Assembly (NCBI RefSeq): GCF_001457475.1
Contig: NZ_LN831029.1
Coordinates: forward strand, 372,001-436,000
Reading direction: 5' to 3'
DNA: 64,000 nt
Source: Achromobacter xylosoxidans
Lineage (GTDB): Bacteria; Pseudomonadota; Gammaproteobacteria; Burkholderiales; Burkholderiaceae_B
Every line of letters starts with the position of its first letter. Position 1 is the stretch's first letter. This document shows positions 1 to 64,000 of this stretch, piece by piece. A program made the position numbers and the translations under genes. The notes beneath the pieces were generated by a model. The model was given only the letters and a program-made list of their open reading frames with translations, made no database searches and was not told where the DNA came from.

Positions 1-1
1 G

Positions 2-643
2 GTGGACCTGACCCAGTTCGGCCTGCCGCGCGAGGACACGGTGCGCGAGACCATCGCCGCCGGCGCCGATCTGGTCACCTTCAGCGGCGACAAGCTGTTG
101 GGCGGTCCCCAGGCCGGCCTGCTGGTGGGGCGCGCCGACCTGATCCGCAAGATCAAGAAGAACCCGCTCAAGCGCGCCCTGCGCGTGGGCAAGCTGACGC
201 TGGCGGCCCTGGAACCGGTATTGCAGCTGTACCGCGCGCCGGAATTCCTGGCGCAGCGCCTGACCACGCTGCGCCTGCTGACCCGGCCGCAGCGCGAGAT
301 CCAGCCCATGGCCGAGCGCCTGCGCGGCGTGCTGGCGCACGCGGCGGGCGCCGACTACGAGGTCGAGGCGGTGCCGATGTACAGCCAGATCGGCAGCGGC
401 GCGTTGCCGGTGGATCAGTTGCCCAGCCACGGGCTGGCGGTGCGCTACCGTGGCAAGGGCCGTCCCGGGCGCCATCTGGACCGGCTGGAAACCCGCTTGC
501 GCCACCTGCCGGTGCCGGTGATCGGCCGCATCGCCGATGACGCGCTGTGGCTCGACCTGCGCTGCCTGGAGGCGCGCGACGAGGCCGCCTTCACCGAGCA
601 GCTCGCCGGACTCGCGGCGCAATCCACGGAGCCGCGGGCATGA
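2..643 (+). CDS. selA: L-seryl-tRNA(Sec) selenium transferase SelA, C-terminal part
   Basis: SelA is the PLP enzyme that converts Ser-tRNA(Sec) to Sec-tRNA(Sec) using selenophosphate. Only the last 213 codons are present, and the gene begins before the window (SelA is usually about 460 residues). The motif [12 protein letters not shown] near the start contains the lysine that forms the PLP Schiff base. The stop overlaps the selB start as ATGA, so selA and selB are translationally coupled. The tRNA-Sec gene follows selB. The identification is firm from the active-site motif and from context; the true start cannot be seen. Confidence 0.95.
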
Positions 644-2577
644 TCGTCGGCACCGCCGGCCATATCGACCATGGCAAGACCACGCTGGTGCGGGCACTGA
701 CGGGCGTCGATACCGACCGCCTCAAGGAAGAAAAGGCGCGCGGCATCTCGATCGAGCTGGGCTACGCCTACACGCCCCTGCCCAACGGCGACGTGCTGGG
801 CTTCATCGACGTGCCGGGCCACGAAAAGCTGGTGCACACCATGGCTGCCGGCGCCAGCGGCATCGACTTCGGCCTGCTGGTGGTGGCGGCCGATGACGGC
901 GTCATGCCACAGACCCGCGAACACCTGGCGATCCTGGCGCTGCTGGGCGTGGCGCGCGGGGCGGTGGCATTGACCAAGGCCGATCGCGCCGACGCCGCCC
1001 GGCTGGCGGCGGTGCGCGGCGAGATCGCGGCACTGGCGGCGGATACGTTCCTGCAGGACGCGCCCCTGTTCGAGGTATGCGCGGCGCGCGCCGGCGACGC
1101 AGGCGTGGCGCGGCTCAAGCAGCATCTGGACGAGGCCGCGCAGGCGCTGGGCGCGCGCGATGGCGCCGGCCTGTTCCGGCTGGCGGTGGACCGCGTCTTC
1201 ACGCTGGCCGGCCACGGCACCGTGGTGACCGGCACCGCGCATGGCGGCCGCGCGCGCGCCGGCGACGACGATGCCGACCTGCGCCTGATGCCGGCGGGCA
1301 CGCGGGTGCGGGTGCGCGGCATCCACGCGCAGAACCAGCCCAGCGAGACCGGCGCGGCCGGCCAGCGCTGCGCCCTGAACCTGGCGGGGATCGACAAGAG
1401 CGCGATCACGCGCGGCGACTGGATCGCCGATGCGCGCTGCTTCCTCCCGTCGCGCCACGTCGATGTGGCCTTGACGCTGCTGCCTTCGGCCGATGCGCCG
1501 CTGCGGGCCTGGACGCCGCTGCACGTGCACATCGGCGCGGCGCGGCAGGTGGCGCACGTGGTGCCGCTGTCGGCCGACGCGCTGGCCCCGGGCCAGTCGG
1601 GCTGGGTGCAGCTGGTGTTCGATGAGCCGGTGTGCGCGATGCCGGGCGACCGCTACATCGTGCGCAACGCCCAGGCCACGCGCACCGTGGGCGGCGGCCG
1701 GGTGCTCGATCCGAACGCGCCGGACCGCAAGCGCCGCGCGCCGGCGCGGATGCAGTGGCTGCAAGGCGTGGCGGACATGCTGGACGGCGGCGGGCTGCGA
1801 CCGCTGCTGGCGCAGGCCGCGCTGGGCCTGGACGAAACGACGCTGCAACGCCTGGCAGGCTGGCCGGTGCGCGACCTGGCGGCGCCCGAGGGGGCGATCT
1901 GGATCGAGCCGCGCACGCCGCAGGGCGCGCGCACGCTGATCCTGGCCACGCACTGGGAAGCGCTGCGGACACGGGTGGAGCAGGCGCTGGCGACCTTCCA
2001 CCAGGGCGCGCCGGACGAACCGGGCCCCGACGGCTCCCGCCTGCGCCGCATGGCCTTGCCGGCCGCCTCCGAGGCGTTGTGGCAGGGGTTGCTGGAAGAC
2101 CTGCGGCAGCAGGGCCGGGTGCTGCGCAACGGACCCTGGCTGCATCTGCCGGGCCACACCGCGGCGCTGGCCGAGGCCGAGGCGGAACTCGCGCTGCGCC
2201 TGCTGCCGCTGCTGGCCGCCGGGGCCTACGATCCCCCCTGGGTGCGCGACCTGGCGCGCGCGCAGGGCGAGCCGGAAGAGCGGGTGCGGCAGGTGCTGCG
2301 CAAGCTGCTGCGGCGCGGCGAGGTGGCGCAGGTGGTGAAGGATCTGTTCTACCATCGCGAGCGGGTGGCCGAGCTGGTGGCGCTGGCGATCGATCTCGCG
2401 GCAAGGCCCGAAGGATTGAACGCGGCGGCCTTCAGGGATGCGACGGGGCTGGGCCGCAAGCGCGCGATCCAGATCCTGGAGTTCTTCGATCGGACCGGCT
2501 TGACGCGGCGGCTGCGCGATACCCACGTGCTGCGCAACGACAGCGCGTATCTCGGGGCGGGCCAGGCGGTATCATAG
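640..2577 (+). CDS. selB: Selenocysteine-specific elongation factor SelB
   Basis: SelB is a GTPase that delivers Sec-tRNA(Sec) to UGA codons marked by a SECIS element. The protein is 645 residues. It starts with the P-loop GHIDHGKT (residues 7-14), followed by the G3 motif DVPGHE and the G4 motif TKAD. The EF-Tu-like domains come next, then a long C-terminal region of winged helices that binds SECIS RNA; the [12 protein letters not shown] stretch near the end belongs to the last of these. The ATG at 640 overlaps the selA stop by four bases. This start begins exactly at the conserved N terminus, whereas an upstream start at 547 would add a non-conserved extension. tRNA-Sec lies 26 bp downstream. 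Confidence 0.97.
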
Positions 2578-2603
2578 GCGGTCTTTCATCGGCGGTTTTC
2601 TCT

Positions 2604-2699
2604 GGAAGGCATCCGTGCCCGGTGGCACGGCCGGGCTTCAAACCCGGTTGGGGACGTCAGACGTTCCCAGGTAGGTTCGACTCCTGCTGCCTTCCGCCA
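2604..2699 (+). tRNA. selC: tRNA-Sec (UCA anticodon)
   Basis: The molecule is 96 nt with encoded CCA. The acceptor stem has eight perfect pairs (GGAAGGCA at 2604-2611 with TGCCTTCC at 2688-2695), the lengthened stem typical of bacterial tRNA-Sec. Discriminator G2696 is followed by CCA at 2697-2699. The anticodon stem pairs CCGGG (2631-2635) with CCCGG (2643-2647), enclosing loop CTTCAAA with anticodon TCA at 2638-2640. A long variable arm lies at about 2648-2670, and a T-loop GGTTCGACTCC follows. Its position directly after selB supports the call. It reads UGA as selenocysteine. Confidence 0.97.
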
Positions 2700-2890
2700 A
2701 TTCGTGGCTGCCGGATCGCAAGTATCCGGATCGGTCCTGCATTTGTCCGTCTTGTTCCCCGGCCCGCTGAATCCGGCGTAGCTTACCGATCCGCCCGCGC
2801 CCATCGGACAAGACATCCCTGCTCGTAAACCCATGCCACCGCATGGGGTTCAAGGCGCGGCGCTCCCGTAAGCCCACGCCTGAACAGAAC

Positions 2891-3925
2891 ATGAGCCACG
2901 TCGAACCCACTGCGCCGCAGGTCAGCCTGATCGTGCCGGTATATAACTGCGAACGGTATCTGTCCGACCAACTGGACGCGCTATTGGCCGACGCCGCCTT
3001 GAGCCTGGAAGTGATCGCGGTCGACGACGGTTCCACCGATGGCAGCGTGGCGATCCTGCAGGCGCGCGGCGCCACGGACGCGCGCCTTCGCATCCTCAGG
3101 CAACCCCATCAGGGACTCGGCGCCGCGCGCAATGCGGGCCTGCGGGCCGCGCGTGGCGCCTGGGTCGCCTTCGCCGACGCCGACGATCTCCTGCCCTCGG
3201 CCGGACTCGTCCGGTGGCACGAACAGGCCGTTTCGCAGGGGCTGGAGGTGCTGGTCGGAAACGCGTACCGGTTCACGCACGCGCCTGCGCCCCTGCCCCG
3301 GCCCCCCGTCCTCACCCGACAACCGACCGCCGGCGCCATGACGGGCGAGGATTGGATCGCGCACTGCGTCGCCATCGGCGAATGGCCGCACTATGTTTGC
3401 CTGCAATTGGTCAAGCGCGAACTCATCACCCGACACGGCCTGGCGTTCGATCCCTCGATATTTCACGAGGACATCCTGTGGACCACCCAACTTGCGCTGG
3501 TCGCCAGGCGCATGGGCTTCGCGTCCGAGCCGGTGTACGGCTATCGCCGCAACCCCGACTCGATAACCCTTTCGCCGTCAGCCCGGATACGCCAGTGGCG
3601 CGGCGTCAGCTACGTTCACATCATCGAGACGCTGCTGGCGCTGTCCAGGCGGCAGGACCTCGGCCAGAGAACCCGCGTCTCGATCGTGCGCCACGTCCTG
3701 CATGAACTCCTGTGCTTTGTCGACCTGCTTCGCAAGGACGTCGAAAACCCGCAAGCGCGCGCCCAGCTGGCGCGGTCGATGCTCGACCTGCGCGCCTGGC
3801 CGGGGCTGGTCCGCCATGCGCGCGGCGTCACCGACCTGCGGCGGGTGTTCAAGGCATACCGGCGCCTGAGACGAATGGCGCGAGGCAAGGGCGCTTTCAC
3901 GCCGGACATGGCCGTCACGCGGTAG
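2891..3925 (+). CDS. Family 2 glycosyltransferase
   Basis: This 344-residue protein has the GT-A fold signatures of family 2 glycosyltransferases. It begins SLIVPVYNCERYL, has DDGSTDG at residues 45-51 (nucleotide-sugar binding) and the metal-binding DADD at 96-99. It probably transfers a sugar to a surface polysaccharide or lipid, but donor and acceptor cannot be told from sequence. No membrane segment is obvious. The ATG at 2891 was chosen because the conserved domain starts a few residues later; an upstream ATG at 2843 would add 16 Arg/Lys-rich residues. It stands alone between tRNA-Sec and a minus-strand pair, with no polysaccharide genes nearby. Confidence 0.85.
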   Translation: MSHVEPTAPQVSLIVPVYNCERYLSDQLDALLADAALSLEVIAVDDGSTDGSVAILQARGATDARLRILRQPHQGLGAARNAGLRAARGAWVAFADADDLLPSAGLVRWHEQAVSQGLEVLVGNAYRFTHAPAPLPRPPVLTRQPTAGAMTGEDWIAHCVAIGEWPHYVCLQLVKRELITRHGLAFDPSIFHEDILWTTQLALVARRMGFASEPVYGYRRNPDSITLSPSARIRQWRGVSYVHIIETLLALSRRQDLGQRTRVSIVRHVLHELLCFVDLLRKDVENPQARAQLARSMLDLRAWPGLVRHARGVTDLRRVFKAYRRLRRMARGKGAFTPDMAVTR

Positions 3926-3942
3926 CAGCCCCGCAAGCACAA

Positions 3943-4485
3943 TCACGCGCGCAGCATCCTGGTGACGACGCCGTTGACGTTCGCGGCCTGCCAGTCCAGC
4001 GCGCCCAGGTGCCAGTGGCGGATGCGGCCGCCGCGGTCGACGAGGTAGTTGGCGGGCAGGCCGACGGCATCCCATTGCCTGGCCGCGCTGCTGTTGCGAT
4101 CGTGCAGGACGGTGCCGGCGACCGGCCACTTGGCCAGGAAGGTGGTGATCTTGCCCAGCGCTTCGCCGACGTTCACGGCGACCAGGCGCAGGCCTTCTTC
4201 GCGGTGGCGCCTGGCCATGGCGGACATCAGCGGGATTTCGTCGCGGCAGGGGTCGCACCAGGTGGCCCAGAAGCTGACAATGACCACGCTGCCGCGCCAG
4301 GCGGCAAGTTTCTGCTCGCGGCCCGCAAGGTCGGGCAGGACCAGCGGCGGCGTCGCGGCGGTCCAGGCGGCCCAGTCGGGACCCGTGGCGGCCTTGAGGG
4401 CGCTGTCACTGGCGGCGGCGCGGGCCCAGCCGGGCAGCGCCGCCAGCGACAGGGCGGATTGCAGCAGGTGGCGGCGGCTGACCAT
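3943..4485 (-). CDS. TlpA/ResA-like thioredoxin-fold protein, Tat-type signal
   Basis: This 180-residue redoxin begins with a twin-arginine-like leader (SRRHLLQ then a hydrophobic stretch ending ARAA). That suggests export, possibly folded. The active site WCDPC (Cys77, Cys80) sits in FWATWCDPCRDEIP, the pattern of TlpA/ResA reductases. The later GLPANYLVDRGGRI segment contains the cis-proline region. The family maintains periplasmic thiols, often for cytochrome c or specific client proteins. It starts 14 bp after a Tat-signal transglutaminase-like gene and is probably co-transcribed with it, so that enzyme, with its catalytic Cys, could be a client; this last point is inference. Confidence 0.85.
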   Translation of the reverse strand: MVSRRHLLQSALSLAALPGWARAAASDSALKAATGPDWAAWTAATPPLVLPDLAGREQKLAAWRGSVVIVSFWATWCDPCRDEIPLMSAMARRHREEGLRLVAVNVGEALGKITTFLAKWPVAGTVLHDRNSSAARQWDAVGLPANYLVDRGGRIRHWHLGALDWQAANVNGVVTRMLRA

Positions 4486-4499
4486 GGACGCGCGCCGGT

Positions 4500-5603
4500 T
4501 CAGGTGGACAGCGAACGGGCGGTCAGGGTGTAGCGGAAACTGTCGGGGTCGAGGCTGTCCAGGCGGCCGTCGGCGGTTTCGCCGTTGGGGTACATCAGGA
4601 ACGGCACGGCGCCGTGGGCGGAGCCGGGCAGGACGACGTCGTGGCCATGGTTGTAGGCAACCCAGTTCATTTCCCACGCGCCGAACAGCATGACACGGGC
4701 GCTGCGCACGCGGGCGTCCGTGGTGGGCAGATCGCCGGGCGGCTCCTCCAGCATGACCTTGCGCACGTCGGCGGGGTCGACCGGGACCCAGCCGTAGCCG
4801 TCGGCGTAGAACTCGGCGCGGCAATGTTGCGCGCGGGTGACGTCGCCGGCCTTGCCCAGGCTCTTGAAACCGAGCTGCGAATCGGCCACGCGCAGCCCGT
4901 AGGCGTCGCGGGCGGGAATGCCGGCGGCGCGCGCCAGGGCGACGAACAGCGCGTTGATGTCGGCGCATTTGCCGTTCAGGTCGTTGGCGGCAAGCATGTA
5001 GCGCACGTCGCCGGTGCCGCAGCCGCGGGTCGAGGCGGTGCGGCAGGTGTTGTCGACCACCCAGTCGTAGAGGGCCCGGGCCCGCGCCAGCGTGCCCTGG
5101 TGGCCGCGGGTGATGCGGTCCGCGGTGGTCTTGACGATGCCGTCGGTGGGCAAAAGCTCGGTGGGCTGGAGGTATTCGCGCAGGGAGGCGGCGCTTTCGC
5201 GCGAGGCGCCTGGTGGCGGCGGCTGGGTCAGGTCGACGCGGCGGTTGCGGGTCTGGAAGCGGCTGGTCACGGTGACTTCGCGCGGCGCCTGGGCGTCGGG
5301 CCATTGCACCGCCAGCATGCGCACGTCGTAGCCGGGCGCCTGCGCCAGCCGCGCGCTGCCGCCGCCGCTGACCAGCCAGGCGCTCTGCGCGCCGCGCTGG
5401 TACCCGGTGTCGGTGGCGTAGGGCAGGGGGATCCAGAGGCGCGCATGGGCGCCGGGGTCGCGGACCTGGATGTGGGTGGTCAGTTCGAAGCTGCGCCAGT
5501 CGGCGCTGACGGGCGCCTGGCCGGCGCGCGCGGCCAGGGGCAGGGCCGCGGCCTGGGTGGCGCACAGGGCGCTCGAGAAACGGAGGAAGTGTCGGCGATC
5601 CAT
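4500..5603 (-). CDS. Exported transglutaminase-like domain protein
   Basis: This 367-residue protein starts MDRRHFLRF, a good match to the Tat motif, followed by a hydrophobic segment ending at ARAG. The catalytic triad of the transglutaminase-like fold is visible: Cys in GKCADINALF, His in RAQHCRAEFY and Asp in VPVDPADV. Such bacterial proteins are cysteine proteases, amidases or peptide ligases; the substrate here is unknown. The ATG at 5603 is preferred because TGAGGG lies just upstream and the twin-arginine motif is then positioned correctly; a GTG at 5618 would add five residues. It is followed closely by the TlpA-like gene. Confidence 0.82.
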   Translation of the reverse strand: MDRRHFLRFSSALCATQAAALPLAARAGQAPVSADWRSFELTTHIQVRDPGAHARLWIPLPYATDTGYQRGAQSAWLVSGGGSARLAQAPGYDVRMLAVQWPDAQAPREVTVTSRFQTRNRRVDLTQPPPPGASRESAASLREYLQPTELLPTDGIVKTTADRITRGHQGTLARARALYDWVVDNTCRTASTRGCGTGDVRYMLAANDLNGKCADINALFVALARAAGIPARDAYGLRVADSQLGFKSLGKAGDVTRAQHCRAEFYADGYGWVPVDPADVRKVMLEEPPGDLPTTDARVRSARVMLFGAWEMNWVAYNHGHDVVLPGSAHGAVPFLMYPNGETADGRLDSLDPDSFRYTLTARSLST

Positions 5604-5745
5604 ATAGCCCTCACGCACGGTGAAGTTTGGCTGTCGGTGCGCCCGATGGCGGGCGGCCGTCCGTTGCTGCCTGCTGCCGGATCATCATAGGGCCATTCGG
5701 GGCCGCGATGCTATCCTTTTCCCCATCACCTACGGAGAGATTCAC

Positions 5746-6807
5746 ATGACCCAGGATGCAGCGTCCGCGGCGGTGCCGCGCTTGACCTCGCTGTCGCACG
5801 GCGGCGGCTGTGGCTGCAAGATCGCGCCCGGCGTGCTGTCGCAGCTGCTGGCGCGCTTCGGGCCGGCCGCCAGCTACCCCAACCTGCTGGTGGGCACCGA
5901 GACGGCCGACGATGCCGCCGTCTACCGGCTCAACGACGAGCAGGCGCTGATCGCGACCACCGACTTCTTCATGCCGATCGTCGACGATCCCTACGACTTC
6001 GGCCGCATCGCGGCCACCAATGCGCTGTCGGACGTGTACGCCATGGGCGGCACGCCGATCATGGCGCTGGCCATCGTCGGCATGCCGATCAACGTGCTGC
6101 CGCACGGCGTCATCGCCGACATCCTGCGCGGCGGCGAGTCGGTCTGCAAGGAGGCCGGCATTCCGGTGGCGGGCGGCCACAGCATCGACTCGGTCGAACC
6201 GATCTACGGCCTGGCGGCCATGGGGCTGGTGCATCCGGACCGCATCAAGCGCAACGCCGATGCGCGTGCCGGCGACGTGCTGGTGCTGGGCAAGGGGCTG
6301 GGCGTGGGCATCCTGTCGGCGGCGCTGAAGAAGAACCGGCTGGACGCCGACGGGTACCGGGTGATGATCGACACCACCACCCGCCTGAACCGCCCCGGCG
6401 CGGCGCTGGCCGCGATGGACGGGGTCCATGCGATCACCGACGTCACCGGTTTCGGCCTGCTGGGACATACGCTGGAGATGGCTCGCGGCGCGGGGCTGAC
6501 CGCCAGGCTGCGGCGCGAGGCCTTGCCCTGGCTGCCAGGCGTGCAGGCCTTCGCCGCCGAAGGCGTGGTCACCGGCGCGTCGGGCCGCAACTGGGCGTCG
6601 TATGGCGAATCGGTGCGGCTGGGCGCGGACGTATCCGATGTCGAACGGGCGTTGCTGACCGACCCGCAGACCGCTGGCGGCCTGTTGGTCGCCTGCGATC
6701 CCCAGGCGGCCCAGGCGGTGCTGGAGCTGTTCCGCGAGCAGGGCTTCGCGGACGCCGCGGTGGTCGGCGACATGGTCGCGGGCGACGCGCTGGTGCGCGT
6801 CGACTAG
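5746..6807 (+). CDS. selD: Selenide, water dikinase (selenophosphate synthase) SelD
   Basis: SelD makes selenophosphate from selenide and ATP, the donor used by SelA. The 353-residue protein has the glycine-rich N-terminal catalytic loop HGGGCGCKI. Cys22 and Lys25 correspond to Cys17 and Lys20 of the E. coli enzyme, so this is the cysteine form and not a selenoprotein. DDAAVYRL and the following TTDFF contribute the metal/ATP site, and GGHSIDS is also present. The ATG at 5746 is preceded by GGAGAGA. It lies about 3 kb from selABC, separated by a glycosyltransferase and a minus-strand pair, so it is transcribed separately. The following gene is convergent. Confidence 0.97.
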   Translation: MTQDAASAAVPRLTSLSHGGGCGCKIAPGVLSQLLARFGPAASYPNLLVGTETADDAAVYRLNDEQALIATTDFFMPIVDDPYDFGRIAATNALSDVYAMGGTPIMALAIVGMPINVLPHGVIADILRGGESVCKEAGIPVAGGHSIDSVEPIYGLAAMGLVHPDRIKRNADARAGDVLVLGKGLGVGILSAALKKNRLDADGYRVMIDTTTRLNRPGAALAAMDGVHAITDVTGFGLLGHTLEMARGAGLTARLRREALPWLPGVQAFAAEGVVTGASGRNWASYGESVRLGADVSDVERALLTDPQTAGGLLVACDPQAAQAVLELFREQGFADAAVVGDMVAGDALVRVD

Positions 6808-6840
6808 CGGGCGCGGGCCGCCTCGGGTCCGGGCGCCGCG

Positions 6841-6858
6841 CGCCGCGCATGCGCGGCG
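6841..6858. terminator. GC-only palindrome between convergent genes
   Basis: An 18-bp perfect palindrome (CGCCGCGCA and its complement) lies between the selD stop and the stop of the convergent sulfatase-fold gene. It could act as a bidirectional hairpin terminator, but there is no T-tract, so the call is weak. Confidence 0.35.
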
Positions 6859-6865
6859 GGCCGGT

Positions 6866-8938
6866 TCAGGGGCGATCCGGCCGCAATGGCACCTGGTGCT
6901 GCACCTGGTGATTGATCTGCCATTGCAGCAGCGGGGCATACGCTTCCAGCCGTTCCTGCTCGGCCGCCTGCGCCGCCGACGCGACCCGCTCGGGCGCCAG
7001 CGCCAGGCCGCTGGCGCCGGCCCAGGGCAGGATGCGTCCGGGATGATCGCGCCGGTAGGCGCCGTCGCGCGTGATCAGCAGGCGCGGGTTGTTGAAGCCA
7101 AAGCACCATTGCGGATCGGGCCGCGCGGCCAGCAGATCGCAGCCGCTGCGGAAATAGGGAGTGTCCGGCAGGCTCAGGTGGTACAGCGTGGGCAGGATGT
7201 CCTTGTGGCTGCCCGGGCGTGACGGATCGTAGGTCGATTGCCCACGATAGGCCGGTGGCACATACAGGTAGAACGGCACCGCGCGCGCCAGGACGGCGTC
7301 GGTGTCGGCGGAATAGGCGACCCCCAGGATGTTGTGGTCGCCGGTGGCCGCGACGATGGTGCGAGCGCCTTGGGCGGAGCCTTTCAGGCCGCTCAGGAAG
7401 CGCCCAAGCTGGTCGTTGGCGTAGCGCAGCGTGTCGAAGGCGTCTTCCAGGCCTGTCCAGTTTTCGTAGTAGGGCAGGCGTTCGACATCGCCCAGGTCCA
7501 GGCCGCCGCGCTGGCCGCCTTCGGGAACCAGGAACGGCGGGTGGTGGGTGGTGGACAGGCCGACGATGAAAAGGTGTTCACCGTCACGGTCGGCCCGCGC
7601 CAGGCGCTCGGCGATGTAGCGGAACATGTATTCGTCGGGCACGCCCCAGGCGCCCGCCTGCGCCTCGGGATAGCGGTGCTTGAGCGTCAGCTGGTCGGCG
7701 AACTCATGCGCGCCCAGATGCGTGGCGAATCGGCCCAGGTTGCGCCAGGTGGCTGTGCCCGAGGTGACGAACACCACCCGATAGCCGCGCGCCAGGAATG
7801 GCGTGAAGGCATTGCTGGCGAAGGTGGCATTGGCCGCCGACGATTGGCTGATGGCCAGCACCGGACTGCGCACCAGCAGCCGGCTGAGCGAATCGATGGT
7901 GCCATTGCCTTCGGACAGGAAGCGGTCGAAGCGCCAGTCCTGCCGCCAGTGCGGCCGCAGCGCGCCCAACAGGTCGCGGCCGGGGCGGTCGTGGGTGTTC
8001 ATGTGGTGCCCCATGCTTTCCATGATCTGCAGCACGACGTGCGGCGGCCGGGCGCGGGCTGGCGGATTGGCGCCGGTGCTGGCCATGAAGGGTTGCAGAT
8101 CGCGGCCGGGTCGTCCCAGGAAACGCCGATACAGCCGCGCGCCTTCGTCAGCGGTGACGGGGCTGAAGCGCTTGTCGTTGTCGCGCTCGGACAACGCCCA
8201 GAAGAACGCCGAAATGCCGTTGGGCGTGATGTCGTTGAGCAGGCGCAGCGACGAGATGCCGGTGTCGTCCTTGTTGAGCGGAAAGGTGCCCAGCGAGCCG
8301 CGACAGGCCAGCACCGTGACGCCGATGATCAGGAACAGCCGCAGCGCGCTGGGAACCAGCGCGCGCCGCGCCAGCCGCGCCCGCATGATGCCCGAGCCCC
8401 AGCGCCGCGCCAGCCAGTACGTGGCGCCCAGCACCGCCGCCAGCAGCGCCAGCGTCCGCAGCACCGGATAGCCGTGCCATAGCGTCGCCAGGATGGCGCG
8501 GGTGTCGTCGTCCATCAGGCCGAATACGAAGATGTCGATCGAGCGCGAGAACGTGGCGAAGTAGTACACGCTCACCACCGTGCTGGCGGCGAACAGGGTG
8601 GCCAGCACTGCGCCCAGGCCTGGCAGGCAGCGCAGCCACAGGGCGTGCGCCGCCGGCCGCGCGGCCAGCACCAGCGCGGCCAGCAGCGGCACCGAGAACG
8701 CGATCGCCGCGACCTTGATGTCAAACAGCAGGCCGGTCGCCAGCATGCGTTTGACGTCCTGCGGCAGCGCCGCGTAGGCGCCGGGGGGCGCGTAGGCGGC
8801 CAGCAGATAGGCGCGGCCGGCGCCCTGCGCCAGCACGGACACCAGCCATGGCGCCAGCAGGATCAGGAAGGAACGCTGGAAGTTGATGAACCAGGATTGC
8901 CAGGCGTCGGTGGAACGGAAGAGCTTCATCTGCGCCAT
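6866..8938 (-). CDS. Inner-membrane sulfatase-fold transferase (LtaS/OpgB-like)
   Basis: This protein of about 690 residues has an N-terminal membrane part with several hydrophobic segments (for example FLILLAPWLVSVLA, AIAFSVPLLAALVLA, LALLAAVLGATYWLA). A large periplasmic alkaline-phosphatase/sulfatase domain follows. Sulfatase features include HVVLQIMESMG, the putative nucleophile Thr in EGNGTIDSLS, and the metal-site segment ATGDHNI. Family members move phosphoglycerol or phosphoethanolamine onto periplasmic glucans, lipid A or teichoic acid; OpgB-like glucan decoration is plausible but not provable. No clear ribosome site precedes any start; ATG 8938 and ATG 8929 are both possible. Confidence 0.78.
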   Translation of the reverse strand: MAQMKLFRSTDAWQSWFINFQRSFLILLAPWLVSVLAQGAGRAYLLAAYAPPGAYAALPQDVKRMLATGLLFDIKVAAIAFSVPLLAALVLAARPAAHALWLRCLPGLGAVLATLFAASTVVSVYYFATFSRSIDIFVFGLMDDDTRAILATLWHGYPVLRTLALLAAVLGATYWLARRWGSGIMRARLARRALVPSALRLFLIIGVTVLACRGSLGTFPLNKDDTGISSLRLLNDITPNGISAFFWALSERDNDKRFSPVTADEGARLYRRFLGRPGRDLQPFMASTGANPPARARPPHVVLQIMESMGHHMNTHDRPGRDLLGALRPHWRQDWRFDRFLSEGNGTIDSLSRLLVRSPVLAISQSSAANATFASNAFTPFLARGYRVVFVTSGTATWRNLGRFATHLGAHEFADQLTLKHRYPEAQAGAWGVPDEYMFRYIAERLARADRDGEHLFIVGLSTTHHPPFLVPEGGQRGGLDLGDVERLPYYENWTGLEDAFDTLRYANDQLGRFLSGLKGSAQGARTIVAATGDHNILGVAYSADTDAVLARAVPFYLYVPPAYRGQSTYDPSRPGSHKDILPTLYHLSLPDTPYFRSGCDLLAARPDPQWCFGFNNPRLLITRDGAYRRDHPGRILPWAGASGLALAPERVASAAQAAEQERLEAYAPLLQWQINHQVQHQVPLRPDRP

Positions 8939-9118
8939 GAAAGGAGGGCGGGGCATTGCGCCGTGAAACGGCGGCAACGGGCCCGCGCGACCGCCGGGGG
9001 AACGGGGCGCGCGGGTTCATTCGCAGGGGGGGAGCTCGGGTCCGTGCGTGCTATGCAGGCCGCAATCTACAGGAGGGGGAACGCAAATCTATGAAGGTTT
9101 GTATAGAACTTGTAGTGA

Positions 9119-9170
9119 GTCGCCCAAGCGGGTCGCACAAACCGGTCGCCCAAGCCGGTCGCCCAAGCCG
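9119..9170. repeat. Four tandem copies of a 13-bp unit
   Basis: The unit GTCGCCCAAGCCG is repeated four times without gaps (9119, 9132, 9145, 9158). Copies 3 and 4 are identical; copy 1 has one change and copy 2 has two. It lies in the spacer between the end of a LysR gene and the start region of the membrane transferase. A repeat like this could vary in copy number by slippage. Confidence 0.85.
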
Positions 9171-9175
9171 CAAGA

Positions 9176-9232
9176 GCGCCTGGCGATCGCCAGGCGCCGG
9201 CATGGCGGGGATTCGGCCTCGCGGGGGAGGCC
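9176..9232 (-). terminator. Perfect palindrome and second hairpin after the LysR gene
   Basis: A 22-bp perfect palindrome (half-site GCGCCTGGCGA) spans 9176-9197. A second hairpin (GGCCTC with GAGGCC, 9215-9232) starts immediately after the LysR stop at 9233. Neither is followed by a good T-tract on the minus strand. Together they probably end LysR transcription before the next minus-strand gene. Confidence 0.45.
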
Positions 9233-10153
9233 TTATTCCGGAGCCAGCAGGCGCGCCGTGGTGGCGGCCTGCTGCACCAGCCAGCGCGTCACGATCTCGG
9301 CGTCGGGGGTGCTGCGGCGCGCGTTGCGCACCAGCCAGTAGGCGTGCTCGGTGGCGTCCGCCGGCTGGCCGCCGACCGTCGCCAGGCGCTTGTCCGCCAG
9401 CATGGGCGCGATCAGCGCCAGCCTCCCCAGTGCGATGCCATGGCCAGCCAGCGCCGCGTGCACGATCTGGTCGTACTGGTTGAAGCGCAGCATGCCCTTG
9501 GGCCGCACTCGCCCCAGGCCGCGCGCGTTGAGCCACTCCGACCATTGCAGCCAGGGCCGGGTGGGGTCGTCGAACTCCAGCAGCACATGGCGCTGCAGTT
9601 CGCGCGCATCCAGGGCGCGCGCCTGCAGGGAGGGATGGGCCACTGGCACCACCGACTCGCCGAACAGCCAGACGGCTCCGTCCGGCACGGTGTCGCGCAG
9701 GCTGTAGCGGATGGCGATGTCGACGCTTTCGCGGTCGATGTCGATGACCCGGTTGTCGGCCGCCACCCGCACGTCGATCTGCGGATGGGCGGCCTGGAAG
9801 TCGCCCAGGCGCGGCAGCAGCCACAGCGAGGCCACGCCGATGGTGGTGGTGACGGTGACTGGCGTGCGGCGTTCCGGGGCGCGCAATTGCTCGGTCAGGT
9901 CGCCCAACTGGCTCAGCCAGGTGTCGGCCATGCGGAACAGCTGCGCGCCTTCCGACGTGAACGACACGCTGCGAAAACCACGCACCAGCAGCGGCACCCC
10001 CAGGTGGGCCTCCAGCGCCCGGATCTGGCGGCTGACCGCCGACTGCGTCACGTGCAGGTCCTGCGCCGCCAGCGTGATGCTCATGCGGCGGCCCACGGCG
10101 ACGAAGCCTCGGACCAGATCAAGCGGGGGAAGTTTTGCCAGCGGGTATGACAT
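9233..10153 (-). CDS. LysR-type transcriptional regulator (GcvA-like)
   Basis: This 306-residue protein has an N-terminal winged helix-turn-helix (AAQDLHVTQSAVSRQIRALEAHLGVPLL, about residues 29-56). A periplasmic-binding-like effector domain follows. The phrasing of the effector domain (SLWLLPRLGDFQAAHP, VDIAIRY) resembles the GcvA/AmpR subgroup. It is divergent from a DUF2917 gene and a DsbA-fold isomerase gene, with a 145-bp spacer, so by the usual LysR rule it likely controls that pair. The effector is unknown. Confidence 0.9.
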   Translation of the reverse strand: MSYPLAKLPPLDLVRGFVAVGRRMSITLAAQDLHVTQSAVSRQIRALEAHLGVPLLVRGFRSVSFTSEGAQLFRMADTWLSQLGDLTEQLRAPERRTPVTVTTTIGVASLWLLPRLGDFQAAHPQIDVRVAADNRVIDIDRESVDIAIRYSLRDTVPDGAVWLFGESVVPVAHPSLQARALDARELQRHVLLEFDDPTRPWLQWSEWLNARGLGRVRPKGMLRFNQYDQIVHAALAGHGIALGRLALIAPMLADKRLATVGGQPADATEHAYWLVRNARRSTPDAEIVTRWLVQQAATTARLLAPE

Positions 10154-10298
10154 TCGTAAAACTCATGCGTGTGCGGCGGAAATGTCGCTTGTGCAATATA
10201 ACGCCTGCGGCGTCCAATATGACTCAGACGACGGGTGATGCGGTGGCCAGCCGCCCACGCCCGCCATGATGGCCGCCGTTGCGGCGGGGGGATGCGCC

Positions 10299-10565
10299 AT
10301 GATCCGGTTATGTTGCACTGCGGGAATGTCATTTCGCCTGGCCCGGGGTTCGACTATGCTGCTCAGACGGGCCTCGGGCCTGCGCATCGAGTGCCACGCC
10401 GGCGCGCTCTGGCTATCCGAGTACCGCCGTCCGGACGACAGCGTATTGCAAGCCGGCCAGTCCATCATCGTGGGCAGCGATCGCGATGTCGTCCTCAGCG
10501 GCCTGCCGGATGCGCAGGTCGCCCTGGTTTCCCAGGTTCCCCAGCCGTTGGAGCTTTTGTCATGA
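10299..10565 (+). CDS. DUF2917-family small protein
   Basis: This 88-residue protein matches the pattern of DUF2917: a short beta-rich cupin-like domain with CHAGALWLSEYRRPDDSVLQAG and then IIVGSDRDVVLSGL. No biochemical role is established for the family. The ATG at 10299 is chosen for the G-rich tract (GGGGGG) about 9 bases upstream; an ATG at 10266 is possible but has no ribosome site. Its stop overlaps the next gene's start as ATGA, so the two are coupled. The LysR gene is divergent. Confidence 0.7.
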   Translation: MIRLCCTAGMSFRLARGSTMLLRRASGLRIECHAGALWLSEYRRPDDSVLQAGQSIIVGSDRDVVLSGLPDAQVALVSQVPQPLELLS

Positions 10566-11206
10566 ATGCGTCCCTGCCCGCCTCGCCCCGCCTCGAGATG
10601 TGGTTCGATTTCGCCAGCCCCTACAGCTACCTGGCGATCGAGCGCATCGGCGCCCTGGCGGCGCAGGCGGACGTGCGGGTCGACCTGCGGCCGTTCCTGC
10701 TCGGCCCCATCTTCCAGGCCCAGGGCTGGAACGACACGCCGTTCCGCCTGTTCCCCGGCAAGGGCGCCTACATGATGCGCGACATCGCCCGCCTGGCCGA
10801 AAAATACGGCGTGCCCTACAACCGGCCGCGCCTGTTTCCGCGCATGAGCGTGCTGCCCGCCCGGATCGCGCTGCTGGGGCAGGACGAGCCCTGGGGCCGT
10901 GATTTCTGCCTGTCGGTGTTCCGCGCCAATTTCCAGCACGACCAGGACATCCAGGCCGAGGACGTGGTGCACACGCTGCTGACCGACCTGTCGCTCGACG
11001 CCGACGCGCTGATCGCGCGCGGCAAGTCCGAGGCCGCCAAGGAGGCGCTGCGGCGCCGGGTCGACGAGGCCCGCCACCTGGGACTGTTTGGCGCCCCGAC
11101 CTTCCTGGTGGACGGCGAGATGTTCTGGGGCAACGACCGCCTCGAGGACGCCCTGGACTGGACCCGCCGCGCCCCTGTCGGCGCCTGGGCCGCCGCGGCC
11201 GGCTGA
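10562..11206 (+). CDS. DsbA-fold 2-hydroxychromene-2-carboxylate isomerase family protein
   Basis: This 214-residue protein has the kappa-class GST/DsbA thioredoxin fold without a CxxC. It begins EMWFDFASPYSYLAIERI, where the Ser of SPYSY is the glutathione-activating residue in HCCA isomerases. It contains the family signature LFGAPTFLVDGEMFWGNDRL near the C terminus. In naphthalene degradation this family isomerises 2-hydroxychromene-2-carboxylate with glutathione; no aromatic pathway genes are adjacent, so the substrate here is open. The start overlaps the stop of the preceding gene by four bases. Confidence 0.88.
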   Translation: MNASLPASPRLEMWFDFASPYSYLAIERIGALAAQADVRVDLRPFLLGPIFQAQGWNDTPFRLFPGKGAYMMRDIARLAEKYGVPYNRPRLFPRMSVLPARIALLGQDEPWGRDFCLSVFRANFQHDQDIQAEDVVHTLLTDLSLDADALIARGKSEAAKEALRRRVDEARHLGLFGAPTFLVDGEMFWGNDRLEDALDWTRRAPVGAWAAAAG

Positions 11207-11233
11207 ACCCGGCGCCCACCTTTCGATCATGGT

Positions 11234-11268
11234 TGCCGGCGCCGCGCGCCGGCACCGCAGAGTTTTTT
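11234..11268 (+). terminator. Hairpin and T-tract after the isomerase gene
   Basis: A nine-pair stem (TGCCGGCGC at 11234-11242 with GCGCCGGCA at 11246-11254) and a three-base loop are followed eight bases later by six Ts. The gap before the T-tract is longer than usual, so this is a moderate call. The rest of the spacer up to 11489 shows no gene. Confidence 0.45.
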
Positions 11269-11489
11269 CCGCCAACGCTTTTCCCGCAATGAAAAACAGC
11301 AGCAGTCCGCTACGCGGCGCACCCATGCCGGGTGGCCGTTCGTTCACGCAATTCCGCGCCGCGCGCATCCGCCGCGTGTCGTTCCAGTGGCGACAACAGG
11401 AGACCGCTGGCGCCGAGCCGGCCGCCAAGGGCGGCGGGCCGCGGCGTTCCTGACGCCCCGCCCGCGGCAGGCCGCGCGAAGCGCCGGTC

Positions 11490-11867
11490 TCAACCGCGCG
11501 TGACCGGCGCTACGGCGGCCCATTCCTCGTCCGAATACAGCCGCGAGCGCAGCAGGAAGCGCTTGCCCTCGGCGCTGTCGAGGGAGAACGCGCCGCCGCG
11601 TCCGGGCACGGCGTCGATGATGAGCTGGGTGTGCTCCCAATACGCGAACTGGTCTTCGCCCATGTAGAACGGGCAGCCCTCCAGTTCGCCCAGCAGCACG
11701 TCCGAGCCGCCGACCATGAACTCTCCCTGCGCGTAGCACATGGGGGAACTGCCGTCGCAGCAGCCGCCCGACTGGTGGAACATCAGCGGGCCATGCTTGG
11801 CGCGCAGGGTGTCGATCAGCGCGCGCGCCGCGTCGGTGGCGACCACGCGCGGGGTGGGTCCTGGCAT
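11490..11867 (-). CDS. DUF779 protein, partner of aldehyde dehydrogenase
   Basis: This 125-residue protein has the Cys-rich core SGGCCDGSSPMCY and the GELEGCPFYMG segment typical of DUF779. Genes of this family are very often found next to AcoD/ExaC-type aldehyde dehydrogenases, as here. The function is unknown; the conserved cysteines suggest metal binding or redox work. The start codon is supported by GGGAG ten bases upstream. It lies 89 bp after the aldehyde dehydrogenase stop on the same strand and is probably in the same sigma-54-driven transcript. Confidence 0.85.
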   Translation of the reverse strand: MPGPTPRVVATDAARALIDTLRAKHGPLMFHQSGGCCDGSSPMCYAQGEFMVGGSDVLLGELEGCPFYMGEDQFAYWEHTQLIIDAVPGRGGAFSLDSAEGKRFLLRSRLYSDEEWAAVAPVTRG

Positions 11868-11956
11868 GATGCAGCTCCCGCGACGCCACCCTGGCCCGCG
11901 ACGGGCCGGCCCGGTATGGGCCGGCGCGACACGGACCGGCGGGCGTCGCCCATGGG

Positions 11957-13486
<1,530 letters not shown>

Positions 13487-13539
13487 GCTTGTCTCCGTAT
13501 AGGTCGGTGTAACGGCAGTCGGGTGCCTGTTCCACATCA

Positions 13540-13555
13540 AGCAAACCGCGTGCCA
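13540..13555 (-). promoter_or_regulatory. Sigma-54 (-24/-12) promoter of the aldehyde dehydrogenase
   Basis: Read on the minus strand the sequence is TGGCACG-CGGT-TTGCT. This matches the sigma-54 consensus TGGCACG-N4-TTGCW at every defined position, with the required GG/GC spacing. The predicted start of transcription is about 40-45 bases before the aldehyde dehydrogenase ATG. The divergent gene encodes a sigma-54-dependent activator, which makes the call strong. Confidence 0.92.
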
Positions 13556-13652
13556 TGTGTGGGGACGCGGCTGGACAAGCGCGCTTGCCGCGTGCGAAAG
13601 TACCTTTCCACGCGCCGGCAAGGGCCGTGGGCGGCGGTTCGCCGCTACCGGG

Positions 13653-13697
13653 TGTCGCGTTTCGCGACACTGTCGCGGAACAGGTGTCGCAGAACAC
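13653..13697. promoter_or_regulatory. Clustered TGTCGC-type activator sites (putative UAS)
   Basis: Three related sites are packed together. One is a perfect palindrome, TGTCGCG-TTT-CGCGACA (13653-13669); the others are TGTCGCGGAACA (13671-13682) and GTGTCGCAGAACAC (13684-13697). They lie about 100-155 bases upstream of the sigma-54 promoter, the usual distance for enhancer-binding proteins, and just before the start codon of the activator gene. They are probably its binding sites, which would also allow it to repress itself. Confidence 0.7.
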
Positions 13698-13714
13698 CGT
13701 CCAAGGAGACACGC

Positions 13715-15607
13715 ATGGCCACTCAATCCCGTTGGCAGTCGCTGACGCACGCGCGCCAGCTGTTCAACCAGCAAGGCGTCGTGCCTGGCGGGCTGGTCGC
13801 CGAGCCCATCCTGCGCTCCTGGCGCCGCTGCGCCGACCTGGGTATCGACATGCGCGGCGCGCGCCGCGCGGAACCCATGACCGCCGCCGAATTGCGCGAG
13901 GCGCGCCAGCGCAATGAAGCCTTGCGGCGGATGTCCGAGCCGGCCATGTCCTTGCTGCGCCGCGAAGGCGGCAGCGACGGGCTGGTGATCCTGTCGGATG
14001 CGCAAGGCCTGGTGCTGGACAGCGACGGCGACATCGATTTCGCGCAGCGCGCCTCGCGGGTCGCCCTGATGCCCGGCGCGCCGTGGGACGAGGCGGCCGC
14101 CGGCACCAACGCCATCGGCACCGCGCTGGTGGAAGGCCGGCCCATCGTCGTCGACGGCGCCGAGCACTACTTCGAGCCGAACCGCATCCTGACCTGCGCG
14201 GCGGTGCCCATCACCGACAGCGAAGGCCGCATGCTGGGCGTGCTGGACCTGTCCAGCCCCGCGCGCGAAGTGCGGGCGGACGTGCTGGCGCTGGTGCGCG
14301 CGGCGGTCGACCTGATTGAACACCAGCTGTTCGATGCCGCCCATGAACCCTGCGCCGTGCTGCGCCTGCACGCCGACCGGTCCGGGCTGGGCACGCCGGC
14401 CGAAGCCCTGCTGGCCTTTCATGGCGACCTGCTGGTGGGCGCCAACCGTCGCGCCATGCAGGCGCTGGGCCTGGCGGCCACGGCGCTGGGCGTCTACCGC
14501 TACGCCGACCTGTTCGACGGCGACCTGGAACATGCGCCCGACGCGGCGGGGCGCGTGCATGCCCGTGGCGGCGCTGCCTACCACGCGCGGCTGCGCCTGC
14601 CCCGTTCTCACGCGCCGGTCGCGCCGCCGCCGTCGCTGCGCCTGCCGGCCCCGCCGGCCCCGTCGGCGTTACCGGCGCTGATCGCGCGCGGTGATACCGC
14701 CAGCTTCGACGCCGCCACCTTGGGCGCGCTGGCGCGGGCGGTGCACCTGTCGGATGCGGGCGTGTCGATCCTGTTGCAGGGCGAGACCGGCGCCGGCAAG
14801 GAGGTCTTCGCGCGCCAGCTGCATGCGCGCAGCCGCCGCGCCGCCGGCCCGTTCGTGGCGGTCAATTGCGCCGCGCTGCCCGAAAGCCTGATCGAATCGG
14901 AATTGTTCGGCTACGAGGACGGCGCCTTCACCGGCGCGCGCCGCCAGGGCAGCAAGGGCCTGCTGCGGCAGGCGCACGGCGGCGTGCTGTTCCTGGACGA
15001 GATCGGCGACATGCCGCTGGCGCTGCAGTCGCGCCTGCTGCGCGTGCTGCAATCGCGCGAGGTGTCGCCGCTGGGCGCGGCCCGGCCGGTGCCGGTGGAT
15101 TTCACCTTGGTGTGCGCCACCCATCGGCCGCTGGCGCATGAAGGCGTGGATGCCCCGGTACGCGCCGACCTGTATTTCCGCATTGCCGAATACACCGTGA
15201 CCCTGGCGCCGCTGCGCCAACGCGCCGACCTGCGCGAATTGCTGCGCGCGCAATGGGCCGCGCAGGGCGCGGGCCCGGTGTTGCCGGCCGGGATCGAGGA
15301 AACGCTGGTGCGCTATGCCTGGCCGGGCAACTATCGGCAGCTGGCGGCGGTGCTGCGCACCTTGCATGTGCTGGCGGGCGCGTCAGGCGTGGTCGAACAC
15401 GACATGCTGCCGGCGGACATCCGTGGCGCACCCGCACAGCCGTCCGCGCCGCCGGTGGCCAGCCTGCAGGCGATGGCCGACGACGCGATCCGCGCGGCGC
15501 TGGCCGCGCACGGGGGCAATGTCAGCGCCGCGGCGCGCGCGCTCGGCGTGCATCGCAGCACCTTGTACCGGCGCGCGGCGGCGCTGGGGCTGGCGCGTCC
15601 ACACTGA
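13715..15607 (+). CDS. acoR: AcoR-like sigma-54-dependent transcriptional activator
   Basis: This 630-residue enhancer-binding protein has three parts: an N-terminal GAF-type sensor (about residues 60-200, including [17 protein letters not shown]), a central AAA+ domain and a C-terminal Fis-type helix-turn-helix. The AAA+ domain has Walker A GETGAGKE, the sigma-54 contact loop GAFTGA and Walker [10 protein letters not shown]. The HTH segment is [21 protein letters not shown]. The layout matches AcoR, which senses acetoin-type signals and activates acetoin or aldehyde catabolism. The ATG follows AAGGAGA. It is divergent from the aldehyde dehydrogenase it is expected to activate. No acetoin dehydrogenase genes are in the window, so the inducer could equally be an alcohol or aldehyde. 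Confidence 0.9.
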
Positions 15608-15629
15608 ACACGCCGCGCGGCGGTGCGGC

Positions 15630-16418
15630 TCAGCCGACCAGGCGCGCCAGTTCGGCGCCCGGGTCCGGGGCGCGCATGAAGGCCTCGCCCACCAGGAAGG
15701 CATCGACCTTGTGTTCGCGCATGCGCCGGACGTCCTGCGGCGTGAGGATGCCGCTTTCGGTGACGACGCGCTTGCCGGCCGGGATGCGCGGCAACAGGTC
15801 CAGCGTGTTCTGCAGGCTGGTCTCGAAGGTGCGCAGGTTGCGGTTGTTGATGCCCAGCAGCGGCGTCTTGAGCGTCAGCGCCACGTCCAGTTCCTGGGCG
15901 TCATGCACTTCCACCAGCACGTCCATGCCGAGTTCCATCGCCAGCGTTTCCATCTCGCGCAATTGCGTCGGCGTCAACGCGGCCACGATCAGCAGCACGC
16001 AGTCGGCGCCCATCGCGCGGGCGGCGATGATCTGGTAGGGGTCGATCACGAAGTCCTTGCGCAGCACCGGCAGCGAGCACGCGGCGCGCGCCTGGCGCAG
16101 GTGGTCGTGCGAGCCCTGGAAGAACTGCACGTCGGTCAGCACCGACAGGCAGGCCGCGCCATGCACGGCATACGTGGAGGCGATTTCAGCGGGCTGAAAG
16201 GTCTCGCGCAACACGCCCTTGGACGGCGAGGCTTTCTTGATTTCGGCGATCACGCCGGCCTTGCCCTGGGAGATCTTGTCTTCGATGGCCTGGGCGAAGC
16301 CGCGCACGTCCTGGCGCGCCTGCGCCTCGCGCAGGACTTCGGCTTCGCTGCGCATCTGGCGGGCGGCGGCGACTTCCTCGACCTTGACGGCGAGGATCTT
16401 CGCGAGAATATCGTTCAT
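15630..16418 (-). CDS. trpC: Indole-3-glycerol phosphate synthase TrpC
   Basis: TrpC closes the indole ring in tryptophan synthesis. The 262-residue TIM barrel contains [13 protein letters not shown] (catalytic Lys and phosphate binding), [37 protein letters not shown] and VVTESGI, all diagnostic. It is not fused to TrpF, unlike the enterobacterial enzyme. The start overlaps the trpD stop by four bases, and trpC is the last gene of the trpE-G-D-C cluster. It is convergent with the acoR-like gene, 22 bp away. Confidence 0.98.
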
Positions 16419-17446
16419 TTCTGGAATTTCCGGGTATATGCGCAGAAATCTTCCAGCTTGGCTCGCGCCGCGCCGGTGGAAATCAGTTCAAATGCTAGCG
16501 CTAACGCTGCGGGAATGGAATCGGCTTTATTGCCTGCGTAGATGGCGAGGCCCGCATTGAGCGCGACGATGTCGCGGGCGGTGCCCTCGACATTGTCCAG
16601 CGCCTCTATGACAAGCTCGCGCGACTGTTCGCGATTGGACACCTTGATGCCGCGGTTGGACATCATGGATAGCCCGTAGTCCTCGGGGTGGATTTCGTAC
16701 TCGCTGACCTTGCCGTCCTTGAGCTCGCCCACCATGGTGGCGCCGCCCAGCGAGGCTTCGTCCATGCCGTCCTTGCCATGCACCACCAGCACGTGGCGCG
16801 AGCCCAGGCGTTCCAGCACGCGCACCTGGATGCCGACCAGGTCGGGGTGGAACACGCCCATCAGCTGGTTGGCGGCGCCGGCCGGGTTGGTCAGCGGGCC
16901 GAGGATGTTGAAGATGGTGCGCACGGCCAGTTCCTTGCGCACCGCGGCCACGTTCTTCATGGCGCCGTGGTGCGCCGGCGCGAACATGAAGCCGATGCCG
17001 GTGGCCTGGATGCATTCCGCCACCTGTTCGGGGGTCAGCACCAGGTTGGCGCCCAGCGCTTCCAGCACGTCGGCGCTGCCGCTCGACGAGGACGCGCTGC
17101 GGTTGCCGTGCTTGGCGATCGGCACGCCGGCCGCCGCCGCCACGAACATGGCGGTGGTGGAGATGTTGAAGGTGTGGCTGCCGTCGCCGCCGGTGCCGCA
17201 CATGTCCAGCAGGTCTTCGGGGTTGGGGGTGACCACCGGTGTGGCGAATTCGCGCATGACCTGCGCGGCCGCGGTGATTTCGCCGACCGTTTCCTTTTTC
17301 ACGCGCAGGCCCATCAGCAGGGCGCTTGCGATCTGCGGCGACATTTCGCCGCGCATCAGCATGCGCATCAGGTGCAGCATTTCGTCGTGGAAAATTTCGC
17401 GGTGTTCGATACAGCGCGTCAGCGCTTCGGAGGGGGAGATCGTCAC
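16415..17446 (-). CDS. trpD: Anthranilate phosphoribosyltransferase TrpD
   Basis: TrpD joins anthranilate and PRPP. The 343-residue protein shows the PRPP-binding loop [16 protein letters not shown] and the conserved [21 protein letters not shown], plus [11 protein letters not shown]. It is a stand-alone enzyme, not fused to the glutaminase. It lies 12 bp after trpG and overlaps trpC by four bases, so translation is coupled through the cluster. Confidence 0.98.
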
Positions 17447-17458
17447 GGTGCGTCCTTC

Positions 17459-18025
17459 TTAGGCGAGGTTCAGGAAATTGCGCAGCAGGGCGTGGCCGTG
17501 TTCGCTGAGCACGGATTCGGGGTGGAACTGTACTCCGTACAGGGGCAGTGTCTTGTGGCGCACGCCCATGATGTCGCCGTCCGGCGCCGTGGCGGTCACG
17601 GCCAGGCACTCGGGCAGCGTCGCCGGGTCGATGGTCAGCGAGTTGTAGCGGATGACAGTGTACGGCGTCGGCAGGCCGGTGAAGATGTCCGTCCCGGTAT
17701 GCGAGATGCGCACGGTCTTGCCGTGCATGATCTGCTGGGCGCGGACGATGTTGCCGCCATAGGCGGCGCCGATGGCCTGGTGGCCCAGGCACACGCCCAG
17801 GATCGGCTTCTTGCCGGCGAAGGCCTGGATGACGGGCACCGAGATGCCGGCCTCGGCCGGCGAGCACGGGCCGGGCGACACGCAGATGCGGTCGGGGTTG
17901 AGCGCGGCGATCTCTTCCAGGGTGATCTGGTCGTTGCGCGCCACGCGCACATCCTCGCCCAGTTCACCGAAGTACTGGACCAGGTTGTAGGTAAACGAGT
18001 CGTAGTTGTCGATCATCAACAGCAT
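17459..18025 (-). CDS. trpG: Anthranilate synthase glutaminase subunit TrpG
   Basis: TrpG supplies ammonia from glutamine to TrpE. The 188-residue class I amidotransferase has the nucleophile Cys in [10 protein letters not shown] and the His-Glu pair in [14 protein letters not shown]. In many bacteria the same subunit also serves PabB; no separate pabA was seen here. The ATG at 18025 has GGAG upstream and starts right at the conserved [14 protein letters not shown]. It follows trpE by 59 bp and precedes trpD by 12 bp. Confidence 0.97.
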
Positions 18026-18084
18026 TTTTTTCTCCAGGCGGGCCGATTCGCGGCCCGGGGCGGTCATGGGGGGCGGCGGGCGTC

Positions 18085-19605
18085 TCAGATGGGCTCGTCC
18101 AGGCCGTGCTGGACCTGCTCGGCGGCGCGCAGCACGGCGCGGGCCTTGGCCTCGGTCTCGGCCCATTCGGCTTCGGGGTTGGAGTCGGCGACGATGCCGG
18201 CGGCGGCCTGCACGTACAGCGTGCCGTCCTTGATGACGCCGGTGCGGATGGCGATGGCCACGTCCATTTCGCCGCCGTAGCTGAGGTAGCCGGCCGCGCC
18301 GCCGTAGATGCCGCGGCGCACGGGCTCGAGCTCGTCGATGATCTTCATGGCCTCGACCTTGGGCGCGCCGGTCAGTGTGCCGGCCGGGAACGAGGCGCGC
18401 AGCACGTCCATGCTGCTCATGCCCGGGTTGAGGTTGCCGGTGACGTTGGACACCAGGTGCATGACGTGCGAATAGCGCTCGATCACCATGGTGTCGCTGA
18501 CCTTGACCGACCCCACCTCGGCGACGCGGCCGACGTCGTTGCGGGCCAGGTCGATCAGCATCACGTGCTCGGCCACTTCCTTGGGGTCGGCCTTGAGCTC
18601 GGCGGCCAGGGCGGCGTCCTCCTCGGGCGTGGCGCCGCGCTTGCGGGTGCCGGCCAGCGGGCGGATGGTGACCTGCGACTTGGGCGCCCCGTCCACCACC
18701 ACGCGCTCCTGGCGCACCAGGATCTCGGGCGAGGCGCCCACCACCTGGAAGTCACCGAAGTTCCAGAAGTACATGTAGGGGGAGGGATTGAGCGACCGCA
18801 GGGCGCGGTAGAGGGAGAGGGGGGAGTCGCGGAAGGGCTTGGCGATGACCTGGCCGATCTGCACCTGCATCAGGTCGCCGGCGGCGATGTGTTCCTTGGC
18901 GCGGTGCACGGCCGCCAGGTAGTCTTCCTTCTTGAAGTCACGCCGCTCTTCGGTCTGCATGCTGGCGTGGCTGTAGGGGATTTCCACCGGGCGTCGCAGG
19001 CGCGCGCGCAGGTCGTGCAGGCGCTGCTGGGCGCGGCTGTAGCTTTCGGGCTGGCCCGGATCGGCGTAGACCATCAGGTAGATGCGGCCTGCCAGGTTGT
19101 CGACGATGACCAGTTCGTCCACGTGCATCAGCATCAGGTCGGGCGTGCCGCCTTCCATGCCGGCGGGGAACGGCTTGACGGCGGGGCCCAGGCACGGTTC
19201 GATGTGGCGCACGGTGTCGTAGCCGAAGTAGCCGGCCAGGCCGCCGCAGAAGCGCGGCATGCCGGGGCGCAGGGCCACCTTGAAACGGGCCTGGTACTGC
19301 TCGATGAAGGCCAGCGGGTCGCCGTCGTGGGTTTCCACCACCTTGCCGTCGTGCAGCACCTCGGTGCGGGTGCCGCTGGCGCGGATCACGGTACGGGCCG
19401 GCAGGCCGATGAAGGAATAGCGGCCGAAGCGCTCGCCGCCCACCACCGATTCCATCAGGCAGGTCATGCGGCCGGCCTGCGGGCCGGCATGGGCCAGCTT
19501 CAGGTAGATGCCCAGCGGGGTGTCCAGGTCGGCGTAGGTCTCGGCCACCAGCGGGATGCGGTTGTAGCCTTGGGCGGCGAGGGCTTTGAATTCGATTTCG
19601 GTCAT
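18085..19605 (-). CDS. trpE: Anthranilate synthase component I TrpE
   Basis: TrpE converts chorismate to anthranilate with ammonia from TrpG. The 506-residue protein has the N-terminal LMESV-type feedback segment ([19 protein letters not shown]) and the C-terminal chorismate-binding core ([60 protein letters not shown]). The ATG at 19605 starts at the conserved MTEIEF; an upstream ATG lies inside the attenuator region and is unlikely. It is the first structural gene, about 45 bases after a terminator hairpin and 147 bases after a Trp-rich leader peptide, so attenuation control is expected. Confidence 0.98.
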
Positions 19606-19650
19606 GGCGGGTCTCGTGGGCGATGGGTATCTGCTTGGGACCAGGCACAC

Positions 19651-19687
19651 AACAAAAAGCCCGGTCCAGGTTACTGGTTCCGGGCTT
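19651..19687 (-). terminator. trp attenuator hairpin
   Basis: On the minus strand AAGCCCGG pairs perfectly with CCGGGCTT (outer arms 19680-19687 and 19657-19664). An inner CCAG/CTGG pairing extends it, and TTTTTGTT follows. This intrinsic terminator lies between the Trp-codon leader peptide and trpE, exactly where an attenuator belongs. Confidence 0.85.
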
Positions 19688-19751
19688 GGCTCTGTGTTCT
19701 ACACAGTATCGGCGCTGGGAGGCGGGGACGCGTCCAGGGCCGGGAAGGGAA

Positions 19752-19826
19752 TCATCGCCACCCGGAAGACAAACGCCACCAGCGCCACGAGGCGCCGAGC
19801 ATTTGGTTCTGGATGGAAACGTTCAT
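19752..19826 (-). CDS. trpL: trp operon leader peptide (four Trp codons)
   Basis: This 24-codon reading frame begins ATG AAC GTT and ends TGA. Tryptophans occur at positions 14, 16, 17 and 23, in the cluster SWRWWR and then GWR. It stops 64 bases before the terminator hairpin that precedes trpE. Ribosome stalling at the Trp cluster when Trp-tRNA is low would favour read-through. A clear Shine-Dalgarno sequence is not visible before the ATG, which is the one weak point. The sequence between its stop and the attenuator includes a small CTGTGT/ACACAG hairpin that may act as the pause or competing stem. Confidence 0.8.
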   Translation of the reverse strand: MNVSIQNQMLGASWRWWRLSSGWR

Positions 19827-19880
19827 CAGGTGATAGCGGTTCGATGTTCAAGTGTGCCGTCAAGGGCGCGGACCCCGGCT

Positions 19881-20588
19881 TCAGGCCTGGGCTTTCGCGG
19901 CGTTCTGGTTTTGATTCCAGAGCTCCACCCACTGGGCGGCGTTGACGAGCGTGTCCACTATACCATCGACATCGAGCTCGCGCACGTCACGGCCTTCGTT
20001 GTAACCATACGGCACCACCAGCACCTGGGTGCCGGCGCTGCGGCCGGCCTGGGCGTCGTTGATGGAATCGCCGATGGTGACGGCCTCGGCCACCGTCACG
20101 CCCAGCAGTTCGCAGGCGTGCAGCACCTGGTCGGGGTCGGGCTTGCGGCGCGAGCAGGTGTCGCCGCACACCACCGCGTCGAAAAACCCGGCCAGGCCGG
20201 TGCGTTGCAGCAGCGGCAGGGTGAATTCGGTGGGCTTGTTGGTGACCACGGCCAGTTTCAGGCCCTGCTCGCGCATGTGCTTGAGGCCCTCGATGACGCC
20301 CGGGTAGACCTGGGCGCGTTCGCCGTTGACCAGGTGGTAGTGGCGGTAGAAGGCCTCGCGCGCCCGGGCAAAGTCCTCGGGCGACGGGTCGGCGGCGTCC
20401 AGGCTGCCAGCCAGGCTGCGGCGCACCAGGTTGTCCACCCCCTTGCCGACGAAGGTGGCCACGACATCCTCGCGCAGCGCGATCATGCCGAGTTCCACGC
20501 GCATGGCGTTGGCCGCGAAGGCCAGGTCGGGGATGGAGTCGAGCAGGGTGCCGTCCAGGTCCAGCAGCGCGGCGCGAAAGGGAGTCAT
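19881..20588 (-). CDS. gph: Phosphoglycolate phosphatase (HAD family)
   Basis: Gph removes phosphate from 2-phosphoglycolate, which arises from DNA repair or oxygenase side reactions. The 235-residue HAD hydrolase has motif I LLDLDGTLLDS, motif II VVTNK, motif III Lys within RRKPDP, and motif IV IGDSINDAQAG. It is 12 bp downstream of rpe, the common rpe-gph pair. Its 3' end is only 54 bp before the trp leader peptide, so read-through into trp is possible. Confidence 0.95.
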   Translation of the reverse strand: MTPFRAALLDLDGTLLDSIPDLAFAANAMRVELGMIALREDVVATFVGKGVDNLVRRSLAGSLDAADPSPEDFARAREAFYRHYHLVNGERAQVYPGVIEGLKHMREQGLKLAVVTNKPTEFTLPLLQRTGLAGFFDAVVCGDTCSRRKPDPDQVLHACELLGVTVAEAVTIGDSINDAQAGRSAGTQVLVVPYGYNEGRDVRELDVDGIVDTLVNAAQWVELWNQNQNAAKAQA

Positions 20589-20600
20589 GGCGGGTATTCC

Positions 20601-21296
20601 TCAGACGGCGGTGGTTTCGCCGATGGCGATCTGCTCGCGCATGGACTTGATGATGCCGGGGTAGTCGGGCTTGCCGAAGATGGCCGAGCCGGCCACGAAG
20701 GTGTCGGCGCCGGCGCGGCGGATTTCGGCGATGTTGTCGATCTTCACGCCGCCGTCCACCTGCAGCACGATTTCGTGGCCGCCGGCCTGGGTCCAGGCGT
20801 CGATGCGGGCGCGGGCCTCGCGCAGCTTGGCCAGCGCGCCCGGGATGAAGCTCTGGCCGCCGAAGCCGGGGTTGACCGACATGATCAGCACCAGGTCGAC
20901 CTTGTCCATGACGTGGTCCAGGTACGACAGGGGCGTGGCGGGGTTGAACACCAGGCCGGCCTTACAGCCGTTCTCGCGGATCAGCGACAGGGTGCGGTCG
21001 ACGTGGCGGCTGGCTTCGGGGTGGAAGCTGATGTAGTTGGCGCCAGCCTTGGCGAACATCGGCACCAGGGCGTCCACCGGCTCCACCATCAGGTGCACGT
21101 CGATCGGCACGGAAACATGGGGACGGATCGCCGCGCAGACCATCGGGCCGATGGTCAGGTTGGGCACGTAGTGGTTGTCCATCACATCGAAATGGATCCA
21201 GTCGGCGCCGGCGGCGACGACGTCACGCACTTCCTCGCCCAGGCGGGCGAAGTCGGCGGACAGGATGCTGGGGGTGATGCGGGTGGTGGTAGACAT
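20601..21296 (-). CDS. rpe: Ribulose-phosphate 3-epimerase
   Basis: Rpe interconverts ribulose 5-phosphate and xylulose 5-phosphate. The 231-residue TIM barrel has [15 protein letters not shown], the metal-binding [27 protein letters not shown] and [15 protein letters not shown], all family signatures. The ATG at 21296 fits the family N terminus; an upstream ATG at 21320 would add eight residues without a ribosome site. It pairs with gph downstream. apaG is divergent 69 bp away. Confidence 0.97.
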
Positions 21297-21365
21297 GGCG
21301 TTCGGGGTGGGTGAAGGCATAATGTGCCATTATTGCAGCTTGCTCGTGCCACACAGGAAAGGACT

Positions 21366-21740
21366 GTGAAACCCTACGACCTGAGCGTCTCTGTCACTCC
21401 GCGCTTCGTGCCTGAACAGTCCGATCCCGGCGAACAGCAATACGTGTTCGCCTATACCGTGCGCATCACCAATACCGGGGAGCATCCGGCCCAGGTGATC
21501 AGCCGCCACTGGATTATCACCGATGGCAACCAGCGCGTGCAGGAAGTGCGCGGGCTGGGCGTCGTGGGCCAGCAGCCCCTGCTGGCGCCCGGCGAGACCT
21601 TCGAATACACCAGCGGCTGCCCCCTGCCCACGCCGGTCGGCACGATGCGCGGCACCTATCATTGCGTCGGCGAGAACGGCATTCCGTTCGAAGTGCCGAT
21701 TTCCGAATTCGTCCTGGCCATGCCGCGCACCCTGCACTGA
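21366..21740 (+). CDS. apaG: ApaG (CoD) protein
   Basis: This 124-residue single-domain protein has the ApaG core: FAYTVRITNTGEHPAQVISRHWIITDGN, then GVVGQQPLLAPGETFEYTSGCPL and GTMRGTYHC. The fold is fibronectin-like. In enterobacteria apaG is linked to apaH and to cobalt/magnesium tolerance, but its molecular role is unsettled. The start is GTG at 21366 with AGGAAAGG upstream, giving the usual family length. It is divergent from rpe and followed by mltA. Confidence 0.95.
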   Translation: MKPYDLSVSVTPRFVPEQSDPGEQQYVFAYTVRITNTGEHPAQVISRHWIITDGNQRVQEVRGLGVVGQQPLLAPGETFEYTSGCPLPTPVGTMRGTYHCVGENGIPFEVPISEFVLAMPRTLH

Positions 21741-21781
21741 CGCGGGGCGCGGCCATACGTTGTACGGTTTTCCATCTGCTC

Positions 21782-23083
21782 ATGAAGCGCATTCTTAGCT
21801 TGTCCGTGCTGTCGGCCCTGCTGGCGGCATGTACCACCACCTCAGAGATCCCGCCCGAATCCGGTGAATCCGGCGTTTCCGGCGCCCGCCCCGCGGCCGT
21901 CGACGGTCCGCTGGTGGTGCCGGCGCTGTCGGCCCTGCCCGATACGCCGCCGCGCGCCCTGGCCGGCAAATACAAAGCCGGCACCTGGGCCGAGATGCCG
22001 GGCTGGAGCAGCGACGACCTGGCCCAGTTCTGGCCCCTGTTCCTGCGCAACTGCAAGGGGCTGATGCGCCCGACCAGCGGCAACCTGGCCGCGCCCGCCC
22101 GCGCCACCCCGCGCGCCTGGCAGCCCGTCTGTGCCGCCGCGGCCGATCCGGCCCGGGCGCCCGCCGCCAACGATCCCGAGGGCGTGCGCCGCTTCCTGCA
22201 GACCTACCTGCAACCCTGGCGCCTGAACGCGGCCGACGGCAAGCCGGCCGCCAATACCGTCACCGGCTATTACGAGCCGCTGGTGCGCGGCTCGCGCCGC
22301 CAGGGCGGCAACTACCAATGGCCGCTGTACGCGGTGCCGGCCGACCTGCTGACCATCGACCTGGGCTCGGTCTATCCGGAACTGGCCGGCAAGCGCGTGC
22401 GCGGCAAGCTCGACGGCAAGCGCGTGGTGCCCTACGACACCCGCGCGGCCATCGAGTCGACCGGCCGCCGCCCGCCGGTGGTGGTGTGGGTCGACGACCC
22501 GGTCGACAACTTCTTCCTGCAGGTGCAGGGCTCGGGCCGCGTGCTGCTGACCGACGGCCCCGACAGCGGCAAGACCATCCGGGTGGCCTACGCCGACCAC
22601 AACGGCCAGCCCTACGTGTCCATCGGCCGCTGGCTGGCGGACCGCGGCGAGCTGTCGGCCGACCAGGCCTCGATGCAGAACATCCGCGCGTGGGCGCAGC
22701 GCAATCCCAAGCGCGTGCCCGAGATGCTCAACGCCAACCCGGCCGTGGTGTTCTTCCGCGAAGAGCCGGTGATCGATCCCGAGCTCGGCCCCAAGGGCGC
22801 CTATGGCGTCAACCTGGCCCCGCGGCGGGCGATCGCGGTGGATGCCGGTTTCGTGCCGCTGGGCACGCCGGTGTTCCTGGCCACCACCTTCCCGGCCTCC
22901 GACCGGCCGTTGCAACGCCTGGTGTTCGCCCAGGACACCGGCACCGCCATCCGCGGCGCGGCGCGCGCAGACTTCTACTGGGGCTACGGCGACGAGGCCG
23001 GCCAGCAGGCCGGGCGCATGAAGCAACGCGGCCAGATGTGGCTGCTGTGGCCGAAGCAGGCCGGGGAGCCGAGCGCAAGATGA
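21782..23083 (+). CDS. mltA: Membrane-bound lytic murein transglycosylase A
   Basis: MltA cleaves peptidoglycan glycan strands to 1,6-anhydro products. The 433-residue precursor has a lipoprotein signal with lipobox LLAAC (Cys17), so it is anchored to the outer membrane. The MltA domain follows (VTGYYEPLVRGS, VDDPVDNFFLQVQGSGRV, with the substrate-handling region after it). The C-terminal 3D domain has catalytic Asp residues in FAQDTGTAIRGAARADFYWG. Its stop overlaps the start of the hydroxylase gene by four bases. Confidence 0.96.
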   Translation: MKRILSLSVLSALLAACTTTSEIPPESGESGVSGARPAAVDGPLVVPALSALPDTPPRALAGKYKAGTWAEMPGWSSDDLAQFWPLFLRNCKGLMRPTSGNLAAPARATPRAWQPVCAAAADPARAPAANDPEGVRRFLQTYLQPWRLNAADGKPAANTVTGYYEPLVRGSRRQGGNYQWPLYAVPADLLTIDLGSVYPELAGKRVRGKLDGKRVVPYDTRAAIESTGRRPPVVVWVDDPVDNFFLQVQGSGRVLLTDGPDSGKTIRVAYADHNGQPYVSIGRWLADRGELSADQASMQNIRAWAQRNPKRVPEMLNANPAVVFFREEPVIDPELGPKGAYGVNLAPRRAIAVDAGFVPLGTPVFLATTFPASDRPLQRLVFAQDTGTAIRGAARADFYWGYGDEAGQQAGRMKQRGQMWLLWPKQAGEPSAR

Positions 23084-24249
23084 CACACCAGATCGTGGTT
23101 TGCGGGGCCGGCATCGTCGGCCTGTCCTCGGCCCTGGCGCTGGCCCGCCGCGGCCAGCGCGTGGCTCTGCTGGCGCCGCGCACGACCGTGCCACCGGCCG
23201 ATCCCAACCATTACCACGCGCGCGTCTACGCCATCTCGCCCGCCAGCCAGCGTTTCCTGGCCGAGCTGGGCGTGTGGGACGCGATGCCGTCCGCGCGGCT
23301 GACGCCGGTGCAGGCCATGGAGATCCATGGCGACGCCGACGGCCTGGTGCACCTGAACGCCTGGCAGGCGGCCCTGCCGCAACTGGCCTGGATCGTCGAG
23401 TCCGGCGAGATCGAGCGGGTGCTGATCCAGGCGGTGCGCATGTTCGGCATCCCCTGGTTGGAAGACCGCTGCACCGGCTACCAGGCCGGCGCCATCGAAA
23501 CCGAGAGCGGCGCCCGCATCCAGGCCGAGCTGTTCGTCGGCGCCGACGGCGCCGCGTCGCCGCTGCGCACCGCCGCCGGCCTCAAGCATGACGCCGTTTC
23601 CTACAACGACACCGGGCTGGTGGTGAACCTGGACGCCGAGCGCGCCCACCAGGGCACCGCCTTCCAGTGGTTCCGCGACGACGGCGTGCTGGCGCTGCTG
23701 CCGCTGCCGGACACGGCCGACGGCCCGCAGGTATCGATGGTCTGGTCGATGCGCGACGCGCAGGCGCGGGAATTGCTGGCCTTGCCCGCGGATGCGCAGG
23801 CGGCCCGCCTGGAATCGCTGTTGGAACATGCGGCCCAGGGCCGCCTGGGACGCCTGAAGGTGCGCAGCAAGCTGCATGGCTTTCCGCTGACGCTGGAGCG
23901 TGCCCAGATGGTGGCGCCCGGCATCGCGCTGGCCGGCGACGCCGCCCACCGCCTGCACCCGCTGGCCGGGCAGGGCCTGAACCTGGGGCTGGGCGACGTC
24001 GAGGCGCTGGCCCGCACCGTGGCCGGACGCGAACCCTACCGCCAGGCGGGCGACCTGCGGGTGCTGCATCGCTACCAGCGCGCCCGCGCCGAGCCGGTGC
24101 TGGCCTTGCGGCTGGCCACCGACGGGCTGCACAAGCTGTTCGGTTCGCATGCCACGCCGCTGGTGTGGTTGCGCAATGCCGGCATGCATTGGGTCGAGCG
24201 GGTCCCGCTGGTCAAGCGGCGCCTGATCGCCGGGGCCTCGACGAACTGA
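23080..24249 (+). CDS. UbiH/UbiF/Coq6-family FAD-dependent hydroxylase
   Basis: This 389-residue flavin monooxygenase has the N-terminal dinucleotide fold GAGIVGLSSALALARRG, the central motif ELFVGADGAASPLR and the FAD-binding GDAAHRLHPLAGQGLNLGLGDVEAL that defines the UbiH/COQ6 family. The family hydroxylates the ring of ubiquinone precursors. Which ring position is modified cannot be told from sequence, so no symbol is given. It overlaps mltA by four bases and precedes dsbC. Confidence 0.92.
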   Translation: MTHQIVVCGAGIVGLSSALALARRGQRVALLAPRTTVPPADPNHYHARVYAISPASQRFLAELGVWDAMPSARLTPVQAMEIHGDADGLVHLNAWQAALPQLAWIVESGEIERVLIQAVRMFGIPWLEDRCTGYQAGAIETESGARIQAELFVGADGAASPLRTAAGLKHDAVSYNDTGLVVNLDAERAHQGTAFQWFRDDGVLALLPLPDTADGPQVSMVWSMRDAQARELLALPADAQAARLESLLEHAAQGRLGRLKVRSKLHGFPLTLERAQMVAPGIALAGDAAHRLHPLAGQGLNLGLGDVEALARTVAGREPYRQAGDLRVLHRYQRARAEPVLALRLATDGLHKLFGSHATPLVWLRNAGMHWVERVPLVKRRLIAGASTN

Positions 24250-24417
24250 ATCGCACCGGCCCGCGCCGGTCGATGCACCGACGCCGCCGGCCCGGCACGG
24301 AACCCGCAGGGCGCCGGGGGGTCTGATTCCGGCAAGCCCCCGGCCAGCCCCTTTCGTCGGATCGGTTACGCTTTCGGCCAACGAGGGCGATACGTCACGC
24401 TAAATACAGGAGTCCCC

Positions 24418-25221
24418 ATGAATTTCCGTTTTTCCGCCACGCTGGCCGCCTGCTTCATGGCCGCGGGCCTGGGCCTGTCCGCCAGCGCTCAAGCGCAGGC
24501 AACGGGCGACAAGGCCGTTTCCACCAGCACGGTCGGCCAGGCGGGCAAGGGCAGCAAGAGCTATTCCACCACCCAGGTGGCGCCCGCCGATCCCGTGGCG
24601 GATGCGGTCAAGGAACGTTTCAGGCAGCGCTTCACCGGCATGGACGTGACCGCCGTGCGCCGCACGCCCTACGGGCTGTTCGAGGTGCAATTGGGCATGG
24701 ACCTGATCTACACCGATGAAAAAGTGACCTGGGTGATGGAAGGTCCGCTGATCGACGCCATGACGCGCCGCGACGTCACCCGCGAGGCGCAGGAAAAGCT
24801 CGGTTCCATCCCGTTCGACCAGTTGCCGCTGGACCTGGCCATCAAGCAGGTCAAGGGCGACGGCTCGCGCAAGGTCGCGATCTTCGAGGACCCCAACTGC
24901 GGTTACTGCAAGCAGTTGCGCAAGACGCTCGAAGACGTCGACAACATCACCGTCTACACCTTCCTGTACCCGATCCTGTCGCCCGACTCCAACGTCAAGG
25001 TGCGTGACGTCTGGTGCTCGGCGGACCCGGGCAAGGCGTGGGACGACTGGATGCTGCGCGGCCAGAAGCCGGCCACCGCCAATTGCAGCGTGCCCGAGGA
25101 CAAGTTGCTGGCGCTGGGCAAGCAACTGATGGTGCGCGGCACGCCCACGATGTTCTTCGCCGACGGCTCGCGCACCAGCGGCGCGTTGCCGCTGGACCAA
25201 CTCAAGGCACGACTGAACTGA
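24418..25221 (+). CDS. dsbC: Periplasmic thiol:disulfide interchange protein, DsbC type
   Basis: DsbC rearranges wrong disulfides in the periplasm. The 267-residue precursor has a signal peptide ending ASAQAQA. A DsbC-like N-terminal dimerisation region follows (about residues 60-120, with TPYGLFEVQLG). The thioredoxin domain contains active site CGYC (Cys161, Cys164) within FEDPNCGYCKQ, cis-proline RGTPTMFF, and a second Cys pair (VWCSAD and TANCSV). It follows the UbiH-type gene after 168 bp that include a small ACCGGC/GCCGGT hairpin, so it may have its own promoter. Confidence 0.95.
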   Translation: MNFRFSATLAACFMAAGLGLSASAQAQATGDKAVSTSTVGQAGKGSKSYSTTQVAPADPVADAVKERFRQRFTGMDVTAVRRTPYGLFEVQLGMDLIYTDEKVTWVMEGPLIDAMTRRDVTREAQEKLGSIPFDQLPLDLAIKQVKGDGSRKVAIFEDPNCGYCKQLRKTLEDVDNITVYTFLYPILSPDSNVKVRDVWCSADPGKAWDDWMLRGQKPATANCSVPEDKLLALGKQLMVRGTPTMFFADGSRTSGALPLDQLKARLN

Positions 25222-25284
25222 CCGGCGCGGGTCGCGCCGGCCGGGCGGCTGGCGCAGCGAGCGCCACGCCACCCGGAGACTAAC

Positions 25285-26241
25285 TTGAAAATCGCAATAC
25301 TCGACGATTACCACGACGTCGCCAAGCGCTACGCGGACTGGGGATCCCTCGGCGGCGACGCCGAAGTGCGGATCTTCAACAACTTCATTCCCGACGAGCA
25401 GGTCGAGGCCACGCTCGCACCGTTCGAGGTGATCGTGGCCATGCGCGAACGCACGCCGTTCCCCGCCGGCCGCATCCGCGCGCTGCCGAACCTGCGCCTG
25501 CTGGTCACCACCGGCATGCGCAACAACGCCATCGACATGCAGGCCTGCGCCGCGCAGGGCATCGTGGTCAGCGGCGCGCCCGGCAGCGCCGACGCCAACA
25601 CCGCCACCGCCGAACTGGCCTGGGCCCACATCCTGGGGCTGTTCAAGCACCTGCCCGCCGAAGACGCCGCCATGCGTCGGGGCATGTGGCAGACCGGCAT
25701 GCCCGAGCCCCTGGCCGGCAAGCGGCTGGGCGTGCTGGGACTGGGCAAGCTGGGCGCGGCGGTGGCCAAGGTGGGCCTGGCGTTCGGCATGGACGTGGTG
25801 GCCTGGAGCCCCAACCTGACCGACGAGCGCGCCGCCGAGGCGGGCGTCACACGGGTCGACAAGCACGAGTTGTTCGCGACGTCCGACGTCGTCAGCCTGC
25901 ACCTGATCCTGTCCGATCGCAGCCGCCACATCGTCGACGCCGCGGCGCTGGCCGCGATGAAGCCGACGGCCTATCTGGTGAACACCTCGCGCGCCGGCCT
26001 GGTGGACCAGGCGGCGCTGATGGACGCGCTGGTGAAGTTCCGCATCGCCGGCGCCGGGCTGGACGTGTTTCCCGACGAGCCGCTGTCGCCCACCGACAGC
26101 GTGCGCGACCTGGACAACGTCATCCTGACGCCGCACCTGGGCTACGTCAGCCGCGAGAACTTCGAGGCCTTCTACCGCAACGCGCTGGAGGCCGTGAAGG
26201 CCTGGCGCGATGGCCAGCCGGTGCGGGTGCTGAACGGCTGA
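25285..26241 (+). CDS. D-isomer-specific 2-hydroxyacid dehydrogenase
   Basis: This 318-residue NAD(P)-dependent dehydrogenase has the Rossmann motif LGVLGLGKLGAAVAK. The catalytic set is Arg in NTSRAGLV, Glu in DVFPDEPL and His in TPHLGYVSREN. Family members reduce 2-oxoacids or oxidise D-2-hydroxyacids (glycerate, lactate, phosphoglycerate); the substrate is not determined. The start is TTG at 25285, supported by GGAG about seven bases upstream. It lies 63 bp after dsbC and is followed by a tandem repeat with terminator-like hairpins facing the convergent ttcA. Confidence 0.9.
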   Translation: MKIAILDDYHDVAKRYADWGSLGGDAEVRIFNNFIPDEQVEATLAPFEVIVAMRERTPFPAGRIRALPNLRLLVTTGMRNNAIDMQACAAQGIVVSGAPGSADANTATAELAWAHILGLFKHLPAEDAAMRRGMWQTGMPEPLAGKRLGVLGLGKLGAAVAKVGLAFGMDVVAWSPNLTDERAAEAGVTRVDKHELFATSDVVSLHLILSDRSRHIVDAAALAAMKPTAYLVNTSRAGLVDQAALMDALVKFRIAGAGLDVFPDEPLSPTDSVRDLDNVILTPHLGYVSRENFEAFYRNALEAVKAWRDGQPVRVLNG

Positions 26242-26255
26242 GCGCCAGGGGGGAG

Positions 26256-26426
26256 GCCCCCACGCCGCGCCTTCGGCTTGCTGCCCCCCAAGGGGGCGTT
26301 TTCATCTTGAGGCGGCTCGGCGATGAAAAAGGGCCCCCACGCCGCGCCTTCGGCTTGCTGCCCCCCAAGGGGGCGTTTTCATCTTGAGGCGGCTCGGCGA
26401 TGAAAAGGGCCCCCACGCCGCGCGCG
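26256..26426. repeat. Tandem 77-bp repeat with embedded terminator hairpins
   Basis: A unit beginning GCCCCCACGCCGCGC is repeated at 26256 and 26333 (period 77), with a partial third copy from 26409 (one base shorter spacing). Each full copy contains the hairpin GCCCCC-CAA-GGGGGC followed by GTTTTC. This works as a terminator on the plus strand and probably on both strands. The repeat separates the convergent hydroxyacid dehydrogenase and ttcA genes. Small reading frames in it are artefacts of the repeat. Confidence 0.85.
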
Positions 26427-26439
26427 GACGGGGCGGCGC

Positions 26440-27456
26440 TCAGCCGCGCGTGAAGGTCACTTTCTTCTCGACGATGCCGGCCGCGTCGGGCGTGGCGGGC
26501 GTGTCGCCACAGGCCTCGTCCGCGTCATCCGACGGATCGACCGCGTCAAAGGCGGTGTCGCCGTTGGCGTCCGGCACGCCGGTCGGCTTGAGGCCGACGA
26601 AGTCGAACAGGTCGCGGTCCATCAGGTGCGACGGCACCACGCGCGACAGGGCGTTGAAGACGTTCCACGAGCGGCCCGGGTGCTGCCTGTCCCATTCCTT
26701 GATCATGCGGCCGACTTCCTTGCGCTTCAGGTTTTCCTGGGAGCCGCACAGGTTGCAGGGAATGATCGGGAACTGCTTGAGTTCGGCGTAGGCGATCAGG
26801 TCGGTTTCCGGCACGTAGGCGAGCGGGCGGATGACCGTGTGGCGGCCGTCGTCGGACACCAGCTTGGGCGGCATGCCCTTGGCCTTGCCGCCGTAGAACA
26901 GGTTCAGGAAGAAGGTGCCCAGGATGTCGTCGCGGTGGTGGCCGAGCGCGATCTTGGTGGCGCCCAGTTCCGAGGCCACGCGGTACAGGATGCCGCGGCG
27001 CAGGCGCGAACAGAGCGAGCACATCGTCTTGCCCTCTTCGAGCACGCGGGTGACGATCGAATAGGTGTCCTGCGTCTCGATGTGGAACTTCACGCCCAGC
27101 TCGGTCAGGTAGCGCGGCAGGATGTCGGCCGGGAAGCCGGGCTGCTTCTGGTCGAGGTTGACCGCGACCAGCTCGAACGGGAACGGCGCGCGCTTTTGCA
27201 GCTGGAGCAGAATGTCCAGCATGGCGTACGAGTCCTTGCCGCCCGACAGGCACACCATGACGCGGTCGCCCGACTCGATCATGTTGTAGTCGGAAATGGC
27301 GCGGGTGGTCTCGCGCGCCAGGCGCTTGGTGAGCTTGTTGCCTTCGTGGCGGGCCTTCTTGTCGTCGGGGCCGGCCACGGAGACGGCGCCGGTCGGCGCC
27401 ACCGCATCAATGGAGTCCGCCACGGCGCGGGTGTCGGGGGAGGCGATATCGTTCAT
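26440..27456 (-). CDS. ttcA: tRNA 2-thiocytidine(32) synthetase TtcA
   Basis: TtcA thiolates cytidine 32 of certain tRNAs using ATP and a 4Fe-4S cluster. The 338-residue protein has the PP-loop [11 protein letters not shown] and the cysteine sets of the family: [11 protein letters not shown] (CxxC) and later CNLCGSQ. The acidic C-terminal tail ([11 protein letters not shown]) is a lineage extension. The ATG at 27456 begins two bases after the folB stop, so the pair is probably co-transcribed. Confidence 0.95.
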
Positions 27457-27458
27457 GG

Positions 27459-27818
27459 TCAACGCGAGATCTGGATTTCCACGCCCACCGCCGCACAGTC
27501 GGAGAAGGCCATGGGCTTGCTGATGCGCAGGCGCAGCGAGCGGATTTCATGGAAGTCGGCCAACAGGCGCGCGGCGACTTGTTCCACCAGGGTTTCGATC
27601 AGGTTCACGTGCGCCTGGGTGCATTCCTCGACGATGGCCTCGCGCAGGCGGCGATAGTCCAGCACGCTGTGGATATCGTGGTCGTCGACCGCGCGCTGGA
27701 TGTCGACGTCGAACTCGGCGTCGACGTGCAGCGGCTGGGTGGCGCGGCGTTCGTGTTCGAGGATGCCGATGCGGGCGTCGAGCGCGAGCCCGGAAAGGAT
27801 GATGCGGCGTGTGGGCAT
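27459..27818 (-). CDS. folB: Dihydroneopterin aldolase FolB
   Basis: FolB splits 7,8-dihydroneopterin in folate synthesis. The 119-residue protein has the family motifs: [19 protein letters not shown] (with the conserved Glu), [26 protein letters not shown], and RISKPMAF near the C terminus with the catalytic Lys. It is immediately followed by ttcA. The divergent FAD reductase gene begins 122 bp away. Confidence 0.95.
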
Positions 27819-27940
27819 GATGAAAACCTGGATGGAATCCCGGAATTGTAAGGCGGCGGCGGACCGGGCCGGCGCGCTGGCTACAATCCGGCCATGGCCG
27901 GGCGCCCGCGCGGGGGCGGCGACGGCAAACAAGGGATGAA

Positions 27941-28843
27941 ATGCAACAGATGCACGATGCGGTCATTGTAGGGGGCGGCCCGGCCGGCGCCTCCTGCGCC
28001 CTCTGGCTGGCCCGGCTGGGCCTGGCGCCGCTGCTGGTCGAGGCCAGCGGCCGCCTGGGCGGCCTGAGCGTGGACAACCCCTTCGCCGACGACTGGATCG
28101 CGGTGTTGCCCGGCATGACCGGCCAGCAGGTGGCCGCCAATATCGATACCAGCGTGCGCGCCGCCGGCGTGCCGCTGCGCCTGGACACCCGCGTGACGGC
28201 GGTGCGGCCCTGCAAGGGCGGCATCGAGGCGACCCTGGTCGACGCAAATGGGGACGTATCGCAGACGCGCGGCCGCACCCTGGTGATCGCCTCGGGCGTG
28301 CGCGCCAAGGGCTTCCCGGAACATCCGCCGGGCGCCAGCTGGCCCGGCGTGTTGATCGGGCCGGGTTCGCCCATCGTGGCGCAGGATTACTCCGGCCTGT
28401 CGGTGGCGGTGCTGGGCGGGGGCGACAACGCCTTCGAAAACTACGTCTACGTGCGCAACCGCGGCGCCCGCGCCGTGCACCTGTACGCCCGCAGCGTGCG
28501 GGCGCAGCAGCAATGGGTGCTGCGCGCCGGCAAGGAAGGCGTGCGCATCGGCCCGTACCAGGTGGATCCGGCCACCCGCAGCGTGGACGGCCAGCGCTAC
28601 GACCTGATCCTGGTGTTCTACGGCTGGGAGCCGCAGGCCGCGTTCGCCGACAGCCTGCAACTGGCGCGCGACGAGCGCGGCTACATCCGCACCGATTTCG
28701 CCACCGCCGAGACCAGCGTGCCGGACATCTACGCCATCGGCGAGGTGGCCCATCGCATGCATCCCTGCGTGGTCACGTCGATGGCGGACGGCGTGGTGGC
28801 GGCCAAGGCGATCCAGCGGCGCTGGGAGCGGGCGGGGGAGTAG
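27941..28843 (+). CDS. FAD/NAD(P)-dependent oxidoreductase, thioredoxin-reductase fold
   Basis: This 300-residue two-domain flavoprotein has an N-terminal FAD motif VIVGGGPAGASCALWLARLG, a central NAD(P) motif VAVLGGGDNAFENYVYV and a C-terminal flavin contact DIYAIGEVAHR. The redox CxxC of true thioredoxin reductases is absent. It is therefore more like the ferredoxin/flavodoxin-NADP reductases of the same fold; the electron acceptor is unknown. It begins right after folB in divergent orientation. Confidence 0.85.
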   Translation: MQQMHDAVIVGGGPAGASCALWLARLGLAPLLVEASGRLGGLSVDNPFADDWIAVLPGMTGQQVAANIDTSVRAAGVPLRLDTRVTAVRPCKGGIEATLVDANGDVSQTRGRTLVIASGVRAKGFPEHPPGASWPGVLIGPGSPIVAQDYSGLSVAVLGGGDNAFENYVYVRNRGARAVHLYARSVRAQQQWVLRAGKEGVRIGPYQVDPATRSVDGQRYDLILVFYGWEPQAAFADSLQLARDERGYIRTDFATAETSVPDIYAIGEVAHRMHPCVVTSMADGVVAAKAIQRRWERAGE

Positions 28844-28921
28844 CTTCGCGTTCCCCCGGCCCTTGCTGGCCAGCCCTCGGTCCCCGGCGCGTTTCGTCCC
28901 CGGCACCGACCTGTCTTTTCT

Positions 28922-29722
28922 TCAGCGCGACAGCAGGAAGCCCAGCACCGCCTCGCGGAATTCATCGGGCCGCTCGATGTTGGACAGGTGCACGGCGTCC
29001 AGCAGCAGCCATTGCGCGCCCGGCACGGTCGCGGCGATCTGCTCGCCATGGCTGGCGGCGGTGACGGTGTCGTCGCGGCCCGCGATCACCAGCGTCGGTC
29101 GCGGGATCAGCGCAATGGCGCGGCGCAGGTCGGTGTCGCGCACGGCCGCGAACGCGCCCGCCAGGCCCTGCCGGTCGGTATTGAGCAGCATGTCGCGGAA
29201 GGTGTCGATCACCGGCCCGCCGGCGCGCAGCATCTCGGCCGGGAACCAGTTCGCCAGAAACGTCTCGGCGGTGTCCTTCATGTCCGGCGCCCGCAGCGTG
29301 GTGGCGATACGCTCGTCCCATTACGGCGCGGGGCCGAGATAGGGCGACGTGTTGGCCAGGATCAGGCGGTCGATGCGTTCTGGCGCATGCACGCCCAGCC
29401 ATTGGCCCATGATGCCGCCCAGCGACAGGCCGAGGAAGTGGGCCCGCGCCACGCCCAGCGCGTCGAACAGTTCGAGCACGTCGCGGCCGAGTCGGTCCAG
29501 CGAGTAGGGGCCTGTCGGCACGCTGGAAGCACCGTGGCCGCGGGTGTCGAAGCGCAGTACACGGAAGTGGCGCGCGAGCGCCGGCGCCAGGTCGTCCCAC
29601 ATGTGCAGCGTGGTGCCGATGGAATTGGACAAGGCCAGCACCGGCAGACCGGCGTCGCCGTCCCAGCGGTAGGCGATGCGGGCGCCGTCGCCCGTGGTGA
29701 TGAAGGGAATGTCGTCTTGCAT
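28922..29722 (-). pseudogene. pcaD: 3-oxoadipate enol-lactonase (PcaD) interrupted by an in-frame TAA
   Basis: The alpha/beta hydrolase frame starts at ATG 29722 (MQDDIPFITTGDG). It includes the oxyanion region LALSNSIGTTLHMWDD and the nucleophile elbow GLSLGGIMGQWL. After SPYLGPAP it meets a TAA at 29321-29323 and then continues in the same frame as WDERIATTLRAPDMKDT. The downstream part holds the acid residue region RPTLVIAGRDDTVT and the His in LLLDAVHLSNIE. Without the stop it would be about 266 residues, the normal PcaD length. One base change (for example CAA to TAA) explains it. The truncated product lacks the catalytic Asp and His. PcaD hydrolyses 3-oxoadipate enol-lactone in protocatechuate breakdown. 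Divergent from a LysR gene. Confidence 0.87.
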
Positions 29723-29875
29723 GATGAGCGTCCTGTGTGAGGGAGAGGGCCCCGGGGCGGATGTCGCGCTCATCTGCCGGGCCGGCTACGTTGGAACAAC
29801 GTGAACGGGATCGTAGTTGCGGCCAGGCGCCAAAGAAATTACAAAGTTCGCACAGACATTGTAGGAATTTCCGAC

Positions 29876-30802
29876 ATGAGCGAATTTACCTTGCACGACC
29901 TGCAGTGCTTTGACGCGGTGGTGCGCGAGGGCGGCTTCCAGGCGGCGGCGGAAACACTGCATCGCTCGCATCCCGCGGTCTTCGCGGCGGTCGCCAAGCT
30001 GGAGCGCCAGCTCGACCTGCAACTGCTCGACCGGGGCGGCTACAGGGTGAAGGCGACCCCGGCGGGCCAATCGTTTCATCGGCGCGCCCAGGCCTTGCTG
30101 CGCGAACTGGCCGGCCTGCGCGCGCATGCCGAGCAGTTGTCCATGGGCCAGGAAAGCGAACTGAACGTGGTGATCGGCGACTTCTGCCCGCGCCCGCTGC
30201 TGCTGGGCCTGTTGGGAAAGTTCTTTGCGCAGTGGCCGGCCACGCGACTGAACCTGCATTTCGAAGCCGTGACCGGGCCTTGGGAACGATTGCTGGAAGG
30301 CGATGCCGACCTGATTCTGCATCGTATGGAAGCGGGAGACGCGCGCGTCGAATGGCTCGACCTGGGCAGGGTGCCGTTCGTGCCCGTTGCCGCGCCCGGC
30401 TACCTGGCGCCGGCCAGGCGCGCCCTGCGGCCCGAGGACCTGCGCGACTACACCCAGTGCGTGATGCGCGACACCGCCCGCCATGCGCCGGCGCGCGACT
30501 TCTTCATGATCGAGGGGGCGCGCCAGTGCACGGTCGCGGACCAGGTGATGAAGAAAGAAATCATTCTGCAAGGACTGGCATGGGGGCACATGCCGCGCTT
30601 CCTGGTGGAAGACGAATTGAGAGACGGCCGCCTGCTGTCTCTGGCCAATCGCCATCTGCCCGGCAGCGTCGAGGCGCTGGCGGCCGGTCGGCGTGCCGAC
30701 CGGCCGCAGGGGCCGGTCATGACGGGCTTATGGCAGGCGTTGCGTCGGCATGCGCCGGTGATACGTCAAACGGTCTCATCCGCGCGCAAGCGCAATCAGT
30801 GA
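29876..30802 (+). CDS. LysR-type transcriptional regulator
   Basis: This 308-residue regulator has an N-terminal helix-turn-helix (FQAAAETLHRSHPAVFAAVAKLERQ) and a LysR effector domain. The recognition helix reads SHPAVFAAVAKLE rather than the more usual SQPAVSRQI. It is divergent from the broken enol-lactonase gene across a 153-bp spacer. It may once have controlled it, but no other pca genes are here. The upstream in-frame start at 29801 is less likely because the domain begins right after ATG 29876. Confidence 0.85.
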   Translation: MSEFTLHDLQCFDAVVREGGFQAAAETLHRSHPAVFAAVAKLERQLDLQLLDRGGYRVKATPAGQSFHRRAQALLRELAGLRAHAEQLSMGQESELNVVIGDFCPRPLLLGLLGKFFAQWPATRLNLHFEAVTGPWERLLEGDADLILHRMEAGDARVEWLDLGRVPFVPVAAPGYLAPARRALRPEDLRDYTQCVMRDTARHAPARDFFMIEGARQCTVADQVMKKEIILQGLAWGHMPRFLVEDELRDGRLLSLANRHLPGSVEALAAGRRADRPQGPVMTGLWQALRRHAPVIRQTVSSARKRNQ

Positions 30803-30867
30803 GGTCGCTTGCCAGCGCGCGCCATCCGCGGCCGCAAAGCCGCGCCCGCTAAGGGAAAATACGCATG

Positions 30868-30917
30868 GCACGAGGCCGTGCGCTTCTTCAGAATGCCTTC
30901 CAGACGCAAGATCGTCT
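30868..30917 (+). promoter_or_regulatory. Two hexaloop hairpins, candidate ANTAR (AmiR) RNA target
   Basis: Hairpin 1 pairs GCAC (30868-30871) with GTGC (30878-30881) around GAGGCC; a G-C pair could shorten the loop to four. Hairpin 2 pairs AGACG (30902-30906) with CGTCT (30913-30917) around CAAGAT. Both loops have G at position 4. Paired stem-loops with six-base loops upstream of a terminator are the known kind of target for ANTAR antiterminators. The 20-base linker is long, and the loop bases were not checked against a model. Confidence 0.5.
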
Positions 30918-30961
30918 TCCAATTTTCGCCGACTGCCAGTGTTGCCAGTCAGGCGTAGGGC

Positions 30962-30999
30962 AAAAGGGCCCGAGCCGGAATTTCCGGCTCGGGCCTTTT
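30962..30999. terminator. Strong intrinsic terminator in the amide operon leader
   Basis: An almost perfect inverted repeat (arm CCCGAGCCGGAA with its complement) is flanked by AAAAGG on the left and CCTTTT on the right, then CGTTTTCC. It can terminate in both directions. It sits 160 bp after the LysR stop and about 185 bp before the first operon gene. It could end the LysR transcript, act as the antitermination target, or both. Confidence 0.85.
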
Positions 31000-31184
31000 C
31001 GTTTTCCGTTTGCACATCGTCTTCTTTCGAATGGCGCAATGACGCGTCGTGGGCGGAGCCTTGCCCGGAGAAACGTGCATGACGGTCGGACGGTTGTCGT
31101 CGTGATGTGGCTGCCTCTGGTGGCCGCCCAATCCCGGGCGGCCAGGCCGCAGGCTTGCCTTCGCAAACGCACAGGAGCGTATCG

Positions 31185-32381
31185 ATGAGCGCATACAACC
31201 GCCGCCGCTTTTTGCAGCACAGTGGTTCCATGGTCCTGCTGGGCGCCACGTCGGGGATGGCCGCATTGCCCCGCGCCGCGTTCGCGCAGGACGCCACCGT
31301 GAAACTCGGCCTGCTGCATTCCCTGTCCGGCACCATCGCCATCGCCGAGGCGTCGCTGGTGGACGCCGAGAAACTGGCCATCGTGGAGATCAACGCCGCG
31401 GGCGGCGTGATGGGCCGCAAGATCGAGCCGGTGGTCGAGGACGGCGCCAGCGAGAACGCCGTGTTCGCCGAGAAGGCCCGTAAGCTGCTGGACCGCGACA
31501 AGGTCGCGGCCATCGTCGGCTGCTACACCTCGGCCTCGCGCAAGGCGCTGCTGCCGGTGCTGGCGCGCAGCAAGGGCCTGCTTTACTACCCGACCTACTA
31601 CGAAGGGCAGGAGCAGGACGCGCGCGTGTTCTATCCGTCGCAGGAAGCCACGCAGTCGGTGATCGCGGCGGTCGAGTGGATGGCGCGCGAGAAGGGCAAG
31701 ACCTTCTTCCTGGTGGGCTCGGACTACATCTATCCGCGCACCTGCAACAAGATCGCCAAGCCGGCCATCGCGCACATGGGCGCCAAGGTGGTGGGCGAGG
31801 AATACGCGCCGCTCGGCCACACCGAGTTCTCGTCCATCATCAACAAGATCAAGGCCGCCAAGCCGGAATGCATCTACAGCACGGTGGTGGGTGGCTCCAA
31901 CGTGGCCTTCTACAAGCAGTTGCGCGCGGCCGGGCTGGACGGCACGCGGGTGGTGCTGCTGTCCACCGTGGTGTCCGAGAACGAGATCGAGGGCATCGGC
32001 AAGGACAACGCCGCCGGCTACTACGCCTGCATGGGCTATTTCCAGAGCCTGAAGAATCCGGCCAACGAGAAATTCGTCAAGGCCTTCAAGGCCAGGTACG
32101 GGCAGGACCGCGTCATCGGCGATCCGATGGAGGTGGCCTACAACAGCGTCTACCTGTGGAAGCTGGGCGTGGAGAAGGCCGGCTCGTTCGATCCCGACAA
32201 GGTCATCGCGGCCTCGGCCGGCCTGACGCTGGAGGCGCCCGAGGGCACGGTGCGGGTGCACGAGAAGAACCACCACGTGTGGAAGAAGGTGCGGGTCGGC
32301 CGCGCCCGGCCCGACGGCCAGTTCGACGTGGTGTGGGAATCGGCCGACCTGATCGAACCCAATCCCTTTCCCAAGCTGTAA
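31185..32381 (+). CDS. urtA: Amide/urea ABC transporter substrate-binding protein (UrtA/FmdD-like)
   Basis: This 398-residue exported binding protein has a Tat-like leader (NRRRFLQHSG, hydrophobic stretch, cleavage near AFAQD). A type I periplasmic-binding fold of the urea/short-chain-amide group follows. Signatures include INAAGGVMGRKIEPVVEDGAS, GCYTSASRKALLPV, LLYYPTYYEGQEQ, VGSDYIYPRT and the C-terminal NHHVWKKVRVGR. These are shared with the cytoplasmic sensor AmiC encoded downstream, so the two are paralogues in one operon. The ATG follows AGGAGCG. With an amidase in the operon, amides are the likely ligands, urea the alternative. Confidence 0.9.
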   Translation: MSAYNRRRFLQHSGSMVLLGATSGMAALPRAAFAQDATVKLGLLHSLSGTIAIAEASLVDAEKLAIVEINAAGGVMGRKIEPVVEDGASENAVFAEKARKLLDRDKVAAIVGCYTSASRKALLPVLARSKGLLYYPTYYEGQEQDARVFYPSQEATQSVIAAVEWMAREKGKTFFLVGSDYIYPRTCNKIAKPAIAHMGAKVVGEEYAPLGHTEFSSIINKIKAAKPECIYSTVVGGSNVAFYKQLRAAGLDGTRVVLLSTVVSENEIEGIGKDNAAGYYACMGYFQSLKNPANEKFVKAFKARYGQDRVIGDPMEVAYNSVYLWKLGVEKAGSFDPDKVIAASAGLTLEAPEGTVRVHEKNHHVWKKVRVGRARPDGQFDVVWESADLIEPNPFPKL

Positions 32382-32444
32382 ACGGACCCGCCCGGCCCTG
32401 GCGGCGTCGTCGCCGGGGCTTGCCATGCGACATGGAACGCGATC

Positions 32445-33347
32445 ATGAACATCGACATCGCCGCAATGCAGCTATTCAACGGCATCAGCCTGTTCAGCAT
32501 CCTCCTGCTGATGGCCATAGGCCTGGCCGTGGTGTTCGGCCTGATGGGCGTCATCAACATGGCGCACGGCGAGCTGATGGCCATGGGCGCCTACACCACC
32601 TACCTGGTGTCGGTGGCGTTCCAGCACTGGGCGCCGGGGTGGATGGACGTGTACCTGTTCGTAGCGATTCCGTTGGCGTTCCTGGTGACCTCGGCGTTCG
32701 GCTACCTGCTGGAACGCGGCTTCATCCGCTGGTTCTACAACCGGCCGCTGGATACGTTGCTGGCGACCTGGGGCCTGAGCCTGATCCTGCAGCAGGCCTA
32801 CCGCTCGATCTTCGGCGCGCAGGAGGTCAGCGTGCCGCTGGCGTCGTGGCTGAGCGGCGCCTGGGAGCCGACGCCCGACCTGCAGTTCCCGCTGAACCGC
32901 ATCTTCATCCTGGGACTGACGCTGCTGGTGGCGCTGGGGGTCTATCTGCTGCTGTACCGCAGCGCCTGGGGGCTGCGGGTACGCGCGGTGACGCAGAACC
33001 GCGCCATGGCGGGGGCCGTCGGCATCAACACGCGGCGGGTCGACGCGCTGACGTTCGCGTTGGGCTCGGGCCTGGCGGGCATCGCCGGCTGCGTCTTCAC
33101 CATGATCGGCTCGACCAATCCCGGCACCGGCCAGCTGTACATCGTCGACTCGTTCATCGTGGTGGTGTTCGGCGGCGTGCAGAGCCTGCTGGGCACGGCG
33201 TTCTCCGGCCTGGCGATCGCGCAGTCGCAGACCACGCTGGAATACCTGATGAGCGGCTCGATGGCCAAGGTCACCATCCTGGTGCTGGTGATCGCGGTGC
33301 TGTATTTCCGCCCCAACGGGCTGTTCGCCACCAAGACGCGAGGATGA
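32445..33347 (+). CDS. urtB: Urea/amide ABC transporter permease UrtB-like
   Basis: This 300-residue branched-chain-type permease has about eight hydrophobic segments. Family motifs are GLMGVINMAHGELMAMGAYTTYL near the N terminus and RAVTQNRAMAGAVGINTRRVDALTFALGSGLAGIAG in the cytoplasmic loop region. It has the short form without the extra N-terminal domain of some UrtB proteins. It pairs with the next permease, four bases downstream. Spacing after the binding-protein gene is 63 bp. Confidence 0.92.
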   Translation: MNIDIAAMQLFNGISLFSILLLMAIGLAVVFGLMGVINMAHGELMAMGAYTTYLVSVAFQHWAPGWMDVYLFVAIPLAFLVTSAFGYLLERGFIRWFYNRPLDTLLATWGLSLILQQAYRSIFGAQEVSVPLASWLSGAWEPTPDLQFPLNRIFILGLTLLVALGVYLLLYRSAWGLRVRAVTQNRAMAGAVGINTRRVDALTFALGSGLAGIAGCVFTMIGSTNPGTGQLYIVDSFIVVVFGGVQSLLGTAFSGLAIAQSQTTLEYLMSGSMAKVTILVLVIAVLYFRPNGLFATKTRG

Positions 33348-33351
33348 CGCG

Positions 33352-34398
33352 ATGAAGGCATTGCACCGCAGGACCGAAGAGATCGCGCTGGCGCTGGTGG
33401 CGCTATTGATCCTGGCCGTGTTGCCGCTGGCGCTGGACCCGTTCCGGCTCAACCTGGTCGGTAAATACATGGCGTTCGCCTTCGTCGCCATCGGCATCGT
33501 GCTGACCTGGGGCTACAGCGGGGTGCTGAGCCTGGGGCAGGGCATCTTCTTCGGCCTGGGCGGCTACATGATGGCCATGTTCCTGAAGCTGGAGGCGTCC
33601 GCGCCCGACCTGCCCGATTTCATGGTGTGGAGCAGCGTCGACAGCCTGCCGGTCTGGTGGCTGCCGTTCCATTCGCTGGGCTGGACGCTGCTGCTGATCG
33701 TGGCCTTGCCGGGCCTTGCCGCCTACCTGTTCTCGCTGGCGATCTTCCGCAAGCGGGTCAGCGGCGTGTACTTCGCCATCGTGACCCTGGCGCTGGCGAT
33801 GACGCTGACGGTGCTGATCATCGGCCAGCAGGGCGACACGGGCGGGGCCAACGGCATCACCGATTTCCGCACGCTGCTGGGCTGGGACATCGTCGGCGAC
33901 GACGGCAAGCTGGCGCTGTACCTGATCGAGGCGGCCGCGCTGACGCTGGCCATGCTGGCGGCGCTGGCGATCGTGCGCAGTCGGCTCGGCAAGATTCTCA
34001 TCGCCATCCGCGACCGCGAGGACCGCGTGCGCTTCTCGGGCTACGACACGGCGCACGTGAAAGCCTGCGTGTTCTGCGTGGCGGCGGTGCTGTCGTCCAT
34101 CGGCGGCGCGTTCTTCACCTTGCAGGTGGGGCTGATCTCGCCGGGGGCCATCGGCGTGGTGGCGTCGATCGAGATGGTGATCTATGCCGCGGTCGGCGGC
34201 CGGCTGTCGATCCCGGGCGCGGTGGTCGGCGCGCTGCTGATCGGCTTTCTCAAATCCTATCTGTCCGAGACCTTTCCCGAGATCTGGCTGTACTTCCTGG
34301 GCGCCATCTTCATCGTGGTGGTGGTGGCGATGCCCAACGGCCTGGCCGGGGTGGTCAGCCAGTTGCAGGCGCGCCGCACCGCCGGAGGTGCGCGATGA
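33352..34398 (+). CDS. urtC: Urea/amide ABC transporter permease UrtC-like
   Basis: This 348-residue integral membrane permease is of the LivM/UrtC group. It has GYSGVLSLGQGIFFGLGGYMMAM, a long periplasmic loop, the segment AIRDREDRVRFSGYDTAHVKACVFCVAAVLSSIGGAF, and GLISPGAIGVVASIEMVIYAAVGGR. It forms the second half of the channel with the UrtB-like protein. Its stop overlaps the next ATPase start as ATGA. Confidence 0.92.
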   Translation: MKALHRRTEEIALALVALLILAVLPLALDPFRLNLVGKYMAFAFVAIGIVLTWGYSGVLSLGQGIFFGLGGYMMAMFLKLEASAPDLPDFMVWSSVDSLPVWWLPFHSLGWTLLLIVALPGLAAYLFSLAIFRKRVSGVYFAIVTLALAMTLTVLIIGQQGDTGGANGITDFRTLLGWDIVGDDGKLALYLIEAAALTLAMLAALAIVRSRLGKILIAIRDREDRVRFSGYDTAHVKACVFCVAAVLSSIGGAFFTLQVGLISPGAIGVVASIEMVIYAAVGGRLSIPGAVVGALLIGFLKSYLSETFPEIWLYFLGAIFIVVVVAMPNGLAGVVSQLQARRTAGGAR

Positions 34399-35192
34399 GC
34401 ACCGCCCTGGATATGACGGAGTCGCCCGCCATGGACATGCGCATCGACCGCCCCAGCGCCGGCGCCATCCTGAGCGTCGAGGACCTGACCGTGTCATTCG
34501 ACGGCTTTCGCGCCGTCGACGGCCTGAGCCTGAGCGTGGCGCAGGACGAGCTGCGCGTCATCATCGGCCCCAATGGCGCGGGCAAGACCACCCTGCTGGA
34601 CATCATCTGCGGCAAGACGCGGCCGTCCGCCGGCCGCGTCATGTTCGAAGGCCGCGACCTGGTGCGCATGGCCGAGTTCGACATCGTGCGCGCCGGCGTT
34701 GGCCGCAAGTTCCAGACGCCGTCGGTGTACGAGGACCTGACGGTGCTGGAGAACTTCGAGATTTCGCTGCCGAACGCGCATGGCGTTATCCGCTCGCTGC
34801 GTTTTCGGCGCAGCGGCGAGGTGCGCGCCCGCATCGAGGCGATGGCGGCACAGGTGTTCCTGGCCGACCGGCTGTTGGAAAAGGCCGGTCGCCTGAGCCA
34901 CGGCCAGAAGCAGTGGCTGGAGATCGGCATGCTGCTGATGCAGGCGCCGCGCCTGCTGCTGCTGGACGAACCGGTGGCCGGCATGAGCCCGCGCGAGCGC
35001 GAACAGACCGCCGAGCTGCTGGCGCGCATCGCGCGCGGCAAGTCGGTGGTGGTGATCGAGCACGACATGGATTTCGTCAAGCGCATCGCCCACAAGGTCA
35101 CCGTGCTGCACCAGGGCCGCCTGCTGAGCGAGGGCAGCGTGGCCGAGGTGCAGGCCGATCCGCGCGTGCTCGACGTGTACCTCGGCCATTGA
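34395..35192 (+). CDS. urtD: Urea/amide ABC transporter ATPase UrtD-like
   Basis: This 265-residue ATP-binding subunit has Walker A GPNGAGKTTL, Q-loop GRKFQTPSVYEDLTVLENF, signature LSHGQKQWLEIGM, Walker B LLLLDEPVAGMS and switch His in VIEHDMDFV. The signature LSHGQ replaces the common LSGGQ, as is usual for UrtD. An N-terminal extension of about 25 residues precedes the domain. It overlaps the permease gene by four bases. Confidence 0.93.
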   Translation: MSTALDMTESPAMDMRIDRPSAGAILSVEDLTVSFDGFRAVDGLSLSVAQDELRVIIGPNGAGKTTLLDIICGKTRPSAGRVMFEGRDLVRMAEFDIVRAGVGRKFQTPSVYEDLTVLENFEISLPNAHGVIRSLRFRRSGEVRARIEAMAAQVFLADRLLEKAGRLSHGQKQWLEIGMLLMQAPRLLLLDEPVAGMSPREREQTAELLARIARGKSVVVIEHDMDFVKRIAHKVTVLHQGRLLSEGSVAEVQADPRVLDVYLGH

Positions 35193-35205
35193 CAGGGAGA
35201 ACTCC

Positions 35206-35895
35206 GTGTTCCGCATCGACAAACTGAATGTGAGCTATGGCGAGTCGCACGTCATCCATGACGTGAGCTTCGAGGTGGCGCCGGGCGAATCGGTGGCCAT
35301 CATGGGCCGCAACGGCATGGGCAAGACCACCTTGCTCAAGGCGCTGATCGGCATGCTGCGCTCCGGTTCGGGCAGCATCCGGCTCGACGACGCCGAGTTG
35401 GCGGGGATGGAGAGCTACCAGCGGGTGCGCAACGGCCTGGCCTTCGTGCCGCAGGGGCGCATGATCTTCCCGTTCCTGACCGTCGAACAGAACATCATGG
35501 CCGGCGCCGAGCGCAGCGGGCTGAAGGCGGTGCCGGACTACCTGTACCGCTTCTTCCCGGTGCTGCAGGAGATGCGCCGGCGCAAGGGCGGCAACCTGTC
35601 GGGCGGGCAGCAGCAGCAGCTGGCGATCGCCCGCGCGCTGATCTCCAACCCGCGGGTGCTGATCCTGGACGAGCCCACCGAGGGCATCCAGCCTTCCATC
35701 ATCAAGGACATCGCGCGGGCGCTGAACGCGCTGCGCGAGGAGCGCGGCTTCGCCATCGTCGTCTCCGAACAGATGCTGGGTTTCGCGCTGGACCTGGCCG
35801 ATCGCTTCCTGGTGATCGACCGGGGCCGCATCGTGCACGAGGCCGGCCGGGCCGGCGTGGACCAGGACAAGATCAGGTCTTTCCTGACGGTATGA
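35206..35895 (+). CDS. urtE: Urea/amide ABC transporter ATPase UrtE-like
   Basis: This 229-residue ATPase is of the LivF/UrtE type. It has Walker [33 protein letters not shown], signature [15 protein letters not shown] and Walker [16 protein letters not shown]. The start is GTG with AGGGAGA upstream. It ends the transporter part of the operon; the amidase gene starts 26 bp later. Confidence 0.93.
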
Positions 35896-35920
35896 CCGTC
35901 AACCAACGAGGAGCATTGTC

Positions 35921-36958
35921 ATGAGACACGGAGATATCTCCAGCAGCAACGATTGCGTGGGCGTGGCCGTCGTGAACTACAAGATGCCGCGCCTGCACAC
36001 CAAGGCCGAGGTGATGGACAACGCCCGCAAGATCGCCGACATGGTGGTGGGCATGAAGCGCGGCCTGCCCGGCATGGACCTGGTCATCTTCCCCGAGTAC
36101 TCGACCCACGGCATCATGTACGACGCCAAGGAGATGTACGACACCGCCGCGGCCATTCCGGGCGAGGAGACCGCGGTGTTCGCCGAGGCCTGCCGCCGCG
36201 CCAACGTCTGGGGCGTGTTCTCGCTGACCGGCGAGCGCCACGAGGAACATCCCAACAAGGCGCCCTACAACACGCTGATCCTGATGAACAACCAGGGCGA
36301 GATCGTGCAGAAGTACCGCAAGATCATGCCGTGGGTGCCGATCGAGGGCTGGTATCCGGGCGATTGCACCTACGTGTCCGAAGGCCCCAAGGGCCTGAAG
36401 ATCAGCCTCATCATCTGCGACGACGGCAACTATCCGGAGATCTGGCGCGACTGCGCCATGCGCGGGGCCGAACTGATCGTGCGCTGCCAGGGCTACATGT
36501 ATCCGGCCAAGGACCAGCAGGTGATGGTGTCCAAGGCCATGGCGTGGATGAACAACGTCTACGTGGCGGTGGCCAACGCGGCGGGGTTCGACGGCGTCTA
36601 TTCCTATTTCGGCCACTCCGCCATCATCGGCTTCGACGGCCGCACGCTGGGCGAATGCGGCGAAGAGGAAATGGGCATCCAGTACGCCGAGCTGTCGACC
36701 AGCCTGATCCGCGACGCGCGCAAGAACATGCAGTCGCAGAACCACCTGTTCAAGCTGGTGCACCGCGGCTACACCGGCAAGATCAACTCCGGCGAGGAAG
36801 CCACCGGCGTCGCCGCCTGCCCCTACAACTTCTACGCCAACTGGATCAACGACCCGGAGGGCACGCGCAAGCAGGTCGAGTCGTTCACGCGCTCGACCGT
36901 GGGCACGCCGGAATGCCCGATGGACGGCATTCCCAACGAGGCGCCGCAGCACCGCTAG
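35921..36958 (+). CDS. amiE: Aliphatic amidase AmiE
   Basis: AmiE hydrolyses short aliphatic amides to the acid and ammonia. The 345-residue nitrilase-superfamily enzyme is strikingly similar to the Pseudomonas aeruginosa enzyme as I recall it, starting [11 protein letters not shown] and sharing long identical blocks ([66 protein letters not shown]). The catalytic triad is Glu59 (FPEYS), Lys134 (YRKIM) and Cys166 (IICDDGN). It follows the importer genes, so the operon couples uptake to hydrolysis and frees ammonia in the cytoplasm. A formamidase (AmiF) is unlikely given how closely it matches AmiE. Confidence 0.96.
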
Positions 36959-37019
36959 TTCCCTTTCGTTCTCCAGGTCCGGCCGCGCGCCGGCCGGACC
37001 GCTGCACAGGATCCGCACC

Positions 37020-37826
37020 GTGGCCGCTCCGCTCGACTCCTACCGGATTGCGCAAGAACCGTACTACCGCCCCAGCGGCCGCGAGGCCGAGCTGTACGCG
37101 CATGCCTATGCGCACCGGCTGCCGCTGATCCTGAAAGGCCCCACCGGCTGCGGCAAGACGCGCTTCGTGGAATACATGGCCTGGAAGCTCGGCCGGCCGC
37201 TGGTGACGCTGGCCTGCAATGAGGACATGACCGCCTCCGACCTGGTCGGCCGCTACCTGCTGGACGCCGACGGCACCGCCTGGCACGACGGCCCGCTGAC
37301 GCTGGCGGTGCGCCACGGCGGCATCTGCTACCTGGATGAAGTGGTCGAGGCGCGTCAGGACACCACGGTGGTGATCCACCCGCTGACCGACGCGCGCCGC
37401 ATCCTGCCGCTGGACAAGAAGGGCGAGGTGGTCCACGCGCATCCCGATTTCCAGCTGGTGGTGTCGTACAACCCCGGCTACCAGAGCAGCGCCAAGGATC
37501 TCAAGCCGTCCACGCGCCAGCGCTTCGTCGCGCTGGACTTCGACTATCCCGATGCCGAGCACGAAGCCGCCATCGTGGCGCACGAGGCCGGCATCGACGC
37601 CGGCCTGGCGCGCCAGCTGGTGCGCATCGCCCACGGCTCGCGTGAACTCAAGCACCATGGCCTGGACGAAGGCGTGTCGACCCGCATGCTGATTTATGCC
37701 GGTGTGCTGATCCGCGATGGCGTCAGTCCGGCCGAGAGCTGCGACATGACCATGACGCGCGCCCTGACCGATGATCCCGACATGGCGGCGGCGTTGCGGG
37801 CGCTGATCGACGCCAACCTGGAATGA
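37020..37826 (+). CDS. MoxR/NorQ-type AAA+ ATPase of the amide operon (AmiB position)
   Basis: This 268-residue AAA+ ATPase has Walker A GPTGCGKT (residues 40-47), Walker B GGICYLDEVVEA and a sensor-type NPGYQSS segment. It belongs to the MoxR/CbbQ/NorQ group, which remodels client proteins and usually works with a VWA-domain partner. In P. aeruginosa amiB, an ATPase gene of uncertain role, sits directly after amiE, so position and family agree. The start is GTG at 37020 with AGGATC upstream. The stop overlaps the VWA gene by four bases. Confidence 0.9.
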   Translation: MAAPLDSYRIAQEPYYRPSGREAELYAHAYAHRLPLILKGPTGCGKTRFVEYMAWKLGRPLVTLACNEDMTASDLVGRYLLDADGTAWHDGPLTLAVRHGGICYLDEVVEARQDTTVVIHPLTDARRILPLDKKGEVVHAHPDFQLVVSYNPGYQSSAKDLKPSTRQRFVALDFDYPDAEHEAAIVAHEAGIDAGLARQLVRIAHGSRELKHHGLDEGVSTRMLIYAGVLIRDGVSPAESCDMTMTRALTDDPDMAAALRALIDANLE

Positions 37827-39565
37827 CGATGCGCGGCCTGCATTCGCCGGGGGAAGGAGAGGGCGCGGCGGTCGCCCGCGTGCGTTCGGCGGCGCCGGAT
37901 CCCGCCCAACCCGCATTGTCGTGGCTGCTCAGCAGCCTGGCCGGTCATGCCATGACGGTCGAGCTGATGGACCCGGAGGCCGCCGGCACGCCGCCGCGGC
38001 CCGTGCTGACGGCCACGCATCTATTGCTGCCGGCGGCGCGCGCCGGGCAGAAGGCGGACGGCGCGGCATCCGCCGCCGCCAGGGCGAACGCCGATGCCGC
38101 GGGCACGCTGCGCCGCGCCGCCGTGGCGCACGCGGCCGCGCACCTGCTGTATTCGCCCGCCTCCCAGCCGGTCGCCAGTCTCAAGCCGATGGGCCTGGCG
38201 GTGGTGTCCGCCATCGAGGACACCCGCGTTGAACGCGTGCTGGCGGCGCTGTATCCCGGCGTGCGGCGCTGGTTCCGCCCGTTCATCCCGCCGCCGCCCG
38301 ATCCGACCGACCTGGGCTTCACCGCGCTGGCGCGGCGCATGTGCCGCCTGCTGATGGACCCCGCGCTGCGCGATGACAACCATTGGGTCAACAAGGCGCG
38401 CGACCTGTTCGAGGCGCAGGCCGCCGCCGACCTGGCGGATGTCGCCGCGTTCCGCCGGTTGGCCTCGCTGCTGGCCAACGACCTGGGGCAGATGCGGGTG
38501 CGCTTCAATCCGCTGCAGTACGTGGTGCCGGTGGCCTACCGCGACGACAACAGCTACCTGTGGGACTACGGCGAGGCGGTCGAGCCGCCGCCCGAGCTGG
38601 CCCTGGGCAGCCAGGGCGCGGCGCCACAATCGCGCGAGGCGGCGCCCGACGATGCCCAGGCGGCGTCGGACGAGGACGCCGAACTGGGCCGCTACGACTA
38701 TCCCGAATGGGACTACCGGCTGACGCGCAGCCGACCGGACTGGTGCACCGTGATCGAACGCCTGCCCGGCTGGCGCGCCGACGCGCCGTTGCTGGCGGGG
38801 TTGCGCCAGCCGCGGCTGGTGCTGCCGCGTTCGCGGCGCCTTGACCGCGCGCGGCGCCTGCGGCGCCAATGGGAAGGCGATGACATCGACCTGAACGCGG
38901 CCATCGAAGTCATGATCGACCGCCGTCTCGACCTGGCGCCGGATGCGCGCTTTTTTCAGCGGCCGGGCAGCCAGCCCGGCGTCTGTAGCACGCTGGTGCT
39001 GCTGGACCTGTCAGCCTCGGCCAACGACCCCGCGCCACGGGACGGCGCCACCGTGCTCGACCTGGAAAAACGCGCCGCCGCGCTGCTGGTGGGCGCGGTG
39101 GCCGGAAACGGCGACCGCATCGCGGTGCACGGCTTCTGCTCCGACACGCGGGCGGCGGTGCACTACTACCGCCTGTTGGACGCCGGCGTCGCGCCGACCG
39201 CAGCGGCGCTGGGCCGCATCGCGGCGGCCCGGGCCCGCTATTCCACCCGCCTGGGCGCGGCGCTGCGCCATGCGGGCGAGCTGGCGCTGCGCGCGCCCGG
39301 CGAACGCCGCGCCCTGATCGTCGTCACCGACGGCGCGCCGTCGGATATCGACGTGCACGATCCGCGCTATCTGGTGGAAGACGCCCGCGAAGCGGTGCTG
39401 GCGCTGCGCCGCCGCGGCCTGCGGGTGCAATGCGTGGCGCTGGACGCGAAAGCCGAACCCCAGCTGCGGGCGATGTTCGGATTCCATGGCTACCGCATCG
39501 TGCTGAACGCGGCCGCGCTGCCAGCGGCGCTGGCCCATGGCTACGGCCGCGCCACGCTCGGCTGA
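37823..39565 (+). CDS. VWA-domain protein (NorD/CobT-like), partner of the MoxR ATPase
   Basis: This 580-residue soluble protein has a C-terminal von Willebrand A domain with the MIDAS motif DLSASAN (Asp395 onwards) and a later VVTDGAPSDID. The N-terminal part is Ala/Arg-rich and helical with an acidic stretch (DDAQAASDEDAELG), as in NorD and CobT proteins. Such proteins act with a NorQ/MoxR ATPase to mature metal enzymes. AmiE needs no metal, so the client here is unknown. Translation is coupled to the ATPase gene (ATGA). The classic P. aeruginosa amiEBCRS cluster has no such gene. Confidence 0.85.
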   Translation: MTMRGLHSPGEGEGAAVARVRSAAPDPAQPALSWLLSSLAGHAMTVELMDPEAAGTPPRPVLTATHLLLPAARAGQKADGAASAAARANADAAGTLRRAAVAHAAAHLLYSPASQPVASLKPMGLAVVSAIEDTRVERVLAALYPGVRRWFRPFIPPPPDPTDLGFTALARRMCRLLMDPALRDDNHWVNKARDLFEAQAAADLADVAAFRRLASLLANDLGQMRVRFNPLQYVVPVAYRDDNSYLWDYGEAVEPPPELALGSQGAAPQSREAAPDDAQAASDEDAELGRYDYPEWDYRLTRSRPDWCTVIERLPGWRADAPLLAGLRQPRLVLPRSRRLDRARRLRRQWEGDDIDLNAAIEVMIDRRLDLAPDARFFQRPGSQPGVCSTLVLLDLSASANDPAPRDGATVLDLEKRAAALLVGAVAGNGDRIAVHGFCSDTRAAVHYYRLLDAGVAPTAAALGRIAAARARYSTRLGAALRHAGELALRAPGERRALIVVTDGAPSDIDVHDPRYLVEDAREAVLALRRRGLRVQCVALDAKAEPQLRAMFGFHGYRIVLNAAALPAALAHGYGRATLG

Positions 39566-39656
39566 CCCCCAGGAATCCACGTGTTGACGCCGCGCGCGCC
39601 TATGCTGAAACTGATCACCTCGACCGATTGACCTCTGTGCGGCGGTTCCTCCGATC

Positions 39657-40811
39657 ATGGCAAACAAAGATCCTATCCGCGTGGGCGTGTTGTTCTCTGA
39701 AACGGGGGCCACATCGACCATAGGCCGTTCCCAGTTGCAAGGCACGCTCCTGGCGATCGACGAGATCAACGAGGCCGGCGGCGTCGACGGGCGCGAGATC
39801 GTGCCGGTGCGCTACGACCCGCGCTCCGACCCGGCCACCTACAGCGTGCTGGCCGAACGGCTGATTACCCAGGACCGCGTCAACGTCATCTTCGGCTGCT
39901 ACATGTCCAGCAGCCGCAAGGCGGTGCTGCCGGTGGTCGAGAAATGGAACCGGCTGCTGTTCTACCCGACGCTGTACGAAGGCTTCGAGTTCTCCAACAA
40001 CATCATCTATACCGGCGCCGCGCCCAACCAGAACAGCGTGCAGCTGGCGGAATTCATGACCGCCAACTTCGGCGCCCGCGTCTACCTGATCGGCTCGGAC
40101 TACATCTATCCCTACGAATCCAACCGCATCATGCGCGAGCTGGTGCTGCAACGCCAGGACAGCGCCAAGCTGGGCGAGCGCTACGTGCCGCTGAACGCGA
40201 CCGAGCGCGACTACCGCGAAATCCTCGACGACATCCGCAACAAGCGGCCGGACTTCATTTTTTCCACCGTGGTGGGCAATTCCACCGCCTGTCTGTATCG
40301 CGCCTACGCCGACGCCGGCTTCGATCCCAAGACCATGCCGATCGCCAGCCTGACCACCTCCGAGGCCGAGATTTCGCAGATGGAGCCCGAGGTGGCGGCG
40401 GGGCATTTCACGTCGGCGCCGTATTTCCAATCGATCGATTCCGAGGTCAACCACCGCTGCCTGGAACGGCTGCGGCGGCGTTTCGGCCAGGGCTGCGTGC
40501 CCAACCTGTGCTGGGAAGCCGCCTACTTCCAGATGCACATCTTCGCCAACGCCTACCGCGACACCGGCACCGACGAAATCGCGCAGATCCTGCCGCGCGT
40601 GCTGCAAAGCGAATTCCAGGCGCCGCAGGGCCGCGTGCGCATCGATCCCACCAACCACCACACCTGCCTTTATCCGCGGGTGGGGCGGGTCAACGGCAAG
40701 GGGCAGTTCACCATCGTGCGCGAAGCCACGCGGCCGGTGCACCCCGATCCGTACCTGGTCACCCATTCGCTGGGCGACTGGACGGCGACCCTGAGCTCGC
40801 TGGAGATCTGA
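39657..40811 (+). CDS. amiC: AmiC: cytoplasmic amide sensor and negative regulator
   Basis: AmiC binds amides and releases AmiR from inhibition. The 384-residue protein has the same type I binding fold as the operon's UrtA-like protein (GCYMSSSRKAVLPV, LLFYPTLYEGFEF, IGSDYIYPYESNRI, NHHTCLYPRVGRVN) but lacks any signal peptide, as expected for the cytoplasmic regulator. Its length matches P. aeruginosa AmiC (about 385). It follows the VWA gene after 91 bp, and amiR starts two bases after its stop. Confidence 0.95.
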   Translation: MANKDPIRVGVLFSETGATSTIGRSQLQGTLLAIDEINEAGGVDGREIVPVRYDPRSDPATYSVLAERLITQDRVNVIFGCYMSSSRKAVLPVVEKWNRLLFYPTLYEGFEFSNNIIYTGAAPNQNSVQLAEFMTANFGARVYLIGSDYIYPYESNRIMRELVLQRQDSAKLGERYVPLNATERDYREILDDIRNKRPDFIFSTVVGNSTACLYRAYADAGFDPKTMPIASLTTSEAEISQMEPEVAAGHFTSAPYFQSIDSEVNHRCLERLRRRFGQGCVPNLCWEAAYFQMHIFANAYRDTGTDEIAQILPRVLQSEFQAPQGRVRIDPTNHHTCLYPRVGRVNGKGQFTIVREATRPVHPDPYLVTHSLGDWTATLSSLEI

Positions 40812-40813
40812 CG

Positions 40814-41440
40814 GTGGAGCCGGCAAGCCGCCTGCGCGTGATGCGCGCGACGCCCTCGTTGCTGAAGGACCTGCGCACCCTGCGCATCGCCGTCTACCAT
40901 CCGGACGACGCCGATGGCAGGCAGCTGACGCAGCAACTGCAACGCATCGGTTGCCAGGTGCAGACCTTCTGGCCGCCGGCGCCGACGCTGCCCGAAGGGC
41001 TGGACGTGGTGTTCCTGGCGGTGCGGCCGGACGTCATCGACCTGGGTTTCGAATGGGCCAAGAGCGACGAGGCGCCGATGGTCATCGCCATCGTCACCTA
41101 CGAGAACCCGACCATCGTCGAAGCGGTGCTGCGCATCGGCGCCAAGGCGGTGCTGCCGTCGCCGGTGCGATCGTTCGGCCTGTTGTCGACGCTGGTGGTG
41201 GCGCGGCAGGTCTACGACGACATCAAGTCGCACGCGCGCCGCCTGCGCAAGCTCGAAGGCAAGCTGCTGGGCGCGCGCCGCATCGCCGAAGCCAAGGGCA
41301 TCCTGATGCGCACGCGCAACGTGACCGAGGGCCAGGCCTATGACCTGATCCGCGAACAGGCCATGAACAAACGCGTCACCACCGAGGAAATCGCCGGCGC
41401 CATCGTCAACGCCAACGAGATCCTCTCGCTCGGGAAATAG
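40814..41440 (+). CDS. amiR: AmiR: ANTAR-domain transcription antiterminator
   Basis: AmiR binds leader RNA and lets polymerase read through a terminator. The 208-residue protein has a receiver-like N-terminal domain without the phosphorylation Asp, a coiled-coil linker (about SHARRLRKLEGKLLGARR) and the C-terminal ANTAR three-helix domain (RRIAEAKGILMRTRNVTEGQAYDLIREQAM). The GTG at 40814 has GGAG eight bases upstream; an ATG at 40841 would give 199 residues, closer to P. aeruginosa AmiR (196), so the start is uncertain. It is the last gene of the operon and its likely target is the terminator before the first gene. The next gene is convergent, three bases away. Confidence 0.93.
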   Translation: MEPASRLRVMRATPSLLKDLRTLRIAVYHPDDADGRQLTQQLQRIGCQVQTFWPPAPTLPEGLDVVFLAVRPDVIDLGFEWAKSDEAPMVIAIVTYENPTIVEAVLRIGAKAVLPSPVRSFGLLSTLVVARQVYDDIKSHARRLRKLEGKLLGARRIAEAKGILMRTRNVTEGQAYDLIREQAMNKRVTTEEIAGAIVNANEILSLGK

Positions 41441-41443
41441 CGT

Positions 41444-42205
41444 TCAGTACTTGCCGGTCAGCAGTTCGCCGGCGTCGGGCACGCGCGTCTCCAGGTCCAG
41501 CACCTTGAGCATGCGGTAGACCGTGGCCGCGGCGGCCGTCACCACCGGCAGGCCCAGGCGGTCCTGCACCGGCTGGATCGACGCCAGCGACGGCATCTGC
41601 ACGCAGGCCGACAGCACCACGGCGTCGACGCCGCGCGTATCCAGGCGCTCGACATGGCTGGCGGGCGCCATCGGATCCTGCGCGCCCACCTTCAGGTTGT
41701 CGGCGATCTCCAGCGACAGGCTGTCGTGCACTTCGATGCCTTCGTGCTCGATGTAGTCCACCACCAGCTTGGTCAGCGGCTTCATGTAGGGGGTCAGGAT
41801 GGCGACCTTGCGCGCGCCGATGGCATGCAGGCCTTCGACCAGCGCGCCGGCGCTGGAAACGATGGGCGCGGGCGCGCCGTTGTCCACGGTGGCCTGATGC
41901 AGCCGTTCCTGCGAGGCGCGGTGGTAGCCCAGGCCCTGCGCCATGATGGCCACCAGGCAGGCATAACCCAGCACGTCGACGCGGGCGTCCGACAGTTCCT
42001 GCGCGCAGCGGTCGGATTCGCGGTCCATCGAGGCGAGCTCGGCCGCCGTCACCTGCTTCATGCGCATGCGGCTGGAGTGGAAGGTGAAGCGTTCGGGCGC
42101 GATGGTCTCGCGCCGGCGCAGCATGGCGGGGATCTCCGTTTCCATGGTGGTGTTGGAACTGGGAACGATCTGGCCGATGCGCAGGACGCGGGGCGACTGG
42201 GTCAT
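41444..42205 (-). CDS. Maleate cis-trans isomerase / Asp-Glu racemase family enzyme
   Basis: This 253-residue protein belongs to the two-cysteine isomerase/racemase fold. The N-terminal RIGQIVPSSNTTMETEIPAML is diagnostic of maleate isomerases (MaiA/NicE). Cys83 (LGYACLVAIMAQG) and the Cys in VLSACVQMPS are the expected catalytic pair. The enzyme would turn maleate into fumarate, the last step of nicotinate breakdown, though arylmalonate decarboxylase-like activity cannot be excluded. The ATG at 42205 has GGAGA upstream. It is divergent from a LysR gene and its stop is three bases from amiR. Confidence 0.88.
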   Translation of the reverse strand: MTQSPRVLRIGQIVPSSNTTMETEIPAMLRRRETIAPERFTFHSSRMRMKQVTAAELASMDRESDRCAQELSDARVDVLGYACLVAIMAQGLGYHRASQERLHQATVDNGAPAPIVSSAGALVEGLHAIGARKVAILTPYMKPLTKLVVDYIEHEGIEVHDSLSLEIADNLKVGAQDPMAPASHVERLDTRGVDAVVLSACVQMPSLASIQPVQDRLGLPVVTAAAATVYRMLKVLDLETRVPDAGELLTGKY

Positions 42206-42328
42206 GGCGGGTCTCCGGTAGGCGTTGTCTGCGCCCGATTGGCGCGCAAACAATTCTGCTCGCCGCGAACGATAGTTTCCAATATAGTTTTTGTCTGGTT
42301 TCATATATTTTACAAATCATTGGCCGCC

Positions 42329-43210
42329 ATGGAAATCCGCCAACTCCGTTATTTCGCCGTGCTGGCCGAAGAACTCAACTTCACCCGCGCTGCCGCCCGG
42401 CTGCATATCTCGCAGCCGCCGCTGAGCCTGCAGATCGCCCAGCTCGAGCGCGAGCTGGAGGTCAAGCTGTTCGACCGCACCAACCGCCGGGTGGCCTTGA
42501 CCGAGGCCGGCGCGGCGTTCCTGAATGACGTGCGCGCCACGCTCGCGGGCCTGAAGGACGCCACGGTGCGGGTGCGCGCGGTGGACCAGGGCAGGGCGGG
42601 GCGGGTCGAGATCGGCCTGTCCGGTTCGCATTTCATGGGGCCGGTGCCGGCGCTGATCGCGCGCCATGCCGCTAGCCATCCACAGGTCTCGGTGCTGCTC
42701 AACGAGATGAACCCGGCGGCGCAGCTGGAGGCGCTGCGCGGCCACCGCATCGACGTCAGCATCTCGCGCACCGCGGTCGACGATGACGAACTGCAATCGT
42801 TGGCGCTGTGGTCCGATCCGGTGGTGGCGGCGCTGCCCGCCGGCCATCGCCTGGCGGGGCGCAAGCGCCTGGCCCTGGCCGACCTGGCGCGCGACGCATT
42901 CGTGATGCTGCGCACGGACACCTCGGCGTTCGCCCGCGAGCTGGCCGACACCTGCGCCCGCGCCGGCCTGGCGCAGTCGGTGGCGCAGCGCGTGGCCGAA
43001 GTGCCGGCGCAACTGGCGCTGGTGGCGGCAGGGCTGGGCGTGGCGCTGGTGCCGCAGTCGACCTGCGGTCACTTCGGCGCGCGCATCGCGGTGTGCGCGC
43101 TGCCGGCCGCGGTGGGCAGCGGCACGGTCTACGCGGTCACGCGGCGCGACGACGGCAACCGCGCGCTGCGGGCGTTCCTGCGCACGGCGGCGCAGATGGC
43201 GGCCCGCTGA
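42329..43210 (+). CDS. LysR-type transcriptional regulator
   Basis: This 293-residue regulator starts MEIRQLRYFAVLAEELNFTRAAARLHISQPPLSLQIAQLE, a canonical LysR helix-turn-helix of the BenM/CatM style, followed by the effector-binding domain. It is divergent from the maleate isomerase gene over a 123-bp AT-rich spacer and is followed by a Bug receptor and CoA-transferase genes in the same direction. It probably controls one or both sides in response to an organic acid; the ligand is inferred only. Confidence 0.9.
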   Translation: MEIRQLRYFAVLAEELNFTRAAARLHISQPPLSLQIAQLERELEVKLFDRTNRRVALTEAGAAFLNDVRATLAGLKDATVRVRAVDQGRAGRVEIGLSGSHFMGPVPALIARHAASHPQVSVLLNEMNPAAQLEALRGHRIDVSISRTAVDDDELQSLALWSDPVVAALPAGHRLAGRKRLALADLARDAFVMLRTDTSAFARELADTCARAGLAQSVAQRVAEVPAQLALVAAGLGVALVPQSTCGHFGARIAVCALPAAVGSGTVYAVTRRDDGNRALRAFLRTAAQMAAR

Positions 43211-43343
43211 CACGGCGGGCGCGGCGCGCTCTTTTGCGCAGGCGAAGCCGCTCCTCCAGATTCCGGAATAGGCATTTCGCGGCGTCGCGGCCACACTCTT
43301 TCGCACAAGACGATCCGCACCAGGATCTCGCAGGGAGACAAGC

Positions 43344-44312
43344 ATGCCGCACCCGCAACGCTGGCTGGCCGCCGGCGCGCTGTTGTTCGCCATGGCGGGG
43401 CCCGCCGTGGCGGCGTGGCCCGAACGGCCTCTCACCCTCATCGTGCCGGCCTCTCCCGGCGGCACCACCGACATCGCGGCGCGCCTGATCGCCGACAAGC
43501 TGGCCGCGAAGCTGGGCCAGCAGGTCATCGTCGAGAACCGCGCCGGCGCCGCCGGCATCATCGGCGCGCAGACCCTGGCGCGCGCCAGGCCCGACGGCTA
43601 CACGCTCCTGATGGGCAACATCGGTCCCAATGCCATCAACTACGCGCTCTACAAGACCTTGCCCTACAAGCCGGCCGACTTCGCGCCGGTGACGCGGGTG
43701 ATTTCCGTGCCCAACGTGCTGGTGGTCAACGAAGCCTCGCCCGCGCGCAGCGTGGCCGACCTGCTGGCGCTGGCGAAGAAGGATCCGGGCCAGGTGTCGT
43801 TCGGCAGCTCGGGCAGCGGCCAGTCGCCGCACCTGTCGGCGGAACTGTTCAAGCAGCGCGCCGGCATCGGCGGCACTCACGTGCCCTACAAGGGCGCGGG
43901 CCCCGCGGTGGCCGCGCTGCTTGGGCAGCAGTTCACTTTCATGATCGACAACCTGCCCAGCTCCATGCCCTACATCCAGTCGGGCAAGCTGCGCGCATTG
44001 GCCGTCACCAGCGACCGGCGCCTGGCGGAATTGCCCGACGTGCCCACCATGGCCGAAGCTGGCGTGCCCGACATGGTGGTCACCGCCTGGTTCGGCCTGG
44101 TGGCGCCGGCCGGCACGCCCGCCGCCGTCATCGACGCGCTTTATGCCGCCACCCGCGACGTGGTGCGCAGCCCCGACGTCGCCGAGCGTTTTCGCGCCAT
44201 GGGCGGGCAGGCCGGCGGCGACACGCCGGCCGAGTTCGCCACCTTCATCGACCAGGAACGCGTCCGCTGGAAGCGGATCGTGGACGCCGCCGGCATCGTC
44301 CAGGAGCAATAA
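43344..44312 (+). CDS. Bug-family tripartite tricarboxylate transporter receptor
   Basis: This 322-residue periplasmic binding protein has a signal peptide ending AVAAW. The Bug fold markers are LTLIVPASPGGTTDIAARLIADKL, VENRAGAAGIIGAQTLARARPDGYTLLMG, VPYKGAGPAVAALLG and SGKLRALAVTSDRR. Bug proteins are hugely expanded in this family of bacteria and bind carboxylates or other small molecules, usually without a linked TctAB membrane part, as here. The CoA-transferase A gene begins immediately after its stop. Confidence 0.93.
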   Translation: MPHPQRWLAAGALLFAMAGPAVAAWPERPLTLIVPASPGGTTDIAARLIADKLAAKLGQQVIVENRAGAAGIIGAQTLARARPDGYTLLMGNIGPNAINYALYKTLPYKPADFAPVTRVISVPNVLVVNEASPARSVADLLALAKKDPGQVSFGSSGSGQSPHLSAELFKQRAGIGGTHVPYKGAGPAVAALLGQQFTFMIDNLPSSMPYIQSGKLRALAVTSDRRLAELPDVPTMAEAGVPDMVVTAWFGLVAPAGTPAAVIDALYAATRDVVRSPDVAERFRAMGGQAGGDTPAEFATFIDQERVRWKRIVDAAGIVQEQ

Positions 44313-44978
44313 GTGATCGACAAGATTCAGGCCTGCATGATGGACGCCGTGGCCATCATTCCCGATGGCGCCAGCGTGCTGGTGGGCGGCTTCGGCGAAG
44401 CCGGCGTGCCATACGAGCTGCTGCACTGCCTGGCGGAACTGAGCCGGCGCGACCTGACCATTATTGCCAACAACGCCGGCACCTTTGACCGCGGCATCGC
44501 CGCGCTGCTCGATCGCCGCCAGGTGCGCAAGATCATCTGCTCGCATCCGCGCCCGCCCAATTCCGAGGCCTTCGCCCGCGCCTTCCGCGCCGGCGAGGTG
44601 GAACTGGAATGCGTGCCGCAAGGCACCCTGGCCGAACGCCTGCGCGCGGCCGGCGCGGGCCTGGGGCCGTTCTACACGCCCACCGGCTACGGCACCGAGC
44701 TGGCGCAAGGACGCCGCCAGGAAGTGATCGACGGCGTCGGCTACGTGCTGGAACAGCCGCTGCGCGGCGACTACGCGCTGATCCGCGCGCACCAGGGCGA
44801 CCGCTGGGGCAACCTGATGTACCGCCACGCCGCGCGCAATTTCAACCCCGTGATGTGCATGGCCGCCGGCCACGCCATCGCCCAGGTCGACGAGGTCGTG
44901 CCGCTGGGCGCCTTCGCGCCCGAGCACATCATGACGCCCGGCCTGTTCGTGAAAACCGTGGTGCGGGTGGAGACCTGA
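44313..44978 (+). CDS. 3-oxoacid CoA-transferase subunit A
   Basis: This 221-residue subunit has the family I CoA-transferase signature VGGFGEAGVPYELLHCL (CoA-binding glycine loop) and later FYTPTGYGTELAQGR. The start is GTG abutting the TAA of the Bug gene, with CAGGAGC just upstream. Subunits A and B together move CoA from succinyl-CoA to 3-oxoadipate, acetoacetate or another 3-oxoacid; sequence does not decide which. A broken 3-oxoadipate pathway gene lies 14 kb away, but no intact pca genes are nearby. Confidence 0.92.
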   Translation: MIDKIQACMMDAVAIIPDGASVLVGGFGEAGVPYELLHCLAELSRRDLTIIANNAGTFDRGIAALLDRRQVRKIICSHPRPPNSEAFARAFRAGEVELECVPQGTLAERLRAAGAGLGPFYTPTGYGTELAQGRRQEVIDGVGYVLEQPLRGDYALIRAHQGDRWGNLMYRHAARNFNPVMCMAAGHAIAQVDEVVPLGAFAPEHIMTPGLFVKTVVRVET

Positions 44979-44979
44979 A

Positions 44980-45684
44980 ATGCCGACGATCACGCCCATG
45001 ACCCGCCAGCAGGTCGCGCAATTGCTGGCCGGCGACATCCCGGATGGCTCGGTGGTCAACCTCGGCATCGGCATGCCGACCCTGGTCGGCGACTACCTGC
45101 CGCCCGACAAGGACATCCTCTTGCACAGCGAGAACGGCATCACCGGCATGGGGCCCGCCGCGGCCGGCGACGCCGTCGATCCGGACCTCATCAACGCCAG
45201 CCGCCAGCCCATCACGCTGCTGCCCGGCGCCTCCATCACCGAACACACCGTGTCGTTCGCCATGATGCGCGGCGGCCACCTGGACTACGCCGTGCTCGGC
45301 GCCTTCCAGGTGTCGGAACGCGGCGACCTGGCCAACTGGAAGACTGATGACGCCGACGCCATCCCCGCCGTGGGCGGCGCCATGGACCTGGCCGTCGGCG
45401 CGCGCCAGGTGCTGGCCATGATGGAACACCGCGGCCGCGACGGCGCGCCCAAGATCCTGCGCCAATGCCGCTACCCGCTTACCGGCGCCGGCGTGGTCAC
45501 GCGCATCTACACCGACCTGGCCGTGATCGACGTCACGTCCGCGGGCCTGCGCGTGCACGCCATGCTGCAAGGCGTCAGCGCCGAGGCGCTGCAGGCCGCC
45601 ACCGAAGCGCCCCTGCGGTTTACCGACACGCCATCGGTCATCGCGCTCGATGCCGCCGGCGCGCCGCGCTACGTCAGGGGCTGA
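44980..45684 (+). CDS. 3-oxoacid CoA-transferase subunit B
   Basis: This 234-residue subunit carries the catalytic Glu in the motif HSENGITGMGP, which forms the glutamyl-CoA thioester, after VVNLGIGMPTLVGDYL. The GGHLDYAVLGAFQVSERGDLANW stretch is also typical. It starts one base after the subunit A stop. The pair resembles PcaIJ and ScoAB. Confidence 0.92.
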   Translation: MPTITPMTRQQVAQLLAGDIPDGSVVNLGIGMPTLVGDYLPPDKDILLHSENGITGMGPAAAGDAVDPDLINASRQPITLLPGASITEHTVSFAMMRGGHLDYAVLGAFQVSERGDLANWKTDDADAIPAVGGAMDLAVGARQVLAMMEHRGRDGAPKILRQCRYPLTGAGVVTRIYTDLAVIDVTSAGLRVHAMLQGVSAEALQAATEAPLRFTDTPSVIALDAAGAPRYVRG

Positions 45685-45721
45685 GGCAACCCGCCCTGTC
45701 CGAGCCATCCCGGAGTCCGCC

Positions 45722-46714
45722 ATGCACCGTCCCGTCCTAGCCGTCCTGGCAACCGCCAGCCTGTTGTTTGCCGCGGCGACCACCGTCCGCGCACAGCCCG
45801 CGGCGGCGGCACCCGCCGGCGCCTATCCCGACAAGCCGATTACGCTGCTGATCCCGTACCCGCCCGGCGGCAGCGCCGACATGCTGGCCCGCCCGCTGGG
45901 CGCGGCCTTGCAAAAGAAGTGGAACCAGCCCGTGGTGCTGGAGTACAAGCCGGGCGCCGGCGGCGCCATCGCCTCGGCCCAGTTGGCCCGCGCCAGGCCC
46001 GACGGCTACACCCTGCTGATGGTCCTGGCCGCCCACACCATCAACCCCAGCCTCTATCCCTCGCTGCCCTACGACACCCGGCGCGACTTCGCCCCGGTCT
46101 CGCTGGTCGCGACCCTGCCCATGCTGGTCTCGGCGCCGCTGTCCACGCCGGCGAACAACATCCCCGAACTCATCGCCTACGCCAGGCAGCACCCCGGCAA
46201 GCTCAGCTTCGCCTCCGCCGGCAACGGCAACACCAGCCACCTGGCCGCCGAGATCTTCAAGCATCGCACCGGCGCCGACATGCTGCACGTCCCCTACAAA
46301 GGCAGTGGCCCCGCCGTCGTCGCCCTGTTGGGCGGCGAGGTCTCGCTGATGTTCGACAGCATCTCCACCTCGCTCCCCCAAGTGCAGTCCGGCAAGCTCA
46401 AGGCCCTGGCCGTCACCGGCGAACACCGCTCCCCCTTGCTGCCCAACGTCCCCACCGTCGCCGAAGCCGTCCCCGGCTTCGTCATCAACGGCTGGTACGG
46501 CATCCTGGCCCCCGCCAACACGCCACCCGCCATCCTCGACACCCTCAGCAGCGCCATCGCCGCCGCCATCAACACCCCCGACCTGAAGGCCCAGCTGAAC
46601 AGCTACGGCTACGAAACCGTAGGCTCCACTCCCGCCGCCTTCGTCGACCACATCAACAAGGAACTCGACACCTGGAAACAAGCCGTCGAAGTCTCCGGCG
46701 CGAAGTTGAACTGA
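45722..46714 (+). CDS. Second Bug-family receptor
   Basis: This 330-residue precursor has a signal peptide (about residues 1-25, ending VRAQPA). The Bug signature is ITLLIPYPPGGSADMLARPLG, then ARPDGYTLLMVLAAHT, VPYKGSGPAVVALLG and SGKLKALAVTGEHR. It follows the CoA-transferase pair by 37 bp and is probably in the same transcript. Two receptors around one CoA-transferase suggest uptake of the acid it activates, by inference only. Confidence 0.92.
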   Translation: MHRPVLAVLATASLLFAAATTVRAQPAAAAPAGAYPDKPITLLIPYPPGGSADMLARPLGAALQKKWNQPVVLEYKPGAGGAIASAQLARARPDGYTLLMVLAAHTINPSLYPSLPYDTRRDFAPVSLVATLPMLVSAPLSTPANNIPELIAYARQHPGKLSFASAGNGNTSHLAAEIFKHRTGADMLHVPYKGSGPAVVALLGGEVSLMFDSISTSLPQVQSGKLKALAVTGEHRSPLLPNVPTVAEAVPGFVINGWYGILAPANTPPAILDTLSSAIAAAINTPDLKAQLNSYGYETVGSTPAAFVDHINKELDTWKQAVEVSGAKLN

Positions 46715-46885
46715 CGCATCCGCGAGAGCGTCATCCCAAATCGCAAGACACAACGTAAGCCGCAAAAGGCCGCCCGCGCGGCCGCTTGCGGCGGGCCCCG
46801 CAAGATCCTCCCCACCCCACACCTAGACGGCAAAAACGCCAAGCAAACAGCCCGCCCCAGCAACGGCCGTTAAGTCTCAACGCGA

Positions 46886-47045
46886 GCGTGTGGCGGGGCA
46901 GGCGGGGGAGGGCGGGGCGTGTAGATGCGCCCAAGGGAAACCGAAGGGAGCCGAAGGCGTACAAGGTTGACGCAGGGGCAGTCCGGAGCGAACGCTCCGG
47001 ACCGCAATCGTAGCCCCGTCCTCCCCCGCCTGCCCCGCCACACGC
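46886..47045. repeat. Nested inverted-repeat element
   Basis: Two 33-base arms (46886-46918 and 47013-47045) are inverted copies with one mismatch. Each is G- or C-rich, around the core GGCGGGGCAGGCGGGGGAGG. Midway is a second, perfect inverted repeat: GTCCGGAGCG (46981-46990), AA, and its complement (46993-47002). The rest of the 398-bp spacer 46715-47112 has no convincing gene; the short reading frames on both strands are products of the symmetric sequence. It may be a dispersed intergenic element. Confidence 0.8.
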
Positions 47046-47072
47046 GCCTGAAGAACCCCACCGCCCCAATGC

Positions 47073-47100
47073 AAAACGGGCCTTCCAATAAAGAAGGCCC
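47073..47100 (-). terminator. Terminator of the M61 peptidase gene
   Basis: Minus-strand hairpin GGGCCTTC with GAAGGCCC (47078-47085 and 47093-47100), seven-base loop, followed by GTTTT. It begins 12 bases after the stop codon and is preceded by an A/T run. Confidence 0.8.
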
Positions 47101-47112
47101 TAAAAAAAATAC

Positions 47113-48888
47113 TCACCCAACCGACAACACACAATCCAGCGCCTCAGGCCCACTCAACCGAACCTGAAACACCCGCAACTCATCCCGCCTGAACACGTGC
47201 ACGTCCACGCGATCCCCCACCCGGTACTGTCCCAGCAGCACCTCCACACCGGAGGCCCCCTCGACCTTCAAGCCATCGATCGCCACCAGCACATCCCCGG
47301 CAGACAATCCGCCCCTATGTCCCGCGCCGCCCTCCAGCACCGTTGCCAGCACCAGTGAATCCCCCTGCTTGCGCGTGCGCACATCCAGCGAAGGAATATT
47401 GACCGAGGCTTTCCATTGCAGCTTGACGCCTTGAGCGGCCAGCAGCTCCGCCAGCGGCACATCCGCCGTCCCGTAGGCATGTCGCGCAATGAAGCGCCGC
47501 GCATCCACCCCGGTCGCCTCCTTGATCAGCGCCGGCAAGCCATCCTCCGCCAACCCCTGCGCCTTGCCGCGATAGAAATCGCGCCCATACCGTTGCCACA
47601 ACAGCCGCATCACATCGTCCAGCGAATGCGCGCCCGCCGACTCCTGGCGGATCAGCAGGTCCAGCCCCAGCGCCACCAGCGCGCCCTTGGTGTAATAGCT
47701 GACCAGCGCATTGGGCGAATTCTCGTCCTGCTTGTAATAGCGCGTCCACGCGTCGAACGAACTTTCCGCCACCGACTGCTTGTGCCGCCCCGGCGTGCGC
47801 GCCACGCTGGTGATGGTCTTGGCCAGCAGGCGCAGGTAATCGTTCTGCGTGATCACGTTGGAACGCAGCAGCAGCAGATCGTCGTAGTAGGACGTGAAGC
47901 CTTCGAACACCCACAACAGCCGCGTCAGGTCCGGCTGCGCCAGGTCGTACGGCACGAACGCCTGCGGCTTGATGCGCTTGACGTTCCAGGTGTGGAAATA
48001 CTCGTGGCTGACCAGCCCCAGGAAGCCGCGATAGCCTTCGCCCTGGCCCTGCTGGCCCAGCACCGGCAGGTCCTTGCGCGCCGTCATCAGCGCCGTGCTG
48101 GCGCGGTGCTCCAGGCCGCCGTAGCCGTCGCCCGTCACCATGGTCATGAAGACATAGCGATCGCTGCTGTCCAGGAATGGCGCGCGCTTGCCGCGCGGTT
48201 CGAAGAAGGCGATCTGCGTTTCGCAGATCCTGCGCACGTCGTCGGTGATGCGGGCCAGGTCCAGGTTGGGCGCCACGCCCGTGAACACCAGTTCGTGCTC
48301 GGCGCCATGCGCCGTGAAGCTCGCCACCTGCGGCGTGCCCATTTCAACGGGATGATCGATCAGCGCGTCGTAGTCCGGCGCCAGGTACAGGCCGAAGCCA
48401 TGGCGGCGCGCCGCGCCCTTGTGGCCGCGGGCCTCGGGCAGGCTGGTGTAGACCTTCCAGCCGTCGATGCCGCGCGGCGGCGCCAGGTCCACCAGGCAGG
48501 GCAGGTGGTCCTGCCCATGCACCCGCAGGAACACGCTGGTGCCGTTGAAGAAGCCGTGCGTTTCGTCCAGGTGCGCGCCGCGCACCGACAGGTCCCAGGC
48601 ATACACCGTGTACTCCACCCGCAACGGACCGTCGCAAGGCGCGGCCTGCCAGGTGTGATTGTCTATTTTGTCGACAGGCACGCGGCGGCTGCCCGCATGG
48701 GCCGTCAGCGACTCGATCTGGCGCGAAAAATCGCGGATCAGGTAGCTGCCCGGAATCCAGGCCGGCAGCGACAGGCGCTGGCCATCCGGCGAGGGCGCCT
48801 GGACGGTTAGGGTTATCCGGTAGCGGTGCCCCGCGGGGTCGTGGGGCGCGAGGCGGTAAAGTATGGGGAAAGCATCGGTTTTTTCCAT
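47113..48888 (-). CDS. M61-family glycyl aminopeptidase with PDZ domain
   Basis: This 591-residue protein has the M61 N-terminal beta domain ([20 protein letters not shown]). The zinc protease core contains [14 protein letters not shown] (HExxH at residues 295-299) and the downstream [13 protein letters not shown], whose Glu is the third ligand. A C-terminal PDZ domain follows ([26 protein letters not shown]). M61 enzymes release N-terminal glycine or alanine from peptides. No signal peptide is seen, so it is probably cytoplasmic. The divergent enoyl-CoA hydratase gene starts 39 bp away. Confidence 0.93.
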
Positions 48889-48927
48889 GCGTATATCTTA
48901 TTTCATCCCATCCTCTGGAGACAGGTA

Positions 48928-49704
48928 ATGAGCGAGTCGTTTGTGCTGGTCGAAACCCGCGGCCGCGTCGGTCTGCTGACGCTGAACCGCCCCAAGGCGC
49001 TCAACGCGCTCAACGATCAACTGATGAACGAACTCGGGGCGGCGCTGCTGGCTTTCGAGGCGGACGCGGACATCGGCGCCGTGGTCATCACCGGCAGTGA
49101 AAAGGCCTTTGCCGCGGGCGCCGACATCGGCGCCATGAAAGACTGGTCGTACATGGACGTGTACGGCAGCGAATACATCACCCGCAACTGGGAAACCCTC
49201 AAGCGCATCCGCAAGCCCGTGATCGCCGCGGTCGCCGGCTACGCCCTGGGCGGCGGCTGCGAACTGGCCATGATGTGCGACATCATCATCGCCGCCGACA
49301 CCGCCAAGTTCGGCCAGCCGGAAATCAAGCTGGGCGTCATCCCCGGCGCCGGCGGCACGCAGCGCCTGCCGCGCGCGGTGGGCAAGGCCAAGGCCATGGA
49401 CCTGGCCCTGACCGCCCGCATGATGGGCGCCGAGGAAGCCGAGCGCGCCGGCCTGGTGTCGCGCGTCGTTGCGGCCGACAAGTTGATGGAAGAAGCCATG
49501 GACGCGGCCACCGTGATCGCGTCGATGTCGCTGCCGTCGGTCATGATGGCCAAGGAATGCGTCAACCGCGCCTTCGAGGGTTCGCTCAACGAAGGCCTGC
49601 TGTTCGAGCGCCGCGTGTTCCATTCCCTGTTCGCCACCGAGGACCAGAAGGAGGGCATGGCCGCCTTCACCGAGAAGCGCAAACCCGACTTCAAACACCG
49701 TTAA
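48928..49704 (+). CDS. Enoyl-CoA hydratase
   Basis: This 258-residue crotonase-fold enzyme has the oxyanion-hole motifs [12 protein letters not shown] and [18 protein letters not shown]. The two catalytic Glu residues of hydratases are present: one in [19 protein letters not shown], the other just before, in the GGGCELAMM segment. The second oxyanion element and C-terminal REVFH-like [17 protein letters not shown] are as in short-chain enoyl-CoA hydratases (Ech/PaaF type). It hydrates 2-enoyl-CoA in beta-oxidation. The ATG lies a few bases after GGAGACAGG. A terminator follows at 49787. Confidence 0.94.
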
Positions 49705-49786
49705 TTCTTGTTACGCCCGTTCCGGCCCCCCCCCGGGCCGGGCATGCCAGGACCAGGGCATCCGCGTTCGACGCCCTGTTTCCGAC

Positions 49787-49812
49787 ACGCGCCCACCCCG
49801 GGCGCGTTTTTC
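49787..49812 (+). terminator. Terminator after the enoyl-CoA hydratase gene
   Basis: Stem ACGCGCCC (49787-49794) with GGGCGCGT (49800-49807), five-base loop, then TTTTTC. It lies 83 bases after the stop. The rest of 49705-49999 shows no gene. Confidence 0.85.
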
Positions 49813-49999
49813 ATGGCTGCGCGATTCCGCGCGGGCGTTGCGCCTTGAAACTTTTGGACAGCACCTTGTTGCAGGGATCGGCCCTATCCTGAAAAGGCGT
49901 CACTCTGAAAACGAGGTGCCGCGCCAGAGAGGCTTGCCCGAACTGGTAAGCCTCATGCGCGGCGGCTCGTCTGCAAACAATAGCAACAAGGAGCCTTGC

Positions 50000-51553
50000 A
50001 TGCGTACTTCCCCCTTCAATCGCCGGTGGTCCGCCGCCGCGCTCGCGGGCGCGGTGAGCGTCTGCTTCGTGACCGCTACGCAAGCCCAATCGCCGCGGTC
50101 GACGCTGCGGCTGGTGTCCGAAACGCCGTATCCCGCCGCCGCCGCGCCCGCGCCGCAGATGAGCGCGCAGGAATTGCGCGACACCGCGATCGATGCGTAC
50201 GTCTACGCCTATCCCATGGTGCTGATGGAACTGGCGCGCCGCAAGGCCACCGCCGTGCAGTCGCCGCTGGATGGCAAGGCGCCGATGAACCAGTTCGGGC
50301 ACAAGGCCGCGTTCCCCGACCCGCGCGCCGCCGATACGCCGTGGCCCAGCGCCGACGCGCTGTATTCCAGCCTGTGGTTCGACGTGTCGCGCGCGCCGCT
50401 GATCGTGCGCTTGCCGGATACCGGCAAGCGCTACACGGTGCTGTCGGCGCTGGACATGTGGAGCGACGTGTTCGCCTCGCGTGGCACGCGCACCAACGGC
50501 CCCGGCGCCCAGTCGTTCGCCATCGTCGGCCCGAACTGGCAGGGCGCGCTGCCGCCGGGCATGGACGTGATCCACAGCCCGACCTCGACCGGCTGGCTGA
50601 TCGGCTGGACCCAGACCAGCGGTCCGCAGGACTACGCCGGGGTCAACCAGATCCAGGCCAACATGACGGCCAGTTCGATGGTGGCGGCGGCGGCGGCGCC
50701 CGGCCGTCATCGTGGCGCCGGCAGCGCCTCGCCTTATCCGCAGACCGGCCCGGGCGTCGGCTCGGCCCCGATCGGCAGCGACGTGCCCATGCCGATGCCG
50801 GTGAACCTGCCAGAAGGTACGCCGGCCGAGCAGGCCGCCAGCATGGACGCCGCGTCGTTCTTCACCTTGTTCTTCGACGTGCTGCGCAACAACCCGCCGC
50901 ATGCCAATGACACGCCCATGCTCGATCGCATGCGCCGCATCGGCCTGGATGGCCGCCAGCCGTTTTCGTATGGGCGCCTGAGCCCCACCGTGCAGCAGGC
51001 CCTGGCCGACGCGCAGCCGCTGGCCGGCCGCCGCATCGCCGACGGCGTGTCGCGCCTGGCCACGCCGATCAATGGCTGGAACACCGTGCTCACCGGCATC
51101 GGCACCTACGGCACCGACTACACGCGCCGCGCCGCCATCGCCTACGCCGGCCTGGGCGCGCCGACGCCGGAAGACGTGCTCTATCCGGTCACGGTGGCCG
51201 ACAACAAGGGCCGCGCGCTCAACTCGAACGAAGACTACGTGCTGCACTTCGAGAAGGGCCAGCTGCCGCCGGCCAATGCCTTCTGGTCGCTGCATGTCTA
51301 TAACGACAAGCACGGCTTCCCGGACAACCCCGCCAATCGCTACGCGCTGCGCAGTACCGACGACCTGAAGTACAACGCCGACGGTTCGCTCGACATCTAC
51401 ATCCAGCGCCGCGATCCGGGCGAGCGCAAGCGTTCCAACTGGCTGGCCACGCCGGCCGCCGATGGCCCGTTCCTGCTCAGCATGCGCCTGTACTGGCCGC
51501 AGGACGTGGCGCTGGACGGGCTGTGGGCGCCGCCGCCGGTCAAGGAAGACTGA
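50000..51553 (+). CDS. Exported DUF1254/DUF1214 protein
   Basis: This 517-residue precursor has a signal peptide ending TQAQS. An N-terminal DUF1254 domain (AIDAYVYAYPMVLMELARRK, NQFGHKAAFPDPRAADTPWPSADALYSSLWFDVS) and a C-terminal DUF1214 domain (FWSLHVYNDKHGF, RYALRSTDDLKYNADGSLDIYIQ) follow. These domains occur together in bacterial envelope proteins without an established activity. A low-complexity Ala/Gly/Pro insert is seen at about residues 230-275. The ATG follows AAGGAGCC. It is bounded by its own terminator and not obviously in an operon. Confidence 0.88.
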   Translation: MRTSPFNRRWSAAALAGAVSVCFVTATQAQSPRSTLRLVSETPYPAAAAPAPQMSAQELRDTAIDAYVYAYPMVLMELARRKATAVQSPLDGKAPMNQFGHKAAFPDPRAADTPWPSADALYSSLWFDVSRAPLIVRLPDTGKRYTVLSALDMWSDVFASRGTRTNGPGAQSFAIVGPNWQGALPPGMDVIHSPTSTGWLIGWTQTSGPQDYAGVNQIQANMTASSMVAAAAAPGRHRGAGSASPYPQTGPGVGSAPIGSDVPMPMPVNLPEGTPAEQAASMDAASFFTLFFDVLRNNPPHANDTPMLDRMRRIGLDGRQPFSYGRLSPTVQQALADAQPLAGRRIADGVSRLATPINGWNTVLTGIGTYGTDYTRRAAIAYAGLGAPTPEDVLYPVTVADNKGRALNSNEDYVLHFEKGQLPPANAFWSLHVYNDKHGFPDNPANRYALRSTDDLKYNADGSLDIYIQRRDPGERKRSNWLATPAADGPFLLSMRLYWPQDVALDGLWAPPPVKED

Positions 51554-51606
51554 CGCGCTGCGCGCGGCCGGGCGGCGTGTGGGCGCCACTGGCCGGGCAG
51601 CTCCGC

Positions 51607-51632
51607 GCGGCTCCTGCGGGAGCCGCTTTTTC
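51607..51632 (+). terminator. Terminator after the DUF1254 gene
   Basis: GCGGCTCC (51607-51614) pairs perfectly with GGAGCCGC (51619-51626) around a four-base loop, followed by TTTTTCTT. A textbook intrinsic terminator. Confidence 0.92.
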
Positions 51633-51749
51633 TTGTCCCGAGCGCCCGCGCTTTGGCGCGTTGGCCGGCGTCATTCACGTCCCCAATTTCCGTCGCGACG
51701 CGCGGTCCGGCCGGGCCTGTTGTCGCCTTACAAACCCCCTAAAGTTCAT

Positions 51750-51779
51750 TTGCTCGGGTAAAAAAAAACACGCTATACT
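51750..51779 (+). promoter_or_regulatory. Sigma-70 promoter of the atp operon
   Basis: The -35 box TTGCTC (51750-51755) and -10 box TATACT (51774-51779) are separated by 18 bases that include a run of nine As. Transcription would start near 51786, giving a leader of about 205 bases before atpI. Confidence 0.75.
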
Positions 51780-51858
51780 CTGCGGGTTTGACGCTTGCGG
51801 GATAAGAACACAGGGCGATGATTTCGCCGGTTCTGACAGGGGCAAAGGTCGTATGAAC

Positions 51859-51980
51859 GGCTGTAGGACGGCTAGTGTGCGCGGCTGGTAATGCGCGGCT
51901 GGTAATGCATGCGTGGCTAGCGGCAATGCGTGGTTAGTGATCGCGGCTACTGATACGGCTTTTAGTACGACGGCTTTAGG
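51859..51980 (+). repeat. Repeated GGCT motifs in the atp leader
   Basis: Nine GGCT/GGTT-containing motifs (about CGGCTNGTA) occur at 51859, 51870, 51883, 51897, 51915, 51932, 51945, 51957 and 51972, that is every 11-18 bases. Two of them form an exact 14-bp tandem repeat, TGCGCGGCTGGTAA (51878-51891, 51892-51905). The stretch lies in the untranslated leader just before atpI and encodes nothing evident. Confidence 0.7.
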
Positions 51981-51992
51981 CGGGGAAGTTTG

Positions 51993-52538
51993 ATGCAGCA
52001 GAACACAGTGCGGCACGAACCTGCGCGCGGTTGGGGTGGAAAGGCCCGGGACGAGTCCTGTGGAATGAACCAGTCCGTTGCGCAACGGGGCGAGGCACGC
52101 CAGGTTCTGGCGGGTCAGGATCCGGTGGACCGGGTGCTGGTTCTCAGTGACGCGGATCGCGCGGCGCTGAATGCTCAGGCGGGCCGCGGTCTCCTGTTGG
52201 CACTGGCGGCGCAAGGCGCCATGGGGCTCGCAGCAGCAGTAATAGCGGGGGTTGTCGGAGGGGCGGCGGCAGGTTGGTCGGCGCTGGCGGGGGCAGGAGC
52301 GTATTTCATACCCAATGCGTTGTTCGCATTGCGCCTGGCTGTCAGTGTTCGGGCCGGTAAAGCCAGTCCCTTTACCTTTCTCTCTGGTGAGTTGATCAAG
52401 CTGTTCGCAACGGCATTGCTGTTGTGGCTGCTTTCGCGTGTGGCGCAGGACAGCCTCGTCTGGCCCGCCGCGCTGCTGGGTCTGATACTCACCCTGAAGG
52501 GATATCTCCTGCTTTTGATGTTCCGCAAGTTGTCATAG
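51993..52538 (+). CDS. atpI: ATP synthase protein I (AtpI)
   Basis: This 181-residue membrane protein is the usual first gene of bacterial atp operons. It has a hydrophilic N terminus of about 65 residues, then four hydrophobic segments (for example AAVIAGVVGGAAAGWSALAGAGAYF and FATALLLWLLSRVA). AtpI helps assemble the c-ring and may affect ion uptake. ATG at 51993 with GGGGAAG upstream is preferred; the adjacent TTG and a later ATG (codon 25) are alternatives. Its N terminus is longer than in E. coli. Confidence 0.88.
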   Translation: MQQNTVRHEPARGWGGKARDESCGMNQSVAQRGEARQVLAGQDPVDRVLVLSDADRAALNAQAGRGLLLALAAQGAMGLAAAVIAGVVGGAAAGWSALAGAGAYFIPNALFALRLAVSVRAGKASPFTFLSGELIKLFATALLLWLLSRVAQDSLVWPAALLGLILTLKGYLLLLMFRKLS

Positions 52539-52613
52539 CGCTGCCGGGTAGGTTACGGCAAACGGAATCGTGGAATCGTCCGGCTCGCAAGGGCTCGGGC
52601 ATACAGCAAATAG

Positions 52614-53507
<894 letters not shown>

Positions 53508-53570
53508 TCCCCCGAATTTCCGGCGCAGGCCACCCGGCCGGCGCTGGATAGCAAGATCATCTTGCATTGA

Positions 53571-53868
<298 letters not shown>

Positions 53869-54010
53869 GGCACGCCCGCCGGCGAAAAGGCGGGTCATGA
53901 CGCTGGCGGCGATGCGGGCTTGAGCCCCGTCGCCGGCCGGCAAAGTATCGAGTGCTCCGCGTTGCCCGTCCCGGGCGCCGTCGGAGCCGCAAGGTGTTAA
54001 AGGAACGACC

Positions 54011-54481
54011 GTGAATCTGAACGCGACGATCATTTTCCAGATGCTCGTGTTCTTCGTTCTGGGCTGGTTCACGATGAAATTCGTGTGGCCTCCTCTGACG
54101 AAGGCGATGGACGAGCGCCGCCAAAAAATCGCCGACGGCCTTGCCGCCGCGGAGAAGGGCAAGGCCGATCTGGCCCAGGCCCAGGCGCGTGTCAGTCTGA
54201 TCGAGGCTTCTGCCAAGTCCGAAAACCACGCCCGCATCATCGAGGCCGAGAAGCAAGCCGCCTCCCTGATCGAGCAGGCCCGCCGTGAAGCGGAAGCCGA
54301 GCGTGCCCGCATCGTGGCGCAAGCTGCACAGGATGCCGCGCAGGAAGTCCAGCGCGCCCGTGATTCGCTGCGCGACGACGTCGCCGCGCTGGCCGTCAAG
54401 GGTGCTGAGCAGATCCTCAAGCGCGAGGTTGACGCCCGCGCCCACGCCGAGCTGCTGAACCAGCTTCGCGCGCAGCTTTAA
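54011..54481 (+). CDS. atpF: ATP synthase F0 subunit b
   Basis: The 156-residue stator subunit has one N-terminal membrane helix ([20 protein letters not shown]) and a long charged helix (about residues 30-150) that forms the peripheral stalk dimer. The start is GTG at 54011 with AAAGGAACG upstream. It sits between the subunit c and delta genes. Confidence 0.97.
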
Positions 54482-54493
54482 TCCGGGACCGTC

Positions 54494-55033
54494 ATGGCTG
54501 AACTTTCCACTGTTGCCAGGCCGTACGCCGAAGCCCTGTTCGCCGCCGCGCGCGACGACAAGGCGGGCCTGCAGGCTTGGGCCGACCTGGTCAGCGAGCT
54601 GTCGCAGGTCGCCTCCAACCCCGACGTGCGCGAGGCCATGGCCGATCCGCGTCTGGGTGACAAGCAGCGCGTCGAGCTGTTCACCGGCCTGGTGAAGGCC
54701 GAACTGCCCCAGGCCGCCCGCAATTTCATCGAGCTGCTGGTCGAAAACGACCGGTTGCTGCTGCTGCCCGAGATCGCCACGCAATTCGTGGTGCTGCGGA
54801 ACCGTCACGACGGCACGGCGCAGGCGGAAATCACCAGCGCGTTCGAGCTGAGCGACGCCCAGGTCCAAGAACTGGTCGCCGCCCTCGAGAAGAAATTCGG
54901 CCTGAAGCTCAAGCCCGTCGTCACCGTCGACCAGTCGTTGATCGGCGGCGTGCGCGTGGCCGTCGGGGACCAGGTGCTCGATACTTCCGTACAAGCCCAA
55001 TTGGCCCGCATGCGCGATACGCTCGCCGCTTAA
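54494..55033 (+). CDS. atpH: ATP synthase F1 subunit delta
   Basis: This 179-residue subunit links the peripheral stalk to the F1 head. It starts [18 protein letters not shown], the conserved N terminus, and ends with the typical [28 protein letters not shown]. It begins 12 bp after atpF. Confidence 0.97.
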
Positions 55034-55064
55034 AGGCAGCACTAACAGGATTCCAGGAGTCAAT

Positions 55065-56606
55065 ATGCAACTCAATCCCTCCGAGATCAGCGAACTGCTC
55101 AAGAGCCGCATCGAGGGCCTGGGCGCTTCGGCTGATGTCCGTACTCAGGGCACCGTCGTGTCCGTGACCGACGGTATTACCCGCATCCACGGCCTGTCCG
55201 ACGTGATGCAGGGCGAAATGCTCGAATTCCCCAACAACGTCTTCGGTCTGGCGCTCAACCTCGAGCGTGATTCCGTCGGCGCCGTTATTCTCGGTGACTA
55301 CACCGGCGTGTCCGAAGGCGACGCGGTCAAGACGACCGGCCGCATTCTGGAAGTGCCGGTCGGCCCCGAGCTGAAAGGCCGCGTGGTCAACACGCTGGGC
55401 GAGCCGATCGACGGCAAGGGCCCCGTGAACGCCAAGGCCACCGACATCATCGAAAAAGTGGCCCCCGGCGTTATCGCCCGCCGCTCGGTGTCGCAGCCGC
55501 TGCAAACCGGCATCAAGGCTATCGACTCGATGGTTCCCATCGGCCGTGGCCAGCGCGAACTGATCATTGGCGACCGCCAGACCGGCAAGACCGCCGTGGC
55601 CGTCGACACCATCATCAGCCAGAAGGGCAAGGGCGTCACCTGCGTGTACGTCGCCATCGGCCAGAAGGCTTCGACGATCAACAACGTGGTGCGCAAGCTG
55701 GAAGAGCACGGCGCGATGGAATACACCATCGTCGTGGCCGCCTCGGCTTCGGACTCCGCCGCCATGCAGTACCTGGCCGCCTACGCCGGCTGCACGATGG
55801 GCGAATACTTCCGCGATCGCGGCGAAGACGCCCTGATCGTCTATGACGACCTGACCAAGCAAGCCTGGGCCTACCGCCAGGTCTCGCTGCTGCTGCGCCG
55901 TCCGCCGGGCCGCGAAGCCTACCCGGGCGACGTGTTCTACCTGCACTCGCGCCTGCTGGAACGTGCCGCCCGCGTGAACGAAGACTACGTCGAGAAGTTC
56001 ACCGATGGCGCCGTCAAGGGCAAGACCGGCTCGCTGACCGCGCTGCCGATCATCGAAACCCAGGCGGGCGACGTGTCGGCCTTCGTTCCGACCAACGTGA
56101 TCTCGATCACCGACGGCCAGATCTTCCTGGAAACCGACCTGTTCAACGCTGGTGTGCGTCCCGCCATCAACGCCGGTATCTCGGTGTCGCGCGTGGGCGG
56201 CGCCGCCCAGACCAAGGTCGTCAAGAAGCTGTCCGGCGGTATCCGTACCGACTTGGCGCAGTACCGTGAACTGGCCGCCTTCGCGCAGTTCGCCTCGGAC
56301 CTGGACGACGCCACCCGTCGCCAGCTCGAGCGCGGCAAGCGCGTGGTCGAACTGCTCAAGCAGCCGCAATACCAGCCGCTGCAGGTGTGGGAACTGGCCG
56401 TCACGCTGTACACGGTCAACAACGGCTACCTGGATGACGTGGACGTGGCCCAGGTGCTGTCGTTCGAAAAGGCGCTCAAGGACCAGCTCAAGGCCAAGCA
56501 CGCCGCCCTGATCCAGCGCGTCGAAGACACCAAGGAACTGTCCAAGGACGACGAAGGCGAACTCGCCGCCGCCATCCAGGAATTCAAGAAGCACGGTGCT
56601 TTTTAA
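55065..56606 (+). CDS. atpA: ATP synthase F1 subunit alpha
   Basis: The 513-residue regulatory nucleotide-binding subunit has the P-loop [11 protein letters not shown], the conserved LYDDLTKQ-type segment ([15 protein letters not shown]) and the alpha signature [17 protein letters not shown]. It starts 31 bp after atpH with CAGGAG upstream. It is followed by palindromic repeats before atpG. Confidence 0.98.
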
Positions 56607-56612
56607 GAAAGT

Positions 56613-56681
56613 GATGGGTTAGGCGTCAGCTGCGCCTCACCCATCCTTATCGGATGGTTGAGGCGCAAGCGCCAACCCATC
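56613..56681. repeat. Paired palindromic repeats between atpA and atpG
   Basis: Two imperfect palindromes sit side by side. The first (56613-56645) has arms GATGGGT and ACCCATC with inner AGGCG/CGCCT. The second (56653-56681) has GATGG/CCATC with inner GGCGC/GCGCC. They share the motif GATGGGTTNAGGCGC and look like REP/BIME-type units. Being within the operon transcript, they would form stable RNA hairpins. Confidence 0.8.
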
Positions 56682-56705
56682 GGCCAGTCTTCACAGGAAA
56701 GCGCA

Positions 56706-59055
<2,350 letters not shown>

Positions 59056-59064
59056 GGAACCGAT

Positions 59065-59490
59065 ATGGCTACCCTGCATGTGGATGTCGTCAGCGCAGAG
59101 GAAGCGATCTTCTCCGGTGAGGCGAAGTTCGTGGTGCTGCCTGGCGAGGCGGGTGAGCTGGGCATCCTGCCCGGCCATACCCCGCTGATCTCGCGCGTAC
59201 GCCCCGGGACGGTCAAGATCGTCCGTGCCGACCAAGGCGAGGAGAACATCTTCGTCGCCGGGGGCATTCTGGAAGTGCAGCCGGGCAGCGTGACGGTCCT
59301 GGCCGACACCGCCATCCGCGCCGCCGACCTGGACGAGGCCCGTGCCCTGGAAGCGCGCAAGCGCGCCGAAGAGGCCCTGGCCAACGCCAAGGACAAGGCG
59401 GACATCGCGGTTGTCGAGGCCGAGCTGGCCATGCTGGCGGCGCAAGCCATCGCGGCGCGCAAGCTGCGCCAAGGCGGCCGCTCGCACTGA
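59065..59490 (+). CDS. atpC: ATP synthase F1 subunit epsilon
   Basis: The 141-residue rotor subunit has the N-terminal beta sandwich ([38 protein letters not shown]) and a C-terminal helical hairpin (about residues 90-138) that can inhibit ATP hydrolysis. It is the last gene of the operon and is followed by a strong terminator. Confidence 0.97.
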
Positions 59491-59531
59491 GCGCAAGCAT
59501 GACCTGCCGGGGTTCGCCCCGGATCCGGGAA

Positions 59532-59554
59532 AAGCGGCCATGGGCCGCTTTTTT
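59532..59554 (+). terminator. Terminator of the atp operon
   Basis: Stem AAGCGGCC (59532-59539) with GGCCGCTT (59543-59550), three-base loop, then TTTTC. It lies 42 bases after the atpC stop. Confidence 0.93.
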
Positions 59555-59680
59555 CATTTGCGCGGCCACGGCTGCGCAACCCCTCGGTCAGCCGCAGGCC
59601 GGCCTGCGTTCGCTACGAATGGCGGCCCGGCTGGCGCGCCGGTAGCCTTCAGGCATTGCAATTCGAAGCTGGAGGGTGGC

Positions 59681-60457
59681 GTGCGAGAAACCATGGATTG
59701 CGGAGTGCTGCTGGCGCCCGGCCACGAAACCGCCATGGGCGACTGGGTCGCGCGCGACCAGCCGCGGCTGGCGCGGGTGCGTTTGCATCTGGTGCACCTG
59801 CGGCTGCCGGGCAGCGGTCCGGGTGGTCCGGATACGCACGCGCTGGCGGGGCTGGCGGTGGGGTTGCGCCGCTACGATCACTGCGTCCTGCCGGTCGCGC
59901 CGGCTTCGCTGGCGTGGACCCGCATGTCCTTGCAGCAGGCCCGCGGCACGCTTGCCACGCCCATCCTGCTGCTGGTGCACGACATGACCGCGCCCGCCAT
60001 CGAAGACCTGCTGCGCCTGGGCGCCGCCGATTTCATCGCGTCGCCGTACTGCCTGGAAAGCCTGCGCGTGCGGCTCGGCCGGCTGGCGCGGCGCGCGCCC
60101 TTGCCGGGCGGCCTGGTGGAAGAACCCGGCGTGATATACGCCGCCGCCGCGCCACGCGCCGTTGGCGCGGCCGACGTCCGGCCGCGGGTGCCTCGGCAGG
60201 TGTTGCAACAGGGGCTGGCGGGGATGCGCTACCAGCCGGGCCGCGAAGCCCAGGAACCCTTCCGGCAGGCCAAGGCGCGCGTGGTCGATGGTTTCGAATC
60301 CGACTATATCCGCCTGGCGCTGTCCCGCCACCAGGGCAACGTGGCGCGCGCCGCGCGCGCCTCCAGCAAGCATCGGCGGGCTTTCTGGGCGCTGATGCGC
60401 AAGCATGGCATCGATGCCGGACCCTACCGCCGGCAGGCCGAGCAGGCGCGAGACTAG
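59681..60457 (+). CDS. Fis-type DNA-binding protein with degenerate receiver-like domain
   Basis: This 258-residue protein has an N-terminal region resembling the second half of a response-regulator receiver (ILLLVHDMTAPAIEDLLRLGAADFIASPYCLESLRVRLGRL). The phosphorylation Asp is not visible and the conserved Lys after beta-5 is replaced (IASPY). The C-terminal part is a Fis/NtrC-like helix-turn-helix (FESDYIRLALSRHQGNVARAARASSKHRRAFWALMRKHGI). No AAA+ domain links them. GTG at 59681 with GGAGGG five bases upstream is chosen; ATG 59693 is the alternative. It is not clearly in an operon. Target genes are unknown. Confidence 0.72.
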   Translation: MRETMDCGVLLAPGHETAMGDWVARDQPRLARVRLHLVHLRLPGSGPGGPDTHALAGLAVGLRRYDHCVLPVAPASLAWTRMSLQQARGTLATPILLLVHDMTAPAIEDLLRLGAADFIASPYCLESLRVRLGRLARRAPLPGGLVEEPGVIYAAAAPRAVGAADVRPRVPRQVLQQGLAGMRYQPGREAQEPFRQAKARVVDGFESDYIRLALSRHQGNVARAARASSKHRRAFWALMRKHGIDAGPYRRQAEQARD

Positions 60458-60626
60458 CGCCGGCGGCCCTGCCCGGCAGCGGTTGTGCGGCGGTCGCGGC
60501 GCCGCGTGTCGCCAACCCGTGACGAAAGCGCGGCGGCTTGCGTCACGGCAAGCCCGGATCGCGTGCGCGCCGCACCCTGTCAGCTTGGGGCAGTAAAATC
60601 ACGGCTTCCGATCATCGAGGATAGTC

Positions 60627-61700
60627 GTGTCCGCTTCCGTCTTGAAGAACGATGTGTTCTTGCGCGCGCTGCTGCGCGAGCCCGTGCCCTACACCCCGAT
60701 CTGGCTGATGCGCCAGGCGGGCCGCTACCTGCCCGAATACCGCGAGACGCGGGCCCGGGCCGGTTCCTTCATGGGCCTGGCTCAGAATCCGGACTACGCC
60801 TCGGAAGTCACGCTGCAGCCGCTGGAGCGTTTCGACCTGGACGCGGCCATCCTGTTTTCCGACATCCTGACCGTGCCGCACGCCATGGGCCTGGGCCTGG
60901 ACTTCGCCGAAGGCGAGGGGCCGCGCTTTGCCCGTCCGGTGCGTACCGAGGACGACGTGGCGCGCCTGGCGGTGCCCGACATGGACAAGCTGCGCTATGT
61001 GTTCGATGCCGTCGGCACCATCCGCCGCGACCTGGACGGCAAGGTGCCGCTGATCGGCTTTGCCGGCAGTCCCTGGACCATCGCCTGCTACATGGTCGAA
61101 GGGCAGGGCAGCGACGATTACCGGCTGATCAAGACCATGCTGTATTCGCGTCCGGACCTGCTGCACCGCATCCTGGAAATCAACGCCGAAGCCACGCTGC
61201 AATACCTGAACGCCCAGATCGCGGCGGGCGCGCAGGCCGTCATGCTGTTCGACAGCTGGGGCGGTGTGCTGGCCGACGGTCTGTTCCAGCAGTTTTCGCT
61301 GGCCTACACCCGCAAGGTGGTGGCCGGCCTGACGCGCGAACACGAAGGCCGCCGCGTGCCGGCCATTGTCTTCACCAAGGGCGGAGGCCAGTGGCTGGAA
61401 GACATCGCCGCCTGCGGCTGCGACGCCGTGGGCCTGGACTGGACCGTCGACCTGGCGGCGGCGCGGCGCCGCACCGGCGACTGCGTCGCGTTCCAGGGCA
61501 ACCTCGACCCGATGGCCCTGTTCGGCGGCGCCGACGCCATCCGCGCCGAGGCTCGCCGCGTGCTGGACGCTTTCGGGCCGGTGGGCAAAGGTGGGCATGT
61601 GTTCAACCTGGGGCATGGCATTTCGCGCTTCACTCCCCCAGACGCGGTAGCGGAATTGGTGGATGAAGTCCACCGTCACAGCCGTTCGCTCAGAGGGTAA
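60627..61700 (+). CDS. hemE: Uroporphyrinogen decarboxylase
   Basis: HemE removes four acetate carboxyls from uroporphyrinogen III in heme synthesis. The 357-residue TIM barrel has [16 protein letters not shown] (Arg29, Arg33) and the catalytic Asp79 in [27 protein letters not shown] and [15 protein letters not shown] are further signatures. The start is GTG at 60627 with CGAGGATAG upstream. It is followed by an AT-rich spacer before priA. Confidence 0.98.
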
Positions 61701-61742
61701 GTGAGTGAACGCTTCGGCCCGCAGGGCCGGGCGTCGAGGCCT

Positions 61743-61779
61743 CCCGAGCGCAGTTGTGCACAGCAAGATTGCGCTCGGG
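61743..61779. terminator. Ten-pair hairpin after hemE
   Basis: CCCGAGCGCA (61743-61752) pairs perfectly with TGCGCTCGGG (61770-61779) across a 17-base loop that contains TTGTGCACA. It may end hemE transcription but has no T-tract on the plus strand. Confidence 0.45.
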
Positions 61780-61939
61780 GAAAACCCTTTATAAGCTATT
61801 TTACAATCTTGGAAGTTTGTACAAGTCATTGTTTTTAATGGAATAAAATAAGTTTTCAACAGGATTGCAAGACTTGATGCAATCTTGCCTTATTCCAATA
61901 TTTAACGTTGCCCCGGCCTTTTCCCCAAAGTTATCCACA
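61780..61939. other. AT-rich spacer with DnaA-box-like sites and nested inverted repeats
   Basis: The 362-bp gap between hemE and priA contains a stretch much richer in A+T than anything else here. It holds a perfect DnaA box TTATCCACA (61931-61939), near-matches TTTTCAACA (61853-61861) and, just upstream, TTGTGCACA (61754-61762). It also has an inverted repeat GGAATAA/TTATTCC (61840-61846, 61890-61896) enclosing a second, GATTGCA/TGCAATC (61863-61869, 61878-61884). CAATCTTG is directly repeated (61804, 61881). No gene is evident in it. The priA promoter probably lies here. Confidence 0.6.
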
Positions 61940-62062
61940 GGCTTCCCCTGGCGTTCTGGAAGGGGTTGAGGCGACAATCCCCTCTGGCCGGCCCGGCCCA
62001 TTTTCCCGACACCGTTTTCCCGACTTGCGGGCCCGCACCGTCCATGTTCCGTTTTCTCCTCC

Positions 62063-64000
<1,938 letters not shown>

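Follow-up and report, generated by a model that had tools for sequence, protein, structure and literature searches.

The window analyzed here, a 64,000-nucleotide stretch of the Achromobacter xylosoxidans genome, contains a block of ten genes on the plus strand. The first five encode the complete subunit set of a Urt/Fmd-type amide importer, and all of them score above the NCBIfam cut-offs: the substrate-binding protein UrtA (31185–32381; TIGR03407, 515 bits), which has a Tat-like signal by visual inspection, the permeases UrtB (32445–33347; TIGR03409, 408 bits) and UrtC (33352–34398; TIGR03408, 412 bits), and the ATPases UrtD (34395–35192; TIGR03411, 370 bits) and UrtE (35206–35895, GTG start; TIGR03410, 325 bits). 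These are followed by amiE for an aliphatic amidase (35921–36958), moxR for a CbbQ-like MoxR AAA+ ATPase (37020–37826, GTG start), vwa for a CbbO/NorD-like VWA protein (37823–39565), amiC for an amide sensor (39657–40811), and amiR for an antiterminator (40814–41440, GTG start).

Domain and family matches confirmed this order, which had been proposed from the sequence alone. The intergenic gaps from urtA to amiR are 63, 4, −4, 13, 25, 61, −4, 91, and 2 bases, which gives a tightly packed block with two four-base overlaps. Position 30803, given as the start of the operon, is the start of an untranslated leader and not of a gene. An amiS gene would not fit into any gap of the ten-gene block, in agreement with the stated absence of AmiS there. 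The same ten genes in the same order were found in 11 of the 12 other Achromobacter AmiE loci, with the contig of the twelfth ending inside vwa, and the order is therefore not due to chance. The proposal of a distinct module for uptake, hydrolysis, and sensing was partly supported, in that an importer, a hydrolase, and a sensor lie in what the leader indicates is one likely transcription unit; the ATPase, however, is a MoxR protein and not an AmiB to which a VWA protein has been added. The combination itself is not new. It recurs across the Burkholderiales, and a five-gene operon of amiE, a CbbQ-type gene, a NorD-like gene, amiC, and amiR was reported in May 2026 (PMC13209695).

Importer and Possible Substrate

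Residue 114 of UrtA is a tyrosine (codon 31524–31526). Among 66 loci, one of which was unreadable, this residue is tyrosine in all 29 loci without fmdA and tryptophan in all 36 loci with fmdA. Because of this difference from the fmdA-linked relatives, the sequence hints that the substrate of the importer is acetamide rather than formamide or urea, but the Tyr/Trp split may have been inherited with two lineages of UrtA. It is unlikely that urea or formamide is the main cargo of the importer and that the operon serves amides and urea in general. UrtA–E do match urea transporter families, and the substrates of an Fmd-type system include urea as well as short-chain amides (PMC10781810), but the CYTS..YPT motif of this UrtA resembles the CYMS..YPT of AmiC, whereas the motif is (C/A/G)WTS..YPT in the 16 UrtA compared that are linked to fmdA or a formamidase, and CWTS..YPV in the other UrtA of the same genome.

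RNA Leader and the AmiC/AmiR Regulators

A gene for a LysR protein ends just upstream of the leader, which was folded into four elements. The first is a hairpin with a 5-bp stem and the hexaloop CAAGAT (30902–30917). It is followed by a putative recruitment hairpin, P1 (30925–30957), with the hexaloop AGTGTT at 30938–30943 (A1 and G4) and an internal C-C mismatch in the stem, and by a putative antiterminator hairpin, P2, GGGC[AAAAGG]GCCC (30958–30971), the near-invariant stem of which overlaps the 5′ arm of an intrinsic terminator. The terminator (30963–31005) consists of a 17-bp stem at 30963–30999 and a T-rich tail; a terminator was found in 22 of 22 leaders. Across the alignment, 97.3% of the cells are paired, and the covariation score of 0.245 (0.115 when shuffled) was matched in none of 500 shuffles. 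Changes on both sides occur in 5 of the 12 pairs of P1 and in 4 of the 15 pairs of the terminator. For the upstream hairpin, 86.7% of the cells are kept in 27 leaders and 3 of 5 pairs changed on both sides, a count reached in 106 of 500 shuffles; its loop lacks A1.

Targets of ANTAR proteins are described as having A1 and G4 in both hexaloops (PMC3369931, PMC8934654), and G4 is termed obligatory for EutV (PMC8934654). P1 has both bases in 25 of 25 aligned leaders. The P2 loop has A1 in these leaders but G4 in none (0/25), with the overlap with the terminator present. Of 15 more distant leaders, in which the hexaloops were chosen visually and their positions then determined by script, 6 carry A1 and G4 in both loops. 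The loops are 24 bases apart here and 20–24 bases apart in 15 other leaders. At the Rfam gathering score nothing was matched in the leader, the sole match being a selenocysteine tRNA elsewhere, and a scan for sigma-70-like promoters found none.

A genome search with a single motif returned 112 places, compared with 119 in the reversed control, and was useless by itself; a covariance model (R1) was built for this reason. R1 was run on 55 loci with E values of up to 0.1. It matched all 12 Achromobacter AmiE loci, which are near-copies of the training leaders and in several cases the same contigs, 10 of the 12 other loci with amiC/amiR (L188 and L223 were missed), and none of the 31 loci without amiC/amiR in view. 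The 25 sense matches that were checked all lie ahead of whichever of urtA, amiE, or an NCS1 permease gene comes first; for the last of these, L017:6921-8468 has no Pfam match, and tblastn places an NCS1 permease at 6841–8070. In an earlier locus run, R1 had no significant match in L048, L065, L066, L067, L090, L091, L141, and L144 despite the presence of amiC/amiR, L066 and L067 being short stretches. R1 also matches three loci without amiC/amiR in view, L092 (36 bits) and L022 and L023 (28 bits). These misses and additional matches, together with the lack of G4 in P2, were counted against the reading of the leader given below. Within the same genome, three of the R1 matches below 33 bits were inspected (L169, L171, and L172) and rejected as ordinary terminator-like stems. 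No terminator was found in the 588 bases ahead of a second amiC/amiR operon.

The two regulators are those expected of an AmiC/AmiR system. AmiC belongs to Peripla_BP_5, scores 331 bits against the solved AmiC of P. aeruginosa (1pea), and begins with MANKDPIRVG, in which no signal peptide is apparent by eye. AmiR combines AmiR_N (124 bits) with ANTAR (54 bits) and scores 76 bits against solved AmiR. With its covariation, the leader suggests the conserved layout of an ANTAR antitermination target, in which a hexaloop hairpin precedes a hairpin that overlaps a strong terminator. Since such a leader heads the block, AmiR probably controls all ten genes, including its own. It is very improbable that read-through is governed by something other than AmiR or that the leader simply attenuates the transcript of the upstream LysR gene. 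The absence of G4 from P2 in this clade, the amiC/amiR loci missed by R1, and the adjacent LysR gene would fit such an arrangement; the invariance of A1 and G4 in P1, the confinement of the element to Achromobacter and amiC/amiR loci in the 55-locus run, and the position of the leader ahead of the operon's first gene, regardless of which gene comes first, argue against it. Antitermination by AmiR is therefore preferred, and the layout, covariation, and R1 distribution bear out the earlier proposal that amiC and amiR come last in the transcript that they probably control. From this arrangement, positive feedback of amides on both uptake and the regulators would follow naturally.

C-Terminal Tag of AmiE and the MoxR/VWA Pair

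AmiE scores 722 bits with the aliphatic amidase model PRK13286 (cut-off 427) versus 278 bits with the formamidase model (cut-off 406), and 663 bits against a solved aliphatic amidase. Residues E59, K134, E142, and C166 are present. The protein ends in QHR, and the codons for the terminal His-Arg (36950–36955) encode a match to the C-terminal HK/R motif carried by Rubisco large subunits that are linked to cbbQO (PMC4660213). Deletion or extension of that motif abolishes the activation of Rubisco, and the penultimate histidine is critical (PMC4660213). In our own analysis, all 10 Rubisco large subunits encoded beside cbbQO have HR or HK at the C-terminus. Within the ten-gene block, AmiE alone has an HK/R tag.

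The distribution of the tag was determined for 125 distinct AmiE proteins, of which 15 with 3 kb or less of downstream sequence were set aside. AmiE was considered linked when a CbbQ-like or VWA gene lies downstream on the same strand within about 9.5–10.8 kb, adjacent or not. The linked proteins end in H[RK] in 72 of 73 cases and have the penultimate histidine in 73 of 73, compared with H[RK] in 0 of 9 AmiE beside a Clp-type AmiB and 4 of 28 with neither partner, a count that favors linkage because some of the linked loci were found with a VWA query. In survey loci not selected for the pair, taken together with the 12 Achromobacter loci and the window, the penultimate histidine is present in 44 of 44 linked AmiE, 0 of 8 linked to AmiB, and 5 of 28 others. 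These 80 proteins come from 30 phylum and 44 order loci (7 shared), 12 Achromobacter loci, and the window; one partial match (G882) of 46 was left out of the AmiE survey. Among disjoint contrasts on the tree, 6 of 8 were in the expected direction and none in the opposite one. A general residue scan of the 80 AmiE found Asn112 and the C-terminal histidine as the sole positions for linkage. A search for acidic AmiE residues diagnostic of linkage, a partial run over 43 of the 80 proteins with a motif filter that was too strict, found none.

Several loci were counted against the association. The AmiE of L197, L206, L218, and L219 has an HR tail with no Q/O genes in the fetched flanks, that of L210 ends in HA, and L191 and L195 were scored as linked though the VWA gene alone is visible. 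Among the 24 AmiE that lack both the tag and either partner, six (L151, L152, L214, L217, L221, and L223) stop just short of the end of the family model. The AmiB-linked AmiE have a tail of their own, G-x-E-K/R, in 9 of 9 cases.

MoxR contains AAA_5 and CbbQ_C, and scores 398 and 389 bits against solved CbbQ structures versus 306 and 300 bits against NorQ. The VWA protein has a C-terminal VWA domain with a MIDAS, the motifs being DLSAS at residue 395, YSTRLG at 473, and TDGAPSD at 502; it matches solved NorD over its C-terminal part only, which was counted against the assignment. The sequence-only reading had taken the ATPase for AmiB with an added VWA protein. This was not borne out: an amiE-linked AmiB from a Klebsiella plasmid is a Clp-type AAA+ protein (AAA_2 and ClpB_D2-small) with a match to MoxR of only 19 residues, so the MoxR/VWA pair takes the place of AmiB. 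The pair was not classified as a Rubisco activase because there is no Rubisco in the ten-gene block and the RuBisCO match of the genome is a RuBisCO-like protein; MoxR is the sole CbbQ_C match in the genome. In a MoxR tree with the root left open, the Rubisco-linked Q proteins group together (93/83).

We know of no requirement of AmiE for an activase. The tag of AmiE is nevertheless the one by which CbbQO grips Rubisco, which suggests that AmiE is serviced likewise; in the literature searched we found no report of a tag common to the two enzymes. The best reading suggested by these comparisons is that the pair is an activase or remodeler of AmiE, and we lean slightly toward a CbbQO-type machine that recognizes AmiE, which is unrelated to Rubisco, by its His-Arg/Lys tag and releases the inhibited enzyme at the expense of ATP. 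A one-time assembly chaperone that uses the same tag for folding or oligomer formation, with no rescue of inhibited enzyme, would also account for the tag and the linkage, and "assembly/activation" is the role put forward in PMC13209695. We regard this as unlikely, though not strikingly so, given that the nearest solved relatives, the CbbQ proteins, belong to inhibitor-removing activases (PMC4660213) and that many AmiE loci lack the pair, 15 of 30 phylum loci having neither AAA+ gene. The pair is also not always needed, because L152 and L223 have amiE-amiC-amiR without Q/O. In 11 of 26 order loci, no CbbQ-like gene has its start within 2 kb of that of amiE, which was counted against a role on AmiE.

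It is quite improbable that the pair owes its position to the history of the operon and acts on a different client, for example urease, some other metalloenzyme, or the importer. NorQ/NorD functions in iron insertion (PMC9976466), and Q/O pairs adjoin urease genes in Shinella (L092) and Ancylobacter (L156), follow urease genes in L187, L194, and L210, and adjoin the CbtAB cobalt genes in Agrobacterium (L157). Against this, there is no urease or known metalloenzyme in the block, and the UreC of L092 and of the other loci checked has no HR/K tag.

Proposed Operation and Relation to Known Systems

We estimate a probability of about two in three (0.66) that the block as a whole is an inducible acetamide-type utilization operon with antitermination by AmiR, import by Urt, hydrolysis by AmiE, and CbbQO-like action on AmiE. 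Transcription would enter the leader and halt at the terminator unless AmiR acts. Binding of a cytoplasmic amide to AmiC would free AmiR, which would bind the hexaloop of P1 and then promote P2; P2 would take the 5′ arm of the terminator, and all ten genes, with amiC and amiR included, would be read. UrtA–E would import the amide, and its hydrolysis by AmiE would yield ammonia and a carboxylate. The VWA protein would dock on AmiE while the ATPase ring engages the C-terminal His-Arg, and ATP hydrolysis would remodel AmiE, probably to expel a dead-end inhibitor or else to finish assembly. We take urea to be a candidate for this inhibitor.

To our knowledge, there is no settled answer as to why amidase operons contain a gene for an AAA+ protein, and this proposal would help explain its presence. 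The roles of the pair are called unclear in PMC13209695. CbbQO has so far been studied as a repair machine for Rubisco; if an unrelated hydrolase both bears and requires this two-residue tag, CbbQO would be a more general device for enzyme repair. On this view, the HR/HK tag would mark clients of this AAA+ family in a portable way, C-termini could be used to predict the clients of orphan Q/O pairs, and the Clp-type AmiB, whose AmiE has a tail of its own, would represent a separate solution. The leader, for which we found no precedent in the literature searched, could serve as a ready reporter for the amides that induce the operon.

The amiEBCRS cluster of Pseudomonas encodes AmiE, AmiC, and AmiR, with control by antitermination, together with a Clp-type AmiB and the AmiS channel. 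AmiE, AmiC, AmiR, and antitermination are common to that cluster and the block, but an ABC importer stands here in place of AmiS, and MoxR in place of AmiB (represented in our comparison by the Klebsiella plasmid homologue), which sets the block apart from the classic cluster. Leaders of the EutV type share the two hexaloop hairpins, the second of which overlaps the terminator (PMC3369931, PMC8934654), whereas here P2 lacks G4 and the P1 stem has a C-C mismatch. In the urt-fmdAB-amiE clusters, as in Bradyrhizobium around blr0968–blr0973, a Urt-type importer likewise adjoins amiE (PMC3098086), but these clusters include a formamidase gene, and the surveyed loci have no amiC/amiR in view and a UrtA with tryptophan. 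NorQ/NorD is an AAA+/VWA pair of the same class, its client is a metalloenzyme, and MoxR scores about 90 bits lower against solved NorQ than against solved CbbQ. The plasmid-borne ami operon of P. veronii Yu15 has the same amiE, CbbQ/NirQ/NorQ-type ATPase, NorD-like, amiC, and amiR genes, with homologues in the Burkholderiales and a suggested role of the pair in amidase assembly or activation (PMC13209695); unlike the Achromobacter block, it is without an importer. The CbbQO Rubisco activase shares with the pair the combination of an AAA+ protein and a VWA protein with a MIDAS, a client (here the putative client AmiE) with an HK/R tail, and a location beside the gene of the client (PMC4660213). 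It differs in that its client is Rubisco rather than, as proposed here, an amidase of the nitrilase superfamily, and the VWA protein has 580 residues here compared with 743 for the CbbO of L155.

The ten-gene block and its occurrence

The genome that holds the window is a single contig of 6.8 Mb, and its closest named relatives belong to Achromobacter. The ten genes recognized in the sequence-only reading were found to be correctly positioned, all on one strand at 31185-41440 (+), with intergenic gaps of -4 to 91 bases. The order is urtA-E, amiE, moxR, vwa, amiC, and amiR. From its sequence AmiE is assigned as an aliphatic amidase and not as a formamidase, with scores of 722 versus 278 bits. 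AmiE retains the catalytic residues E59, K134, E142, and C166. AmiC and AmiR match the solved proteins of Pseudomonas aeruginosa with 331 and 76 bits, respectively. The operon is flanked by genes for a LysR regulator (29846-30802, +) and a protein with an arylmalonate-decarboxylase (Amdase) domain (41444-42304, -). A selenocysteine tRNA gene is located at 2604-2695 (+) (Rfam tRNA-Sec, 78 bits).

AmiE was found in 13 of 43 Achromobacter genomes, including that of the window, and thus the operon is accessory in this genus. The complete order was present at 11 of the 12 other Achromobacter loci, the twelfth being cut by the end of its contig. In a wider order survey (44 AmiE loci from a draw of 399 genomes, 7 of them shared with the phylum-wide draw below), the ten-gene layout was found at 3 loci; it also occurs, among others, at named loci of Variovorax, Hydrogenophaga, and Polaromonas. 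The amiC/amiR genes were in view at 15 of the 44, accompanied by a CbbQ-like gene at 13 of these 15 and by fmdA at none. On two alphaproteobacterial plasmids (Roseibium and R. etli) amiC-amiR precede urtA-E, amiE, CbbQ, and VWA, and on one plasmid each of Shinella and Aestuarium the order is urtA-E-amiE-CbbQ-VWA with amiC/amiR not in view. The importer of the amidase operon can be swapped, since at two V. beijingensis loci amiE is followed by an NCS1 permease gene, and none of the urt genes is in view.

At Variovorax locus L016 an open frame of about 340 codons (8081-9122), alpha/beta-hydrolase-like by eye, lies between amiE and moxR; gaps of similar length are found in five other Variovorax loci, L019, L027, L033, L036, and L052. 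The window's genome also carries a second sensor operon (locus L065, 3497000-3516000; 6560-14112 within it, minus strand) that encodes a nitrilase-family hydrolase, UrtA-, UrtB-, fused UrtC-UrtD-, and UrtE-like proteins, and a second AmiC and AmiR. No MoxR/VWA pair was found in this operon and no leader terminator in the 588 bases ahead of it.

The leader RNA and the importer

The stretch from the LysR stop codon to urtA contains a terminator with a 17-bp stem and a T-rich tail, immediately preceded by two hairpins, P1 and P2 (folding z of -3.96 versus shuffles). The 3' arm of P2 is the 5' arm of the terminator. This leader is conserved across Achromobacter, Variovorax, Hydrogenophaga, and Polaromonas. 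In 25 aligned leaders 97.3% of the cells were paired, and 9 pairs were changed on both sides versus 5.3 in shuffles. The stem of a third hairpin, 5' of P1 and P2 (30902-30917), is also conserved. Loop positions A1 and G4 are present in P1 of all 25 leaders; P2 keeps A1, and G4 is found there in none. Among 15 further leaders (14 loci) A1 occurs in both loops of all 15 and G4 in P1 of 9. The published ANTAR rule (PMC3369931) places A1 and G4 in both hexaloops, and 6 of these 15 follow it in full, with G4 in P1 and P2 alike. The same paper reports ANTAR-type RNA matches 5' of urea transporter genes in general.

A covariance model of the leader (R1) was applied to 55 loci: 12 from Achromobacter, 12 others with amiC/amiR, and 31 without these genes in view (25 order-survey loci and 6 chosen phylum loci). 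R1 matched all 12 Achromobacter loci, which are near-copies of the training leaders, several on the same contigs, and so not independent. It also matched 10 of the 12 others (misses L188 and L223) and 0 of the 31; antisense matches overlapped sense ones. Applied to 29 sources, R1 detected L089, L152, and L068, all outside the training set; it gave no match at amiC/amiR loci L048, L065, L066, L067, L090, L091, L141, and L144, and it matched L092 (36 bits), L022 (28 bits), and L023 (28 bits), three loci with no amiC/amiR in view. From these results, the association of the leader with amiC/amiR is good within the relatives of this operon and only tentative beyond them. All 25 sense matches checked sit at the head of an operon, whatever its first gene. 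AmiR is likely to control the whole ten-gene unit, with positive feedback.

UrtA carries the motif CYTS..YPT and AmiC the motif CYMS..YPT, in which the matching AmiC residue contacts acetamide. The 16 fmdA- or formamidase-linked UrtA compared have WTS..YPT, and the other UrtA of this genome has CWTS..YPV. At the 65 survey loci that could be read this split has no exception: Tyr is present in 29/29 UrtA where fmdA is not in view (amiC/amiR accompany 24 of these) and Trp in 36/36 with fmdA. The two groups may also represent two UrtA lineages, and the split is therefore a lead on importer specificity, short of proof. An earlier paper (PMC3098086) had already proposed that amides are taken up by Urt-type importers.

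Kinship of the MoxR/VWA pair

MoxR is nearest in sequence to solved CbbQ (398 and 389 bits), followed by NorQ (306 and 300 bits). It is 68% identical to CbbQ from the Rubisco operon of Cereibacter (L155) and 58% identical to an Azospirillum protein (L158) taken for NorQ, encoded beside cytochrome genes. The VWA protein scores 206 bits against the L155 CbbO versus 122 bits against the L158 NorD and retains the MIDAS residues DxSxS, T, and D. The window's genome has no CbbQ_C match other than MoxR, and the RuBisCO match there is a RuBisCO-like protein (4606574-4607410; 367 bits to 3nwr in a comparison that covered 230 residues).

The AmiB of P. aeruginosa is of the Clp type. Apart from the window, a phylum-wide draw of 398 genomes gave 30 AmiE loci. 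The CbbQ/VWA pair is present at 7 of them, and a Clp-type AmiB takes that slot at 8 (assigned by tblastn match to a Klebsiella plasmid AmiB, the one AmiB protein checked as Clp type by Pfam); the other 15 lack both, and the two never occur together. Two different AAA+ families therefore share one slot. On an Agrobacterium plasmid (L157, 4271-10819) a second CbbQ/VWA pair is found close to CbtA/CbtB and genes for GTP-binding proteins. The protein encoded directly 5' of it, 564 residues long, ends in His-Ala and may be a client.

The C-terminal tag of AmiE

When AmiE proteins were grouped by partner gene, a single feature of the C-terminus was conspicuous. A CbbQ-like or VWA gene lies downstream on the same strand for 73 distinct AmiE; the penultimate residue is His in all 73, and the final two are HR or HK in 72, preceded by variable residues. 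The tag is present in 0 of 9 AmiB-linked AmiE and in 4 of 28 with neither partner, and no CbbQ/VWA pair was found in the extra flanks fetched for these four. Within the window's block only AmiE bears it. When 110 AmiE were placed on a FastTree tree, 8 changes were required for linkage and 10 for the tail (IQ-TREE gave 9 changes of linkage). Of 8 disjoint contrasts, 6 show the expected difference in the tail; in 1 both sides carry it, and 1 is half-and-half. A Fisher test of this association takes no account of kinship and is given no weight.

The pair is not always adjacent to amiE. A CbbQ-like gene starts <2 kb from the amiE start at 15 of 26 order-survey loci. Urease genes separate amiE from the CbbQ/CbbO pair in L187, L194, and L210, whose CbbQ is 76-79% identical to a CbbQ of the Rubisco type; the tag is absent from UreC of the urease-bearing loci checked. 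In L191 and L195 the VWA gene alone is in view. These non-adjacent pairs, like the misses of the leader model, bear too little on the window itself to change the reading given here.

All nine AmiB-linked AmiE (L127, L136, L138, L140, L147-L149, L153, and L094) share G-x-E-K/R near the C-terminus, which may be a tag for AmiB. In eight AmiE from a single family (L125, L126, L128, L130-L133, and L139) a variable stretch is followed by a terminal Ser/Thr-Asn-Tyr, possibly the mark of a third partner.

Rubisco large subunits encoded beside cbbQO end in HR or HK in 10 of 10 cases (9 full-length and 1 with its start cut by the contig). AmiE and Rubisco have unrelated folds, and a common tag beside a common machine suggests, by analogy, that both are gripped in a common way. 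The operon follows a common catabolic scheme, and its control element is well supported; the surprising part, as judged from sequence, is that an amidase seems to be the client of a Rubisco-activase-like machine. The operon core and the broad idea are already in print: PMC13209695 (7 May 2026) describes a plasmid operon of P. veronii Yu15 with amiE, a CbbQ-type ATPase, a NorD-like protein, amiC, and amiR, and suggests amidase assembly or activation as the role of the pair. The tag on AmiE, this leader, and the importer switch were not found in a literature search of open-licence papers. PMC4660213 describes a C-terminal HK/R motif on Rubisco large subunits beside cbbQO. Activation is lost when this motif is deleted or extended; its last residue tolerates replacement, the penultimate His hardly. 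The tag of the linked AmiE matches this motif of CbbQO-linked Rubisco.
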